In this document: positions 1 to 51,055 of the stretch, piece after piece
Numbering within the stretch: position 1 is the stretch's first letter
Layout of the letters: each line of letters opens with the position of its first letter
Origin: Bacillota bacterium
Lineage (GTDB): Bacteria > Bacillota > Sulfobacillia > Sulfobacillales > JAIMBI01
Length of the DNA stretch: 51,055 nt
Assembly: GCA_021818685.1 (NCBI GenBank)
Contig: JAKATP010000007.1
Span: 1 to 51,055 of the forward strand
Direction of reading: 5' to 3'
Notes under the pieces: model-generated
Database searches by the model: none
Told to the model about the DNA's origin: nothing
The model's input: only the letters and a program-made list of their open reading frames with translations
Position numbers and translations under genes: made by a program

Positions 1-16
1 ACCACGAGGTTCCGGC

Positions 17-2188
17 TTGACGCGCGCCGACGACGGACGGCCCCGGGCCACCGTGCCGGTATCGTCAGCCGTGCTGGTCCTCGCCTTTGACACCTGGCGG
101 CTCGCGTGGCGCGAGGTTATGACCCGGGTAGAGCTTGTCATGCTCCTCATTCTGGCGGCGGTGAGCGGGGTGGCGGCTGTCGGATCGCCGACCGCCGCCA
201 ATGCGAGTATCCAGATGCTGGCTGTCTGCCTGCAGGTGGTGCCGTTTTCGCTCGTGCTGGTGGTCGGTCAGATCTGGCGGCGGCCGGAGGACGAGATGGC
301 GCTCTACGCGCGTCCGCTGTCCTCGGTCACGTATGTGTTGGGTCGGGGCGTTGGGCTCTTGGCCATCGGCCTGGCCGAGCTGGCGGCCGTGAACCTGGTG
401 GGCGATATGACCCTGTTCCTGGTGGCACGGCTTCCCCTCATCGGAAGCGCGGCTGCAGACGCGGGCTGGTCGGTGGGGGTGGTGGGTCCGAGTCTGGTAC
501 TGGTGGTGGGCGGAGCGCTCTATCTGGTGGCGAAGACGGGCGGCGGCACCCGCTATTACACGCCGGCCATTCTCGCCTCGCTGGTGCTGGCGTTTTTGGA
601 GTACAAGCTCCCCGGCATCTCGCGGGCGACGACGCTCCGTCTCCAGCTGTGGAGTCCGTTCCCGGGCCTATTGACGCTGGGACTCGCCATGCCGGCGTCA
701 CTCCTGAAGCCCGTCGCGGGATGGCTTATCGGCAATCGGCTTTTGTATCTCGCACTCGGGGTGGGTCTCTTGTGGCTTGCCGCCTATACCCGCGGCCAGA
801 GGCGGGAGACGCCGCTTCCGGCGCCGCGGGGCCGGATGATGATATGGGGAGGGGTTACGGCGGCGGTGGCCGTAGCCGGCCTCATCGCCCTGCAGTCCGA
901 GGCGGCGGCGCTGGCTCCGGGAGTGCTGCCCCCCGCCATCCTGCAGAGCGCTTCCGCCACCACGGCCGACCTGGCGCCCGGCAGCATGGCGCTTACGCTC
1001 ACGGTGAACGCGAACACGGGGTGGATACACGGTCGGGCGGTGTGGACGGGCCCCGTCGCGAAGCCGTCCGCCGCCCTCTTCCTATGGCTCAACGCGGGAC
1101 TGACCATCACCGCGGCCAGTGATGGGACGATACCGCTGGACAGGGTCCGGGAGTCGTCCAAAAACGTGCTGGCCGGCACGGCCGCGAGCCTGTGGATGTT
1201 GTCGGGAACGGTAAGAGGGGGGACGCCGCTCACCATTTCCTATCAGGGACACCTGCTCCCCGTCCCGACGTTCCTGCCCACCCCCCCGTTTGCCCCCGGC
1301 ACGGCTTATGAGGGCGGCTACGCCGGACAGCATGCCCTTTACCTGGACGGTAACGGAAGCTGGTATCCGCGGCTTTTGGCGCCGGGGGGCGGCGGGGCGC
1401 CGCTCGGAGGGAGCACCTCCATTCGACTCACGGTCGCGGGCGACACGGGCCGTGCGGGCTTCACCACCTTGAGTCAGATTGGGCACAGCCATGTGTACAC
1501 CTCGCCGATCGGAGCGCCCTGGCCCTCGATCCTGTGGCTCTCCGGCCCGTATCAGCCCGACGACCTGGGGGGCGCCACCGTCTCCGGCGCGCCCGGTGTG
1601 GACCTCGCGGGTCTCACGCCCTATCTCGCCGCCTGGCCGTCGCTCGCGCCGTGGCTCCCCGGGGCGTCGTCGCACCTGGATGCGGTAGTGTCACCCATCA
1701 CGACGCGCCCCTTGCTGGCGGGTTCCCTCCTTTCCCTGCCCGGGGACAACCCCTACTGCGTGGCCAGCGATCCCGTGGCGGGCGGATGCGGCCTTCCCCC
1801 CGCATCCGGGCTGGGAGCGCGGCTCACGCTTGCGGAGCTGTCCTGGGAGAACGTGCTCGGGGTGACGGGGGGAAACATCCCGGCCCTGTCTCCAGGTCCG
1901 CCGGTGGGGGACGAGCGCGCCCAGATCGTGCCCGTGCTCGCCGCCCTGTCGGCGTACCGGAGTCTGTCGGGGACGACCGCGGCGATGGTCGCCCAGGCGT
2001 GGACCAAAGGCGCCGATCTGCCGGTCGTCGGCATCCTGGATGGGGTCCAAAGGACGGATGCGGCAGCGCTCCTGGGGTCGGCCGCCTTTAAGAGTCCCGC
2101 GGGGATTTCGAGGTTGGCGGCGGCCCTGAGTCGCGTCGGTCCCGCGAACCCAATTACCTGGGCGGAGGTCCTGCATGACGCGTCTTGA
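17..2188 (+). CDS. ABC-2-type permease-like membrane protein with large extracytoplasmic C-terminal domain
   Basis: A 723-residue protein if translation begins at the TTG at 17, preceded by CGAGGT. The frame is open to the left edge, so the true start may lie outside the window. Residues about 35-270 carry six or seven hydrophobic segments in the style of an ABC-2 permease (a long helix, then a conserved-looking RRPEDE stretch before the next helix). A further membrane segment near residues 275-295 is followed by about 430 mostly polar residues rich in G, P, S and T, which should lie outside the cell. It overlaps the next membrane gene by 14 bases, so the two are probably co-translated subunits. 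An ATPase subunit would be expected just left of the window, but I cannot see it. Substrate unknown. Confidence 0.6.
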   Translation: MTRADDGRPRATVPVSSAVLVLAFDTWRLAWREVMTRVELVMLLILAAVSGVAAVGSPTAANASIQMLAVCLQVVPFSLVLVVGQIWRRPEDEMALYARPLSSVTYVLGRGVGLLAIGLAELAAVNLVGDMTLFLVARLPLIGSAAADAGWSVGVVGPSLVLVVGGALYLVAKTGGGTRYYTPAILASLVLAFLEYKLPGISRATTLRLQLWSPFPGLLTLGLAMPASLLKPVAGWLIGNRLLYLALGVGLLWLAAYTRGQRRETPLPAPRGRMMIWGGVTAAVAVAGLIALQSEAAALAPGVLPPAILQSASATTADLAPGSMALTLTVNANTGWIHGRAVWTGPVAKPSAALFLWLNAGLTITAASDGTIPLDRVRESSKNVLAGTAASLWMLSGTVRGGTPLTISYQGHLLPVPTFLPTPPFAPGTAYEGGYAGQHALYLDGNGSWYPRLLAPGGGGAPLGGSTSIRLTVAGDTGRAGFTTLSQIGHSHVYTSPIGAPWPSILWLSGPYQPDDLGGATVSGAPGVDLAGLTPYLAAWPSLAPWLPGASSHLDAVVSPITTRPLLAGSLLSLPGDNPYCVASDPVAGGCGLPPASGLGARLTLAELSWENVLGVTGGNIPALSPGPPVGDERAQIVPVLAALSAYRSLSGTTAAMVAQAWTKGADLPVVGILDGVQRTDAAALLGSAAFKSPAGISRLAAALSRVGPANPITWAEVLHDAS

Positions 2189-2864
2189 GAGACGTCCCAC
2201 GCTCACACGTCTGCGTCTGGAGGCGGCGCTCGCACTCGCGCCCGCCGTCTGGCTCATTCCCATCGCCGTCGTGGTGGTGGCGCTGATGCATACCGGGATC
2301 GGAGGGGGCGCGGCCCTTTGGGCCGTACATTTTCCTGAAAACACGGAAGCGATGCTGCCCATCGCTTTCGGCCTCGCCTCGGCGCACCTGCTGCTCGTGG
2401 AGCAGGACGACGGTCAGCTGGAGATGACGGGCGCCTATCCCATGGCGGCGGTGGCGCGTGCCCGCCTCCTGGCAGTCGTGGGAGGCGGCTGGGCGTTCGT
2501 ATTCGTCGCGTTCCTGGTCTTGCGAATTCTTTTTGGCCCGGTGCCCTTCTGGACGGGGGTGCTGACGGCGCTCGGTCCGGGTCTGTTCCTCGGCGGCATC
2601 GCCTGCTGGGTTGCCGCCTACACCGGGCGGGTGACGATGGGATATCTGATGGCGGTGGGCATTCCCGTCATGGACCTGGTGTTGCGGCTTCTGGGCGGAT
2701 TTCAGATCCTGGAGCCGCTGCAGTTTTTGAACGTCTTCGCGTGGCGGTGGGCGGTTTCCGCCCCGCCCTGGTGGGCCGTGAAGGTGGTGATGGCGGCCGC
2801 AGGCCTTCTCTTTTATGCCAAGGCGGCAGGGTCGTGGCGCGTCTACAGCGTTCGCCACCTGTGA
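2175..2864 (+). CDS. Polytopic membrane protein, probable partner of the upstream permease
   Basis: A 229-residue, very hydrophobic protein with about six predicted membrane helices (roughly residues 15-38, 55-75, 92-118, 125-147, 152-172 and 197-215). Its ATG lies 14 bases inside the upstream permease gene, which suggests translational coupling and a shared complex. No catalytic motif is visible. The topology and size fit a second permease subunit of an ABC-type exporter, but the family assignment is an inference from arrangement and hydrophobicity. The following dCMP deaminase starts 31 bases after its stop and may belong to the same transcript. Confidence 0.6.
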   Translation: MTRLERRPTLTRLRLEAALALAPAVWLIPIAVVVVALMHTGIGGGAALWAVHFPENTEAMLPIAFGLASAHLLLVEQDDGQLEMTGAYPMAAVARARLLAVVGGGWAFVFVAFLVLRILFGPVPFWTGVLTALGPGLFLGGIACWVAAYTGRVTMGYLMAVGIPVMDLVLRLLGGFQILEPLQFLNVFAWRWAVSAPPWWAVKVVMAAAGLLFYAKAAGSWRVYSVRHL

Positions 2865-2895
2865 GAACTGGGAGATGGATGAGGAGTGGGGCGTG

Positions 2896-3363
2896 ATGGC
2901 AGTGAGGGACGCGGCGAGATTGTCCCGTGACCAGTATTTTATGGCCATCGCCAAAGCGGCGGCCCGTCGCGCCACCTGCCGCCGGCGGGCGGTCGGGGCG
3001 GTCGTCGTGGACCGGCGGGGCCGGATTCTCAGCACCGGCTACAACGGGAGCCCGGAGGGCTATCCGCATTGCGAGGTCTTGTGCTCCGATCCCGAACACG
3101 AGCCCTGCCGCTGGAGTGTGCATGCCGAGATCAATGCACTGCTGTTTGCCGAGAATCGTGAGCCGGACAAGACCCTCTATGTAACGACCGGTCCCTGCCG
3201 CGACTGTGCGCTCGCGATCGCCAACGCGGGGGTTTCGCGGGTCGTCATGGGCGAGCCGTACCGCGACCCGGGCGGCCTCGAGGTGCTGGCCAGCGGGGGC
3301 ATCGGCCATGAATATCTGCCCCCCTCCGAGGACGCCCCCGAGGGAGGATGTGTCCATGCTTGA
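2896..3363 (+). CDS. dCMP/cytidine deaminase family protein (ComEB-like)
   Basis: A 155-residue zinc-dependent deaminase of the dCMP deaminase family, which converts dCMP to dUMP for thymidylate synthesis; ComEB is the Bacillus member. The zinc site is complete: His76 and the catalytic Glu78 in HAEINAL, plus Cys101 and Cys104 in PCRDC. The substrate-side GYNGSP motif (residues 48-53) and extra cysteines at 59, 63 and 71 are as expected. The open frame extends upstream, but ATG 2896 has GAGGAG at the right distance and starts just before the domain; ATG 2875 is the alternative. The last 8 bases overlap the downstream dehydrogenase. Confidence 0.88.
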   Translation: MAVRDAARLSRDQYFMAIAKAAARRATCRRRAVGAVVVDRRGRILSTGYNGSPEGYPHCEVLCSDPEHEPCRWSVHAEINALLFAENREPDKTLYVTTGPCRDCALAIANAGVSRVVMGEPYRDPGGLEVLASGGIGHEYLPPSEDAPEGGCVHA

Positions 3364-4111
3364 AGGACGGCGCATTCTGGTCACGGGCGGTTCGCGCGGC
3401 ATCGGCGCGGTGACGGTCGAAACGTTGGTGCGCGAGGGCGCGACGGTGGCCCTGCACTACGGACGGAGCCGCGAGGCGGCCCTGCGCATCGCGGAGCGGC
3501 TCGGGCCGCGGGTGGTGGCGATCGGCGAGGATCTCGAGCGGCCGGGGGCGGGACGGCGGCTGTGGGAGCGGGTCGTGGAGGAGCTCCGATGGGTCGACGG
3601 GGTGGTGCTGAATGCCGCGGTGGTGCGGGCCGTCCCCCTGTTTGACGACGACGACGAGGGATGGGATCGTTCCTGGGACGCCACCTTGCAGGTCAATCTG
3701 AAGGCGGCTGCGGATCTGGCGCGTGCGGCGCTGGCGCATTTCTTGAAGCGCCAGCAGGGCGTCGTGGTCGCCATCGCAAGCCGGGCGGCCTTTCGCGGAG
3801 ACGACCCCGAAATGCTGTCTTATGCCGCCTCGAAGGCCGGGCTGGTGGCCCTTACCAGGAGTATCGCGCGCGCCTATGCCCGCGAGGGAGTGCGCGCCTA
3901 CGTGGTGGCGCCGGGCTTTGTGGAGACAGAGATGGCGGCACAGAGTCTCGGAGATCCGGCCGTGCGGGCGCGGGTGGTGGCCGAGATTCCCATAGGAGAA
4001 CTGGCTCGTCCCGAGGATGTGGCGGAGGTGACAGCGTTCTTGCTGAGCGGGCGTGCCCCTCACCTGACGGGCGCCACGCTCGACATCAACGGCGCGTCGT
4101 ACATTCGCTGA
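3356..4111 (+). CDS. Short-chain dehydrogenase/reductase (3-oxoacyl-ACP reductase-like)
   Basis: A 251-residue classical SDR. The NAD(P)-binding motif TGGSRGIG sits at residues 10-17, an NAA motif marks the central strand, and the catalytic Ser (IASRAAF), Tyr and Lys (YAASKAG) are all present. The PGFVETEM segment and the C-terminal G-x-T-x-D-I-N-G ending are typical of FabG-like members. ATG 3356 follows GGGAGGA and overlaps the deaminase stop by 8 bases; a longer open frame upstream lies inside the deaminase and is not the gene. The substrate cannot be read from the sequence. Co-transcription with a nucleotide deaminase and argR gives no clear pathway. Confidence 0.85.
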   Translation: MLEGRRILVTGGSRGIGAVTVETLVREGATVALHYGRSREAALRIAERLGPRVVAIGEDLERPGAGRRLWERVVEELRWVDGVVLNAAVVRAVPLFDDDDEGWDRSWDATLQVNLKAAADLARAALAHFLKRQQGVVVAIASRAAFRGDDPEMLSYAASKAGLVALTRSIARAYAREGVRAYVVAPGFVETEMAAQSLGDPAVRARVVAEIPIGELARPEDVAEVTAFLLSGRAPHLTGATLDINGASYIR

Positions 4112-4156
4112 AGACGGCCCGGTCGGTCAGTTGGTCGGTCGGAAGAAGGGTGAAGC

Positions 4157-4624
4157 ATGAGCGATCAGGCGCGCCGCCGCCAGTATCTGAGGGAGCTCGT
4201 CGAGCACCAGGACGTGCCCACGCAGGAGGCGCTGGTAAAAGCGGTGCGGGCAGCGGGCTTCGAGGCCACGCAGGCGACCGTGTCCCGCGACATACGGGAG
4301 CTCGGACTCATCCGGATGCGCACGGCGAACGGGGGGTTCCGCTATGGGCTGCCGAATGACCACCATCCGCTGCCGTCCCTCGCGCGGCTTGAACGCCTGC
4401 TCTCCGATACCTATGTCTCGGTGGCGAGGGCCGGCAACCTGGTGGTCTTGAAGCTCTTGCCGGGGAACGCCCACGCGGTGGGCGTCATCCTCGATGACCT
4501 GATGCCGGCGGGTCTCGTGGGTACGGTGGCGGGCGACGATACGGTCCTCATCATCTGTGAGAGTGCGGCCGCTGCGCGCCGCACCACAGAGCTCCTGTCG
4601 CCGCGCCGCACGCCCCCCGGATAG
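4157..4624 (+). CDS. argR: Arginine repressor ArgR/AhrC
   Basis: A 155-residue transcriptional regulator of arginine metabolism. The N-terminal winged helix-turn-helix (residues about 1-70) contains the ATVSRDIRELGLI signature. The C-terminal oligomerisation and arginine-binding domain carries GNAHAVG and GTVAGDDT, the hallmark of the hexameric repressor. Length is normal for the family. AAGAAGGG precedes the ATG at good spacing. Just upstream a GGTCGGTC octamer occurs twice (4121-4128 and 4133-4140), role unknown. No arginine biosynthesis or catabolism gene lies in the window, so its targets are elsewhere. In Bacillota argR often lies near recN or isoprenoid genes, which is not the case here. 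Confidence 0.95.
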   Translation: MSDQARRRQYLRELVEHQDVPTQEALVKAVRAAGFEATQATVSRDIRELGLIRMRTANGGFRYGLPNDHHPLPSLARLERLLSDTYVSVARAGNLVVLKLLPGNAHAVGVILDDLMPAGLVGTVAGDDTVLIICESAAAARRTTELLSPRRTPPG

Positions 4625-4634
4625 CCGGGGACGC

Positions 4635-6539
4635 TCAATATCCGGGCGGCAGCGTGAGCGTGGCGCTTCGGGTGAGCACCACCGTCCGCGACCACGAGCC
4701 TGCGCTGACCGTCACCCGAGGTGAGCGCGCTCCCGGCTGCTTTTGCAAGGTGATGGTGGCTGGGAGGTATCCTTTCGGAAACTCGTAGGTCACGGTGAGC
4801 GTGTGCGTGCTGGGCGGCACCGATAGCGACTGGCGCGCGTGCATGAAGATATGGGCGTTCAGGACGGTCTTGTGCAGGGTCGGATTGTGGCTCACGAAGT
4901 GATACCCGTGGTCGCCGCGGAGGCCCCGCTCCACAGCTCCCGGCGGCACGTAGAGCCGGATCCAGGCCCGGTAGGCGACATACATCCAGCCGTTGTGCAC
5001 GGCGGGCTCCACCCACTTGACGCGGGTTGTCTCCCACAGGCGCCCGTCGCGCCGAAAGAGCCGCGTGGCCACCGACTCGACAAGGGCGAAATTGTCCTTG
5101 TGGCCGTTTAGGTTCTCGTCCACCACCTCTAGATAGTCGCCGGACACGTGCCGGTCCATAGCCCCGGCCCAGCCGGCGGCGATGAGGGCACGTTCCGCGG
5201 CGGGGTCGTTCAGATAGAAGAGGACGTGTTCATGATCAAGGCCGTACAGAACGGCCCCCAGCACCCGCCGCAGCGCCGGACCCCGGGCCGCCAGGGCATG
5301 GTGCCAGAGGGTCGTCATGGCGGTGGCCAAAAACGCCTTCCGGGTCGCCTGCGGGAGCCCCGAACGCTCGGCCAGATATTCCATGGTCACGTTGGCATTC
5401 TGGGCCGTCAGCACAACCCGGTGACCGTCGGCCACGACCGTGGTCGGCCCGAGTGCCTTCAAAAGCCGGTCCGCAAACCAGGTATCGAGAAGCACGATGC
5501 CGTCGACTGGGCGCGTATGAGGAATGGAGTAGTAGAACCGATAGAACGTATGCGCAAACGTCGGCACATCGGGGGAGACGTTGCTGTCGCGCAGATGAAG
5601 GGCCGGCCAGGGCAGGTACAGCCGGAGCTCGATAGGCTCGGGGGGCTGGTAACGCGCAGGGTCGGGTCGGAACTCCGGATCTAGTTGATAAATGTTGTAG
5701 GCGCTCAGGTGCCCGGGTACCCCATCCTTCATGGTGAGGTAGCCGTACGCCGTGAGAAAGCCGCCGGTGGCCCGGATCTCACCGCTGTTCTGCATCAGAA
5801 GGAGGTAGGGGGCGGGACGCCCGAGTCCTAGCAGGGCCGGCACCGCGGGGGCGGCCCGGGCCACCTCGGTGAGGGTGGTCACCGCCGTGGCCACGTCGAT
5901 CCGGGCCCGGGAGGGCCGGGGCAGGAGGTGACGTACGGCGGCTGGCAGGAGACGGGGATTCACCCGCGCGAAGTCGTGTCCAAACGCCGTGAAGTCTGGC
6001 AGGGCCGCCTTGATGGCCACCAGGGCGGGACGCACGTCCGGTGCGATCCGGGCGAGGAGGGCCTTCCCCGTCGCCGTGCGCTGGTTCCCGTGCGTAAACG
6101 CGCCCACGAAAGGCTCCGCCGAGGGCCAGAGCCGGGATGCGCCGGCCGCGCCCCGGGCCAGAGCGTCTTCCAGATAGAGCAGAGACGCCAGGCGCGGCCC
6201 CATGCCGGGAATCGGCGTGAGGACCCAGGCGGGCACCAGCGCGAGGTGGAGCGCTCGCGCGTCGGCCGCGAGATGAGCCAGGGGGCCTTCGAGCGCGGCA
6301 TAATCACGCGTGCGCACGAGGGTGCGGGCGTCGAGGGCCGTTTGCTGAAGGCGGATCGCGAGCGTCGCCGCGATGGCGCCGTCTAACAGCAAGAGGCCGG
6401 CGATGGCCGCGAGTGCCGGCCGAATGATACGGGATACGCCCCGGGTTCGGCTTTTTGTGCGGGGGGCTTTGGATGCTGTCAGACTGCGTCCTCCTCTGCC
6501 GATCCGTTCCCCGGCTTCGCGGAGCCAATCTCGTCCCAT
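4635..6539 (-). CDS. DUF4012 domain membrane-anchored protein (copy 1)
   Basis: A 634-residue protein with a basic N-terminus, one membrane helix at about residues 40-62 and a large extracytoplasmic region. The central motif SGEIRATGGF (about residue 250) and the later VDENLNGHKDN stretch are shared with the protein at 16215-18083 and are characteristic of DUF4012. This family is found mainly in Actinobacteria, Chloroflexi and some Bacillota, often in polysaccharide loci, and its biochemistry is unknown to me. The chosen ATG at 6539 lacks a clear ribosome binding site; an AGGAGGA inside the first 25 codons has no ATG, GTG or TTG at usable distance. It converges on argR with only 10 bases between stops. 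Confidence 0.75.
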   Translation of the reverse strand: MGRDWLREAGERIGRGGRSLTASKAPRTKSRTRGVSRIIRPALAAIAGLLLLDGAIAATLAIRLQQTALDARTLVRTRDYAALEGPLAHLAADARALHLALVPAWVLTPIPGMGPRLASLLYLEDALARGAAGASRLWPSAEPFVGAFTHGNQRTATGKALLARIAPDVRPALVAIKAALPDFTAFGHDFARVNPRLLPAAVRHLLPRPSRARIDVATAVTTLTEVARAAPAVPALLGLGRPAPYLLLMQNSGEIRATGGFLTAYGYLTMKDGVPGHLSAYNIYQLDPEFRPDPARYQPPEPIELRLYLPWPALHLRDSNVSPDVPTFAHTFYRFYYSIPHTRPVDGIVLLDTWFADRLLKALGPTTVVADGHRVVLTAQNANVTMEYLAERSGLPQATRKAFLATAMTTLWHHALAARGPALRRVLGAVLYGLDHEHVLFYLNDPAAERALIAAGWAGAMDRHVSGDYLEVVDENLNGHKDNFALVESVATRLFRRDGRLWETTRVKWVEPAVHNGWMYVAYRAWIRLYVPPGAVERGLRGDHGYHFVSHNPTLHKTVLNAHIFMHARQSLSVPPSTHTLTVTYEFPKGYLPATITLQKQPGARSPRVTVSAGSWSRTVVLTRSATLTLPPGY

Positions 6540-6870
6540 ACTCGGGCATCGGGATGTGGTCGCCGTCTATCGATCGTAACGGGCGGCGGGGGCATTCGGC
6601 AACATTTAGCCGGGGGAGGCTCAGGTCGGCCGGCCGTGCGACGTCTGACGTTGGCTTTCATCGGTCTCGGAGAGGGATGCCCGTCGGTGAGACGCTGGCC
6701 GCCGTGCCCGGGGGATGGTTTGAGGATCCTGCAGGGGTTTGTTAGGATCCGCCTATAGGGGCCGCCCTGGCTGATCGTGATGCGCTTGGTTCGTATTCGA
6801 TTCCGATCCAGCTGTGGGCCACAACTGGTAAGCCTTACGGAGCCCCGCGCACCCTTACGAGGAGGATGCC
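6540..6870. other. Intergenic regulatory region between divergent DUF4012 and formate dehydrogenase genes
   Basis: This 331-base stretch separates two divergent genes. It holds one good sigma-A-type promoter for the rightward operon (6720-6748) and a GAGGAGG ribosome binding site just before 6871. Short open frames here show no family resemblance. I looked for a molybdenum-cofactor riboswitch, as can precede molybdoenzyme genes, and could not build one with confidence. Confidence 0.6.
6720..6748 (+). promoter_or_regulatory. Candidate extended -10 sigma-A promoter of the formate dehydrogenase operon
   Basis: TTGAGG (6720-6725) is separated by exactly 17 bases from TAGGAT (6743-6748), and TG one base before the -10 box makes it an extended -10 type. 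An AGGATCC heptamer overlaps the -35 box (6723-6729) and recurs across the -10 box (6744-6750). The 21-base interval is two helical turns, so a repressor binding both copies would cover the promoter. The transcript leader would be about 115 bases. Confidence 0.4.
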
Positions 6871-9798
6871 GTGCCGACGTTTTATGTGGACGGAGCCGCG
6901 CAGGCCTTCGACGACGGCATCTCGCTGCTGGACGCCCTCCTGGCGGTGGAGGCGGCGCCGATCCATATATGTCGGCACGAGAGTCTCGGCCCCATCGGCA
7001 CCTGCGACACCTGTCTGGTGGAGCGCGACGGCCGCCTCGTACGTGCCTGCCTCACGCCGGTCCACGACGGTGATCGCATTGACGTGTCAGGCGCACGGGT
7101 GCAAAAAGCCCGCCAGGAGGCGGTCGAGCGCCTCCTCGAACGGCATCGTCTGGCCTGCACGGTGTGCGACAACAATGGAAACTGCGCCCTCCACGATGCG
7201 GTGCGTACCGTGGATCTGCGGGTGCAGGAGCGGCCTTGGCGCCCTTCCGGTTATGCGGAGGATGGCTCCCATCCCTTTTACAGCTACCGCCCCGACGCGT
7301 GCATCCTGTGCGGACGCTGCGTGGAAGCCTGCCAGGACGTGGCCGTCAACGAGACCCTCAGCATCGACTGGGAGCTCCCACGGCCGCGGGTGGTATGGGA
7401 CGGCGGTCAGCCGGCCGGCGATTCGTCCTGCGTGGCGTGCGGGCAGTGCGTGAGCGTGTGCCCGGTGGACGCGCTCATTGAGAAATCCATGGTGGGCCGG
7501 GCCGGATTTGCGACCGGCATCGCTCCGGCCCTTCGACAGACGCTCCTGGATGCCACCCGGGCGGTGGAAACCGACTTTCGTCCACTCCTCGCCCTGAGCG
7601 ACATGGAAGCCGCCATGCGGGCCTCCCGCATCAAGCGGACTAAGACCGTCTGCACCTACTGCGGAGTGGGCTGCAGCTTCGAGGTGTGGACCCACGACCG
7701 GGAGATCCTGAAGGTGGAGCCGAACCCCCAGGCGCCCGCCAACGGCATCGCGACGTGCATCAAAGGCAAATTCGGCTGGGACTTCGTGAACAGCCCCGAC
7801 CGGCTCGCGCGCCCGCTGGTGCGGGAGGCCGGCGGCTTCTTCCGGGAAGCGTCGTGGGAGGAGGCGCTCGAGCGGGTGCGGGACGGTTTCACGCGCATTC
7901 TCTCTCGCGAGGGTGCGGACGCCGTGGCCGTCATCGGATCCTCCAAGTGCACGAATGAGGAAGCGTACCTCACCCAGAAGCTCGCCCGGCAGGTATTCGG
8001 CACCAACAACGTCGACAACTGCTCGCGCTACTGCCAGGCGCCTGCCACCGCCGGTCTGTGGCGGACGGTGGGATACGGGGGTGACGCCGGTTCCATGGCC
8101 GATATCGAGGCCGCCGACCTGGTCCTCATCGTCGGGTCCAACACGGCGGAGTCGCATCCCGTGCTGGCATCCAAGATCAAGCGGGCCCAAAAGCTTTTCG
8201 GCCAGCGACTGGTCGTGGCCGATCTGCGGCGCCACGAGATGGCGGAACGGGCCGACCTCTATCTGCATCCGGCACCGGGCACGGATCTCTACTGGATCTG
8301 CGCCCTGACCCGTTATCTGATCGACGCCGGTTGGGCCGACATGGCCTTTATCGACCAGCGGACAGACGGTTTTGCCGCCTTGCGGGCCAGTCTTGAACCC
8401 TACACGTTGGGGGCCGCGGCGGAGGTGACCGGGATCCGGCCGGAAGAGCTGGAGCGCCTCGCGGTCATGCTCCATGAGGCGCCGCGAGTCGCCGTGCTGT
8501 GGGCCATGGGCGTGACCCAGCATCAGGCAGGCAGCGACACCTCCACCGCTTTGTCGAATCTGCTCCTGGTCTTAGGGCAATACGGACGCCCGGGGACCGG
8601 GGCCTTTCCGCTCCGGGGCCACAACAACGTGCAGGGCACGAGTGATTTTGGCTGCATGCCCAACTACCTGCCCGGCTACCAGCCGGTTGGCGATCCGGCC
8701 GTGCGCGCACGGTTCGAGGCCGTCTGGGGGCGGCTACTGCCGGCCGAGCCTGGCCTCGACAACCATCAAATGATGGACGCGATTCATGCGGGCCGTCTGC
8801 AGGGCGTTTACCTGGTAGGGGAGGACGTGTCCCTGGTGGACGCCGACAGCGCGTACGTGGAAGCGGCACTGTCCCGCCTGCCGTTTCTGGTGGTGCAAGA
8901 CGTGTTTTTCTCCAAGACGGCGCGTTACGCGGATGTGGTGCTGCCGGCGTCGCCCAGTCTTGAGAAGTCGGGAACGTTCACCAATACCGAGCGCCGTATT
9001 CAGCGGCTCGATCCGGCCTTCGCGCCGCTCGGGGAAAGTCTCCCTGACTGGCAGATCCTGATCCGCGTCGCGCGGGCCCTGGGAGTAGCCTGGGACTACG
9101 CCGATCCCGCCGACATCATGGCCGAGGCGGCCATGCTCGCCCCGCTGTTCGCCGGCGTTCAGCATGAGCGCCTGGACGGATTTCAGAGTGTTCAATGGCC
9201 GGTCGCTCCCGACGGGACCGGCACCCCCTACCTCTACCGTGAGCGTTTTCATTTCGATGACGGGCGCGCCCGCTTCTGGCCGGTCGCGTATTCACCGCCC
9301 GCTCAGGCCGACGACGAATTTGACCTCTATCTTAACAACGGGCGGCTGCTGGAACATTTCCATCAAGGGCAGCTCACCTTTCGATCCGAGGGAATCCGGG
9401 CGCGGGTACCGAAGACGTTTGTGGAGGTGTCGCCGGAGCTGGCCGCCGACCGGGGCCTGCAGTCGGGCGACGTGGTGCGGCTCCGATCCCGCCATGGAGC
9501 CATTCGGGTGAGTGTCGAGGTGACGGGGCGCGTCCAGGGGCGCGAGCTTTATCTGCCCATGCACGATGCGGGCGAGGCAGCCGTGAATCAGTTGACCGGG
9601 CGGCTTCACGACCGCGCCACCAACACGCCGGCCTTCAAGGAGCTCCCGGTGGCCCTCGAACGGCTCGAGCTCCGGGAGGAGCCGGCGCTGCCGCGCCGTG
9701 ATCACCGCCGACACCAGCGCACGCCGCGGCGGGGGGTCGACGTGGAACGCAAGTGGGCGCGCGGGGATTACACCCTGCCGGGTGGGGAGGAGCGTTGA
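6871..9798 (+). CDS. NuoG-like molybdopterin formate dehydrogenase, catalytic subunit (ForC/YjgC type)
   Basis: A 975-residue molybdopterin oxidoreductase. Domains in order: a 2Fe-2S ferredoxin (Cys34, 45, 48, 60); a His-Cys3 cluster region near residues 90-106; two 4Fe-4S clusters (Cys144/147/150/154 and Cys187/190/193/197); the molybdopterin domain opening with Cys261/264/268 and Cys296; and a C-terminal molydopterin dinucleotide-binding domain (residues about 820-935). The metal ligand position is Cys388, not selenocysteine, and is followed by Gln389 where well-studied formate dehydrogenases have His. This layout with a DUF1641 partner matches the Bacillus ForC/YjgC type, reported to pass electrons to menaquinone. 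GTG 6871 follows GAGGAGG. Confidence 0.88.
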   Translation: MPTFYVDGAAQAFDDGISLLDALLAVEAAPIHICRHESLGPIGTCDTCLVERDGRLVRACLTPVHDGDRIDVSGARVQKARQEAVERLLERHRLACTVCDNNGNCALHDAVRTVDLRVQERPWRPSGYAEDGSHPFYSYRPDACILCGRCVEACQDVAVNETLSIDWELPRPRVVWDGGQPAGDSSCVACGQCVSVCPVDALIEKSMVGRAGFATGIAPALRQTLLDATRAVETDFRPLLALSDMEAAMRASRIKRTKTVCTYCGVGCSFEVWTHDREILKVEPNPQAPANGIATCIKGKFGWDFVNSPDRLARPLVREAGGFFREASWEEALERVRDGFTRILSREGADAVAVIGSSKCTNEEAYLTQKLARQVFGTNNVDNCSRYCQAPATAGLWRTVGYGGDAGSMADIEAADLVLIVGSNTAESHPVLASKIKRAQKLFGQRLVVADLRRHEMAERADLYLHPAPGTDLYWICALTRYLIDAGWADMAFIDQRTDGFAALRASLEPYTLGAAAEVTGIRPEELERLAVMLHEAPRVAVLWAMGVTQHQAGSDTSTALSNLLLVLGQYGRPGTGAFPLRGHNNVQGTSDFGCMPNYLPGYQPVGDPAVRARFEAVWGRLLPAEPGLDNHQMMDAIHAGRLQGVYLVGEDVSLVDADSAYVEAALSRLPFLVVQDVFFSKTARYADVVLPASPSLEKSGTFTNTERRIQRLDPAFAPLGESLPDWQILIRVARALGVAWDYADPADIMAEAAMLAPLFAGVQHERLDGFQSVQWPVAPDGTGTPYLYRERFHFDDGRARFWPVAYSPPAQADDEFDLYLNNGRLLEHFHQGQLTFRSEGIRARVPKTFVEVSPELAADRGLQSGDVVRLRSRHGAIRVSVEVTGRVQGRELYLPMHDAGEAAVNQLTGRLHDRATNTPAFKELPVALERLELREEPALPRRDHRRHQRTPRRGVDVERKWARGDYTLPGGEER

Positions 9799-10232
9799 TG
9801 GCTGAGCCGCTCGACCGCCCGCGAGGCGCCGCCACCGTCCCCACGGCCGGGGTGGAGGAGCTGACAGGACGTCTTCTGGGGGCCCTCGCCGCTCATGGTG
9901 TCTTAGACGTGCTGGTGGCGGCGGTGGAGCAATCGGACCAGCTCGCGGCCATTGCTCTCGAGGCCTTCGCGGATGAATCCCATACGCACTCGCTCCGAAA
10001 CCTCCTGATTCTCACGCAGATGCTGGCGGTCCTGCCGGCCGAACAGCTTTTGGCGGCCTTTGCCGAACCAGTGCCTGAACGCGTAAGCCTGGCGGACCTC
10101 TTTCGGCGCTCGCGCTCGCCCGCGGCCCGGCGGGGGATGCACCGGGCCCTTCGCATTCTGGAGGCCCTGGGCGCGGCCGATGCGCCCCGGGGCGGCCCCG
10201 ATCATCGAAACAGGCGAGAGGAGATTACATGA
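9798..10232 (+). CDS. DUF1641 protein, partner subunit of formate dehydrogenase (ForE/YjgD type)
   Basis: A 144-residue, mostly helical acidic-to-neutral protein. The core (about residues 20-120), with alternating amphipathic helices such as VEELTGRLLGALAAHGVLD, matches the DUF1641 family. In Bacillus this family is always next to the NuoG-like formate dehydrogenase and is needed for its electron transfer to menaquinone. The ATG shares one base with the stop of the dehydrogenase gene and follows GGGGAGGAG, so the two are translationally coupled. An open frame reaching 45 bases further upstream lies within the dehydrogenase gene and was not used. The C-terminal 25 residues are charged and poorly conserved-looking. 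Confidence 0.8.
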   Translation: MAEPLDRPRGAATVPTAGVEELTGRLLGALAAHGVLDVLVAAVEQSDQLAAIALEAFADESHTHSLRNLLILTQMLAVLPAEQLLAAFAEPVPERVSLADLFRRSRSPAARRGMHRALRILEALGAADAPRGGPDHRNRREEIT

Positions 10233-11314
10233 TGCCCAATACCGATGCGATCTTGGTGACGCCCGGCGAAAAGAACTCCTTCCGGCAGGGAAGTGTGCCC
10301 GTGGTCGACGACCTCCGGCCCGGGGACCTCCTGTTGGAGGTGGTGGCGGTGGGCATCTGTGGGACCGATGCCGAGATCTGCGAGGGCCTTTACGGCCAGG
10401 CTCCAGCCGGCCACGAGGCCCTTGTGCTGGGCCATGAAAGCCTCTGCCGGGTCGTCCGCGCGGGTGCGGACACCGCCCGCTTCAAGGCCGGCGATCTGGT
10501 GGTGCCCATCGTGAGGCGGCCGTGCCCCGAGCGTTGTCCGGCGTGTGCCGTCGGTCGCTGGGACGAATGTATGACCGGGCACTATCAGGAACATGGGATC
10601 AAGGCTCTCGATGGATTTCTCCGCGGCCGCTTGGTACTGGAGGCAGACGCGGTCGTGCCGGCGCCGGCCGCTCTGGGCGAGTTGGGCGTGCTGACCGAGC
10701 CTCTCACCATCGTCGAGAAGGCCCTGGAACGGGCGCTGCAGATCCATACGGCGCCCGGACACCCGCAGACCGGTCTCGTAACCGGGGCAGGCCCGGTGGG
10801 GATCCTGGCCGCCCTGCTGCTCAGGAGCCGGGGTCTCGATGTGTACGTCGTGGACCGACGTCCGGCCGACTCCCCGAAGGCGCGGCTGGTCGAACGCATG
10901 GGCGGACACTACGTTGACGACAGTCAAACCCCTTTTGAGAAGGCGGGACCGCCGGGCGGATTCGACATCGGACTCGAAGCCACCGGCTACGCCCCGCTGG
11001 TCTTCCGGGCGCTGTCGGCCCTGGCCCAAAACGGTGTGCTGGCCCTGACCGGTGTCACGGGCGGCCACCATACCCTCGAGGTGGACGTCAATCTCATGAA
11101 CAGCACCATGGTGCTCGAAAACCAGGCCATGGTCGGATCGGTGAACGCGGCCCGGGCCCACTACGAGCGGGCGGTGCAGGACCTGGCCGGGTTCCAGCTG
11201 CAGTTTCCGGGGCTGTTGGAGCAGGTTATCACCGCACGGCATCCCCTGGCGGAGTTTGAGCAGGCCCTGCAAAAGGACCCCGATGACATCAAGACCATCG
11301 TAACCCTCGGCTGA
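10229..11314 (+). CDS. Zinc-dependent glucose 1-dehydrogenase (medium-chain dehydrogenase family)
   Basis: A 361-residue medium-chain dehydrogenase most like the glucose 1-dehydrogenases of thermoacidophilic archaea, which oxidise glucose to gluconolactone with NAD(P). Catalytic zinc residues are Cys44 (GICGTD) and His69-Glu70 (GHES). The structural zinc lobe has Cys99, 103, 106 and 114. The Rossmann motif GAGPVG follows at about residues 189-194, with a basic DRRP segment after beta-2 that suggests some NADP use. The C-terminal half matches the Glucose_dehyd_C type. Its ATG overlaps the DUF1641 stop as ATGA, so it is translated with the formate dehydrogenase, an unusual pairing. Other sugars or alcohols remain possible substrates. 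Confidence 0.82.
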   Translation: MMPNTDAILVTPGEKNSFRQGSVPVVDDLRPGDLLLEVVAVGICGTDAEICEGLYGQAPAGHEALVLGHESLCRVVRAGADTARFKAGDLVVPIVRRPCPERCPACAVGRWDECMTGHYQEHGIKALDGFLRGRLVLEADAVVPAPAALGELGVLTEPLTIVEKALERALQIHTAPGHPQTGLVTGAGPVGILAALLLRSRGLDVYVVDRRPADSPKARLVERMGGHYVDDSQTPFEKAGPPGGFDIGLEATGYAPLVFRALSALAQNGVLALTGVTGGHHTLEVDVNLMNSTMVLENQAMVGSVNAARAHYERAVQDLAGFQLQFPGLLEQVITARHPLAEFEQALQKDPDDIKTIVTLG

Positions 11315-11417
11315 CCGAGGTGGCCGCGTCCAGGGTGGTCTGAAAGGCGTACCGTGCTTGGTCGCATCATCGCTCGGTGTGCATCGTCGCTCCTCAATAT
11401 CGTATCGGGAGGTTGGC

Positions 11418-13256
11418 ATGCAGTTCTACGGGTTTTTGTCCAATAGCCGAACCGCGGCCCTGGTCGGCCCCGACGCGTCGGTGGACTGGCTGTCGTTTCC
11501 CCGCTTTGACGGTCCCTCCGTGTTCAGCCGCCTGCTGGGCGATGAGCGGCACGGATACTTTCGCATCAGCGCGAACGGAGGGGAGGTGACGGCGCAGCGT
11601 TACCTGCCGGGCACTAACGTCCTGGAGACGGAGATGACGGTCGGGGGCAAGAAGGCCGTCATCTGCGATTATCTCACCATGGGGCGGGCGGAGCTGCGGC
11701 GGCTGGTGTTGACGGAGATTCCGCTGACGGTTGAACTGCACCCGGTCTTCGAATATGGCCTGATTGCGCCGAACCCGCGCATCCTGAACGAGGCGGCGGT
11801 GGTGTTTGAGAACCCGAAGGGACCGGAGACGCTGGTGTTTGTCCCGGTGGGCCGTACCACCGATCCTTCCGCCGCCGTCACAGGGGATCCCGTGAACGGC
11901 CGCTGGACGCTTCCGCCCGGCCGCTACGACCTGATCCTGCGCTACCTGGCTGACACCGGCCGGGAAGGAGACGAAGTCCACCGCCAGCTGCGAGAGGAGG
12001 CGGCCTCCGCCGAACAGGCCTTGCAGGCGGAGGAGCCTCACGCCTCTCTGCGGCACACGATCCGCTACTGGAAAGATCATCTGAGCGCCGGCTACCAGGG
12101 ACCCTATCAGGATGCGGTCGAGCGTGCGCTGCTCGTGCTGTACGGACTCCAGTATCGGACCAATGGCGCCATCATCGCGGCCCCGACGACGTCGCTGCCG
12201 GAAACGGTTGGGGAAACACGCCAGTGGGATTACCGGTTTTCCTGGATTCGGGACGGTTCCTATATGGCCGAGGCCCTGCTCGACGCGGGGGATCACGTGA
12301 GTGCGCGGCGCTTCATCGAATTCATGCTGAGTCTGGTGGACCTGCAGGGTAAGCCATTCAAGGCGCCGTTCTTTCATATCGATGGCACCCTCATCCGCGG
12401 TGAGCATGAGCTCGGCTGGTTGCCGGGATTTCGCGGCTCGCGGCCGGTGCGGGAGGGTAACGCCGCCACGTCGCAGACGCAGCTCGACGTGGAAGGCGAC
12501 TTCCTGTGGACGCTCTACCGGTACGTGAAAGCCACCCACGACCGCGAATTTCTGACCTTCTACTGGACCGCCATCGAGACGATGGTCGACTGGGTGGCCG
12601 TGCACTGGGAAGAGAAGGACGCGAGCCTGTGGGAATTCCGGGGGCAGGACGCACACTACACCCACTCCAAGCTCATGTGCTGGGTGGCCCTGCGCTACGG
12701 GGCCGAACTGGCGGAAATGGCGGGCCGTCCAGCGCGGGTCGAGCACTGGCAGCGCGCCGCAGCCCGTGTCAAGGACGCCATCGAGACACACGGCTTCAGC
12801 TCCCGCCGCCGCGCATACGTGCAGGCGTTCGGGGGGGAGGCGCTTGATGCCGCCATCCTCACGCTGCCGCTTTACGGATTCTGCCCCGCCGACTCGGAAC
12901 GCTTCCGGTCCACGGTTGCCGCTATCGAGCAGGATCTGCTGCATTTCCCGTGGGTGTATCGGTACGCGAACGATATGCTGGGCACGGCCGCCCACCCGTT
13001 TGTCCTGGCCTCTAGCTGGCTCGCGCGGATCTACATCCGCCAGCATCGGGAGGCCAATGCCGATGCGCTCTTAAACGCCCTCTTGCAAAAGACAACCAAC
13101 CTCGGCCTGCTGGGTGAGCATGCGGACGTGGAGACGGGCGAGCCGCGCGGTAACTTTCCCCAGGGCTTCTCCCATCTCGGCGTGCTCATGACGGTGTTGG
13201 AGCTGGAGCAGGCGAGCCGGGAGCAAACTCGGGCCGGTGCCTCGAGCGCCTCTTAG
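11418..13256 (+). CDS. Glycoside hydrolase family 15 (glucoamylase/trehalase-like)
   Basis: A 612-residue GH15 enzyme. An N-terminal beta-sandwich (about residues 1-230, opening with the family-typical FLSNSRTAALVGPDASVDW) precedes the (alpha/alpha)6 barrel. Barrel landmarks are RQWDYRFSWIRDGSY, the general acid Glu406 in LWEFRG followed by HYTHSKLMCW, and the C-terminal GEPRGNFPQGFSHLG. Bacterial members of this form include glucan glucohydrolases and trehalases that release glucose. No signal peptide is seen, so it is probably cytosolic. ATG 11418 follows GGGAGG; a longer frame upstream lacks one. It lies 103 bases after the glucose dehydrogenase, so released glucose could feed that enzyme (inference). 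Confidence 0.88.
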   Translation: MQFYGFLSNSRTAALVGPDASVDWLSFPRFDGPSVFSRLLGDERHGYFRISANGGEVTAQRYLPGTNVLETEMTVGGKKAVICDYLTMGRAELRRLVLTEIPLTVELHPVFEYGLIAPNPRILNEAAVVFENPKGPETLVFVPVGRTTDPSAAVTGDPVNGRWTLPPGRYDLILRYLADTGREGDEVHRQLREEAASAEQALQAEEPHASLRHTIRYWKDHLSAGYQGPYQDAVERALLVLYGLQYRTNGAIIAAPTTSLPETVGETRQWDYRFSWIRDGSYMAEALLDAGDHVSARRFIEFMLSLVDLQGKPFKAPFFHIDGTLIRGEHELGWLPGFRGSRPVREGNAATSQTQLDVEGDFLWTLYRYVKATHDREFLTFYWTAIETMVDWVAVHWEEKDASLWEFRGQDAHYTHSKLMCWVALRYGAELAEMAGRPARVEHWQRAAARVKDAIETHGFSSRRRAYVQAFGGEALDAAILTLPLYGFCPADSERFRSTVAAIEQDLLHFPWVYRYANDMLGTAAHPFVLASSWLARIYIRQHREANADALLNALLQKTTNLGLLGEHADVETGEPRGNFPQGFSHLGVLMTVLELEQASREQTRAGASSAS

Positions 13257-13338
13257 AATCGCTTGGGATCGGCGGGGCGGGCGCCGGACCGGGTGGAGAA
13301 CGGTCGGGCTCGAGTGCCATGTATCCGGCGCGCACGGC

Positions 13339-16107
13339 TTACGGGGAGACGCCGACCGCGTCGACGTAGCCGAGTTCGGTGCCAAACCAGAGTGTCTGGC
13401 CCACCAATACCGGGGACGAGGTGCCAAGGGGCCCGGTCGACAGGGGGTCTGTGGCCACGACCGCCCCGGTGCGGGCGTTGATGGCTACGATGCCGCCGCT
13501 GCCGTTGCCCCAAAAAAGACGGCCGCCCGCCAGCACCGGGGACCCGGTGGCGACCCCTCCGGGCATCCGGCCCTTCCACAGCCGGTGACCGGTTCGGCTG
13601 AAGGCGAAGATGGTGCCCGCGGCCGGATTGGCGATAAACACCCCCGCCGGGGTGGCCAGCGGCGTGCCCACCTCCGCTTGGTCGAGACTCAGATGCCCAT
13701 GGCCGAGTGTCCGGCTCCAGAGCGTTTGCCCGGTGGCCGCATTGATCGCAAACAGCGTTTCGGACAGCGTGGGCAGGGGCGACGTATTGACGATCCGGCT
13801 CACGCCCGTGATGTAGGCGATGCCGCCGGATACGGCCACACTGCAGTCGGAGAGGCCGCTTTTTACCGGCAGGGCTAAAGACCAGGCGATGCGGCGGCGC
13901 GCGATGTCAATGCTCCACAGGGTGGAGGAGCGGGCCGGGTATGAGACCAGGTATTGATTCGTGGCCACCAGAATGTGCCCGTCTACGTATTGAAGCGCCG
14001 ACAGACTATCGAATCCGGTGAGCGGGAGTGACCACAGTATCTGTCCGCTCGCGGCGGCGATCGCGACGAGGCGGCCCGAGCCCGTCACCTCATACAGAAC
14101 CCCGGCATGATATAGCGGTGTGGCCATGTCCTCGGCGCTCGTGGACCGCATCCAAACCTGCTGGCCCGTGCGGGCGTCGAGCGCCACCAGGCCGTTCGGT
14201 CCGGTGCCCCGGATCCATCCCGCGCGTCGGTTGTAGCCTCGAAAGCTCGGGTCGCCCACCCCCACCACCACCAGCAGTCGGCGGCCATCGGGGACCAGCA
14301 GCGGCATGCCGTGCACCTGGTTCGGAACGACGGCGCTCCACTGCCGCAGGCCGGAGAGCGCGGCCAGCGCCACCACCTCATCCGTCGTGGTGCCCGCATA
14401 CACGAGGCCGCCCGCACTCACCGCCACTTGGCCGGCTACCGGTCCTCCGGCCGGCAGCGCGAGGTTCAGCGGGCCCAGGGACGAGGCAAACCAGGCTTCG
14501 TGAGTGGGCCCGTATCCCTGGGCGGCGATGACCGTGGGAAGAGGCGGCGCACTGGTCGGGAGCGGGGCGGCGTGAAGTGGCTTTAAGCTCACCATCTTGC
14601 TGGGTACGGGAACGGACGAGCTGGTAGCGCTCGGAATCGGACCCCACATGGGCGGCCAGACCAGGTCGGTCGAGATGCGGTCAGGCAGCGAGATGCCGAC
14701 CCATAGCGGGAAGAGATACAAGGTCGTCAAGATGAGGAGCACCCAATAGGCTCGCAGCGCCCACGGCCGCCGCCCGATGCGCACGTGGGCGAGCAGGCCC
14801 GGCAGGGCTGCCGCGGCAATCGCCACCGCCACCGTCATCGGGTAAAAGTAGTAGTCAAATTTGGACCGGGGCGTGAGAAACCAAGTCCCGTAGAATGCCG
14901 CCGTCCAAATCCATAAGGCGCCCCAGCCCACGCGGTCGCCCGGCAGATGGGCCAGTACGCCCGGTCGCACAATCTTAAGACCGCCCAGCAATAGGCCCGC
15001 GCCGCCCATCCACACCCACAAAGGATTGGACAGCGCGTAGACCGCCGAGTGCCAGCGGCCGGTGTACGAGGAGATCAGGTAGATCGGGCGCGGCAGGAGA
15101 AACCAGGTCCAGGCCGGTGACAGCCAGGGGTGGGTGAAGCGGAGTGCCCACATCCCGTCCAGCAGCTGGTGCTGGATGTACACCACACCGTACAAGAACC
15201 CATCGGCCGCGGGAACCCCGTTGGCGAAGCCCACTGGCCCGGCGCCCCACAGATAGGTGGCCACGTAGATCGCAAGCGGTAGCACGACCAGGGCGGCCAC
15301 ATAGAGGAAAAGCGTGCGCATCACGGGCCCGACACGGGGATGGCCGACGGTCCGGAGATGTTGGAAAAACCCGAGTGCCAGAATCCCGCCCGCCGTCAGG
15401 AGGGCCTGGCCTCCGGTCCATTTGGTGGCGAGCGCGAGCCCTAAAAGGGCTCCGCCTCCGAAGAGAAGCGCGACCCGGCCCCCCTTCGCCGGCACCGCGA
15501 CGAGGTCAAACCCTGCCACCAGGACCAGGAGAATACCCCAGGTGGCGAGGGGTACCACGGTGGAATCGAGCAGTGCCGTCCGGCTCATGCCGATGCCGAG
15601 TCCCTCCAACGCCAGACAGAACCCGGCGACGACCGGCAGCGCGGGATGCCGTGGAAACAGAAAACGGGCCAGAAAATATCCCGCCGCCGGCAGGAGTCCG
15701 CCGAGGACCGCGCCCGGGAGCCGCCAGGCCCAGGGGTGGTTGCCAAAAGCCCAGATCGACGCTGCGATCAGCTCTTTACCAAAGGGCGGGGCGGAGAAAA
15801 GGTTGGGATCGGTGAAGCGGGTGAGGGGACCGGTCAGGGCCGATCCATGCAGGGTAGGAAGGCCGAGGAGGTTCTGGGCGGTGGCGACGTAATAGGCTTC
15901 GTCATACGCGTAGCCGTGGAACGCTCCGACGCCGATCAGGCGCACGAGGAGAGCCAGAACGGTAAAGAGGGCGAAGACCGCCCATTGCGGACGACTCAGT
16001 CGGAAAATCTGTGCCGTACGGTCCGCGCCCCTCACCGCCTTTTGGGGCCACTCCCCTCGAACTCCCATGGTGGGCCCATGCACTCTCATCACCACTCGAT
16101 TCGGCAC
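13339..16107 (-). CDS. GT39/PMT-like mannosyltransferase fused to a PQQ-type beta-propeller
   Basis: A 922-residue membrane protein. Residues about 40-500 hold some ten to twelve helices and the acidic first-loop motif YAYDEAYYV, the arrangement of PMT-type (GT-C) glycosyltransferases that move a sugar from a lipid-phosphate donor to an acceptor outside the membrane. Residues about 545-920 form an apparent seven-bladed propeller, each blade ending in a TGQxLW-like repeat (SGLRQW, TGQQVW, SGQILW, RRRIAW, TGQTLW, TGHRLW, TGAVVA), as in PQQ-like or BamB folds, predicted extracytoplasmic. The fusion is unusual. The start is uncertain: GTG 16107, ATG 16089 and ATG 16068 all lack a strong ribosome binding site. 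It is divergent from the second DUF4012 gene. Confidence 0.8.
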   Translation of the reverse strand: MPNRVVMRVHGPTMGVRGEWPQKAVRGADRTAQIFRLSRPQWAVFALFTVLALLVRLIGVGAFHGYAYDEAYYVATAQNLLGLPTLHGSALTGPLTRFTDPNLFSAPPFGKELIAASIWAFGNHPWAWRLPGAVLGGLLPAAGYFLARFLFPRHPALPVVAGFCLALEGLGIGMSRTALLDSTVVPLATWGILLVLVAGFDLVAVPAKGGRVALLFGGGALLGLALATKWTGGQALLTAGGILALGFFQHLRTVGHPRVGPVMRTLFLYVAALVVLPLAIYVATYLWGAGPVGFANGVPAADGFLYGVVYIQHQLLDGMWALRFTHPWLSPAWTWFLLPRPIYLISSYTGRWHSAVYALSNPLWVWMGGAGLLLGGLKIVRPGVLAHLPGDRVGWGALWIWTAAFYGTWFLTPRSKFDYYFYPMTVAVAIAAAALPGLLAHVRIGRRPWALRAYWVLLILTTLYLFPLWVGISLPDRISTDLVWPPMWGPIPSATSSSVPVPSKMVSLKPLHAAPLPTSAPPLPTVIAAQGYGPTHEAWFASSLGPLNLALPAGGPVAGQVAVSAGGLVYAGTTTDEVVALAALSGLRQWSAVVPNQVHGMPLLVPDGRRLLVVVGVGDPSFRGYNRRAGWIRGTGPNGLVALDARTGQQVWMRSTSAEDMATPLYHAGVLYEVTGSGRLVAIAAASGQILWSLPLTGFDSLSALQYVDGHILVATNQYLVSYPARSSTLWSIDIARRRIAWSLALPVKSGLSDCSVAVSGGIAYITGVSRIVNTSPLPTLSETLFAINAATGQTLWSRTLGHGHLSLDQAEVGTPLATPAGVFIANPAAGTIFAFSRTGHRLWKGRMPGGVATGSPVLAGGRLFWGNGSGGIVAINARTGAVVATDPLSTGPLGTSSPVLVGQTLWFGTELGYVDAVGVSP

Positions 16108-16214
16108 CGCGCGGATGGTCCCTGCTCGAAATCGGAGCCAGTCGCGTGAGTCGAAAATCGTTCAGGATCGCTCAGCATTCGAGGAGAGTCGCGCGCGCGA
16201 GACAAGTCTGCAGC

Positions 16215-18083
16215 ATGAACGCGCCTGGATTGGACGGCAAGTCCGAACGTGCCCGTCGGTCCCCACGGGGCCGACGGCTCCTCGCATGGGCCACGGGGGT
16301 ATTTTTGGCGCTCGGTGTCGCCCTCTCCGTGGGGGCATATCGGGTCGTCGTGTGCGGCCGGGATGCGCTGGGGGCCGTACGCGGGGCGGAAGCAGATGCG
16401 CGCGCGCATCGCTACCGGGCCCTCGTGACCGCCCTGCCGACGGTGGCGACGGCACTCGGACGGTTCGACCGTGCGCTCTCCCCCTTTAGATTTCTGGAGC
16501 CTATCCCGGTGGTGGGGCCGGAGGTGGCCGCGGTTCGGCGCGGGGATCAGGCGGCCCTCGACATCCTGCGGACCGCTGAACTCCTGCGGCCGGCGCTCTT
16601 GCCACTGTTGAGGAGCCATTCCCACCTCGGGATGGGGACGCTGACGGCGGCCTTGTCAAAGCCCCTGAAGCCCGCTGCACAGGATTTGCAGGCGGCGGCC
16701 ACCCTGGCCGCGATAAGGCCCCCGCGGGGGCTTGGGGCGGTCGACCCCCTGTACGCGGAGCGGGCGCGGATTTTGCAGGCGGCGTCGATGCTTCGCCTCC
16801 TGGCCGGAGTCGAACGGCCGCTTCGGGCGGCGCTGGGCCTGTCCCGGCCGGCCTACTATCTCGTCATGTTCCAAGATGGCGGCGAGCTTCGCGCCACCGG
16901 CGGCTTCTACTCCGCCTGGGCCGTTCTGACCGTCCGCCGTGGCCGGCCGGCGCCCGTTCAGGTCCACAGCATCTCCCAGGCATCAAGCGAAGCCCGTTAC
17001 GCGGTCCCGGCTCCGTTTCCGATCCGGTGGGCGTTTCACTTTCACACCACCTCCATGATGAATTCGAATTTCTCGCCGAACGCCCCCACCAGCCTGGCGC
17101 GGCTCGAGCGCTACGCCGCCACCGTGAGGGGGGTGCCACGCCTGCAGGGTGTGATCCTGGTCGATACCTGGATGCTAGAGCGCCTGCTGGCGGTTCTGGG
17201 GCCCGTGACCGTCCGGGACGTCACCGGCGAGGATCTGACGGTGTCCGACGCGCACACGGAGTACACCTTGGTCTATGCGGCGGAACGGCTGCCGGCTCCG
17301 CCTCATACCCGCAAGGACTTCCTGACCTCGCTGGCCGACACGCTGCTCGCCCGCGCGCGCGCGCTCCGGCGGGCCCCGGCGCGATCGGCAGACGCGGCCG
17401 CCTGGCGGGCGGTGATGACCGCACTGGTCGCGGGCCTTCGTCAGGAGCATGTCGTGCTATACGCCAACAGTCCGAGGCTCGAGAACCTGCTCGAGCGCCT
17501 CGGCTGGGCCGGGGCTATGCCGGCGCCGCCTCACGAAAATTTTCTTGAAGTCGTGGATGCCAACTACGGCGGCCGCAAGGACAACGCCTACATGACGGAA
17601 TCGGTCGCGGTCCGGGTCGGGCCAGACATATCTCGGCGCACCCAGGAGACCGTGAGCGTGCGCCTGACCCTTTTTGCCGCGGCCGACGGATGGCTTACCG
17701 GTAGCTACAACGGGTTTGTGTCCGCCTACTTTCCGCCCGGCACCCGCGTGCTGTCGGTCACGGGAGATCCGATGGCTCCCGTGACCGACGCGCGGGCGAC
17801 GCGCCATCCGCGCACGATGAGTGTCGGGGCCTCCATCCACTTTCCGGCAGCGGTGGGCGGGACGCCGGGCCGGGGGCTGGTGGTGTTCCGCGTGCTCCTG
17901 CCGCAGGGGCTCTCACCCTTTCCTCTCATTATCGGCAAGCAGCCGGGGCTTCCGGTCGAGTCTCTGTCGGTGACGGGTGACAACCTGTCGGTACGGGTGG
18001 AACAGACTCTGTCCTTGCGGGTCGCCAAGGATCCTGGCGGGTTGCGTCTCACGCCTCTTCACACCCTTTTGGGCCCTTTGTAA
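16215..18083 (+). CDS. DUF4012 domain membrane-anchored protein (copy 2)
   Basis: A 622-residue paralogue of the protein at 4635-6539. It has a basic N-terminus, one helix at about residues 22-43, and an extracytoplasmic region with GGELRATGGF (about residue 222) and VDANYGGRKDN late in the chain, matching copy 1 position by position. The function of DUF4012 is not known to me; its place beside a PMT-like transferase, GT2 enzymes and an alpha-mannosidase supports a role in surface glycan assembly or attachment. ATG 16215 has no obvious ribosome binding site. GTG 16146 is an in-frame alternative that would add 23 basic residues. The downstream GT2 gene begins 108 bases later. Confidence 0.72.
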   Translation: MNAPGLDGKSERARRSPRGRRLLAWATGVFLALGVALSVGAYRVVVCGRDALGAVRGAEADARAHRYRALVTALPTVATALGRFDRALSPFRFLEPIPVVGPEVAAVRRGDQAALDILRTAELLRPALLPLLRSHSHLGMGTLTAALSKPLKPAAQDLQAAATLAAIRPPRGLGAVDPLYAERARILQAASMLRLLAGVERPLRAALGLSRPAYYLVMFQDGGELRATGGFYSAWAVLTVRRGRPAPVQVHSISQASSEARYAVPAPFPIRWAFHFHTTSMMNSNFSPNAPTSLARLERYAATVRGVPRLQGVILVDTWMLERLLAVLGPVTVRDVTGEDLTVSDAHTEYTLVYAAERLPAPPHTRKDFLTSLADTLLARARALRRAPARSADAAAWRAVMTALVAGLRQEHVVLYANSPRLENLLERLGWAGAMPAPPHENFLEVVDANYGGRKDNAYMTESVAVRVGPDISRRTQETVSVRLTLFAAADGWLTGSYNGFVSAYFPPGTRVLSVTGDPMAPVTDARATRHPRTMSVGASIHFPAAVGGTPGRGLVVFRVLLPQGLSPFPLIIGKQPGLPVESLSVTGDNLSVRVEQTLSLRVAKDPGGLRLTPLHTLLGPL

Positions 18084-18191
18084 ATTCATGGGCCGGCCCG
18101 TCGGAGACTGGAAGGATATGGCACTCCGGATCGCGTATGGCATATGGTGACAGGTTGACGAATCCCATGACCTGGCAGGGAGAGAGGTCAC

Positions 18192-19202
18192 ATGGATAGT
18201 CTCGAATCGCGCCGCGTCATTGCCTTCGACGCCGCGGATGCGGAAGCGCCGAATCTCGAGCATGCGGAGGGAACCATTGTGGCCGTCATTCCGGCCCACG
18301 ATGAGGAGCGTTTTATCGGAAGCGTAGTGCTAGAGGCGATCGAGTACGTTCACGCCGTCATCGTGGTGGACGACGGATCGGGGGACCGCACCGCTGAAGT
18401 GGCCGAACGGGCCGGCGCTATCGTGGTGCGCCTGCCCCAGCAGAGCGGCAAAGGGGCCGCTCTGAACGCCGGCTTTGAGCGCAGTCGGGCATTCCATCCG
18501 GACGTGGTGGTGACTCTCGACGGGGATGCCCAGCACGACCCGGCCGAGATTCCGGTCGTGGCCGCACCCATCCTGGGCCGGATCGCCGACGTCGTGCTCG
18601 GGTCGCGCTTCAAAAACGTCAAGAGCCGGGTGCCGTGGTGGCGGATCGTGGGACAGCACGGCCTCACACTCCTCACGAATGCCGCCTCGGGAGTGAAAGT
18701 CACGGACTCCCAAACCGGGTATCGGGCGTTTTCTCCCCGCGCGCTGGACACCCTCCGCTTTGAAACGACGGGACTCTCCGTCGAGTCGGAGATGCAGTTT
18801 CTGTTCCAGAGGCGGGGCCTTTCCGTCGCCGAGGTGGGCATTCACGTCGCCTATCACGACCGCCGCAAGCGAAACCCCGTCCGCCACGGGCTTTCCATCG
18901 TCGACAGCATGATGCACCTCGTCGCCCGCCGCCATCCCCTGCTGATCGTGGGAGGACCGGGGCTCATCCTGTCGGCCGCCGGGATCCTGATGGGGGTGCT
19001 GGGGCTGGACGTGGGAGCGCATGGACAGAGTCTGCCGGTCGCCCTGCTGGCCGCCTCCGTGGTGCTCTTGCTGGTGGGTCTGGTGCTCGGGGTGACGGCC
19101 ACGCTCCTGCACAGTTTGGAGCGATTTGCCGAACGGGTGGGCGAACAGCTCGACGAGATCCTGGGGCGCCCCCCAGGACGGGGAAGGGGGCAAAGTGCGT
19201 GA
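18192..19202 (+). CDS. GT2 glycosyltransferase, polyprenyl-phosphate sugar synthase type, with C-terminal membrane segments
   Basis: A 336-residue enzyme with a GT2 domain at about residues 28-240: AVIPAHDEE, VVDDGSGDRT, GKGAALNAG, the metal-binding TLDGDAQHDP and the later DSQTGYRAFS. This pattern is typical of dolichol/undecaprenyl-phosphate mannose or glucose synthases. Two hydrophobic helices (about 253-275 and 285-310) anchor it. Such an enzyme would supply the lipid-linked donor that the PMT-like protein at 13339-16107 needs (inference from families and proximity). GGGAGAGAGG precedes the ATG. Its stop overlaps the next gene's GTG as GTGA. Confidence 0.85.
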   Translation: MDSLESRRVIAFDAADAEAPNLEHAEGTIVAVIPAHDEERFIGSVVLEAIEYVHAVIVVDDGSGDRTAEVAERAGAIVVRLPQQSGKGAALNAGFERSRAFHPDVVVTLDGDAQHDPAEIPVVAAPILGRIADVVLGSRFKNVKSRVPWWRIVGQHGLTLLTNAASGVKVTDSQTGYRAFSPRALDTLRFETTGLSVESEMQFLFQRRGLSVAEVGIHVAYHDRRKRNPVRHGLSIVDSMMHLVARRHPLLIVGGPGLILSAAGILMGVLGLDVGAHGQSLPVALLAASVVLLLVGLVLGVTATLLHSLERFAERVGEQLDEILGRPPGRGRGQSA

Positions 19203-20308
19203 GCCTGGTGACTCAGGCACAGGTACGACAAGGAGAGCGTCCCGAGCTCAGCGTCGTCATCTGCGCCTATGAGAGTCGGAACGATCTGGAGCGACTCCTG
19301 CCGACCCTGGTCAATCAGGACGTAACCCTGGAGATCGTGGTCGTCGACAATCACTCTCAAGATGGGACCGGTGCCTTTCTGGCCCAGACCTATCCGGGGG
19401 TGCGCTACCTGCGCGCGCCGCAGAACCAGGGATACGGGTGGGCCAGCAACTGGGGGATCCGGGTGGCGGAGGGCCGCTCGGTGCTGGTCTTGAACCCCGA
19501 TACGGAAGTGGAACCGCATGCGTTAAAGCGACTGGTGGAGGCGGCGGACCGGCATCCCCGTGCCCTCATCACGCCGAAGCTCATCGGTGATGACGGGCGC
19601 CTGAACGCGTGCGGCCTGTCCATACACATGACGGGCGTTTCCACATGCCTCGGATTCGGGGAAGATCCAGATACGGTGCATGGGGAGTTTTCGGTGCCGG
19701 CCGTATCCGGCGCCGCCATCATCGGGCGGCGGTCGACCTGGCGCGCGCTGGGCGGCTTTGACGAGCGGTACTTTCTCTACATGGAAGAGGTGGAACTGTC
19801 TCTGCGGGCCCGCCTGCGCGGTTTCGGACTCTACTGCGCCGCCGATGCGGCCGTCCGCCATCACTACGCGCTGGCGCTCACGGCGGATAAGTTCTACTGG
19901 CTCGAGCGAAACCGGCTCCTGACGGTCGCCAAACACTATAGTCCCGAACGTCTCCGTCAGCTCAGAGCGGCACTGCGCGTGACCCGCCTCCTGACCCTGG
20001 TCTACGCCGTCCATCGCGGGCGACGCTTCGTGCAAGCACACCGCGCGGCGGGGGCCTACCTGCGCCTCCATCGGGAGGAGCTTCGGCGGGAGCGATGGAA
20101 AAGCGAGCAGACCCAGCGTATTTCCGACGCGGCCATCTTTCGGGACATGACCGCGCGGCTCGACCTGCGGCAGCTCGTATCCGAGGAGAGACGGCGTCAG
20201 CACCTCGAGGACTGGTCCGAACGGGTCTACCGCCGCTGGCTGAAAGACGGCCGGCTCCGCCCGGGCGGGGACGCTTCCGTGCCCGAGCCGAGGAAAGCCT
20301 CGGTGTGA
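19199..20308 (+). CDS. GT2 glycosyltransferase, rhamnosyltransferase-like
   Basis: A 369-residue soluble GT2 enzyme. The nucleotide-binding half has SVVICAYESR, VVVDNHSQDGT and NQGYGWASNWG, and the metal motif is NPDTEV. The acceptor half contains AAIIGRRSTW and YMEEVELSLRARLRGF, as in rhamnosyl- and galactofuranosyltransferases of the WbbL/GlfT class. The C-terminal 100 residues are highly charged and helical, a likely membrane-surface or protein-contact region. The GTG start overlaps the previous stop by four bases (GTGA). It is the second of three genes linked by GTGA junctions. The donor sugar cannot be decided from sequence. Confidence 0.85.
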   Translation: MSLVTQAQVRQGERPELSVVICAYESRNDLERLLPTLVNQDVTLEIVVVDNHSQDGTGAFLAQTYPGVRYLRAPQNQGYGWASNWGIRVAEGRSVLVLNPDTEVEPHALKRLVEAADRHPRALITPKLIGDDGRLNACGLSIHMTGVSTCLGFGEDPDTVHGEFSVPAVSGAAIIGRRSTWRALGGFDERYFLYMEEVELSLRARLRGFGLYCAADAAVRHHYALALTADKFYWLERNRLLTVAKHYSPERLRQLRAALRVTRLLTLVYAVHRGRRFVQAHRAAGAYLRLHREELRRERWKSEQTQRISDAAIFRDMTARLDLRQLVSEERRRQHLEDWSERVYRRWLKDGRLRPGGDASVPEPRKASV

Positions 20309-21243
20309 GCGGGCACGCCCGCAAATCGGGAGAAGGCAAGGGAACGACAGAGGAAAACCCGGGGCTCGCTCACGAACCAGATTATATGGAGGAGATTAAG
20401 ACTCTCGTTCGGGTGGTGCGACAGTTCGGGCAACGGGCGGGTCGGAACGATCTGGGGGCGTACGGGGCGGCGCTGGCCTATAATTTCATGTTTGCCACCG
20501 GGCCGCTGCTGTTGTTCCTGACCGAGCTATTGGGGATTGTGCACGTGCATGTGCTGGCCCTTTTGGACTCGGGCCCGATACCCCATATTGTGCCGGCCGG
20601 CGTGCTGTCCGTGGCGCGCTCCGCCCTGGTCACGGCCACCCGCGAGAAGAGCGGGGCGGTACTGGGTCTGGGCATCTTGGGCTTCCTGTGGGGGATGTCG
20701 GGTGCCTTCCGGCAGATGATTGACGCCATGAATCATGCCTACGAGTTTCCGCCGCCGCTGCGCCGGGGACCCGTGGTCCTCTACCTGACATCGATCGGCC
20801 TCGGCGCCACCATCGGCCTCATCCTGGCCGTGGGGGTGTTGCTGGCGGTCATCGGCCGTGCCCTCATCGTATGGATGGCGGCCGTGCACGTCTTGCCGCC
20901 GCCGCTCCTCGGCGCAGCGCTGCTCTTGCGGTGGCTCCTCTTGTTCGCGCTCCTGCTCCTGGTGCTGGATATCCTCTACGCCTTCGGGCCGGACCGACGG
21001 CGGCCGTTCCGGTGGCTGACCCCCGGGGCCGTGTTTGCCTTGGCCGGCTGGTTCTTGCTCTCCTTCGGCTTTTCGATTTACGCCGCACATTTCTCCTCCT
21101 ACAACCGCGTGTACGGAACACTCGGGGGCATCATCCTGTTTCTTCTCTATCTCTATCTATCCGCCATGGCGCTTCTGGCCGGTGCCCTGGTGAACGCCAT
21201 GTGGGAGGAGGGGCGGGGAGGGAATTCGGATGGCGGCGCCTAA
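20305..21243 (+). CDS. YihY/BrkB-family (UPF0761-like) membrane protein
   Basis: A 312-residue inner-membrane protein with six predicted helices in the YihY/virulence factor BrkB pattern: AYGAALAYNFMFATGPLLLFL near the N-terminus, then FLWGMSGAFRQMIDAMNHAYE, and the C-terminal YNRVYGTLGGIILFLLYLYLSAMALLAGALVNA. Members are probable membrane transport or envelope proteins of unsettled role. I chose GTG 20305 because it follows GAGGAAAG and overlaps the previous stop as GTGA. ATG 20386 is the other candidate, but its only purine-rich sequence lies after the ATG. The extra 27 residues gained are hydrophilic. Confidence 0.8.
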   Translation: MSGHARKSGEGKGTTEENPGLAHEPDYMEEIKTLVRVVRQFGQRAGRNDLGAYGAALAYNFMFATGPLLLFLTELLGIVHVHVLALLDSGPIPHIVPAGVLSVARSALVTATREKSGAVLGLGILGFLWGMSGAFRQMIDAMNHAYEFPPPLRRGPVVLYLTSIGLGATIGLILAVGVLLAVIGRALIVWMAAVHVLPPPLLGAALLLRWLLLFALLLLVLDILYAFGPDRRRPFRWLTPGAVFALAGWFLLSFGFSIYAAHFSSYNRVYGTLGGIILFLLYLYLSAMALLAGALVNAMWEEGRGGNSDGGA

Positions 21244-21279
21244 GACTTAATCCAACTCGTGAAGGCTGGGGGTCGCGTC

Positions 21280-24200
21280 ATGGACCGGCACTATTGGCAG
21301 GGTCTCGATTTCTGGGTGGAGGCGCTTTCCACCTGGGCCGTCCTCGACGAGGTCCTGGTGACCGAGGGGGAACTCGAGGTCTTAGACGAGGGCGGGACCT
21401 CCCGACAGAGGGGATGGATACCGGGAGATGGCTGGGGGGCCGAGGAGGAGGCGGTGGCCGCGCGGTTGTCGGCCCGCGTCCCATTTTTGTGGGACCGCCC
21501 CCGCATCGTGCTGGACCTGGACGGCGAGGCCCTGCTACGCGTCGAGGGGCGGGCGGTGCTCGGAGTCAATCCCACCCACCGGTTTGTGGACCTGACCGAC
21601 AAGGCCAGCCGAGAACCGGTGGCGCTGGTGCTCGAACTCTCGCGCGTGGGGGTGATGGGGCGGCGGTTCGATGATCCGCGCATTCGCCGGGTCGCCCTGC
21701 AGCGCATCGACCCCACTATCGCCGCCGCCGCCCTCGACCTCGAGGTCTTGGCCGAGTGGGGACGTCATCCCTTAACGCCGCCGTCTCACCGCGAGGAGGT
21801 ACAGACGCGCCTCAGGGCGGCGCTCGCTCCCGTCACCGGCCTGCCCGCCGATCTGGACGCCTGGGAGGGCTGGCTGCGGCGCACGGGCGGCGGCGCCGAC
21901 GATGAGGCGCTCTACCAGGCCATCATCAAAAGGCGGGGGCCGCCGGTGGACGGCCTTCGGGCGCTGGAGACCCGCGTGCGCACCCGAGCGGCCCACGACA
22001 CTGCCGGACGGCTCCTGGCGCTCCGGCGATGGATGGCGGAGCGCTATCCGAAGAGCCCCGGGCAGCTGCTCGCCGTGGGACACGCGCATATTGACTGGGC
22101 GTGGCTCTGGCGCGTGCGGGATACCCGGGCTAAGGTGGTGCGGACAGTCGCGAGCCAGCTCACCCTGTTGGAACGCTTTCCCGAGTGGGTGTACGGCATG
22201 TCGAGCCCGATGATGTGGCAGGCGCTGGATGAAGACGAGCCGGAGGTGGCCGCCCGGGCCACCCGGTTCGCGCGCGCAGGGCGCATCGAGCCTCTAGGCG
22301 CCTTCTGGGTGGAGGCCGACGGGCAGCTCCCGCAGGCCGGTGCCTACCTTCGCCATCTCCAGTACACGCTGCAGGCGTTTAAAGCGCGGGCGGGGGATGT
22401 CGCTCCACTCGCGTTCCTGCCTGACACATTCGGATTTGCCGCGCCGCTACCGACGCTCCTGGCCGCGGCCGGCGTGAGGCTCTTTCTCACCACCAAGATT
22501 AACTGGAACGATACCACCGTGTTTCCGTACAAGGACTTTTGGTGGGTGGGTCCGGACGGAAGCCGTGTTCAGGCCCATATCTTCGGCCGCTCGTCCTGGG
22601 GGTACAACGGGCTCGCCACGCTCGACAACATCCGGGAGGCCTGGAACCGCTACGAGGAGGAAGGCGGACGGCGCGAGGTTCTGTACACGTTCGGCCTCGG
22701 AGATGGCGGCGGCGGTCCCGACCCGCATCAGATCGAGCGCCTCCTGCGCTACCGGGATCTGCCGGATATGCCGGCCATCCGATTCGGTCGTCCGGAGTCG
22801 CTCATGGTCCGCGATGACGACGACCTACCTGTCTATCGCGGGGAGCTGTATCTCGAGTTCCACCGGGGTATCTTCACGACCCAGACCCGCGTGAAGCGGG
22901 AGACGCGACGGCTCGAGTCACGGCTCATGGCCGTGGAAGCGTGGGACGCTTGGCTCGATCGGGTGGGGAGCATCGCTTGGCAAGACGCCTGGACCACACT
23001 GCTGGCCACCCATTTCCACGACATCCTCCCCGGTTCCTCGATTGGCGCCGTGTATCGCGACTGGGAGGTTGACCACACGGCCGTGGAGGCGGTGACCGAC
23101 GGGGGGGTTTCCGCGACGGCGGCCTACTTCCAAGATGCCTGGGCCGATGCCGGGGACGGACTCCTGGTGTTGAATCCCTCCGACGTGCGTGCGCCGGCGG
23201 GCCTGCACGCAATCATGACGGAGGGCGATGTCGACCTGGTCGTCGAGGGCGAGGTGGTCTCGGGCCAGCGCACCCATGATGGCGCCCTCCTGTTCCGGCT
23301 GCCGGAGATACCGGCCCTTGGAGCCGCGTCCTTCGCCCTGCGGCCGGGCGCTGCGCTGCGCGTGACGGCCCCGCGGCAGGAAGCCCTGGTGGAAGTGGGG
23401 CACCACCACGGCACCTGCATCCTCGGGCCGGAGGGGATCCGCTCGCTCACGTTTGAGGGTCGGGAGCTCCTCGAGGGACCGGCCGGTGTCCGCACGTTCT
23501 ACAATCACCCCGCCGTCTTTGACGCGTGGGAAATTGAGGCGGCTTACCGGGATCACTCCGCTCCGCTCACCCACAGCCCGCCCGTGGTGGTGGAGGAGGG
23601 GCCGCTGCGCACCGTCGTGCGCCTCCAGCACGCCGTGGGGGCGTCGTCGATCACCGAGCTGGTGGCGGTCGACCGGACCTCCGGGCAGGTGTCCAGTGCC
23701 CTCACGGCGGTCGTCCACGATCGGCACCTGCTCATCCGCTACGAAGTTCCCACAACCCTCCGGGCCGAGTACGCCGTGGCCGAGACGATCTTCGGCACGG
23801 TGCTGCGTCCGACCGTTCCCGCGGGGCCCCAAGACGCCGCCCGCTTTGAGTGGGCCGCGCACCGGTTCGTGGATTTGGCCGAGCCGCAGATGGGGCTCGC
23901 GCTGATAAACGATGGGCGTTACGGCCATTCCGTGGACGGGGGGCGGCTCGGGCTCACGGTGTCGACCGCTCCGCTGTACCCCGATCCGGATGCCGACGTC
24001 ACGCCGGCTCCGCTGCGGGTGCTCTTGATGCCGCACGAGGGCGACTTCCGGCGGGGAGGCGTCCTGGCGGCCGCGCACGCATTCAGCCTGCCGGTCGAGG
24101 TGCAGGTGGCGCAGGTGCGCGGGTCCAAGCGAGTATGCCCGCTCGAGGGGCTTCCGGACAACGTGGAGATCCTGGGCTTCAAGCGCTCCCAGGACGGCCT

Positions 24201-24423
24201 CGCCTACATGCTCTATCTAGGCGAAGTCTACGGCCAGTCCGTGCAGACCGCCATCCGACTGCCGTTTTCCGTCAAGGCGGCGGCGCGCGCGGACCTCGTG
24301 ACCGAAGCCCCGCGGACGGACGCGGCGGGGGTGGAGATGACGGATGACCGACAGGTCATCCGGGTGGCTTTCGCACCGCGAAGCCTCGCGATCCTGCGGG
24401 TGGAGCCCGACCGCCGAGCCTAG
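21280..24423 (+). CDS. Alpha-mannosidase, glycoside hydrolase family 38
   Basis: A 1047-residue GH38 enzyme, full length for the cytosolic bacterial type. An N-terminal helical/beta region of about 260 residues leads to the catalytic (beta/alpha)7 barrel with GHAHIDWAWLW (zinc His and Asp near 269-271), WVEADGQLP, the nucleophile Asp in LPDTFGF (about 381), and the zinc-site motif THFHDILPGSSI near 576. Middle three-helix and C-terminal beta-sandwich domains follow. It removes alpha-linked mannose and needs a divalent metal. No signal peptide. ATG 21280 follows a GGGGG stretch; GTG 21259 in the same frame has no ribosome binding site. It sits at the end of the mannosyltransferase-like gene group, suggesting glycan turnover. 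Confidence 0.9.
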   Translation: MDRHYWQGLDFWVEALSTWAVLDEVLVTEGELEVLDEGGTSRQRGWIPGDGWGAEEEAVAARLSARVPFLWDRPRIVLDLDGEALLRVEGRAVLGVNPTHRFVDLTDKASREPVALVLELSRVGVMGRRFDDPRIRRVALQRIDPTIAAAALDLEVLAEWGRHPLTPPSHREEVQTRLRAALAPVTGLPADLDAWEGWLRRTGGGADDEALYQAIIKRRGPPVDGLRALETRVRTRAAHDTAGRLLALRRWMAERYPKSPGQLLAVGHAHIDWAWLWRVRDTRAKVVRTVASQLTLLERFPEWVYGMSSPMMWQALDEDEPEVAARATRFARAGRIEPLGAFWVEADGQLPQAGAYLRHLQYTLQAFKARAGDVAPLAFLPDTFGFAAPLPTLLAAAGVRLFLTTKINWNDTTVFPYKDFWWVGPDGSRVQAHIFGRSSWGYNGLATLDNIREAWNRYEEEGGRREVLYTFGLGDGGGGPDPHQIERLLRYRDLPDMPAIRFGRPESLMVRDDDDLPVYRGELYLEFHRGIFTTQTRVKRETRRLESRLMAVEAWDAWLDRVGSIAWQDAWTTLLATHFHDILPGSSIGAVYRDWEVDHTAVEAVTDGGVSATAAYFQDAWADAGDGLLVLNPSDVRAPAGLHAIMTEGDVDLVVEGEVVSGQRTHDGALLFRLPEIPALGAASFALRPGAALRVTAPRQEALVEVGHHHGTCILGPEGIRSLTFEGRELLEGPAGVRTFYNHPAVFDAWEIEAAYRDHSAPLTHSPPVVVEEGPLRTVVRLQHAVGASSITELVAVDRTSGQVSSALTAVVHDRHLLIRYEVPTTLRAEYAVAETIFGTVLRPTVPAGPQDAARFEWAAHRFVDLAEPQMGLALINDGRYGHSVDGGRLGLTVSTAPLYPDPDADVTPAPLRVLLMPHEGDFRRGGVLAAAHAFSLPVEVQVAQVRGSKRVCPLEGLPDNVEILGFKRSQDGLAYMLYLGEVYGQSVQTAIRLPFSVKAAARADLVTEAPRTDAAGVEMTDDRQVIRVAFAPRSLAILRVEPDRRA

Positions 24424-24461
24424 GGGCCGCAGGACCCTGGCGGAGCCGCGAAGGCCTGGCC

Positions 24462-25367
24462 CTAGCTTGAGTGGCGCCGGGTCTCAAACCGGTATGCCAG
24501 CCGGAACAGGGCCGGGTAGGGAGGCAGGGCGGGGTGAAACGGCCGGCGCACGACTGGGAGCGCCGCCGCGATAGCCTCCTCCTCCTCGGGCGTGAGGCTG
24601 AAGTTCAACGCGCCCGCGTTGTCTTGTATGTGCTCGATCCGGCTCGCCTTGGGGATGGCAATAACCCGGTGGTCGCGCGTGAGCCAGTTCAGCATCACCT
24701 GGGCCACTGACACCCCGCGCGCCTGGGCCACCTGCTCGATGCAAGGCCGGTTCCTGAGCGCGCTCGGCCCGCGATGTCCGAACGGGCTGTAGGCCATGGT
24801 CACGATGGCCTGCGTGCAGCCAAACTCGTGGGTGACCACTTCGATGCGGCGGTCGTCGGGGTTGTACGGCAGCTGGTTGAAGGCCAGATGTTCGCCGGGC
24901 GGGAGCACGTGCAGGACAGGGCGAAGCCAGCGCTCGGAGTAATTGCTGACGCCGACGTACCGGATCCGGCCCTCCCGTTTCAAGCGCAAGAGAGGATCGA
25001 CCCACACCTCGGGAGGCAGGCCCCGGGAAGGCCAGTGAATCAGTACGGCATCGACGTAGTCGGTGCCGAGACGGACCAGAGAGCCCAGGACGGCTCTCCG
25101 TACGCCCGCCGCATCGGTAACACGCGGCCACACTTTAGTGACGACAAAGGCGTCGTCGCGGCGGCCGGCGATGGCCTCGGCCACCACACGCTCGGCACCC
25201 CCGCCGGCATAAAGCTCCGCGGTGTCGATGACGGACAGACCCGCATCGAGGCCCGCCTGCAGGGCCCGCACCTCCTGTGCCCGCCGCGCGGGATCTTCGC
25301 CATAGCCCCATGTTCCCAGTCCGACCGCCGGGAGCTCGCGACCATCAAACAGGCGTACGCTGCGCAC
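24462..25367 (-). CDS. Aldo/keto reductase
   Basis: A 301-residue NADPH-dependent aldo/keto reductase with an (alpha/beta)8 barrel. The catalytic tetrad is complete: Asp48 (IDTAELY), Tyr53, Lys78 (VTKVWP) and His111 (LIHWPS). The cofactor-binding AIPKAS segment is present near residue 230. It resembles general-purpose carbonyl reductases and the substrate cannot be named. The GTG start at 25367 follows GGGGGA at six bases. It begins 11 bases after the stop of the SPFH gene upstream on the same strand, so the two form an operon. It converges on the GH38 gene with 38 bases between stops. Confidence 0.88.
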   Translation of the reverse strand: MRSVRLFDGRELPAVGLGTWGYGEDPARRAQEVRALQAGLDAGLSVIDTAELYAGGGAERVVAEAIAGRRDDAFVVTKVWPRVTDAAGVRRAVLGSLVRLGTDYVDAVLIHWPSRGLPPEVWVDPLLRLKREGRIRYVGVSNYSERWLRPVLHVLPPGEHLAFNQLPYNPDDRRIEVVTHEFGCTQAIVTMAYSPFGHRGPSALRNRPCIEQVAQARGVSVAQVMLNWLTRDHRVIAIPKASRIEHIQDNAGALNFSLTPEEEEAIAAALPVVRRPFHPALPPYPALFRLAYRFETRRHSS

Positions 25368-25378
25368 GCTCGATCCCC

Positions 25379-26152
25379 CTATTCCAAGGACGCAGAGTCC
25401 GCCTTGACACCCCGGAACGTCTGCAGCATGTCCGTGAGCTCCGTGGGCAGGAAGAGGAGCGTGTTCTGGTCCGATTTCACGGCTTCCAACAGCACGTTCA
25501 ATCCTCGGAGCCGAAATGCGACCGGCGAACCCTCGTAGAGCCGGGCCGCCTTCAGGAACTCTTCGGCCGCGATGACCTCAGCCTCGCCGTAGATGCGGCG
25601 CGCCTCTTTCTCCGCATTGGCCTGCGCCCGCCGCGACAGCACATCCTGCAGGGAGGGCGGGATCTCAAGGTCGCGGATCTCGACGTTGTGCACTTCGATA
25701 CCCCACGATGACGCACGCTCCCGGATCTGGGCCGCAATTTCCTCATCGAGCCGCCGTTGGTCAGACAGCAACTGTTCGAGGTCACTCCGGCTTACAATGT
25801 CGCGCAGCGTCGTCTGACAGGCCAGGTCGATGGTGGCGCGGTAGTCCTGCACCTCAATCGCGGCCCGCTTCACATCCGCCACCCGCCAGAACAGCACGGC
25901 CAAAAGCGTCACCGGCACCTTGTCCCGCGAGAGTGTGCCTTCCGTCTTGAACTCCGTGGTGGTAATGCGCTTGTCGATGATGATGGCGCGCTGGAACAAG
26001 CCCCAGACCAAGTGAATGCCAGGGGGCTTTTGGGCGGAGAAGCGTCCGAAAGTAAAGACCAGCATCTCCTCCCACTGCTTGACCACTTTGAGGGAGGTAA
26101 ATACGTAGATGACCACCACCACGACGATGATGATATCGGCGACGCTCAGCAA
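25379..26152 (-). CDS. SPFH/band 7 membrane protein (slipin/stomatin-like)
   Basis: A 257-residue protein with one N-terminal helix (residues 4-22) and a band 7 domain (about 25-200). Typical slipin features are GRFSAQKPPGIHLVWG, VPVTLLAVLFWRV, the ARASSWGIEV-like helix RERASSWGIEVHNVEIRDL, and the helical RRAQANAEKEARRIYGEAE stretch. Slipins form membrane rings or microdomains and are often paired with NfeD proteases. No NfeD gene is adjacent here; the partner is an aldo/keto reductase. The start is a TTG at 26152; AAGGGG lies unusually close to it and GAGAG further upstream gives better spacing. Confidence 0.85.
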   Translation of the reverse strand: MLSVADIIIVVVVVIYVFTSLKVVKQWEEMLVFTFGRFSAQKPPGIHLVWGLFQRAIIIDKRITTTEFKTEGTLSRDKVPVTLLAVLFWRVADVKRAAIEVQDYRATIDLACQTTLRDIVSRSDLEQLLSDQRRLDEEIAAQIRERASSWGIEVHNVEIRDLEIPPSLQDVLSRRAQANAEKEARRIYGEAEVIAAEEFLKAARLYEGSPVAFRLRGLNVLLEAVKSDQNTLLFLPTELTDMLQTFRGVKADSASLE

Positions 26153-26317
26153 AACCCCTTCTCTCGTGCGAACCGACTGACGGTCCCGGGGCCCGAAACG
26201 GGGCAGGAAGATGGCGGCGTCTCACGGGCGCCTTCATCATACTCCTTGCTCAGCCGGCCGACGGCGTGATGAAGCCCGGCGGATAAAAAGGCGGTGGAGC
26301 AAGCCGTCATCGCTAAA

Positions 26318-26334
26318 CGACCCTAAAGGGGTCG
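26318..26334. repeat. Short inverted repeat upstream of GT4 gene
   Basis: CGACCC and GGGTCG form a 6-bp stem around a five-base loop in the 255-base gap between divergent SPFH and GT4 genes. It has no T-run, so it is more likely an operator or mRNA leader hairpin than a terminator. Nothing else recognisable is in this gap except GGGGAGG before 26408. Confidence 0.25.
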
Positions 26335-26407
26335 CAACCGACCCGCATGGTTGTCGAAGGTGTAAGCGGGCGGCTCGAAGGCGGGTCGTGAGCTGGGGAG
26401 GTTTGCC

Positions 26408-27553
26408 ATGAACATCGCGCAGGTAACCGCCACCTTTCCGCCCTACCGGGCCGGCACCGGGACGGTCGTCTGGCATATGGCGCGGGCGCTTTCCGCACGA
26501 GGGCACCAGGTGACCGTCTTTACGCCGACGACGAGAGCCACGCCCCCAGAACCGGCGGGCGCGGGGATGTATGCCGTCGAGCCGCTGACGGCGCGCATGC
26601 GCTACGGCAATGCGGCGCTCGTGAAGGGATTTGAATCCCGCCTACGGGCCTTTGACGTCGTGCATCTCCACTATCCCTTCATCGGCGGTGCCGAGGCCAT
26701 GGCCTGGAGCGCCCGGCGGGGCGCGTATCCGCTCGTGCTCACGTACCATAACCGCCTGAAGGCTCAAGCAGGCATACGGCGGCCGCTCTTCTCGCTCTAC
26801 TCACACCTTATGGAGCCTCATATCCTGAAGGGTGCGACCATTCTTGTCACCGTCAACCAGGATTATCGCGAGACGGAGCTTGATCGATGGGACGATGTGC
26901 GGGTCGTGCCGCACGGGGTGGATCCGGCCCTGTTCGTGCCCCACGACCGGCGGCAGGCGCGACAGGCGCTCGGGCTCCGGATGGGAGATCGAGTGGCGCT
27001 CTTCGTCGGGGCTCTGGATGAGGCCCATCGTTTTAAAAATGTCGATGGCCTCCTCCGGGCGCTTGCCCTGCTGGAAACGCCGGTCACACTCCTGATTGTC
27101 GGCGGCGGGGACCGGCTTGGTGCGCTCCGGGACCTGGCCCGGAGCCTCGGCATGGACAAGCGGGTGATATTTGTCGGCCCCTGTGCGCAGGACGCGCTGC
27201 CGGCCATTTACAGCGCGGCCGATGTGACGGTGCTGCCGTCCGTCGACATCGAATCCTTCGGGCTGGTCCTGATTGAGTCGATGGCGTGCGGCACACCCGT
27301 TGTGGCCACCGCTCTGCCCGGCGTGCGCACGGTGGTGGGCGATGGAGGCTGGCTCGTACCGCCGGGTGACGACCGCGCCTTGAGCCAGGGTCTGGAGGCC
27401 GTGTTCTCGCTGCCCCGAGCGGAGCTGCGCGCCCTGGGCAAAATCGCGGGCCAGCGGATCCGGCAGCAAATGACCTGGGACCGCGTGGCCGTGCAGATGG
27501 AGGCGATTTACGAAGAGGCGATGGCGCGAATGGCGGGGCGCGGTGCCAAATAA
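26408..27553 (+). CDS. GT4 glycosyltransferase (glycan locus GT-1)
   Basis: A 381-residue GT-B retaining glycosyltransferase. The N-terminal acceptor domain opens with AQVTATFPPYRAGTGTVVWHMARAL, the usual glycine-rich loop and helix of GT4. The C-terminal donor domain has FVGALDEAHRFKNVDGLLRAL, and the EX7E motif is in SVDIESFGLVLIESMACGTP. This is the PimA/mannosyltransferase-like class; the donor is not certain. GGGGAGG precedes the ATG by eight bases. It is the first rightward gene of the glycan locus and lies 191 bases before the atypical response regulator. Confidence 0.88.
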   Translation: MNIAQVTATFPPYRAGTGTVVWHMARALSARGHQVTVFTPTTRATPPEPAGAGMYAVEPLTARMRYGNAALVKGFESRLRAFDVVHLHYPFIGGAEAMAWSARRGAYPLVLTYHNRLKAQAGIRRPLFSLYSHLMEPHILKGATILVTVNQDYRETELDRWDDVRVVPHGVDPALFVPHDRRQARQALGLRMGDRVALFVGALDEAHRFKNVDGLLRALALLETPVTLLIVGGGDRLGALRDLARSLGMDKRVIFVGPCAQDALPAIYSAADVTVLPSVDIESFGLVLIESMACGTPVVATALPGVRTVVGDGGWLVPPGDDRALSQGLEAVFSLPRAELRALGKIAGQRIRQQMTWDRVAVQMEAIYEEAMARMAGRGAK

Positions 27554-27605
27554 AGTGCTCCTTAGTCTCATCGTCCCGCGACGCGTCAAGTGAAGGGGCG
27601 AGAGC

Positions 27606-27722
27606 ATGAAAGTTTTTTTGGGAATGGCAGAATCTGGCAGGAAACATCTAGGAGATGTCGTAAGAAATCCTCAACCCCGGCAGGGCATGGGGAAATGCCT
27701 CGTCGGCATGCACCTGCCGTAG
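27606..27722 (+). CDS. Possible 38-residue leader ORF
   Basis: ATG 27606 opens a 38-codon frame ending TAG at 27720-27722, 22 bases before the regulator start, with a weak GGGGCGAGAG upstream. Its codons are much more AT-rich at third positions than those of neighbouring genes, so it may be only noncoding leader. No family is recognised. Reported because the surrounding stretch is the most AT-rich part of this gap. Confidence 0.15.
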   Translation: MKVFLGMAESGRKHLGDVVRNPQPRQGMGKCLVGMHLP

Positions 27723-27744
27723 AAGGGTGGAGGAGGGTGCCCAA

Positions 27745-28455
27745 TTGAACTGCGGAAGAGTAATGATTGTGGAGCCGGATCCGCTGGCCCGCGGTGTAAT
27801 CGCGGACTATCTGGCCGATTGTGGATTCGTGACGCACCCCGTCGTGCACGGCAATCTCTGGTACCAGGTGGAGGCTGAGTTACCGCGCCTGATTTTGTTG
27901 AACGTGGCGTCGACGGCCGTTGATGCCCTTCGATTTACCGAGGAGTTTCGCGCCCGTTACGATATTCCCCTCATCTTGATCGGCGCGCGTGACGATGATC
28001 CGGTGTTGCTCCGGGGCCTCATGGTGGGGGCCGACGACTACGTCGTGAAGCCGTTGCGCAAGGAGACCCTGGAAGCTCGGATCCGGGCGCATCTGCGCCG
28101 GTACGAAAGCCATCGCCGGGGCGACGCGACCGTGCTCCGCTTCCGGGACCTGACGATCGACATCGCATCGTCAACCGTCCAGCGTCAGGACGCGTTCGTG
28201 CCTCTCACACCGACCGAGTACCGGCTGTTGGTCAAGCTGGCGCGGAGTGCCGGCAAGGTCTGCACCAGCTCCGAACTGTTCGAATGGCTCTGGCGGCAGC
28301 CCGATGGCGGGGACGCTCGCAGCATCCAGGTTCACATTTCGAACCTGCGCAAGAAGATCGAACCCAATCCTTCGCATCCGTCCTATGTCCTCACGGTGCG
28401 GGGCCAGGGATACCGGCTGGCCGAGCCGGAACCCCGGGTCCTGAACCTGGCATAG
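27745..28455 (+). CDS. OmpR-family regulator with degenerate receiver domain
   Basis: A 236-residue two-domain regulator. The receiver (residues 1-115) keeps the switch lysine in VVKPLRK and an alpha/beta layout, but Asn53 stands where the phosphorylated Asp should be (LILLNVAST), and one of the two acidic metal residues is Pro11 (VEPDP). It should not be phosphorylated in the normal way. The C-terminal winged helix (about 135-228) is intact: PLTPTEYRLLVKLARSAGKV, SIQVHISNLRKKIEP and VRGQGYRL. No histidine kinase is adjacent. TTG 27745 is eight bases after AGGAGGG and begins right at the domain; the in-frame GTG 27727 would overlap that site. It likely controls the glycan locus (inference). 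Confidence 0.85.
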   Translation: MNCGRVMIVEPDPLARGVIADYLADCGFVTHPVVHGNLWYQVEAELPRLILLNVASTAVDALRFTEEFRARYDIPLILIGARDDDPVLLRGLMVGADDYVVKPLRKETLEARIRAHLRRYESHRRGDATVLRFRDLTIDIASSTVQRQDAFVPLTPTEYRLLVKLARSAGKVCTSSELFEWLWRQPDGGDARSIQVHISNLRKKIEPNPSHPSYVLTVRGQGYRLAEPEPRVLNLA

Positions 28456-28464
28456 GCGCGCGCC

Positions 28465-29052
28465 ATGGTGACGGTGGTCGAAACCGTGCGATCGGTCCCC
28501 AGGGGTTTCGGAGAACGTCAGTCCGTCGTTTGGGGACTCATCCTGGACCGCGTGTTTGCGGACGCCGCGGGCTCTGACGTCGGTACGCTCCGAATCATCA
28601 TGCCGGAGGGGCTGTTCTCTGAGGCCGTGAGCTTGCGCCGTGAGCTCGTGGCCTCCGTGCCGGGCCGCCGGGCGGCCGTGGCTTGGCTCGTCGCGGGTGT
28701 TTCGCGTTCACTGGAGGCGGAACGGACGTATACGCTGATGACCTGGACCAAGTGGGTACAGGCGGGGCGACACGGACACGGGGGAGCGAATCCCGGCCCG
28801 GGAAGGCGAGCCGGAACAGCGCCGGACATGTGGTTCGTGTACCCCTGGGACACCTGGGTTCTTGGTGGGCTGATGCGGCTTTACGGCCGTCTCGGACGCC
28901 CTGACTGGCAGGATCGGGCCTTATTCAGCCTCCGTGCCCGGCTCGTGCGCTCATCCGCCACGCCGTGTGCCTACGTGTTGTGGGCCCAGGACAGCCCGCC
29001 CGCGCAGGAGTTCGGTCACGGCTCCGAAGATGGCTTCACCGACAGCTCATAG
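28465..29052 (+). CDS. Hypothetical protein
   Basis: A 195-residue protein of no family I recognise, starting nine bases after the regulator's stop and so probably in its transcript. Third codon positions are GC-rich like those of real genes here. Two notable stretches are TYTLMTWTKWVQ (about 88-99) and an aromatic-rich segment MWFVYPWDTWVLGGLMRLYGR (about 121 onward), which could be a membrane-surface or single membrane helix; a Gly/Pro-rich basic linker separates them. There is no signal peptide. Its last 37 bases overlap the converging acyltransferase gene, which weakens confidence in the exact C-terminus. Confidence 0.5.
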   Translation: MVTVVETVRSVPRGFGERQSVVWGLILDRVFADAAGSDVGTLRIIMPEGLFSEAVSLRRELVASVPGRRAAVAWLVAGVSRSLEAERTYTLMTWTKWVQAGRHGHGGANPGPGRRAGTAPDMWFVYPWDTWVLGGLMRLYGRLGRPDWQDRALFSLRARLVRSSATPCAYVLWAQDSPPAQEFGHGSEDGFTDSS

Positions 29053-29987
29053 GCGTCGTGCACGTGGGAGCCTGCGCCCAGGCTCCGCTTGTAGCGATAG
29101 AGTCCGGCGTTCAGTTCCTGCCCGTCATCGGTGTTGGAATTTCCGAAGTCAACATACCAGCATCCGGAGGCGGTCGCCATGGCAATGGTGTCCTCGAAGA
29201 GGAGGTCGAGGGCCGACACCTCGCGGGCGACCGGATCGGCGGCGCTGTATTGGGCCCGCACGACGGGTGGAAAGATGAACAGGACCAGACCCGCGACCAC
29301 GCGACCGTCGAGCTTGGCGACGCGGCATTGCAAGGCGGCCGGAAGTCTCACGGCCAGGCCTTCGATCTCCTGGAGTGTGTGGGTGGGTCGCGCGCCGAAT
29401 CGTTCCGCTAGCTGACGCTCCAGAATTCGCCAGACATCCGGGAGATAGGCAAGCCCGTCGGCCAGAGTGACGGAGGCCCGCGCGGCCCGCCGGAGGCCGG
29501 CACGGCGATTTCGGGATAGGGGCAGACGGGCCCGGGTGTCGATGGTGGCGCACAGGTCCGTACGCCACCGCCGGGCCCGGAGACGGAAAAGGGCGTAGAG
29601 GTCGTCCTGATAGGGGACGGTGTGATAGATGAGAGGCACGGTGCGGTAGCGGAGCACCTGATAGCCGAGTTCCGCGTAGTGGGCCGCAATCCTCGTTAAG
29701 GCGTCGACAGCCGATGACCCGGTGAGGCCCCCTGATTGGATAAGGCCCCCGAAGGGGGAGCCGGGATGACTGACCACCCGGTCCGGGTGGTCAGTGTCCT
29801 GCGCGGCCGGAAACACTCCCTGCCATTGCCGCTCGTCGTCCTGGATCACGACCGAGCGGTCGAGGAAGCGCGCTCCATGATAGTTCAAAAAGTTTCGCGT
29901 GTGAAACGGCGTCCCATTCCAGGACCCGGCGACGAACGTCTCCCATTGCGCTTCATCGCGTTCTTCAAACGGACGGACGGTTAACAT
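29016..29987 (-). CDS. GNAT acyltransferase, BioF2/FemAB-like
   Basis: A 323-residue protein resembling the BioF2-like GNAT group (Acetyltransf_6), found in exopolysaccharide loci and related to the FemAB peptidoglycan transferases. The N-terminal half has FHTRNFLNYHG and SPFGGLI; the C-terminal GNAT half has AKLDGRVVAGLVLF and the signature YVDFGNSNTDDG with LYRYKRSLGAG. It probably acylates or aminoacylates a sugar, such as an amino sugar made by the locus (inference). ATG 29987 follows GGGAGG by eight bases; an upstream extension to 30056 has no such site. A plausible promoter lies at 30029-30056. It overlaps the convergent hypothetical gene by 37 bases. Confidence 0.75.
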   Translation of the reverse strand: MLTVRPFEERDEAQWETFVAGSWNGTPFHTRNFLNYHGARFLDRSVVIQDDERQWQGVFPAAQDTDHPDRVVSHPGSPFGGLIQSGGLTGSSAVDALTRIAAHYAELGYQVLRYRTVPLIYHTVPYQDDLYALFRLRARRWRTDLCATIDTRARLPLSRNRRAGLRRAARASVTLADGLAYLPDVWRILERQLAERFGARPTHTLQEIEGLAVRLPAALQCRVAKLDGRVVAGLVLFIFPPVVRAQYSAADPVAREVSALDLLFEDTIAMATASGCWYVDFGNSNTDDGQELNAGLYRYKRSLGAGSHVHDAYELSVKPSSEP

Positions 29988-30028
29988 GTGCGATGCCTCC
30001 CGCGGCCAGGCTAGCGGACGCCATAATG

Positions 30029-30056
30029 AATGTAAATAACTGGAAGACTTTCTCAA
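30029..30056 (-). promoter_or_regulatory. Candidate sigma-A promoter for the BioF2-like gene
   Basis: Read on the minus strand, TTGAGA (30056-30051) and TACATT (30034-30029) are separated by 16 bases, matching the -35 and -10 consensus at five and four positions. Transcription would start near 30021, giving a leader of about 35 bases that contains GGGAGG. The AT-rich core stands out in this GC-rich region. Confidence 0.4.
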
Positions 30057-30105
30057 GGTGCCGGCGTAGTCGTCCCCCTAGCACCAAGGCAGGGAGGGGC
30101 ATCGT

Positions 30106-31401
30106 GTGGCCGCATTCGAGTCCGGGACGTCTTCAGTCGCCCGACGGCTCGGCAAGCTGGACGCCTGGCTGGAGACCATGCGTCAGGAGGCAGGGTATGC
30201 GGGACCGGTCGCCCATTGGTGGGGTTCGACCTATCAATACGCCGGACCGGGCCTTGACTGGAGGTACCAAGGGTTGCTGGCCGGCTATGGCCTCCTGGCC
30301 GCGCATACCGGTCAACGAAAGTGGCTTGGCCGCACCAACCTGTGTGCCCTGCACCTCATACGGGGGCAATCCCTCGATGGCAGTTACCCCCAGTCTCGCT
30401 TCGAGGCCAATCCGGGCACCCTGGGAACCCCCCATGAAGCGGCGGCGGCCCATGGGCTGTTGCTGGCGGCCGATGTCGTATCGCCCAGAGAGGCTGCTGT
30501 CGCGAGCGCCGCGCGGTGTCTGGACCACCTCCTCATCCGGTTCTGGGACCCAATAGGCGCCGGTAGCTTTAACGACGGACTCAACACGAGGGGCCGGGTG
30601 CCCAACAAACTCGCGACGATGGCGGAAGCACTCATGGCGTGCGCGGAGGGAGCGGCCGACACCGGTTACCTAAAGTTTGCGCGTACCGCTCTGGACGACA
30701 TCCTGCGATTTCAGGTATCCAAGGGACCCTTGGCGGGTGCTGTCCATCAGTGGTCTCCGGACACCTACGTCGGGGACGGCCGCTTCTTCCCCTACTACAA
30801 CGCTCGCTGCGTGCCCGCCCTGTTGAAGGGAGCCGTGGTCTATGGGACTGAGCGCTACCGAGAAGGGGCCGAGTTAATCCTAGACTTTTTGACCCGCGTC
30901 CTGAATCAGGACGGCACCTGGCCGCAACTTGTCTACGCAGGCGGCCATCGCGTTGAGTACCCCCACTGGGTCGCTCCGACCGCGGATATGCTTCTCGCGT
31001 ATAAGCAGGCCGGTCGAGCCTTCCCTCCCGGTGTCCTCGCAAGGCTTTGGCAAGGGGCGCTGGCCACCGGCGCTTATAGGACGGCCGATGGCTTCGGGTC
31101 CCGTTACAAGGCTCGAGCCGGACGCCGCCTCGCCGACTACCGCGACGTCACCGCGGTCGTCGGCTGGAATGACAAGGTTCTTCGCCTGGCCGCGGAGCTG
31201 GCACCGGACCAGGGGGCGATCCCGGATGAGCCTTTCGAACCCCTGGAACTGGTGGTCAGCGTCGGAACGGACATCGCCATCTGGAAGGAGACCGCCGACC
31301 GCATCACGATGACGCGGGCTGCTCGACCGCGAGATGTTCTCTTCGACTGGGCCAAACGGGATGTGTGGGCCAAGGTGCACGACGTCCGGCTTCTCGCGTG
31401 A
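30106..31401 (+). CDS. Unknown soluble protein, possible alpha/alpha-toroid (glycosidase or cyclase-like) fold
   Basis: A 431-residue protein without signal peptide or membrane helix. Regularly spaced helical repeats, with small residues and aromatic pairs such as WRYQGLLAGYGLLAAHTG, NKLATMAEALMACAEGA and YPHWVAPTADMLLAYKQAGR, resemble the six-hairpin (alpha/alpha)6 toroid of many glycoside hydrolases, epimerases and prenyl cyclases. I cannot align it to a named family. The last 70 residues (LELVVSVGTDIAIW onward) look like a separate beta-rich domain. GTG 30106 follows GGGAGGGG. Its stop overlaps the next gene as GTGA, so it is the first member of a coupled three-gene cassette. Confidence 0.6.
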   Translation: MAAFESGTSSVARRLGKLDAWLETMRQEAGYAGPVAHWWGSTYQYAGPGLDWRYQGLLAGYGLLAAHTGQRKWLGRTNLCALHLIRGQSLDGSYPQSRFEANPGTLGTPHEAAAAHGLLLAADVVSPREAAVASAARCLDHLLIRFWDPIGAGSFNDGLNTRGRVPNKLATMAEALMACAEGAADTGYLKFARTALDDILRFQVSKGPLAGAVHQWSPDTYVGDGRFFPYYNARCVPALLKGAVVYGTERYREGAELILDFLTRVLNQDGTWPQLVYAGGHRVEYPHWVAPTADMLLAYKQAGRAFPPGVLARLWQGALATGAYRTADGFGSRYKARAGRRLADYRDVTAVVGWNDKVLRLAAELAPDQGAIPDEPFEPLELVVSVGTDIAIWKETADRITMTRAARPRDVLFDWAKRDVWAKVHDVRLLA

Positions 31402-33782
31402 GGGGGCGAAGGCCGGGACCCTTCCGCCGGAGCCTGCTAGGACTGGGGGCGCTTATAGCCTGCGTTCTGAGTGGTCCCGTGATACAGGCTCAGTCCCAAC
31501 CGGCTCCGCTACGCGTGGCAGTCCAGTACGAGACACAATCGGGCGCTTCCCTGCAGACGCTCCTGCGCGGAGGACGCGGGCGCGGTGCCCTGGTCTATTA
31601 TCTCGCCGGGCGGGGACCCGCCCATCCCGCCCTGATCGTTCTGCTCGACAACGGGCCCGCGGGAGTCGTGGCCGAGGTGTATCAGCCGCCGAAGGGGAAA
31701 ACCGCGGTCAACATCCATCACCTTCCCCCGGTTCCCACGATCAGGATGGTGGCGGTGGGGGGGTGGTGGGTACGGCACGGCATCGATAACTACAATCTCG
31801 ACACCACCGTGTTCGACCCTCTCCCCGGTATGGTGGCCGCCCTCTATCGGAGGGACGTACGTCCGGGTCAGCCCATCTATTATATTGAGACACGCGCGAG
31901 CCGCACGGGGACGCCCACGTGGGAAGCCGACTGGCTTTTGAAGAAGCTGCCGGGCTCTACCTATCCGAGCTTTGGCTTTACGGAGAGCCGGTGTGCCATG
32001 CACTGGATCCCCGAGCGGAGCACCTCTCCGGCCTGGCCCTACGTGGTGGCGCTCAGTGGGCTCGGTGGCGGCCATGGCGTGCTCCGGCTCCCCATTGTGG
32101 TGGACTGGCGTCGTGCCCGGATCTACCGGTATCAAGAGTTTCTTGGGGTTCACAACCAAATGTGCGCGTACGCGTTTAATTCGAATGCCGCCGTGCCTCT
32201 GCGAGGAACCGGCACGCCTGACTTTGAGAGCCCTTGGGGAACCTACAATCTGGCATCACGCAACACCGGTTATCCGAATCTGATTGTGCACACGTTCTAC
32301 AATTTTGCGGCCGATCCGACGGCCGCGCTGCCGCCCGGAATGGCGGGCAGCAGGATCTTCACCCCGCCCCAGGAAGATATCCGCTACTCCTGGGCGGATC
32401 ACGCTGGCGACCTCCTCTTTAACTACAAAGTTGATCTCTACGGCCAGTACGGCTACGCCCGGGCAACCCGCTTGGGGAGCCTGCCCTTGCGTGTTTACGC
32501 CCCAACCTACGCGCAATGGCCAGCGTGGGTGATGGCGAGGCCGTGGCCGGTGGCCGCGTTCGTGCAACCTCAATTTGATAACCAGAAGACCAGTGAGGGT
32601 ATTTATACATGGAACGCGAGCGCCGTCGGGACTCGTTATACCTACGGATTGTCTACCAACCCGAGCCTGCGCGCCTTTTCCACCATCACGACGGGCTATC
32701 GGGGCGAAATCCGAGCGGGGGCGGCCCTCGGCGTCCGCCTGTATGCGAGTCCGATCGACGGACGACTTCACCTGCTAAATGCCCGGGCGGGCATCTGGAA
32801 CCTGGGCGGGGGCTGGGATCTCCTGGAGCGAAACCTGAATCATGGGCTCTACTTGGATGAATGGGAACGTGTGTACCATCCTCTGCCGGCGCCTCGTCGG
32901 CTTCGGGGGGTGACGCCGCCCCGGGGGGTGAGCGCGTCAAGCCTGGGAGCTCCGGCGATGGACGTGGAAAGCCGCCTATTGGCGCTCCCGCAGGGCGTGG
33001 TGTTAACCGCCGACCAGACGGGCGTCACCTGGTTGCGCACCTCCTACTCGCCGAGTGCCATGGAGCTCGTCCCACCGACCAATCAGTCCACCTGGCGGCG
33101 TTTCACCCGGCGGGCTGCGCCCTTTATCACCGGAAAGAGTCCCTTCAATTTACGCTCGTGGACCGCCTCCTGGAACGGGAGCCGGGTCGAGCTTCCGGGC
33201 GCACGCCTGTCTGTCGTGTTCGTCGGTGTCCGGACCTTCGCGGTATTGGTGAGACAGCCGCCGGGGGCGCATCCTGTGCGCCTGCCGGGAGTGCGCCAGA
33301 GGGTGGGTGCGGGCTTATGGATCGTGCGGGCAGGGCCACAGGGGTTCACGGCCACACGGGTCCGGGCAGGAGGGGTGGCGATGACCGTCCGGCTGCTCGG
33401 CGACCGCCGGGGCACCATCTTGGTGGGCGTGACTCTCAAAAATCATGGCCCCGCCACGTGGCTCGGCACGGTAGGTCTCGCCATCGGGCACAGGAGCGAG
33501 ACACGAGGTCCCGTCATCCTCGCCAGCGGTGCGATCCAAACGGAGTGGCTCCCCGTGCGGGTCGGTCGGACGGCGGCGTCGGTCTCGGTCCGGGTGTTCG
33601 TGGATAAGCGCGTGGCGTGGCGACGACGACTGCTCGTGCCAGGGGCTGACACCGGCCGAGCGCCCGGTTTAATGGTGCGGATGAGCCTGGCCACGACGCC
33701 GAGTGCCGTCGTGGCCGTGGGGGCGGCGATCGCAACGCTCGCCAGCGTCTCCATCATATGGCGGCGGCGCGTTACGTCATGA
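31398..33782 (+). CDS. Large secreted, C-terminally membrane-anchored protein of unknown function
   Basis: A 794-residue protein. A signal peptide is clear: basic MRGRRPGPFRR, a hydrophobic core to about residue 30, then a VIQAQ cleavage region. The bulk (about 35-765) is extracytoplasmic, rich in Tyr, Trp, Gly and Pro, with many short beta-strand-like segments. Residues about 665-745 look like a CARDB or Ig-type domain (VTLKNHGPATWLGTV). A C-terminal helix (about 770-788) followed by WRRRVTS anchors it. I recognise no enzyme motif. The GTG start overlaps the previous stop (GTGA) and the end overlaps the next start (ATGA). Roles such as glycan binding, modification or sensing are speculative. 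Confidence 0.65.
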   Translation: MRGRRPGPFRRSLLGLGALIACVLSGPVIQAQSQPAPLRVAVQYETQSGASLQTLLRGGRGRGALVYYLAGRGPAHPALIVLLDNGPAGVVAEVYQPPKGKTAVNIHHLPPVPTIRMVAVGGWWVRHGIDNYNLDTTVFDPLPGMVAALYRRDVRPGQPIYYIETRASRTGTPTWEADWLLKKLPGSTYPSFGFTESRCAMHWIPERSTSPAWPYVVALSGLGGGHGVLRLPIVVDWRRARIYRYQEFLGVHNQMCAYAFNSNAAVPLRGTGTPDFESPWGTYNLASRNTGYPNLIVHTFYNFAADPTAALPPGMAGSRIFTPPQEDIRYSWADHAGDLLFNYKVDLYGQYGYARATRLGSLPLRVYAPTYAQWPAWVMARPWPVAAFVQPQFDNQKTSEGIYTWNASAVGTRYTYGLSTNPSLRAFSTITTGYRGEIRAGAALGVRLYASPIDGRLHLLNARAGIWNLGGGWDLLERNLNHGLYLDEWERVYHPLPAPRRLRGVTPPRGVSASSLGAPAMDVESRLLALPQGVVLTADQTGVTWLRTSYSPSAMELVPPTNQSTWRRFTRRAAPFITGKSPFNLRSWTASWNGSRVELPGARLSVVFVGVRTFAVLVRQPPGAHPVRLPGVRQRVGAGLWIVRAGPQGFTATRVRAGGVAMTVRLLGDRRGTILVGVTLKNHGPATWLGTVGLAIGHRSETRGPVILASGAIQTEWLPVRVGRTAASVSVRVFVDKRVAWRRRLLVPGADTGRAPGLMVRMSLATTPSAVVAVGAAIATLASVSIIWRRRVTS

Positions 33783-35446
33783 ACAAGAATGGACAGGATG
33801 GACAGCTTGCCAAGCTTCGACGTCAAATGGACGCTCTCTTGCCGGCGCTGGTCACGGTGGGGCTTTTGTATGCGGCGTATTTTGTCTGGCGCTACGGCGG
33901 CCTGTGGACCGAGAATGACTCCGCCGTGTTTGCGAAAGTCATTCAGGAAACCATTCACGCGCGTTCGGTTCTGTTCCCCGGCCAGTACTCCCATGGCTTT
34001 GGCTACCCCGACTGGGTGAGTGTCCTGGCGCTGTCCACGGGGATTCCCGTCCCCATTCTCTCGGCGTATGTCATGCCGTTTTTGGGCGTGATTTTAATGG
34101 TCATCGGCACCTACCCCGCGTTCTCGGCCCTCACCGGCCGTCGTGGCGTAGGCGCTCTTGGCGTGCTCCTGGTCCTGGCGGTACCAGAAGTCATGTTTAC
34201 CGTCTTGCGCGGGAATCACGAAAAGATGAACGTGTTCCTCATGTCCGGCGCCCTCTACGCCCTCTTGAACGTCGTCCGCAGTTCCGCGACCCGCCAGTTG
34301 GCCCTGTGGATCGGCGTGTTTTGCCTGTGTACGTTTCTCAACGTGGCCGCCAACGACTATTTCGGTGTCAGCTTTGCCGCCGCCTGCACCTTGATGACAG
34401 CGATCGCCTATACCCTGCATCGGCGATCGCGGGCCTCGACCGACCTCAAGACGGCGCGCCGCACCGTGTTTGCGAGGCTGGTGATCTTAACCTTGTGCGC
34501 CTGGATCATTGCGGGCTGGGTCATGGTCGTTCTGTTTCCGTCCAGTCTTTACGACCTGAGCCTGCTCGCCCAGGCCTTAGCTCAACTGCGGCGTTTGGTG
34601 TTGTTCCTGCACACGTCGAGCAACCCTTACGCCGGACTCCTGGAGCAGTGGGCCAACCCCGTGGTGGCACATCTCATGGCGATGTTCAGGTGGGTGATTT
34701 TAGGGGGGTCCGCCGCGTTTTGGAGTAGCCAGGTCTGGGCGGTGATCGTGAGACGGCGCACGCTTTCCGTTCGAAACATGGTGCTGCTGGGGCTTTATAC
34801 CGCGTTCAGTTTGCTGGTGGCCGTGGCCATCCCCATTGACTTTACGGGTCTCTCGGCCGGGTCAAATCTCGAGGTGCGCGACTACACGTATTTCGCCTTG
34901 TTTGCGGCGCCCCTGCTGGCCAGAGGCATGGCCAGGCTTGTCAGGCGGCGGCGACCGCGGGCGGGTCCGCGTGTGGACAGGGCCCAGGCCGCGGGATCGT
35001 GGGACAAAACCGGCCAGGTGAGGTCGAGAGCTGTGGGCACCGCCCTCCTGCTGCTCATCGGATGGGGGCTCCTCAAGACGACCCTCGACCCCGTGGTTTC
35101 GAACAATTGGATTTTCTATACGGAGAGCGAGCTCCAGGCGATCCAGACCTTCTATCAACGCAGTCGTCATCAACTCCTGTGGACGGGACCGGACAACCGG
35201 TTGGTGTTTGTGGGTGAGACGTGGGAGCCCCTGGGAGCCCATGGGAATCACGTAGAAGGATACGCGGCCGCGGCCGGCACCGATGATTACCTGGTGTCAC
35301 CCGCTATCCAGGCGGCCGTGCGCATTGCAGGCGTGTTGGCGCCCGGACCGGTCTCAGGGGGGGCCGGCGGAGGGGGGGATCGAATATACGATGACGGGGC
35401 GGCGCAAATCTACCGCCCCGAACCCGGGAGTGCTTTCGCTCCCTGA
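33779..35446 (+). CDS. Polytopic membrane protein, GT-C glycosyltransferase or polymerase-like
   Basis: A 555-residue protein with about ten membrane helices between residues 20 and 420. After helix 1 the first extracytoplasmic loop carries an acidic TENDSAVF motif, then a long periplasm-facing GQYSHGFGYPDW segment, which recalls GT-C glycosyltransferases whose catalytic acid sits in this loop. The last 130 residues (about 425-555) are extracytoplasmic with VFVGETWEPLGAHGNHVEGY. No exact family match comes to mind; a Wzy-type polymerase is an alternative. I chose ATG 33779, which forms an ATGA overlap with the previous stop; ATG 33758 in frame is possible. Third gene of the coupled cassette. 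Confidence 0.65.
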   Translation: MNKNGQDGQLAKLRRQMDALLPALVTVGLLYAAYFVWRYGGLWTENDSAVFAKVIQETIHARSVLFPGQYSHGFGYPDWVSVLALSTGIPVPILSAYVMPFLGVILMVIGTYPAFSALTGRRGVGALGVLLVLAVPEVMFTVLRGNHEKMNVFLMSGALYALLNVVRSSATRQLALWIGVFCLCTFLNVAANDYFGVSFAAACTLMTAIAYTLHRRSRASTDLKTARRTVFARLVILTLCAWIIAGWVMVVLFPSSLYDLSLLAQALAQLRRLVLFLHTSSNPYAGLLEQWANPVVAHLMAMFRWVILGGSAAFWSSQVWAVIVRRRTLSVRNMVLLGLYTAFSLLVAVAIPIDFTGLSAGSNLEVRDYTYFALFAAPLLARGMARLVRRRRPRAGPRVDRAQAAGSWDKTGQVRSRAVGTALLLLIGWGLLKTTLDPVVSNNWIFYTESELQAIQTFYQRSRHQLLWTGPDNRLVFVGETWEPLGAHGNHVEGYAAAAGTDDYLVSPAIQAAVRIAGVLAPGPVSGGAGGGGDRIYDDGAAQIYRPEPGSAFAP

Positions 35447-35500
35447 TCCTGCCCGCCCTTTGTACGCCCCGGCGGATGCGCCGCGGCCGTCGCCCATCGC

Positions 35501-36349
35501 TTATGGGGGACTCGTGCCAGACCAGTACGCGATATAGACTTCACGCGTGGGGCTCCGACTCGTAACGGGTGACAGCCGAAGAGTCAGATGAACGCGGGCA
35601 GTTGCGCGCGTGGTGGGAAGACGGAGGCGGTGGGTCCAAGGTGTCTGCCGGCGTAGATGGAGCAGCACCGTCCACACCCGCCTCCCGTTGATGAACTCCT
35701 CCAACCGGTACCCGCTCGAGCCCGCCAAGACTACGTGCACCTCAACCCAGGCTCGGGTACCCCAGGGAATGGCGTAGGGGTATCCTTCGAGGTGCCCGCG
35801 GGCATCGGTGAGATAGAGGGCAGTGTGCGGCTTTAATGTGCTCGCTGCGATGACCGACGTGACTAGGGCGATGGCTATCAGGACGCCGACAAGCCCGAGG
35901 GCCGGGACCGCCGGCGGTCGTCGTCGTTTCACGGCCGGCTTTAAGGTCTGCCGGGAACGCCAGGCCGTGATCACCACTTCCCCTGTCACGACCGCGACCA
36001 GGCCGAGTACCACCCATCGCGCCGTGAGGGGCACGTGCCCGTACGCATACACCAGACCCAGTATGACCGTCACGGTCATACTCAGCAGGACGGCGATAAA
36101 CCAGCGGCCCGGCTCGGTCAAGCGATAACGCTCCTGAGGAATCCAGCTGGTGGCCAGGTAGCCGGGGCAGACGAGGACGGTCAGCAGGCCGGTGGCCCCA
36201 TGTAGGACGGCCATAAAACCGCTGCCCTGGGATGACACCAGGAGTACATCGACAATGCCCTGGGCCGCCACCGCTCCCCAAAGAGAAGGATGGCGACGCC
36301 GGTGCGGCTCGGGATCGGCCTGGGTGTCGGAGGTGAAACGAAGCTGCAA
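35501..36349 (-). CDS. DUF1616-like membrane protein
   Basis: A 282-residue protein with four predicted helices (about residues 25-45, 50-70, 85-105 and 110-130, plus one near 150-170) followed by a beta-rich extracytoplasmic domain to the end. The segment LLTVLVCPGYLATSWIPQERYRLTEPG with the next helix matches the DUF1616 pattern of a PGY turn followed by an E-R pair before a helix. Archaeal and bacterial members occur in glycosylation loci; function unknown to me. It follows the GT4 gene on the same strand by 36 bases, so it is likely in that operon, and it converges on the cassette above with 54 bases between stops. Confidence 0.55.
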   Translation of the reverse strand: MQLRFTSDTQADPEPHRRRHPSLWGAVAAQGIVDVLLVSSQGSGFMAVLHGATGLLTVLVCPGYLATSWIPQERYRLTEPGRWFIAVLLSMTVTVILGLVYAYGHVPLTARWVVLGLVAVVTGEVVITAWRSRQTLKPAVKRRRPPAVPALGLVGVLIAIALVTSVIAASTLKPHTALYLTDARGHLEGYPYAIPWGTRAWVEVHVVLAGSSGYRLEEFINGRRVWTVLLHLRRQTPWTHRLRLPTTRATARVHLTLRLSPVTSRSPTREVYIAYWSGTSPP

Positions 36350-36385
36350 GGGTGCCCTCCCTTCCCGAGAATCCGCCGCAACCCC

Positions 36386-37528
36386 TCAAGTCCGTGAGGT
36401 CGCCAGGACGTCTTCGTACACGGCCCATGTCCGCCGAGCGGCCGCTTCCCACCCGAATGTTAAGGCCCGGGGTCGCGCCCGAGCCTTTAGGCTCGCCCGC
36501 AGTTCATCCCGGTTCAGAACGGCCTTCATCGCCTGGTACAGCGCGTCGGGCTGGTGGGGATCGACCTGCAGGCCAGCGTCCCCCACGACTTCTGCCGGCG
36601 CCCCATAGCGCGACGTCACGACCGCAGCCCCACAGGCCATCGCCTCCACTAACGGTGAGCCGAAGCCCTCATCCAGCGAGGGGAACAAAAAAGCGGTCGT
36701 TCGCTGGTACAGATGGAGTAACTCACGAGCACTCACATGGCCCAGCAGATCGCAGTAACCGCCAATCCCGAGGGCACGGCACTGACGTTCGAGCCACGCC
36801 TTGCCCCCCTCACGCCATGTGCCGGCCATCTTGAGGCGCACCGTGGGACAGTCTTGATGAAGGCGGGCGAAGGCGGTCAGGGCAGCCCCGACATTTTTAT
36901 GGGGCTCCAAGGTGCCGACCATGAGGAAGTAAGGAGGTTCGGTTAGGGTGGCCGGGTCGGCCGGCCGGAAGCTGTCCGTATTGACACCCGGATAGATGAC
37001 GGTGATCTTCGATGGTTCGATGTGGAGTCTCTCGATCGCCTCTCGCTTGACGTGCTGACTCACGGCGATGATGGCCGTCGCACGCTGAAGCCTGCCCCAG
37101 TAAACCTGCCAACGCCATGCACTGAGACGGGCCGAGGGGCCAGGGGTGATGGACGGGGTGCGCTCTAACGGTATCAAGTCGTGCAAGGTGGCGACCGTCG
37201 GCACACCCGGGGTTAGAACCAAACCGTTGAAATCCGGGGCATGAAAAAGCGACGGCTGGCTCAGTCGGATAGCCCGGCGCAGAAACAGCTCGTTATAGAT
37301 CCAATAGACCTGGGCCGGACGATGTCCGCGGGTGCCGTAAACCGCGCGCGTCCGGATGTCCGCATCCACGCCGTCCAGTGGTCGCCGGGCGAGCGCGAAC
37401 ACGATTCGGTCTGGATCCATCGCCACGAGCGCTCGGCATAGATGTCGGACATACGTACCCACTCCACGAAAGCGGTGCTCGGATTGGAGCGGCGTGGCAT
37501 CGAGCAATATAACGTCGGGATATTCCAT
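36386..37528 (-). CDS. GT4 glycosyltransferase (glycan locus GT-2)
   Basis: A 380-residue GT-B retaining transferase of the WbaZ/mannosyltransferase-B-like group. Landmarks are FRGVGTYVRHLCRAL in the acceptor domain, LHDLIPL, the linker ITVIYPGVN, and the donor-site segments FLMVGTLEPHKNV and SLDEGFGSPLVEAMACG with the EX7E glutamates. ATG 37528 has no Shine-Dalgarno sequence, yet a TATCAT -10-like box ends eight bases before it, so the message may be leaderless. It is the first gene of a two-gene minus-strand operon with the DUF1616-like gene, and divergent from the GT2 gene at 37767. Confidence 0.87.
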   Translation of the reverse strand: MEYPDVILLDATPLQSEHRFRGVGTYVRHLCRALVAMDPDRIVFALARRPLDGVDADIRTRAVYGTRGHRPAQVYWIYNELFLRRAIRLSQPSLFHAPDFNGLVLTPGVPTVATLHDLIPLERTPSITPGPSARLSAWRWQVYWGRLQRATAIIAVSQHVKREAIERLHIEPSKITVIYPGVNTDSFRPADPATLTEPPYFLMVGTLEPHKNVGAALTAFARLHQDCPTVRLKMAGTWREGGKAWLERQCRALGIGGYCDLLGHVSARELLHLYQRTTAFLFPSLDEGFGSPLVEAMACGAAVVTSRYGAPAEVVGDAGLQVDPHQPDALYQAMKAVLNRDELRASLKARARPRALTFGWEAAARRTWAVYEDVLATSRT

Positions 37529-37535
37529 AATTTGG

Positions 37536-37565
37536 ATGATAAGGGATATCGATCGCCGGACGCAA
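37536..37565 (-). promoter_or_regulatory. Candidate promoter giving a leaderless GT4 transcript
   Basis: On the minus strand, TTGCGT (37565-37560) and TATCAT (37541-37536) are 18 bases apart; the -10 box matches consensus at five of six positions, the -35 at three. The ATG of the GT4 gene begins eight bases downstream of the -10 box, where transcription would start, and no ribosome binding site is present. The rest of the 238-base divergent gap (37529-37766) shows no clear promoter for the rightward gene. Confidence 0.35.
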
Positions 37566-37766
37566 CGGGTGATCCTGCGCGATTATCCGGACGGTCTCGC
37601 AGCGCTCGGCTCCTGCCCGCCTGCCCCTGGGTTTTTTGAAGGGCGTGCCACCGGACGATATGCCTGAAGGCTTCTTTGGCTACGGAGGCTCGGACGACCC
37701 GGACCCGAATAGCGCTAGAGCACGATGGGCCGTCCGGGCCCTCCCGTCTCACGATGGAGTCGGTGA

Positions 37767-38885
37767 GTGAGGAGCATGTATGACGACGTGGGAGAGCCGA
37801 TCTTGAGTCTCGTGCTGGACGGTCTGCTCCTCGTGCTGGCCGGGCAGGCAGCGCTCGAGACGCACCGGTGGGTGTCCTGGGACCGGTCCCCGACCGTGAA
37901 GCATGCGCCGGCCAGACCAGGACCCGTCATCCAAGCGCCGCGCGTGAGCTTCTTGGTTCCCGCCTGGAATGCGGTCGGGGACGTCACGGACTTTGTAGAC
38001 GGGTTCCGGGCTCTAAGCTGGCCAGACAAGGAGCTCATCCTCTGCTGTGGGGGAGAGGATGGTACCGCCGACGTCGCCCGCCGTCTCGAAGGACCCGACG
38101 TCACGGTGCTGCTGCAAGGACGAGAGGAAGGCAAGCAGGGGGCACTCGCCAAGTGCTGGGCGGTGTCGACAGGCCAGCTTATCTACTTGACCGATATCGA
38201 CTGCCGCCCGACAGATCTCGTAGTCACCCGCCTTTTGGCTCCGTTGGCCGATGGTTCCGCCGACGTCACGACGGGCGGGACGCGAGCGTTGGACGCAGAC
38301 CTTCACGACGCGTTCGTCCGGTGTCGTGCGGCCATCGACGCTTGCGAGGTAGTGTCGGAGGGGACGGCGTGTCTCGGACTGAACGGGCGGAATGCCGCGC
38401 TTGTGCGAGGGGTGCTCGAGGCGGTGCAGGGCTTTTCGGCTCCTGCACCGAGCGGCACCGACTATACGTTGGCCCAAGAGATCCGACAGCGCGGTTACGT
38501 CATCCGCTACGTGTCGGAGGCCTTGATGCCGACCCGCTATGCCAAACGCGTACGCGACTACGTCCGCCAGCAACGAAGGTGGTTTCGGAACGTGTTCCGG
38601 CTGGGCCGGCGATATCATGTCGCGCCCGACGTTCGACGCACCGCGCTGACGCTGGCGTTAACCTACCTCGCAGTTGGGGGCTGTCTCGTCGGCCTTATCT
38701 GGGAGCACTGGATGCTGGTCCCCATAGTTCTCGTGGCGGTGCATGTAACGATAACGCGTCTCGGGTACCAGAAGCGGGCGTCCGTGGGCCTGCACCTATC
38801 CGGAACATGGATCCACATGGGGGCTGACCTCATCGCGGTGCTGGCGGCCAGCCTCGACCTCGTGAGCGGGGCAGACGCATGGTGA
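37767..38885 (+). CDS. Membrane-bound processive-type GT2 glycosyltransferase
   Basis: A 372-residue GT2 enzyme of the hyaluronan/cellulose/PNAG synthase class. An N-terminal helix (about 12-30) precedes the catalytic domain: VSFLVPAWNAVGDV, the metal motif YLTDIDCRP, the acceptor-site SGTDYTLAQEIRQRGY, and the processivity motif QQRRW near residue 270. Two C-terminal helices follow (about 292-330), then a third near 348-366. Such enzymes polymerise or add beta-linked sugars at the membrane. The start is uncertain: GTG 37767 has GGAG at a fair distance, whereas ATG 37776 has GAGGAG too close. The end overlaps the next gene by seven bases. Confidence 0.82.
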   Translation: MRSMYDDVGEPILSLVLDGLLLVLAGQAALETHRWVSWDRSPTVKHAPARPGPVIQAPRVSFLVPAWNAVGDVTDFVDGFRALSWPDKELILCCGGEDGTADVARRLEGPDVTVLLQGREEGKQGALAKCWAVSTGQLIYLTDIDCRPTDLVVTRLLAPLADGSADVTTGGTRALDADLHDAFVRCRAAIDACEVVSEGTACLGLNGRNAALVRGVLEAVQGFSAPAPSGTDYTLAQEIRQRGYVIRYVSEALMPTRYAKRVRDYVRQQRRWFRNVFRLGRRYHVAPDVRRTALTLALTYLAVGGCLVGLIWEHWMLVPIVLVAVHVTITRLGYQKRASVGLHLSGTWIHMGADLIAVLAASLDLVSGADAW

Positions 38886-40111
38886 CGCCGTCGGCACCCC
38901 CCATCGGCCTGGCCGTGTTTCGCGGCGCGGATGGTCCAGGGGGCATGGGAAGAATGGGACGAGAACTCCTGAGCCACTGGGCACCCAGTGATCTGGCGTG
39001 GCGTGAAGCCCGGATCCGGCGTGTGCGGGTCCCGCTCGCGGGATACATCCCGACGGGAACCATCATTCCGAGAGCGTGCGCTGTCGCTTATCTCCCGCAC
39101 ATTTGGGGCGCATCCGCTTTGGGCCGGATCAGGCTTCCAAGCGTGGTCACGGTGCATGATTTAGGTTGCATGGAATGCCCGGCCGACCGCGCGTCGGCCC
39201 CGCGGCCGTGGACGTGGGTGATGGAGCGAGAAGTTCGGGCCCTCGCCCATGCCTCGCGGCTGGTGGCCGTGTCCGACTTCACCCGCACACGCCTATTCGA
39301 GCATGTGCCCGGGCTTATTCCCGGCCGGGTATCGGTGATCCACCACGGAGTGAGCGACTCGCTGCTGGAGTCGGCGTCCGGCAACCGTGCGCGGAACCGC
39401 CGGGCGCTTACGGCCGCCATTCCCGGGGTCAGATCCCGTTCTCGTCTCATGGTGTACGTGGGCGACGAGGCCCCTCGGAAAAACATTCCCTTACTGTTGG
39501 AGACCCTGCGTTCACTGAAAGGACGCTATCCGACGCTGCAGCTCTTGAAGATTGGAACAGCGCTCACGGCTTCGGGCCGACAGCGCACCCTGAACCACAT
39601 GAAACGCTTGAGGCTCGGGCCAGGCCGCGACGTGATTTTCACCGAAACCATTCCAGACCCGCTGCTGGCGATTTGTTACCGCGCGAGCGATGTGTACGTG
39701 AGCGCCAGTCTCTATGAGGGATTTGGCCTCCCACCCCTCGAGGCCCTGGCGTCCGGCTTACCGGTGGTGGCGACGCGCCGAGGAGCTCACGTGGAGTTAT
39801 TGCGCCACAGGGCCATCCTGGTTGAGCCGGAGAGATCCGCCATGGTGGCGGCCGTCCGTTGCGAACTCGAGATGCCCTACCGCCCAAGGCGGGTGGACAG
39901 TCTCCGTGCGGAGATGGGGCTTTACCGTTGGAACCGGACGGCGGCGGCCTACACCGAGCTCTTTGTGAGCCTGGCGAGGCGCTCGGCGGGTTCTGGTCTG
40001 GGAGCGGCGGAAAGCCGCCAAACACACCGAGGAGGAGGGCGTTGTGGCACCGAAGGCATCGAGGGTCCCGAAGACCCCAACGGTACCGACGCAAGCGAGC
40101 CGGGCTTTTGA
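38879..40111 (+). CDS. GT4 glycosyltransferase (glycan locus GT-3)
   Basis: A 410-residue GT-B transferase. GGMGRMGRELLSHW in the acceptor domain, VTVHDLGCMECPADRA, LVAVSDFTRTRL, the linker VSVIHHGVSD, and the donor-site YVGDEAPRKNIPLLLETL and SLYEGFGLPPLEALASG (EX7E) are all in order. The catalytic domains end near residue 370. The remaining 40 residues are Gly/Asp/Ser-rich, low in complexity, and encoded in part by the first 68 bases of the methyltransferase gene, so they may reflect loss of an earlier stop. The ATG overlaps the previous gene by seven bases. Confidence 0.85.
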   Translation: MVTPSAPPIGLAVFRGADGPGGMGRMGRELLSHWAPSDLAWREARIRRVRVPLAGYIPTGTIIPRACAVAYLPHIWGASALGRIRLPSVVTVHDLGCMECPADRASAPRPWTWVMEREVRALAHASRLVAVSDFTRTRLFEHVPGLIPGRVSVIHHGVSDSLLESASGNRARNRRALTAAIPGVRSRSRLMVYVGDEAPRKNIPLLLETLRSLKGRYPTLQLLKIGTALTASGRQRTLNHMKRLRLGPGRDVIFTETIPDPLLAICYRASDVYVSASLYEGFGLPPLEALASGLPVVATRRGAHVELLRHRAILVEPERSAMVAAVRCELEMPYRPRRVDSLRAEMGLYRWNRTAAAYTELFVSLARRSAGSGLGAAESRQTHRGGGRCGTEGIEGPEDPNGTDASEPGF

Positions 40112-40715
40112 TCGGTGGGCCGCGACGTACGAGCAGTCGCCCCTGCAAACGTTTCTCTTTGGACATGCGCACAAAGCCGTGCTCCGGTGTCTCGGCACCA
40201 TGACGCCAGCGGCCACTCTGGTGGACGTGGGGTGTGGGACTGGACGCTTGCTCCGGCGCATCGCATCGTTGTGGCCGGGATGTGCGCTCATCGGCGTCGA
40301 CCCTTCACCCCAGATGATTGAGACCGCCCGGGCTCTTAGTCCCGGCATCACGTTTTATGTCGGTGGAGCCGAAGATGTGCCCGTGTTAAGTGGTGAGGCC
40401 GCGGTGGTTACCTCGACGATTTCTTTCCATCATTGGACGGATCGCGAGCGGGGTGTGCGGGAGGCGTATCGCATTTTGAGACCCGAGGGGCACCTGGTGC
40501 TGGTGGATCTCGCGGGCCCACCATGGCTCGCAAGAATTCTGGGCGATCCGCCATATGGCGGCATCAAGGAGCGCAACGAGATCTTGGGCCGGGTAGGATT
40601 CACGGGCATCCACCACGAGTCGGTCGTGCATCCCTATTTGTTGCGCACCAGTGCCGAAAAGGGCCCCTATAGGGGCATAAGCCGGCCCGCGGCCACCGGG
40701 GAAGACCACAGGTGA
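40044..40715 (+). CDS. Class I SAM-dependent methyltransferase (Methyltransf_11 type)
   Basis: A 223-residue methyltransferase. Motif I is VDVGCGTGRLLR (about residues 59-70), the acidic end of beta-2 is GVDPSPQMIETAR, and motif post-I/IV appears as STISFHHWTD with RILRPEGHLVLVDL after it. The overall pattern is that of UbiE/Methyltransf_11 enzymes that methylate small molecules or sugars; here methylation of a glycan residue is a fair guess from context. GTG 40044 follows GGAGGAGGG. The gene overlaps the end of the upstream GT4 gene by 68 bases in another frame, an unusually long overlap for this window. Confidence 0.85.
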   Translation: MAPKASRVPKTPTVPTQASRAFDRWAATYEQSPLQTFLFGHAHKAVLRCLGTMTPAATLVDVGCGTGRLLRRIASLWPGCALIGVDPSPQMIETARALSPGITFYVGGAEDVPVLSGEAAVVTSTISFHHWTDRERGVREAYRILRPEGHLVLVDLAGPPWLARILGDPPYGGIKERNEILGRVGFTGIHHESVVHPYLLRTSAEKGPYRGISRPAATGEDHR

Positions 40716-41714
40716 AGCGTCCGCTATCGCCTGACCGTGCTTCGTCCTCCCGTCATCCTCGATCCGCTTTCCGCACAGCCCCCATCAGGGGCGCGATGCC
40801 CGTTTACACCGGTCCAGCCATTCCGGGCGCGAACGGTTTCCTATCCCCGACGCGGCTGTCGATCGCCATAATCGTAATGGCTGAGGGATCGGACGGAGGA
40901 TCGCACGGGGGGATCGGACGAATCGGGAGCCGGGACGCGGGACGTGCCCCCGGGGCGGTGCTCCGGACCTTCGTCCGGCCGCCCAGCGGACAGCCTGCCG
41001 CGCTCCGATTCGGGTATCCGCTCTGTCGCGGCCATTATGTTGGCCGGCTGGACGCGGATGCCAGCGGGGAGCCTGATTGCCGTCAAACACTGGTCCCCCT
41101 TCGTCATGCAGATGCCGCTCGGGGAAGGGTAGTGGAGCGGCGATGCACGGGCCGACCGCTTGGCGAGCCGCGGCTGGTCGAGCGGCTGATCCATAGAAAC
41201 GACATATCCGGGCCCTCAGCCTGATCCCGATTCCGGCAGGGTTCCTCGAATCTCTTCCTCGCCGACATCCTGGAGGACGGGAGCGATGCCTTTAGATGGC
41301 CGTTCGCGGCGGGGCCTGTGTTGAGCGTCCCACGTGTGCAGTCTTGATATGGCGGCCCTTCGGGCCCCGTCACGGATGTCAGAAATCCCGCCGCTCAGCG
41401 GATCGAAGCGGTGATCCTCCTCGAGGGAGGAGAGACGCGAGCAGAGGGGAGAGGAATGAGGGATGGAAGGACAACCAATTTTCGCTCGCTTCCTCCCCGC
41501 TCGCCACGGTGCTGTCGTCGAGCGCTGGCGGCAGCGGGCGAGGCTCAGTCTGCATCTTTGCCGATTCGCGGATGTCGAGCGCTGGTTCGTTCGGAGTCGT
41601 GTGGCCGGCATCCAATGTCCGCGTTGACCGGGCGGGACTTTTAGCCACGGGCGTTCTGCGCCGACGGCGCGGTCCGGCGATCGAAGTGTGGGCCGGGGTG
41701 AGGAGGTAGGGAGG
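40716..41714. other. 1 kb gene-poor stretch inside the glycan locus, possibly decayed sequence
   Basis: No frame in either strand over these 999 bases gives a recognisable protein. The longest rightward frame (40712-41224) overlaps the methyltransferase stop as GTGA but is Arg/Ser/Pro-rich without domain features. A fragment near its residues 48-75 (RLSIAIIVMAEG, HGGIGRIG) vaguely recalls the first strand and glycine loop of a GT4 enzyme, which would fit a frameshifted remnant, but I cannot extend it. A 54-codon frame at 41463-41627 is listed separately. The segment ends with AGGAGG serving the GT4 gene at 41715. No terminator or promoter is evident. Confidence 0.45.
41463..41627 (+). CDS. 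Possible small basic protein (54 residues)
   Basis: ATG 41463 follows a purine-rich GAGGGGAGAGGAATGAGGG and opens a 54-codon frame ending TGA at 41625-41627. The product is Arg-rich and helical-looking, with VERWRQRARLSLHL and DVERWFVRSRVAG. The 12-base GTCGAGCGCTGG that encodes VERW occurs twice, at 41517-41528 and 41574-41585, giving an internal repeat. No family recognised. It may be a real small gene, a fragment of a decayed gene, or chance. Confidence 0.2.
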   Translation: MEGQPIFARFLPARHGAVVERWRQRARLSLHLCRFADVERWFVRSRVAGIQCPR

Positions 41715-42875
41715 ATGCGGGTGCTGCATGTATTGGGACGAGTCACGGTTCCACCCAATCCTCAGGAGACTCCTGTGAGCGGGGTCGTCCGGGCCTGTAT
41801 CGAGATCGCCCGCGAACAGAGCCGGCGAGGATGGCGGGTCAGCGTCATGTACCCAGCCCGAGCCCCCACGGAGTCTCGGTGGGAGGGTGTCACGCTCATG
41901 GGCCGCCCCCCGTTATGGATCGATGGATGGCCGCGTTTATCCTCTCACGGTGAAGAGTGGGCGTACCATGGGCGCGTTGTGGCCGAAACATGGCGCCGCC
42001 GCTACGATGTGGTGCACGGGCATGGATCCGGCTACCTCCGGTACGTGCGGGCAGGGCTTCGGGTCGCGCATCTCCATTTCGATCCGGATGTGAGTCTCAA
42101 TCGGCGCGATCTGCAGACCATCGACCGTCACGCCCACGCCATCGTGGTCGTGAACGCGCGCGTGGCATCGGATCTGGCACGCAAGGGATTACGACCAACG
42201 AAGGTTTACGTGGCCAGAAACGGCACGGACCTGCGACCGGCGGCCGATCCGACGGAGGGGGAGGCGATGCGCTCCCGGCTGAATCTCCCCCAGAGCGCGT
42301 TTGTGGTGTTGTTTGTCGGGGCCATCGTGCCCGAAAAAGGTGTACGAGAGTTGGCTCGGGCTTTCCACTTGCTATCGGCGGGAGCCGACGGCCCCTATCT
42401 GGTCCTGGCTGGCGCGTCGGGTCTCTGGGGTTCCGGTCGGAATACTCAGACCGCCTATGAAGAGGATTGCTGCCGAATCCTGGATGCGCCCGCCATACGA
42501 GCGCGCGTGCGAGCGCTTGGACTCGTGGGGCGCAAGGAGGTGGCGGCCCTGTACAACATGGCGAGCGTATTGGTGGTGCCCTCCCAGGGCCCTGACGCCG
42601 CCCCGCTCGTGGTTCTGGAAGGCATGGCCAGCGGGACCCCCATCCTCGCGACCGAGGTCGGCGGCATTCCCGAGTACCTTGGTGACGCGGGCCTGCTCAC
42701 GCCCAGCGATTATCGGTCGCTGGCGTCGGGGCTGTCGCAATTGAGAGAAGATCGCAGGCTCCGGGGTGCTATGAGTGCCAGGGGTCGGATGCGGGCCATC
42801 GCATACACCTGGGCGGCTACGGCCACAGAGATTGAGCGCGTCTATCGGAACGGCCTGGCATACCACCCCCGGTAG
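41715..42875 (+). CDS. GT4 glycosyltransferase (glycan locus GT-4)
   Basis: A 386-residue GT-B transferase. It opens with RVLHVLGRVTVPP and SGVVRACIEIAREQSRRGW; mid-chain VVHGHGSGYLRYVR, VYVARNGTD and FVGAIVPEKGVRELARAF mark the domain boundary and donor site. The first glutamate of EX7E is replaced by Asp (SQGPDAAPLVVLEGMASG), a conservative change. Donor unknown. ATG 41715 follows AGGAGG by eight bases; the upstream frame from 41688 is not needed. It converges on the flippase gene with 49 bases between stops. Confidence 0.86.
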   Translation: MRVLHVLGRVTVPPNPQETPVSGVVRACIEIAREQSRRGWRVSVMYPARAPTESRWEGVTLMGRPPLWIDGWPRLSSHGEEWAYHGRVVAETWRRRYDVVHGHGSGYLRYVRAGLRVAHLHFDPDVSLNRRDLQTIDRHAHAIVVVNARVASDLARKGLRPTKVYVARNGTDLRPAADPTEGEAMRSRLNLPQSAFVVLFVGAIVPEKGVRELARAFHLLSAGADGPYLVLAGASGLWGSGRNTQTAYEEDCCRILDAPAIRARVRALGLVGRKEVAALYNMASVLVVPSQGPDAAPLVVLEGMASGTPILATEVGGIPEYLGDAGLLTPSDYRSLASGLSQLREDRRLRGAMSARGRMRAIAYTWAATATEIERVYRNGLAYHPR

Positions 42876-42924
42876 TAAGCCGTCTCGCCGAGGTTCCCCG
42901 GCCGCAGCTATGGGATCCGGACTC

Positions 42925-44403
42925 TTAAGAACCGAGAGGGTCTCCGGCAAGGCTCCCCGCACTGGGTGTGGGGCGGACGTATTCGTGGATGCGCCTTAGC
43001 GAAAGCGCCACGATGACGGACGTCAGGGCGCTCATGAGGAGAAGGCGTGTGTTGGACCCGGCGAGGTTCAGGATAACGGAGGAGAGTCCGAGGATCCCGC
43101 AGGCGGCCATGAGCCGAAGGAGGCCTCCATCCGGCCAGGATACCCCCAGATAGTATCGGCTGAAGGCCCAGGCTGTGGCGCACAAAATGATCTGACAGAC
43201 GAGATAGCTGACCCCGATGCCCTGAAGACCGCCGAGGCTCAGGCCGAACCATGTCGCGACCGGGATGAGCGCGCCCTCGATGAGCTGCAGGCGGAGAAAT
43301 ATGCGGCCCGGAGCTTTCGCCAGGATGAGGAGGCTGTACGTGGCGGCGAGAAACCGGAAGAGGTCTCCTGTGACCGTCCATTGGAGCAGGGGCACCATCC
43401 CGAGGAAACGGGGGGTGTATACGAGCGGCAAGACCAGGCGGGCGACCGTCAGGACAATCAGGATCATCGGGAGCCCCAAGACGTACACGAGCTGCTGCTG
43501 GTTTCTGAGGAGCTCGAGAAGGTGGTCGTGACGGGTGGTAGGCGTCGCGGCGAGTCGCGGAAAGTAGTCTCGCCCCATCACGCTTACCAGCGCGCCCAGG
43601 TAAACAATGCCGATGGTCGAGGCGGTGGTGTACAAGCCGACCGCGGAGGTGCCGAGCTGGTGCAGGATCAAGAGGGGAGCCACCATGCGGGACCCCGCCG
43701 TGATGAGCGTGCTGGCGGCGTAGTGGGGGGCCCAGGCCCTTAGCTGGCGAGCCCGACACCTCATGACGGCGCCGCTCGGGCGGCGGGTTCGGTGGGCACC
43801 GCGCCCTACTTGTACAGTTGCCGCCATGAGCGCGGCGCCCACAAGGCCGCCCGCTGATAGCGCTGGGAGGATTCCCGCCACATGCCAGGTGGCGACGCAG
43901 CCAATCGTGATGACGGACATGAGGGCGGTCATGATGGAATCAACCCAGGCCAGCGCGGCCAAGCGGCGTTCCGTCTTCAAAATGGCGTTGCCAAGGCCGA
44001 TGATGAGCCCGAAGAGGATATTGCAGGCCAGAAGAACGCTGGCATAGAGGGTGAGCGGGCCGCCGAGAAACACGATCCCGAGGGGATCGCGCAGCAGAAC
44101 CAACAGGAGCCCGGCGGCGGTCCCCGAGAGGACAATCCACACAACGGCCACGGCACGAAGTTCGTACCAGGCCACCATGTCCCCGTTCGCCCAGACTTCC
44201 GAGCCAACACGTGTCAGGGCGTTGCCCACGCCAAAGCCCGCCAAGATGCCAAAGAGGGTCGACAGCGTCGCGTACAGGCCGAAGAGCCCATAGCCATGGG
44301 GCCCCACCAGGGTGGCCACAACCTTGGCCGTTACGATGCCGCACAGCACCGTAACCGCGAAGCTCGATCCGAGCCATACCGTATGGGTGAGAAGCTGCCG
44401 CAT
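42925..44403 (-). CDS. Wzx-type oligosaccharide flippase (MOP superfamily)
   Basis: A 492-residue membrane protein with 12 to 14 predicted helices spread along its length. The N-terminus (SSFAVTVLCGIVTAKVVATLVGPHGYGLFGLYATLSTL split over helices 1-2) with the G-P-x-G-Y-G-L motif, and later YYAAST-like and QLGTSAVGLYTTASTIG segments, match polysaccharide flippases of the WzxE/RfbX group. It would move lipid-linked repeat units across the membrane, so the locus probably uses a Wzx-dependent route. GAGGG lies nine bases before the ATG. It is encoded opposite to its neighbours, between a converging GT4 and a diverging GT2 gene. Confidence 0.85.
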   Translation of the reverse strand: MRQLLTHTVWLGSSFAVTVLCGIVTAKVVATLVGPHGYGLFGLYATLSTLFGILAGFGVGNALTRVGSEVWANGDMVAWYELRAVAVVWIVLSGTAAGLLLVLLRDPLGIVFLGGPLTLYASVLLACNILFGLIIGLGNAILKTERRLAALAWVDSIMTALMSVITIGCVATWHVAGILPALSAGGLVGAALMAATVQVGRGAHRTRRPSGAVMRCRARQLRAWAPHYAASTLITAGSRMVAPLLILHQLGTSAVGLYTTASTIGIVYLGALVSVMGRDYFPRLAATPTTRHDHLLELLRNQQQLVYVLGLPMILIVLTVARLVLPLVYTPRFLGMVPLLQWTVTGDLFRFLAATYSLLILAKAPGRIFLRLQLIEGALIPVATWFGLSLGGLQGIGVSYLVCQIILCATAWAFSRYYLGVSWPDGGLLRLMAACGILGLSSVILNLAGSNTRLLLMSALTSVIVALSLRRIHEYVRPTPSAGSLAGDPLGS

Positions 44404-44582
44404 ATAACCCCGCCCTCAGCCTGAACGAGTTCGCTCCCGATCGGCGCGCCACTTTCCGGCTCAGGAAGGATTTGAGATTGAAGGGTCGTGGTCTGTCCCC
44501 AAAGATCTCGAGAGGGGAGCAGGGTATCGGCGGCTCCGCGCTACAAGCCTCTACGGAAAGTCTCTGGGGCGGAGGGACGGGT

Positions 44583-45548
44583 TTGAGCTATCCGGGGAGC
44601 ATCAGCGTGGTCATACCGAGCTTCAACCATGCCGCATACATCGAGCAGTGCGTGGAGAGCGTCCTCCGACAAGATCGTCGCGTTGATGAGATTATCGTGG
44701 TTGATGACGGTTCCACGGATGACACCCACAGTCGACTCACGAGATTTCGATCCCGCGTGCGGATCGACTTAGGTCACCACGTGGGGCTTCGGGCCAACGT
44801 CGCCCGCGGGCTCGCGCAGGCGTCGGGGGACTATGTGTCTATCCTCGCGTCTGATGATGAGCTCACCCCGGGAGCCTGCCGGATTCTGGCTCACGTGTTG
44901 GACCGCCATCCCCGTGTCGGGCTTGTGTACGGAGAGGTCTGCTCCGTAGATAAGGACGGTACGACGATTCAGGGCCGGCGTGACGAGCGGCCGATCGGCC
45001 AACAGGCGGACCCCATCCCGCTTATCGCGAAAAACTTCATATCCGCGCCGGCTGCCCTGGCCAGACGTCGGGCCCTGCTCGGGGTTCCCGCGCCGCGTCA
45101 GATGTACTGCGGAGATTGGGAATGGTGGTTGTCCCTGATGATCGTGGGGGGCTGGGACATTTACGGGGTGCCGGATGTGGTGGCGAAATACCGTCGGCAC
45201 GAAGGCAGTCTCTCCACGGCGGCGCGCCTCTCGCGTGAGCGTGCTGCCCTCGACATGTTCACGGACCTCGGCGCCCGCGCGAAAGACAGTCCACCTGCGG
45301 TTAAGAAGGCGCTATCGGCCGCCGCTTACCGGCAGCAGGAACACCTCGCCTGGCTGGAGCTCGAAGAGGGACACTTTGACGAGTCACGTCGGTGGTTTGC
45401 GATGGTCGTCCGGCAGGCGCGTATTCCTCCGGCCGCCGTGGCGGCAGGCTCCATGTTCGCGCGCCTGCCTTGGCTCTACCAGACGTGGTCCCGGCGGCGG
45501 CATTCCCCGAAGGCCGGGAGAGGCGACTTCAGCAAAAGCAATCTTTGA
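44583..45548 (+). CDS. GT2 glycosyltransferase (GT-A)
   Basis: A 321-residue GT2 enzyme. ISVVIPSFNHAAYIEQCVESVL, IIVVDDGSTDDT and the metal site ILASDDEL form the donor half; GDWEWWLSLMIVGGW and VAKYRRHEGSLS lie in the acceptor half, as in many exopolysaccharide transferases. I chose TTG 44583, which follows GGAGGG at six bases and starts four residues before the first strand. The open frame extends to TTG 44472, but those 37 residues are disordered-looking and that start is too near its purine stretch. Divergent from the flippase gene. Confidence 0.84.
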   Translation: MSYPGSISVVIPSFNHAAYIEQCVESVLRQDRRVDEIIVVDDGSTDDTHSRLTRFRSRVRIDLGHHVGLRANVARGLAQASGDYVSILASDDELTPGACRILAHVLDRHPRVGLVYGEVCSVDKDGTTIQGRRDERPIGQQADPIPLIAKNFISAPAALARRRALLGVPAPRQMYCGDWEWWLSLMIVGGWDIYGVPDVVAKYRRHEGSLSTAARLSRERAALDMFTDLGARAKDSPPAVKKALSAAAYRQQEHLAWLELEEGHFDESRRWFAMVVRQARIPPAAVAAGSMFARLPWLYQTWSRRRHSPKAGRGDFSKSNL

Positions 45549-45592
45549 CGGGCAAGTCAAAGCCGGTCGGTGCGCTGAAGGGCATCGCCGGC

Positions 45593-45604
45593 GGCTCATG
45601 AGCC
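45593..45604. repeat. Perfect 12-bp palindrome upstream of RidA-family gene
   Basis: GGCTCATGAGCC is a perfect palindrome in the 137-base gap between the GT2 and RidA-family genes, about 80 bases before the latter. It could be an operator or a weak hairpin; there is no T-run after it. Confidence 0.25.
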
Positions 45605-45685
45605 TCAGAGTGGCCCCGTCCATGGGGGAGCCGAAGAAGGACTGGGAGGCTTAGCAGGGTTGGCCGAGTTGGAGGGAGGGACGGG

Positions 45686-46141
45686 ATGAAGAAGTCGGTT
45701 GTGGAGACTACGGATCTGCCGTGGGCGGGCGGTGCCTACTCGCTTGCCATACGGTGCGGCCCCTTTATCTTTACCGCGGGCATGGGCCCGTTTGACGCCG
45801 CGGGACAGCTCATCGGAGCAAACGTGGAGGAGCAGACGCGGCAGGTCATGCAGAACCTGGAGGCCCTGTTGGCGATGTGCGGGCAGACGTGGGACGCCGT
45901 CATCAAATGCACCGTGCATCTGGCCGACATGGCACACGACTTTCGCGGATTCGACGCGGTGTACCGGGAGTACGTGCGGCCCCCATATCCGGTGCGCACG
46001 ACCGTGGGGTCGCGGACGAAGGGCGATATCCGGGTCGAAATCGATGTCGTCGCCCGCATATCTGACGAGGAGGGGAGCGGAAGTTCGGGGGAGTCGTTCA
46101 GCTACATCGTGCGGGATAGGCCCGTCAGACCGCCCGCGTGA
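45686..46141 (+). CDS. RidA/YjgF/YER057c family enamine/imine deaminase
   Basis: A 151-residue RidA-family protein. FIFTAGMGPFDAAGQLIG, VEEQTRQVMQNLEALL, KCTVHLADMAHDF, YREYVRPPYPVRTTV (with the carboxylate-binding Arg) and IRVEIDVVAR follow the family order. Members are homotrimeric and hydrolyse reactive enamines and imines released by PLP enzymes, or have specialised roles in sugar and amino acid pathways. A PLP aminotransferase lies two genes downstream, so a protective or pathway role there is plausible. The 20-residue Ser/Gly-rich C-terminal tail is unusual. GGAGGGACGGG precedes the ATG. Confidence 0.85.
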   Translation: MKKSVVETTDLPWAGGAYSLAIRCGPFIFTAGMGPFDAAGQLIGANVEEQTRQVMQNLEALLAMCGQTWDAVIKCTVHLADMAHDFRGFDAVYREYVRPPYPVRTTVGSRTKGDIRVEIDVVARISDEEGSGSSGESFSYIVRDRPVRPPA

Positions 46142-46205
46142 ACGGACCGCGGTGGGCTTTTTTGCCCTGACGGCTATTGAGGTCGCAAGGAGAGGAAGGC
46201 GGACC

Positions 46206-46703
46206 GTGTCCGTTCCGGATGTCATCGCGCAAGAGCGCAAAAAGCTCCCAGGGGCCAGCCGCTATGTGATGTTCCCCACCATCGCCGAGCCTCGGGGCCA
46301 ACTCTCTTTCATGGAGGGGGAGTCGCACATCCCCTTTGCCATCAAGCGTGTTTTCATCATCGCCGGTGTGCCGCCGGACGGGCGTCGCGGCGGACATGCG
46401 CACCGCTCCCTGGGAGAGGTCATCATCGCCCTGACGGGGTCGCTCGAGGTGTCACTCGACGATGCCGACGAGAGGGCCGAAGTTCGACTAAGCCGCCCCG
46501 ACAAGGGCCTCTACATCCCTCCGATGGTCTGGGCCGAAGAGGGCCAGTTTGCTCCCGGCACCATCGTCCTGGTCCTGGCGTCGGCCCCTTACGACGAGAG
46601 TGACTACGTACGCGACTATGATGCCTTCACCGCCATGGCCTTCCAGAGACAGGAGCAAGAGAAGGAGGGACGACCAGGGTGTCACTGCCCTATTTCGAGG
46701 TGA
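46206..46703 (+). CDS. FdtA/QdtA-like dTDP-4-keto-6-deoxyglucose 3,4-ketoisomerase (cupin)
   Basis: A 165-residue single-domain cupin of the WxcM/FdtA/QdtA family, which turns dTDP-4-keto-6-deoxyglucose into the 3-keto sugar. EPRGQLSFMEG, IPFAIKRVFIIAGVP and the signature RRGGHAH, then LGEVIIALTGSLEVSL and YIPPMVWAE, are in place. GTG 46206 is eight bases after AGAGGAAGG; the longer frame upstream overlaps the RidA gene in another phase and is not used. Its last 25 bases overlap the aminotransferase gene, which encodes the next step, so the pair is translationally linked. FdtA and QdtA differ in the C4 epimer they make, and sequence by eye cannot decide. Confidence 0.88.
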   Translation: MSVPDVIAQERKKLPGASRYVMFPTIAEPRGQLSFMEGESHIPFAIKRVFIIAGVPPDGRRGGHAHRSLGEVIIALTGSLEVSLDDADERAEVRLSRPDKGLYIPPMVWAEEGQFAPGTIVLVLASAPYDESDYVRDYDAFTAMAFQRQEQEKEGRPGCHCPISR

Positions 46704-47860
46704 GAAGGGCCGAGGAGGGGATTCGAGCAGAGCTTATGACGGCCGTTCGGCACGTGATCGAGCGCGGCCACTATATTCTCGGCCCAGACCTCGAGGCCTT
46801 TGAGCATCGTTTTGCCTCCTACCTCGGGGCGCGGCATGTCATCGGCGTGGCCAATGGGCTCGAGGCCCTCATGCTCCTGCTGCGGGCCCTTGGCATCGGA
46901 CCTGGCGACGAAGTGATCGTGCCGTCCCACACGTACGTGGGCACGTGGGTCGCGGTCACGGAGTGCGGCGCCCGCCCGGTACCCGTCGAAGCCCTGCCCA
47001 CCACCTACAACCTCGACCCGGAGCGGGTCGAGGCTCGTATCGGGCCCAAGACCCGGGCCATCTTGGTGGTGCATCTGTACGGACAGCCCGCCGACATGGA
47101 TCTCTTGTCAGAAATCGCTCGTCGGCATGGCCTCTTCTTGCTGGAGGATGCGGCCCAGGCACACGGTGCGCGCTACAAGGGGCGTATGGCCGGTACCTTG
47201 GCGGACGGTGCCGGATTCAGCTTTTACCCCACTAAAAACCTGGGAGCGCTCGGGGATGGAGGGGCCGTGGTCACCAACGAGGACGCTGTGGCCGACCGGG
47301 TGCGGCTCTTGCGCAACTACGGCACCCGTACCCGCTATGTCAGCGAGGTCACCGGATTGAACTCCCGCCTGGATGAGCTGCAGGCTGCCTGTCTGCTCGT
47401 GAAGCTGTCGCACTTGGACGCCGAGAACGCCAGGCGGCGCGCTCTGGCTGCGCGCCTTTTGGACGCGCTGTCTGACAGCGGCCTCGGACTTCCGGCGGTG
47501 CCGTCCTGGGCGGATCCGGCTTGGCATCTGTTCGTGGTCACAACGGCCCATCGGGCGGCATTCCAACGTGCGCTCGCCGCACGTGGCATCGGAAGCTCGG
47601 TCCACTACCCGGTCCCCCCCCATCTGCAGCCGTCTTATCGCTGGCTCGGGTACGGACCCGGTGCCTTTCCGGTGACCGAGCAGCTGGCGGACCATATCGT
47701 ATCCCTGCCCATGGCTCCCTACTTCACCGACGAGGAGGTGCACCACCTGTGCATGGCCCTCCGCGAGGCGGCGTTGGCCACCCACGCTTCCTGCGAGGCT
47801 AAGCTGCCGTCCGGATGCTCCGGCCGCGTGCAGGGAGCGCGACCCGGGGGGGCGGAGTGA
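46679..47860 (+). CDS. DegT/DnrJ/EryC1/StrS sugar aminotransferase (FdtB/QdtB-like)
   Basis: A 393-residue PLP enzyme that would aminate the 3-keto sugar made by the preceding isomerase to give a dTDP-3-amino-3,6-dideoxyhexose. Features: GVANGLEALMLLLRALGIGPGDEVIVP split over the cofactor region, the PLP-phosphate and ring contacts LEDAAQAHGA, the Schiff-base Lys186 in YPTKNLGALGDGG, LRNYGTRTRY, and GLNSRLDELQAA. These place it with FdtB/QdtB-type 3-aminotransferases. Start GTG 46679 is inside the isomerase gene. The last 30 residues after the catalytic fold are low in complexity. No dTDP-glucose synthase, 4,6-dehydratase or dedicated N-acetyltransferase is adjacent. Confidence 0.9.
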   Translation: MSLPYFEVRRAEEGIRAELMTAVRHVIERGHYILGPDLEAFEHRFASYLGARHVIGVANGLEALMLLLRALGIGPGDEVIVPSHTYVGTWVAVTECGARPVPVEALPTTYNLDPERVEARIGPKTRAILVVHLYGQPADMDLLSEIARRHGLFLLEDAAQAHGARYKGRMAGTLADGAGFSFYPTKNLGALGDGGAVVTNEDAVADRVRLLRNYGTRTRYVSEVTGLNSRLDELQAACLLVKLSHLDAENARRRALAARLLDALSDSGLGLPAVPSWADPAWHLFVVTTAHRAAFQRALAARGIGSSVHYPVPPHLQPSYRWLGYGPGAFPVTEQLADHIVSLPMAPYFTDEEVHHLCMALREAALATHASCEAKLPSGCSGRVQGARPGGAE

Positions 47861-47879
47861 CGGAAGGGGATAGTGCCCG

Positions 47880-49019
47880 ATGAGGGTCGGGCTCTTCACT
47901 TATGGCATGGAGCGGGAGCTTACCGGCATCGGTCGGTACGCTTATGAGTTGAGCCGTACCCTGCAGGCGGAGCATCCCGATGTGGATGTCGTCCTATTAA
48001 ACCCGTATCCCCGTTCGCGGCTCGCTTGGTACCGCCGATTTCCCGTCATCCCGGTGCCGAGTCTGGCACGCCTGCCGGCCGTGCTGACGATGGGGCCGGC
48101 GGTGCTCGACTGGGCCGCCCGCCAGGGCCGGGTCGACGTATTGCACGATCCCTGCGGCATCGCACCGTTTCTGTGGCCGCGTTCGCGCCGCTATGCGCGG
48201 GTGGTCACTATTCACGACGCCATTCCCCGCCTTCACCCCGAGTGGTATGGCGCGGTCGATCGCTGGCTCTTCAAGGCCTGGCTTCCGACCGCGCGGTTTA
48301 CGGCGGACGCCGTCATGACGGTGAGCACGACGGCCGCGCACGACCTGGTCCGTCACTTAGGTCTTCCCGGCCCACGCGTATGGGTGACCTACAGTGGCGT
48401 GCACGTTCCGGATGACGCGGATTTAAGGGTGCTGCGAGGGACTCGTCCCCTGCCCTTTAGCCCTTATTTCTTGTTTGTCGGCCGCGTGAGCCGGCGCAAG
48501 AATCTCGAGACGGTGCTGGAGGCCTTCGGAGACGTGGCCGCCACGGACCCGACCGTGCATCTCGTGGTGGCAGGCCCCGGTGCCCTACCCGGGCACAGAC
48601 CGGCAGGGCCCCGTATCCACGTGGTCGGGTACGTGAACGACCGGGACCTGAAGACTCTGTACGCCCGGGCCGCCGCCGTCGTGATCCCGTCGCTCTATGA
48701 GGGCTTCGGTCTTCCCCTCCTGGAAGGGATGGCGTACGGGGCCCCGACCATCAGTGCCAACGCCGGCAGTCTACCGGAAATCCGTGGCGACGCCGGACTC
48801 GGCATCGCCCCGCTCGATGTGTCGGGCTGGCGCGAGGCCATGCTCACCTTGCTGCGGGACGAGGCGCTCCGCCGTGTCCTATTCGAGAAAGGGCGCGCAC
48901 GGGCGCGGGTGTTCTCCTGGTCGGGAACGGCCCGGGCGGTGCTCGCGGTTTACCGAACCGTGTATGAGCGGATGCGCGGGGATCGACCGGGGGACGACGA
49001 CCGGCCGGACGCCTCCTGA
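47880..49019 (+). CDS. GT4 glycosyltransferase (glycan locus GT-5)
   Basis: A 379-residue GT-B transferase. MRVGLFTYGMERELTGIGRY forms the first strand and glycine loop; VVTIHDAIPRLHPEWY, VMTVSTTAAHDL, VWVTYSGVHVP, FLFVGRVSRRKNLETVLEAF and SLYEGFGLPLLEGMAYG (EX7E intact) follow. It resembles mannosyl- and rhamnosyltransferases of surface glycan loci. As the last glycosyltransferase after the amino-sugar genes, with 19 bases between, it could transfer that sugar (inference). The tail after residue 365 is Asp/Arg-rich. Confidence 0.88.
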   Translation: MRVGLFTYGMERELTGIGRYAYELSRTLQAEHPDVDVVLLNPYPRSRLAWYRRFPVIPVPSLARLPAVLTMGPAVLDWAARQGRVDVLHDPCGIAPFLWPRSRRYARVVTIHDAIPRLHPEWYGAVDRWLFKAWLPTARFTADAVMTVSTTAAHDLVRHLGLPGPRVWVTYSGVHVPDDADLRVLRGTRPLPFSPYFLFVGRVSRRKNLETVLEAFGDVAATDPTVHLVVAGPGALPGHRPAGPRIHVVGYVNDRDLKTLYARAAAVVIPSLYEGFGLPLLEGMAYGAPTISANAGSLPEIRGDAGLGIAPLDVSGWREAMLTLLRDEALRRVLFEKGRARARVFSWSGTARAVLAVYRTVYERMRGDRPGDDDRPDAS

Positions 49020-49108
49020 GGAGCCGCTGCCCGGCCCCCGTTGACCCGGAGCTCCGGATGGCGGCGCCGTGCTACGATGCTGGCAAACAGGCTCCAGGGA
49101 GGCACGCT

Positions 49109-49885
49109 ATGGCATCGCGTTTCAGCGTGGAAGGTCGGGTCGCCGTCGTCACCGGCGGGAGTCGCGGAATCGGACGGGCGATCGCGGAGGCTCTGGCGGA
49201 GGCGGGAGCCTCCGTCGCGATCGGATCGCGTAACGCCGAGGCCTGCGAGGCGGCCGCAGAGGAGATCGCCGGCCGCTATGGGGTGGAGACCCTGGGCCTG
49301 GCCCTCGACCTCACCCGTGCCGACAGCATCCGGGCGTTTGCCACCGGGGTCGTGGACCACTTTCCGGCCGTCGACATTCTCGTCAACAACAGCGGGCGGT
49401 CCTGGGGTGCAGATCCCTGGGACATTCCCTGGGAGCGATGGAATGAGGTGCTGGCGGTGAATGTGACGGGGGCCTGGGCGGTGAGCATGCTCTTTGGCCG
49501 CGGAATGGTCGAGCGGCGAGGAGGTTCCGTCATCAACGTGGCCTCGGTGGCGGGCCTGGTGGGACAGCCAACGGAAGTGCTGAACGCCCTCGGATACGCG
49601 ACCAGCAAGGCCGCCGTCATCGGCTTCACACGCGATCTGGCGGTGAAGTGGGCCCCATACGGCGTGCGTGTCAACGCTATCGCTCCCGGCTTCTTCCCTA
49701 CCCGTATGACCGAAGGGCTCCTCCGGCAGGAGACGGTCCGCGCCCGCATCGAGGCGACGGTGCCGCTCGGGCGTCTCGGCGAGCTCGATGATCTGAAGGG
49801 GGCCGCCCTGTTTTTTGCGTCCGACGCCTCGGCCTACGTGACCGGTCAGGTACTAGCCATCGACGGCGGACAGACAGCCTGGTAG
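49109..49885 (+). CDS. Short-chain dehydrogenase/reductase (gluconate 5-dehydrogenase/FabG-like)
   Basis: A 258-residue classical SDR: VTGGSRGIGRAIAEAL (cofactor), VDILVNNSGRS, catalytic Ser in NVASVAG, Tyr and Lys in GYATSKAAV, and the PGFFPTRMTEG turn. The C-terminus VTGQVLAIDGGQTAW is typical. By overall pattern it is nearer gluconate 5-dehydrogenases and 3-ketoacyl reductases than the SDR at 3356, but the substrate is not settled. ATG 49109 follows AGGGAGG; the frame open to 49058 lacks such a site. It is followed by a strong hairpin at 49961-49999. Confidence 0.87.
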   Translation: MASRFSVEGRVAVVTGGSRGIGRAIAEALAEAGASVAIGSRNAEACEAAAEEIAGRYGVETLGLALDLTRADSIRAFATGVVDHFPAVDILVNNSGRSWGADPWDIPWERWNEVLAVNVTGAWAVSMLFGRGMVERRGGSVINVASVAGLVGQPTEVLNALGYATSKAAVIGFTRDLAVKWAPYGVRVNAIAPGFFPTRMTEGLLRQETVRARIEATVPLGRLGELDDLKGAALFFASDASAYVTGQVLAIDGGQTAW

Positions 49886-49960
49886 CGCGAGGGCGGTCCG
49901 AGCCCTCCTGCCACTCACTCTTCGAGACACTTTTATGATGAAGGCGCGCGGTCGACGGAA

Positions 49961-49999
49961 GCCAGCCTGCCGGGCGCTGTCTACGCCCGGCAGGCTGGC
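49961..49999. terminator. Strong convergent hairpin terminator
   Basis: A perfect 16-bp stem (49961-49976 with 49984-49999) surrounds a seven-base loop. It lies between the convergent SDR and propeller-protein genes, 75 and 15 bases from their stops, so it could end transcription from both sides. The T-run is weak (CTCTCTC after the rightward arm), but the stem is the most stable seen in the window. Confidence 0.75.
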
Positions 50000-50014
50000 C
50001 TCTCTCACGGGACC

Positions 50015-51055
50015 TTAGGGAACGTAAATGGCCGGGATCTGAGCCTCGCGGGCGAGACGGTTGAACTCCGCCACGTCCTCGGACATCAGCGACTCGACCC
50101 GCGCCACCGCATCGTCCACCTGCTTCTCTAGAACCTCCAAGGCCGTATACGTCTGCGACGTGGGCCGGGCATCCGCCGAGGCGACCACCTGGAAGAGGTG
50201 TGCCACCTTGGCATTCAGCTGGGGCGGGAAGTTGATGGAGTCCTGGAAGTTATCGACCCGCCACTGCACGAGGCCGTCCCGCAGGGCGAGCGCCTGTTCC
50301 CGGACGCGGCCGAGGGTCTCCTTCAAGGACTCCTCCTGGTCATGGCCCGCCATGCGAGGTTCCCAGTCTTTGACGTTCGCGAGGACTTTCGCAACCCGGT
50401 TATAGGCAGCGTGGACCCGGCTTACGTCGTCGCGGATCCGGATGAGAAGGGCGAACTGCTCCTCGTAGTGCTCCGGCGGAGCGGAGACATTCGGAGGCGG
50501 CAGCAGGGCGAAGTCGCGTGTCTGCACATGCTCTCCGGCCTCTATGGTGACCCGGTAGCGTCCGGGAGGAGCCATGGGAGCGCAGGACGGCCACTCCGTA
50601 GCCGCCTCCTCAATCCGGGTCGCCCCCGGATACTCGCCGTCCCAGACTACGCGGTGGCTGCCCGCCGTCTTTTGCAGGCGGGGTCCGGGCTCGCCTTTCG
50701 GCAGCTCGTCACTGGTCAGGACCCGGACAAGATCTCCCCGCGCGTCCTTAATCGTGAGGGTCACGCGTTCCGGTTCCTCGGCCAGATAGTACTGGAAGAT
50801 CACCCCCGGTACATTGGTGCCGGCGTCAAGCCACACAGGGGGATCACCGGTCTCGGGGCGCTCGGCCATGTAGCTCCCGGCGACGTGCGCCGGCAGGGGT
50901 CCCTCGCTCATGCGCCGCAGCCAGGGACTCCGGCCCACGGCGGTAGAGCGGACGGTGTCGCGTGGGGTGAAGAGGCGGAGCGCACCCGACGCGGGGTCGG
51001 CGGCGAGTTCACGCAGCGGGGTGAGGTCGTCCAGGATCCAGAAGGCGCGCCCGTG
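50015..51055 (-). CDS. Sortilin/BNR-repeat beta-propeller protein, C-terminal part (5' end outside window)
   Basis: At least 346 residues, open to the right edge. The visible part begins HGRAFWILDDLTPLREL, the classic end of a BNR/VPS10-type propeller in the large (about 1000-residue) bacterial glycosyl-hydrolase-like proteins also called sortilin-like or exo-sialidase-like. It is followed by a fibronectin-like domain (FQYYLAEEPERVTLTIKDARG, PGRYRVTIEAG) and a helical C-terminal domain with HYEEQFALLIRIRDDVSRVH and heptad-like stretches. Enzymatic activity of this group is unproven. An internal GTG at 50938 could be mistaken for the start, but the frame continues with family-typical sequence. 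Probably secreted; its N-terminus is not visible. Confidence 0.8.
   Translation of the reverse strand, partial: HGRAFWILDDLTPLRELAADPASGALRLFTPRDTVRSTAVGRSPWLRRMSEGPLPAHVAGSYMAERPETGDPPVWLDAGTNVPGVIFQYYLAEEPERVTLTIKDARGDLVRVLTSDELPKGEPGPRLQKTAGSHRVVWDGEYPGATRIEEAATEWPSCAPMAPPGRYRVTIEAGEHVQTRDFALLPPPNVSAPPEHYEEQFALLIRIRDDVSRVHAAYNRVAKVLANVKDWEPRMAGHDQEESLKETLGRVREQALALRDGLVQWRVDNFQDSINFPPQLNAKVAHLFQVVASADARPTSQTYTALEVLEKQVDDAVARVESLMSEDVAEFNRLAREAQIPAIYVP

Follow-up and report, generated by a model that had tools for sequence, protein, structure and literature searches.

A predicted GT-C_A-type glycosyltransferase and its putative secreted partner in Wzx-linked loci of Sulfobacillales and Chloroflexota

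The eukaryotic oligosaccharyltransferase STT3 works alongside ectodomain subunits that carry a single transmembrane (TM) helix. GT-C enzymes share a set of landmarks, namely an acidic residue in EL1, an acidic residue N-terminal to TM4 and an arginine before TM10, and in the literature these positions are occupied by active-site, acceptor-side and phosphate-binding residues (PMC7801869). Most of the bacterial GT-C_A families that have been listed use lipid-phosphate-monosaccharides (PMC10920833). Here we describe three adjacent genes, ORF1, ORF2 and ORF3, in a 51,055-nucleotide stretch of a Sulfobacillales genome (GCA_021818685.1, contig JAKATP010000007.1; hereafter ‘the window’). The gene set is real, conserved and, as far as we searched, undescribed, and it lies within a known kind of locus.

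A conserved gene pair within a larger neighbourhood

The three genes form a single plus-strand run between a divergent FemAB/GNAT-like gene and a convergent DUF1616-like gene (Table 1). A preliminary description of this DNA had reported that the frames are joined by 4-base overlaps, and inspection of the frames confirms these: GTGA at 31398-31401 between ORF1 and ORF2, and ATGA at 33779-33782 between ORF2 and ORF3. Since in-frame alternative starts are available at 31365 for ORF2 and 33758 for ORF3, and a clear Shine-Dalgarno sequence is lacking at both overlapped starts, the exact 4-base overlaps hinge on which start is chosen. A pattern scan around the trio returned no convincing promoter or terminator. 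For each ORF there are homologues that align over most of the protein at ~22-52% identity, occur in the same gene order and extend to another phylum, and all three are therefore real coding genes. The same description had called the proteins unfamiliar, which agrees with our searches: the window proteins have zero matches in Pfam and NCBIfam (E up to 1) or among PDB sequences (E up to 10), and literature searches found no description of the genes.

Table 1. Coordinates of the features discussed, in order along the window
Feature	Coordinates	Strand	Remarks
DUF4012 protein	4635-6539	-	
GH15-type glucoamylase/trehalase-like	11358-13256	+	near locus
922-aa membrane protein	13339-16107	-	
DUF4012 protein	16011-18083	+	
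GT2	18192-19202	+	sequence resembles dolichol-phosphate-mannose synthase and ArnC; homologues present in many loci of relatives
GH38-type alpha-mannosidase	21259-24423	+	near locus
GT4 glycosyltransferase	26408-27553	+	in most relatives, homologues immediately precede ORF1
195-aa protein	28465-29052	+	upstream of ORF1
FemAB/GNAT-like acyltransferase	29016-29987	-	divergent from ORF1
ORF1	30106-31401	+	431 aa, open frame
ORF2	31398-33782	+	794 aa, open frame
ORF3	33779-35446	+	555 aa, open frame
DUF1616-like membrane protein	35501-36349	-	in relatives, DUF1616 genes come after the ORF2/ORF3 pair
GT4 glycosyltransferase	36386-37528	-	conserved neighbour of ORF3
GT2 glycosyltransferase	37767-38885	+	counterpart of the GT2 between ORF1 and ORF2 in relatives
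GT4 glycosyltransferase	38879-40111	+	part of locus
Wzx-type flippase	42925-44403	-	same Pfam family as the flippase domain fused to a Chloroflexota ORF2
FdtA-like isomerase domain	end of ORF 45699-46703	+	true gene start probably well downstream of 45699
DegT-type aminotransferase	46679-47860	+	follows FdtA-like domain
GT4 glycosyltransferase	47880-49019	+	homologues directly after ORF3 in Chloroflexota

We gathered homologues from 61 related genomes and, with ORF3 as query, from 84,980 species genomes, giving 14 Sulfobacillales-type loci (those of S. thermotolerans Kr1 and one S. benefaciens MAG among them) and 8 loci from Chloroflexota; a 199-genome sample across the window’s phylum contained only one weak match besides the window itself. 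ORF2 and ORF3 are present in the identical 15 of the 61 related genomes, and ORF1 is present in 16, 12 of which are shared with the pair. Among 301 Chloroflexota genomes, counting strong matches only, ORF3 is found in 13, ORF2 in 12 (all inside the 13) and ORF1 in 10 (nine inside the 13). The hypergeometric P values for the ORF2/ORF3 pair are 1.4e-14 (61 related genomes) and 1.4e-20 (Chloroflexota), and that for ORF1 with ORF3 in Chloroflexota is 1.4e-13, all of them optimistic given that the calculation treats related genomes as independent. ORF2 and ORF3 lie next to each other in 13 of 15 loci from Sulfobacillales and, on our count, in 12 of the roughly 14 Chloroflexota loci that could be assessed, and their overlap is conserved, with 4 bases in six Chloroflexota loci (L080, L082, L085, L143, L145 and L146). 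The exceptions show that the pair is separable: the two genes lie about 2.6-4.4 kb apart and in opposite orientation in L052 and L055, and about 15 kb apart in genome G061, and G277 has ORF3 without ORF2. ORF1 is absent from three related genomes that have ORF2 and ORF3, and is thus not essential.

Could the adjacency be due to chance, the three genes being functionally unrelated? Gene overlaps are common in bacteria and ORF1 occurs without the pair in five genomes, but co-occurrence and adjacency are seen in two phyla, which makes this reading scarcely credible overall and, for ORF2 and ORF3, refuted in practice.

The trio as such is not the conserved unit. The order is ORF1-GT2-ORF2-ORF3 in five Sulfobacillales loci (L049, L050, L051, L053 and L059), the same GT2 separates ORF1 from ORF2 in Chloroflexota L140 and L142, and L048 has GT2-ORF2-ORF3 with ORF1 absent. 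As the counterpart of this GT2 lies downstream of ORF3 in the window, the direct ORF1/ORF2 junction is a rearrangement, and the ORF1/ORF2 overlap was seen in this genome only, the GT2 intervening wherever relatives have the two genes near each other. The ‘three-gene cassette’ is one form, produced by local rearrangement, of a more extensive conserved neighbourhood, other members of which are GT4 genes, a DUF1616 gene, the GT2 resembling dolichol-phosphate-mannose synthase and ArnC (DPM/ArnC-like GT2) and a Wzx flippase; synteny of GT4, GT2, Wzx and DUF1616 genes with the pair is found in both phyla. The preliminary description is thus supported as to the kinds of protein, their topology and a shared role in a surface-polymer locus, the last by the polysaccharide genes around them, but not as to a three-gene unit: what is conserved is ORF2 with ORF3, and the usual neighbour of ORF1 is the GT2. 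The condition it set for its own refutation, that the three genes are never found together in other genomes, clearly does not hold. Its proposal that the genes are made together is well supported for ORF2 and ORF3, a tight pair with conserved adjacency and overlap; for ORF1 and ORF2 the arrangement is a local accident.

The ORF1-GT2-ORF2 order recalls a synthase-dependent, cellulose-like system, with the GT2 in the role of BcsA, ORF2 in that of BcsB and ORF1 in that of BcsZ, three architectural classes that stand side by side in the relatives. We nevertheless consider it very unlikely: the QxxRW motif is not conserved across the GT2 family, ORF1 has no signal peptide, BcsB is absent from the best 50 PDB folds for ORF2, and ORF2 accompanies ORF3 and Wzx, not the GT2.

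The window holds a flippase together with several glycosyltransferases, as expected of a Wzx-linked locus, and the FdtA-like domain followed by a DegT aminotransferase suggests a 3-amino-3,6-dideoxyhexose in the glycan. In L053 and L059 a homologue of the FemAB/GNAT-like protein adjoins a DegT gene, and the protein may therefore acylate the amino sugar. Upstream of ORF1, relatives have an unnamed protein of ~170-250 aa in a slot similar to that of the window’s 195-aa protein, although a profile of the former did not detect the latter. Elsewhere in the window, the 922-aa protein combines an N-terminal multi-TM region, weakly similar to PMT-type GT-C enzymes, with a C-terminal PQQ-type beta-propeller, and can be read as joining a GT-C-like membrane part to a propeller on the outside. 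There are also two glycoside hydrolase-type genes (GH38 and GH15) and two DUF4012 proteins; L060, L062 and L064 likewise have a DUF4012 homologue, near an ORF1 homologue that stands alone (in L062, a PilZ-domain gene adjoins ORF1).

The three proteins

ORF3 has about ten TM-like segments by topology prediction. Its AlphaFold2 model, built from 22 sequences (mean pLDDT 81.7, pTM 0.83), has 16 PDB matches with E<1e-3 in Foldseek, all of them GT-C enzymes, in line with the GT-C likeness claimed for it earlier. The best match is STT3 (8agc, E 6.8e-8, TM 0.53), followed by AglB, ArnT, PglB and DPY19, and then by Pmt4, AftB/AftD and ALG9. The first outer loop of the model contains two helices (46-61 and 75-87), and a short outer domain ends the chain. 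D47, E148 and R367 are invariant in the 22 sequences, which span two phyla, and on the model they are located in EL1, immediately ahead of TM4 and immediately ahead of TM10, respectively; E148 belongs to an RGxHEK motif (144-149). Because both the fold and the landmark residues are those of GT-C_A, ORF3 is a predicted GT-C_A-type glycosyltransferase.

While the fold is known, the sequence family is new. No member of the family matches PF02516, the WWDxG motif is replaced by W-x3-D-x-R (STT3 controls L175/L176 have WWDFG, WADYG and WWDYG), and comparison of the ORF3 profile with three true Chloroflexota STT3 proteins was not significant, the sole aligned stretch placing LRGN of ORF3 beside LLGY of STT3; ORF3 is thus not a GT66 member. 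Nor does it belong with Wzy/WaaL (PF04932), there being no Wzy_C domain match. PMT_2 and related Pfam families match no member of the ORF3 family above chance, one member reaching E 0.017 with Mannosyl_trans4.

ORF2 had been described as secreted and anchored. This is supported both by hydrophobic segments at its N terminus (13-31) and C terminus (764-782) and by its model (pLDDT 77, pTM 0.73), which begins with a signal helix and continues through a large beta-rich ectodomain and an Ig-like domain to a C-terminal TM helix. The Ig/CARDB-like domain, at about 654-746, matches PDB 3idu and 2kl6 (E 3e-5 to 6e-5). When the model was compared with the PDB and a viral library by Foldseek, this end alone gave a confident match, whole-chain TM-scores by query length being 0.16 or less. 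The main ectodomain of about 600 residues has no recognised fold, may be a new one, and leaves ORF2 a ‘partner’ of ORF3 by association. In the alignment, E277, D454 and H458 of this ectodomain are invariant across phyla, which suggests a role that may go beyond that of a spacer. The ORF2 family has at least two diverged subtypes and ORF3 stays closer. In L052 and L055 (S. thermotolerans group) the inverted ORF2 is of a diverged subtype, possibly reflecting exchange of ORF2 with ORF3 kept.

Might ORF3 instead be a protein glycosyltransferase and ORF2 its main acceptor, a glycosylated surface protein? The best fold matches of ORF3 include the protein-modifying GT-C enzymes STT3, Pmt4 and DPY19, and ORF2 is a near-constant secreted companion. 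Against this, ORF3 lacks the STT3 acceptor motif, polysaccharide genes abound in the locus, and invariant residues in a well-predicted ectodomain suit a working domain better than a carrier; we regard the idea as improbable.

ORF1, thought earlier to be soluble and possibly a toroid, looks like a cytosolic alpha/alpha toroid on the basis of weak family matches. Topology prediction finds neither signal peptide nor TM segment. Nine of the 11 weak Pfam matches of ORF1 family members are to toroid families (best E 4.9e-5), individual homologues weakly matching GH127, GH76, PL10, LanC, C5-epimerase, AGE, GH47, PL2 and PcRGLX. Conserved motifs are HWW, DWRYEG, GTPHEA, NK and GW-x-DK; residues invariant in 19 sequences include H37, D51, H110, E111, N167, K168, R234, D347 and K357, and D157 and D356 are nearly so. 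GH127 identity was rejected: the 19 sequences have no invariant (catalytic) Cys, and the window protein does not match PF07944, although some homologues do so weakly.

A proposed role on the outer face of the membrane

We infer that the locus makes a surface polysaccharide. Our preferred reading, which we hold with a probability of roughly 0.57, is that this is a Wzx-linked locus in which ORF2 and ORF3 act on a lipid-carried glycan outside the membrane and ORF1 acts in the cytosol. GT4 and GT2 enzymes would build the lipid-carried glycan in the cytosol, where ORF1, beside a GT2, would modify a sugar or the glycan, and Wzx would flip the lipid-linked product. On the outer face, ORF3 would move a sugar from a polyprenyl-linked donor to the glycan, with D47 and E148 placed by position in the active site and R367 holding the carrier phosphate. 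ORF2, anchored by its single C-terminal helix, would be a dedicated partner of ORF3 and would bind the glycan, or the acceptor, as soon as the flippase has acted. Co-occurrence, adjacency and one gene fusion point to such a partnership: in Chloroflexota genome G347 (L142:9423-13400, +), a single case, one 1325 aa frame joins a Wzx flippase domain to an ORF2 homologue, residues 30-289 matching Polysacc_synt above the Pfam cut-off and 559-1317 matching the ORF2 family, and this connects ORF2 with the stage immediately following flipping. The donor would be a polyprenyl-phosphate sugar, for which the DPM/ArnC-like GT2 is a possible synthase, though this is only slightly favoured over en bloc transfer of a repeat unit.

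En bloc transfer is the essence of a possible, if doubtful, alternative: ORF3 and ORF2 would be a polymerase or ligase that joins the whole lipid-PP repeat unit to a chain or wall anchor, replacing an enzyme of the Wzy/WaaL type. The nearest folds of ORF3 (STT3, AglB and PglB) are en bloc oligosaccharyltransferases, the Wzx-ORF2 fusion fits, and so does the company that eukaryotic STT3 keeps. What keeps this alternative alive is that 12 genomes have Wzy_C genes but none of them close to the cassette; in the window genome, the Wzy_C matches are on other contigs. However, Wzy proteins are very diverse, and one could sit elsewhere or be missed; ORF3 has no significant sequence match to STT3, and the donor preference of most listed bacterial GT-C_A families (PMC10920833) also tells against it. 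More unlikely is its specific form, in which ORF2 and ORF3 would be the two subunits of an oligosaccharyltransferase-like enzyme from a new GT-C family; in place of Wzy, this enzyme would polymerise the Wzx-exported glycan or attach it, with ORF2 selecting the acceptor. If true, the polymerase reading would be of clear interest, as ORF3/ORF2 could then be the polymerase or ligase that is missing from surface-glycan loci in which no Wzy can be recognised.

The preferred reading, sugar transfer by ORF3 with ORF2 at its side, offers a testable function for three protein families named in no library searched, with the ORF3 family as a GT-C enzyme almost always accompanied by its own secreted partner. 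The shared gene set also connects the sugar coats of Sulfobacillales, which are acidophilic, with those of distant Chloroflexota, presumably through gene transfer.

Comparison with known systems

With GT66 (STT3, AglB and PglB), ORF3 shares the GT-C_A fold, acidic EL1/EL2 residues, the Arg before TM10 and an outer domain after the last TM; it differs in lacking PF02516 and WWDxG, in the far smaller size of that domain and in its place in a polysaccharide locus. The lipid-phosphate-sugar GT-C_A enzymes (ArnT of GT83, PMT of GT39, AftB and ALG9) are similar in fold and landmarks, and a DPM/ArnC-like synthase is present in the locus, yet ORF3 has no related Pfam match and nearly always comes with a secreted protein encoded by its own gene. 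Like Wzx/Wzy-dependent loci, the window has a GT4/GT2 set, Wzx and deoxyamino-sugar genes, whereas the cassette has no Wzy_C, and ORF2 and ORF3 are, as far as we searched, not known parts of such loci. The bcs operons (BcsA/BcsB/BcsZ) likewise bring together a GT2, an anchored beta-rich protein and a toroid, as the relatives do with the toroid-like ORF1; here, the putative toroid is predicted to be cytosolic, QxxRW is not conserved, no BcsB-like fold is found, and a GT-C enzyme and Wzx are present. Finally, the C-terminal domain of ORF2 resembles the CARDB/Ig-like domains of 3idu and 2kl6, to which its main ~600-residue ectodomain is unrelated.
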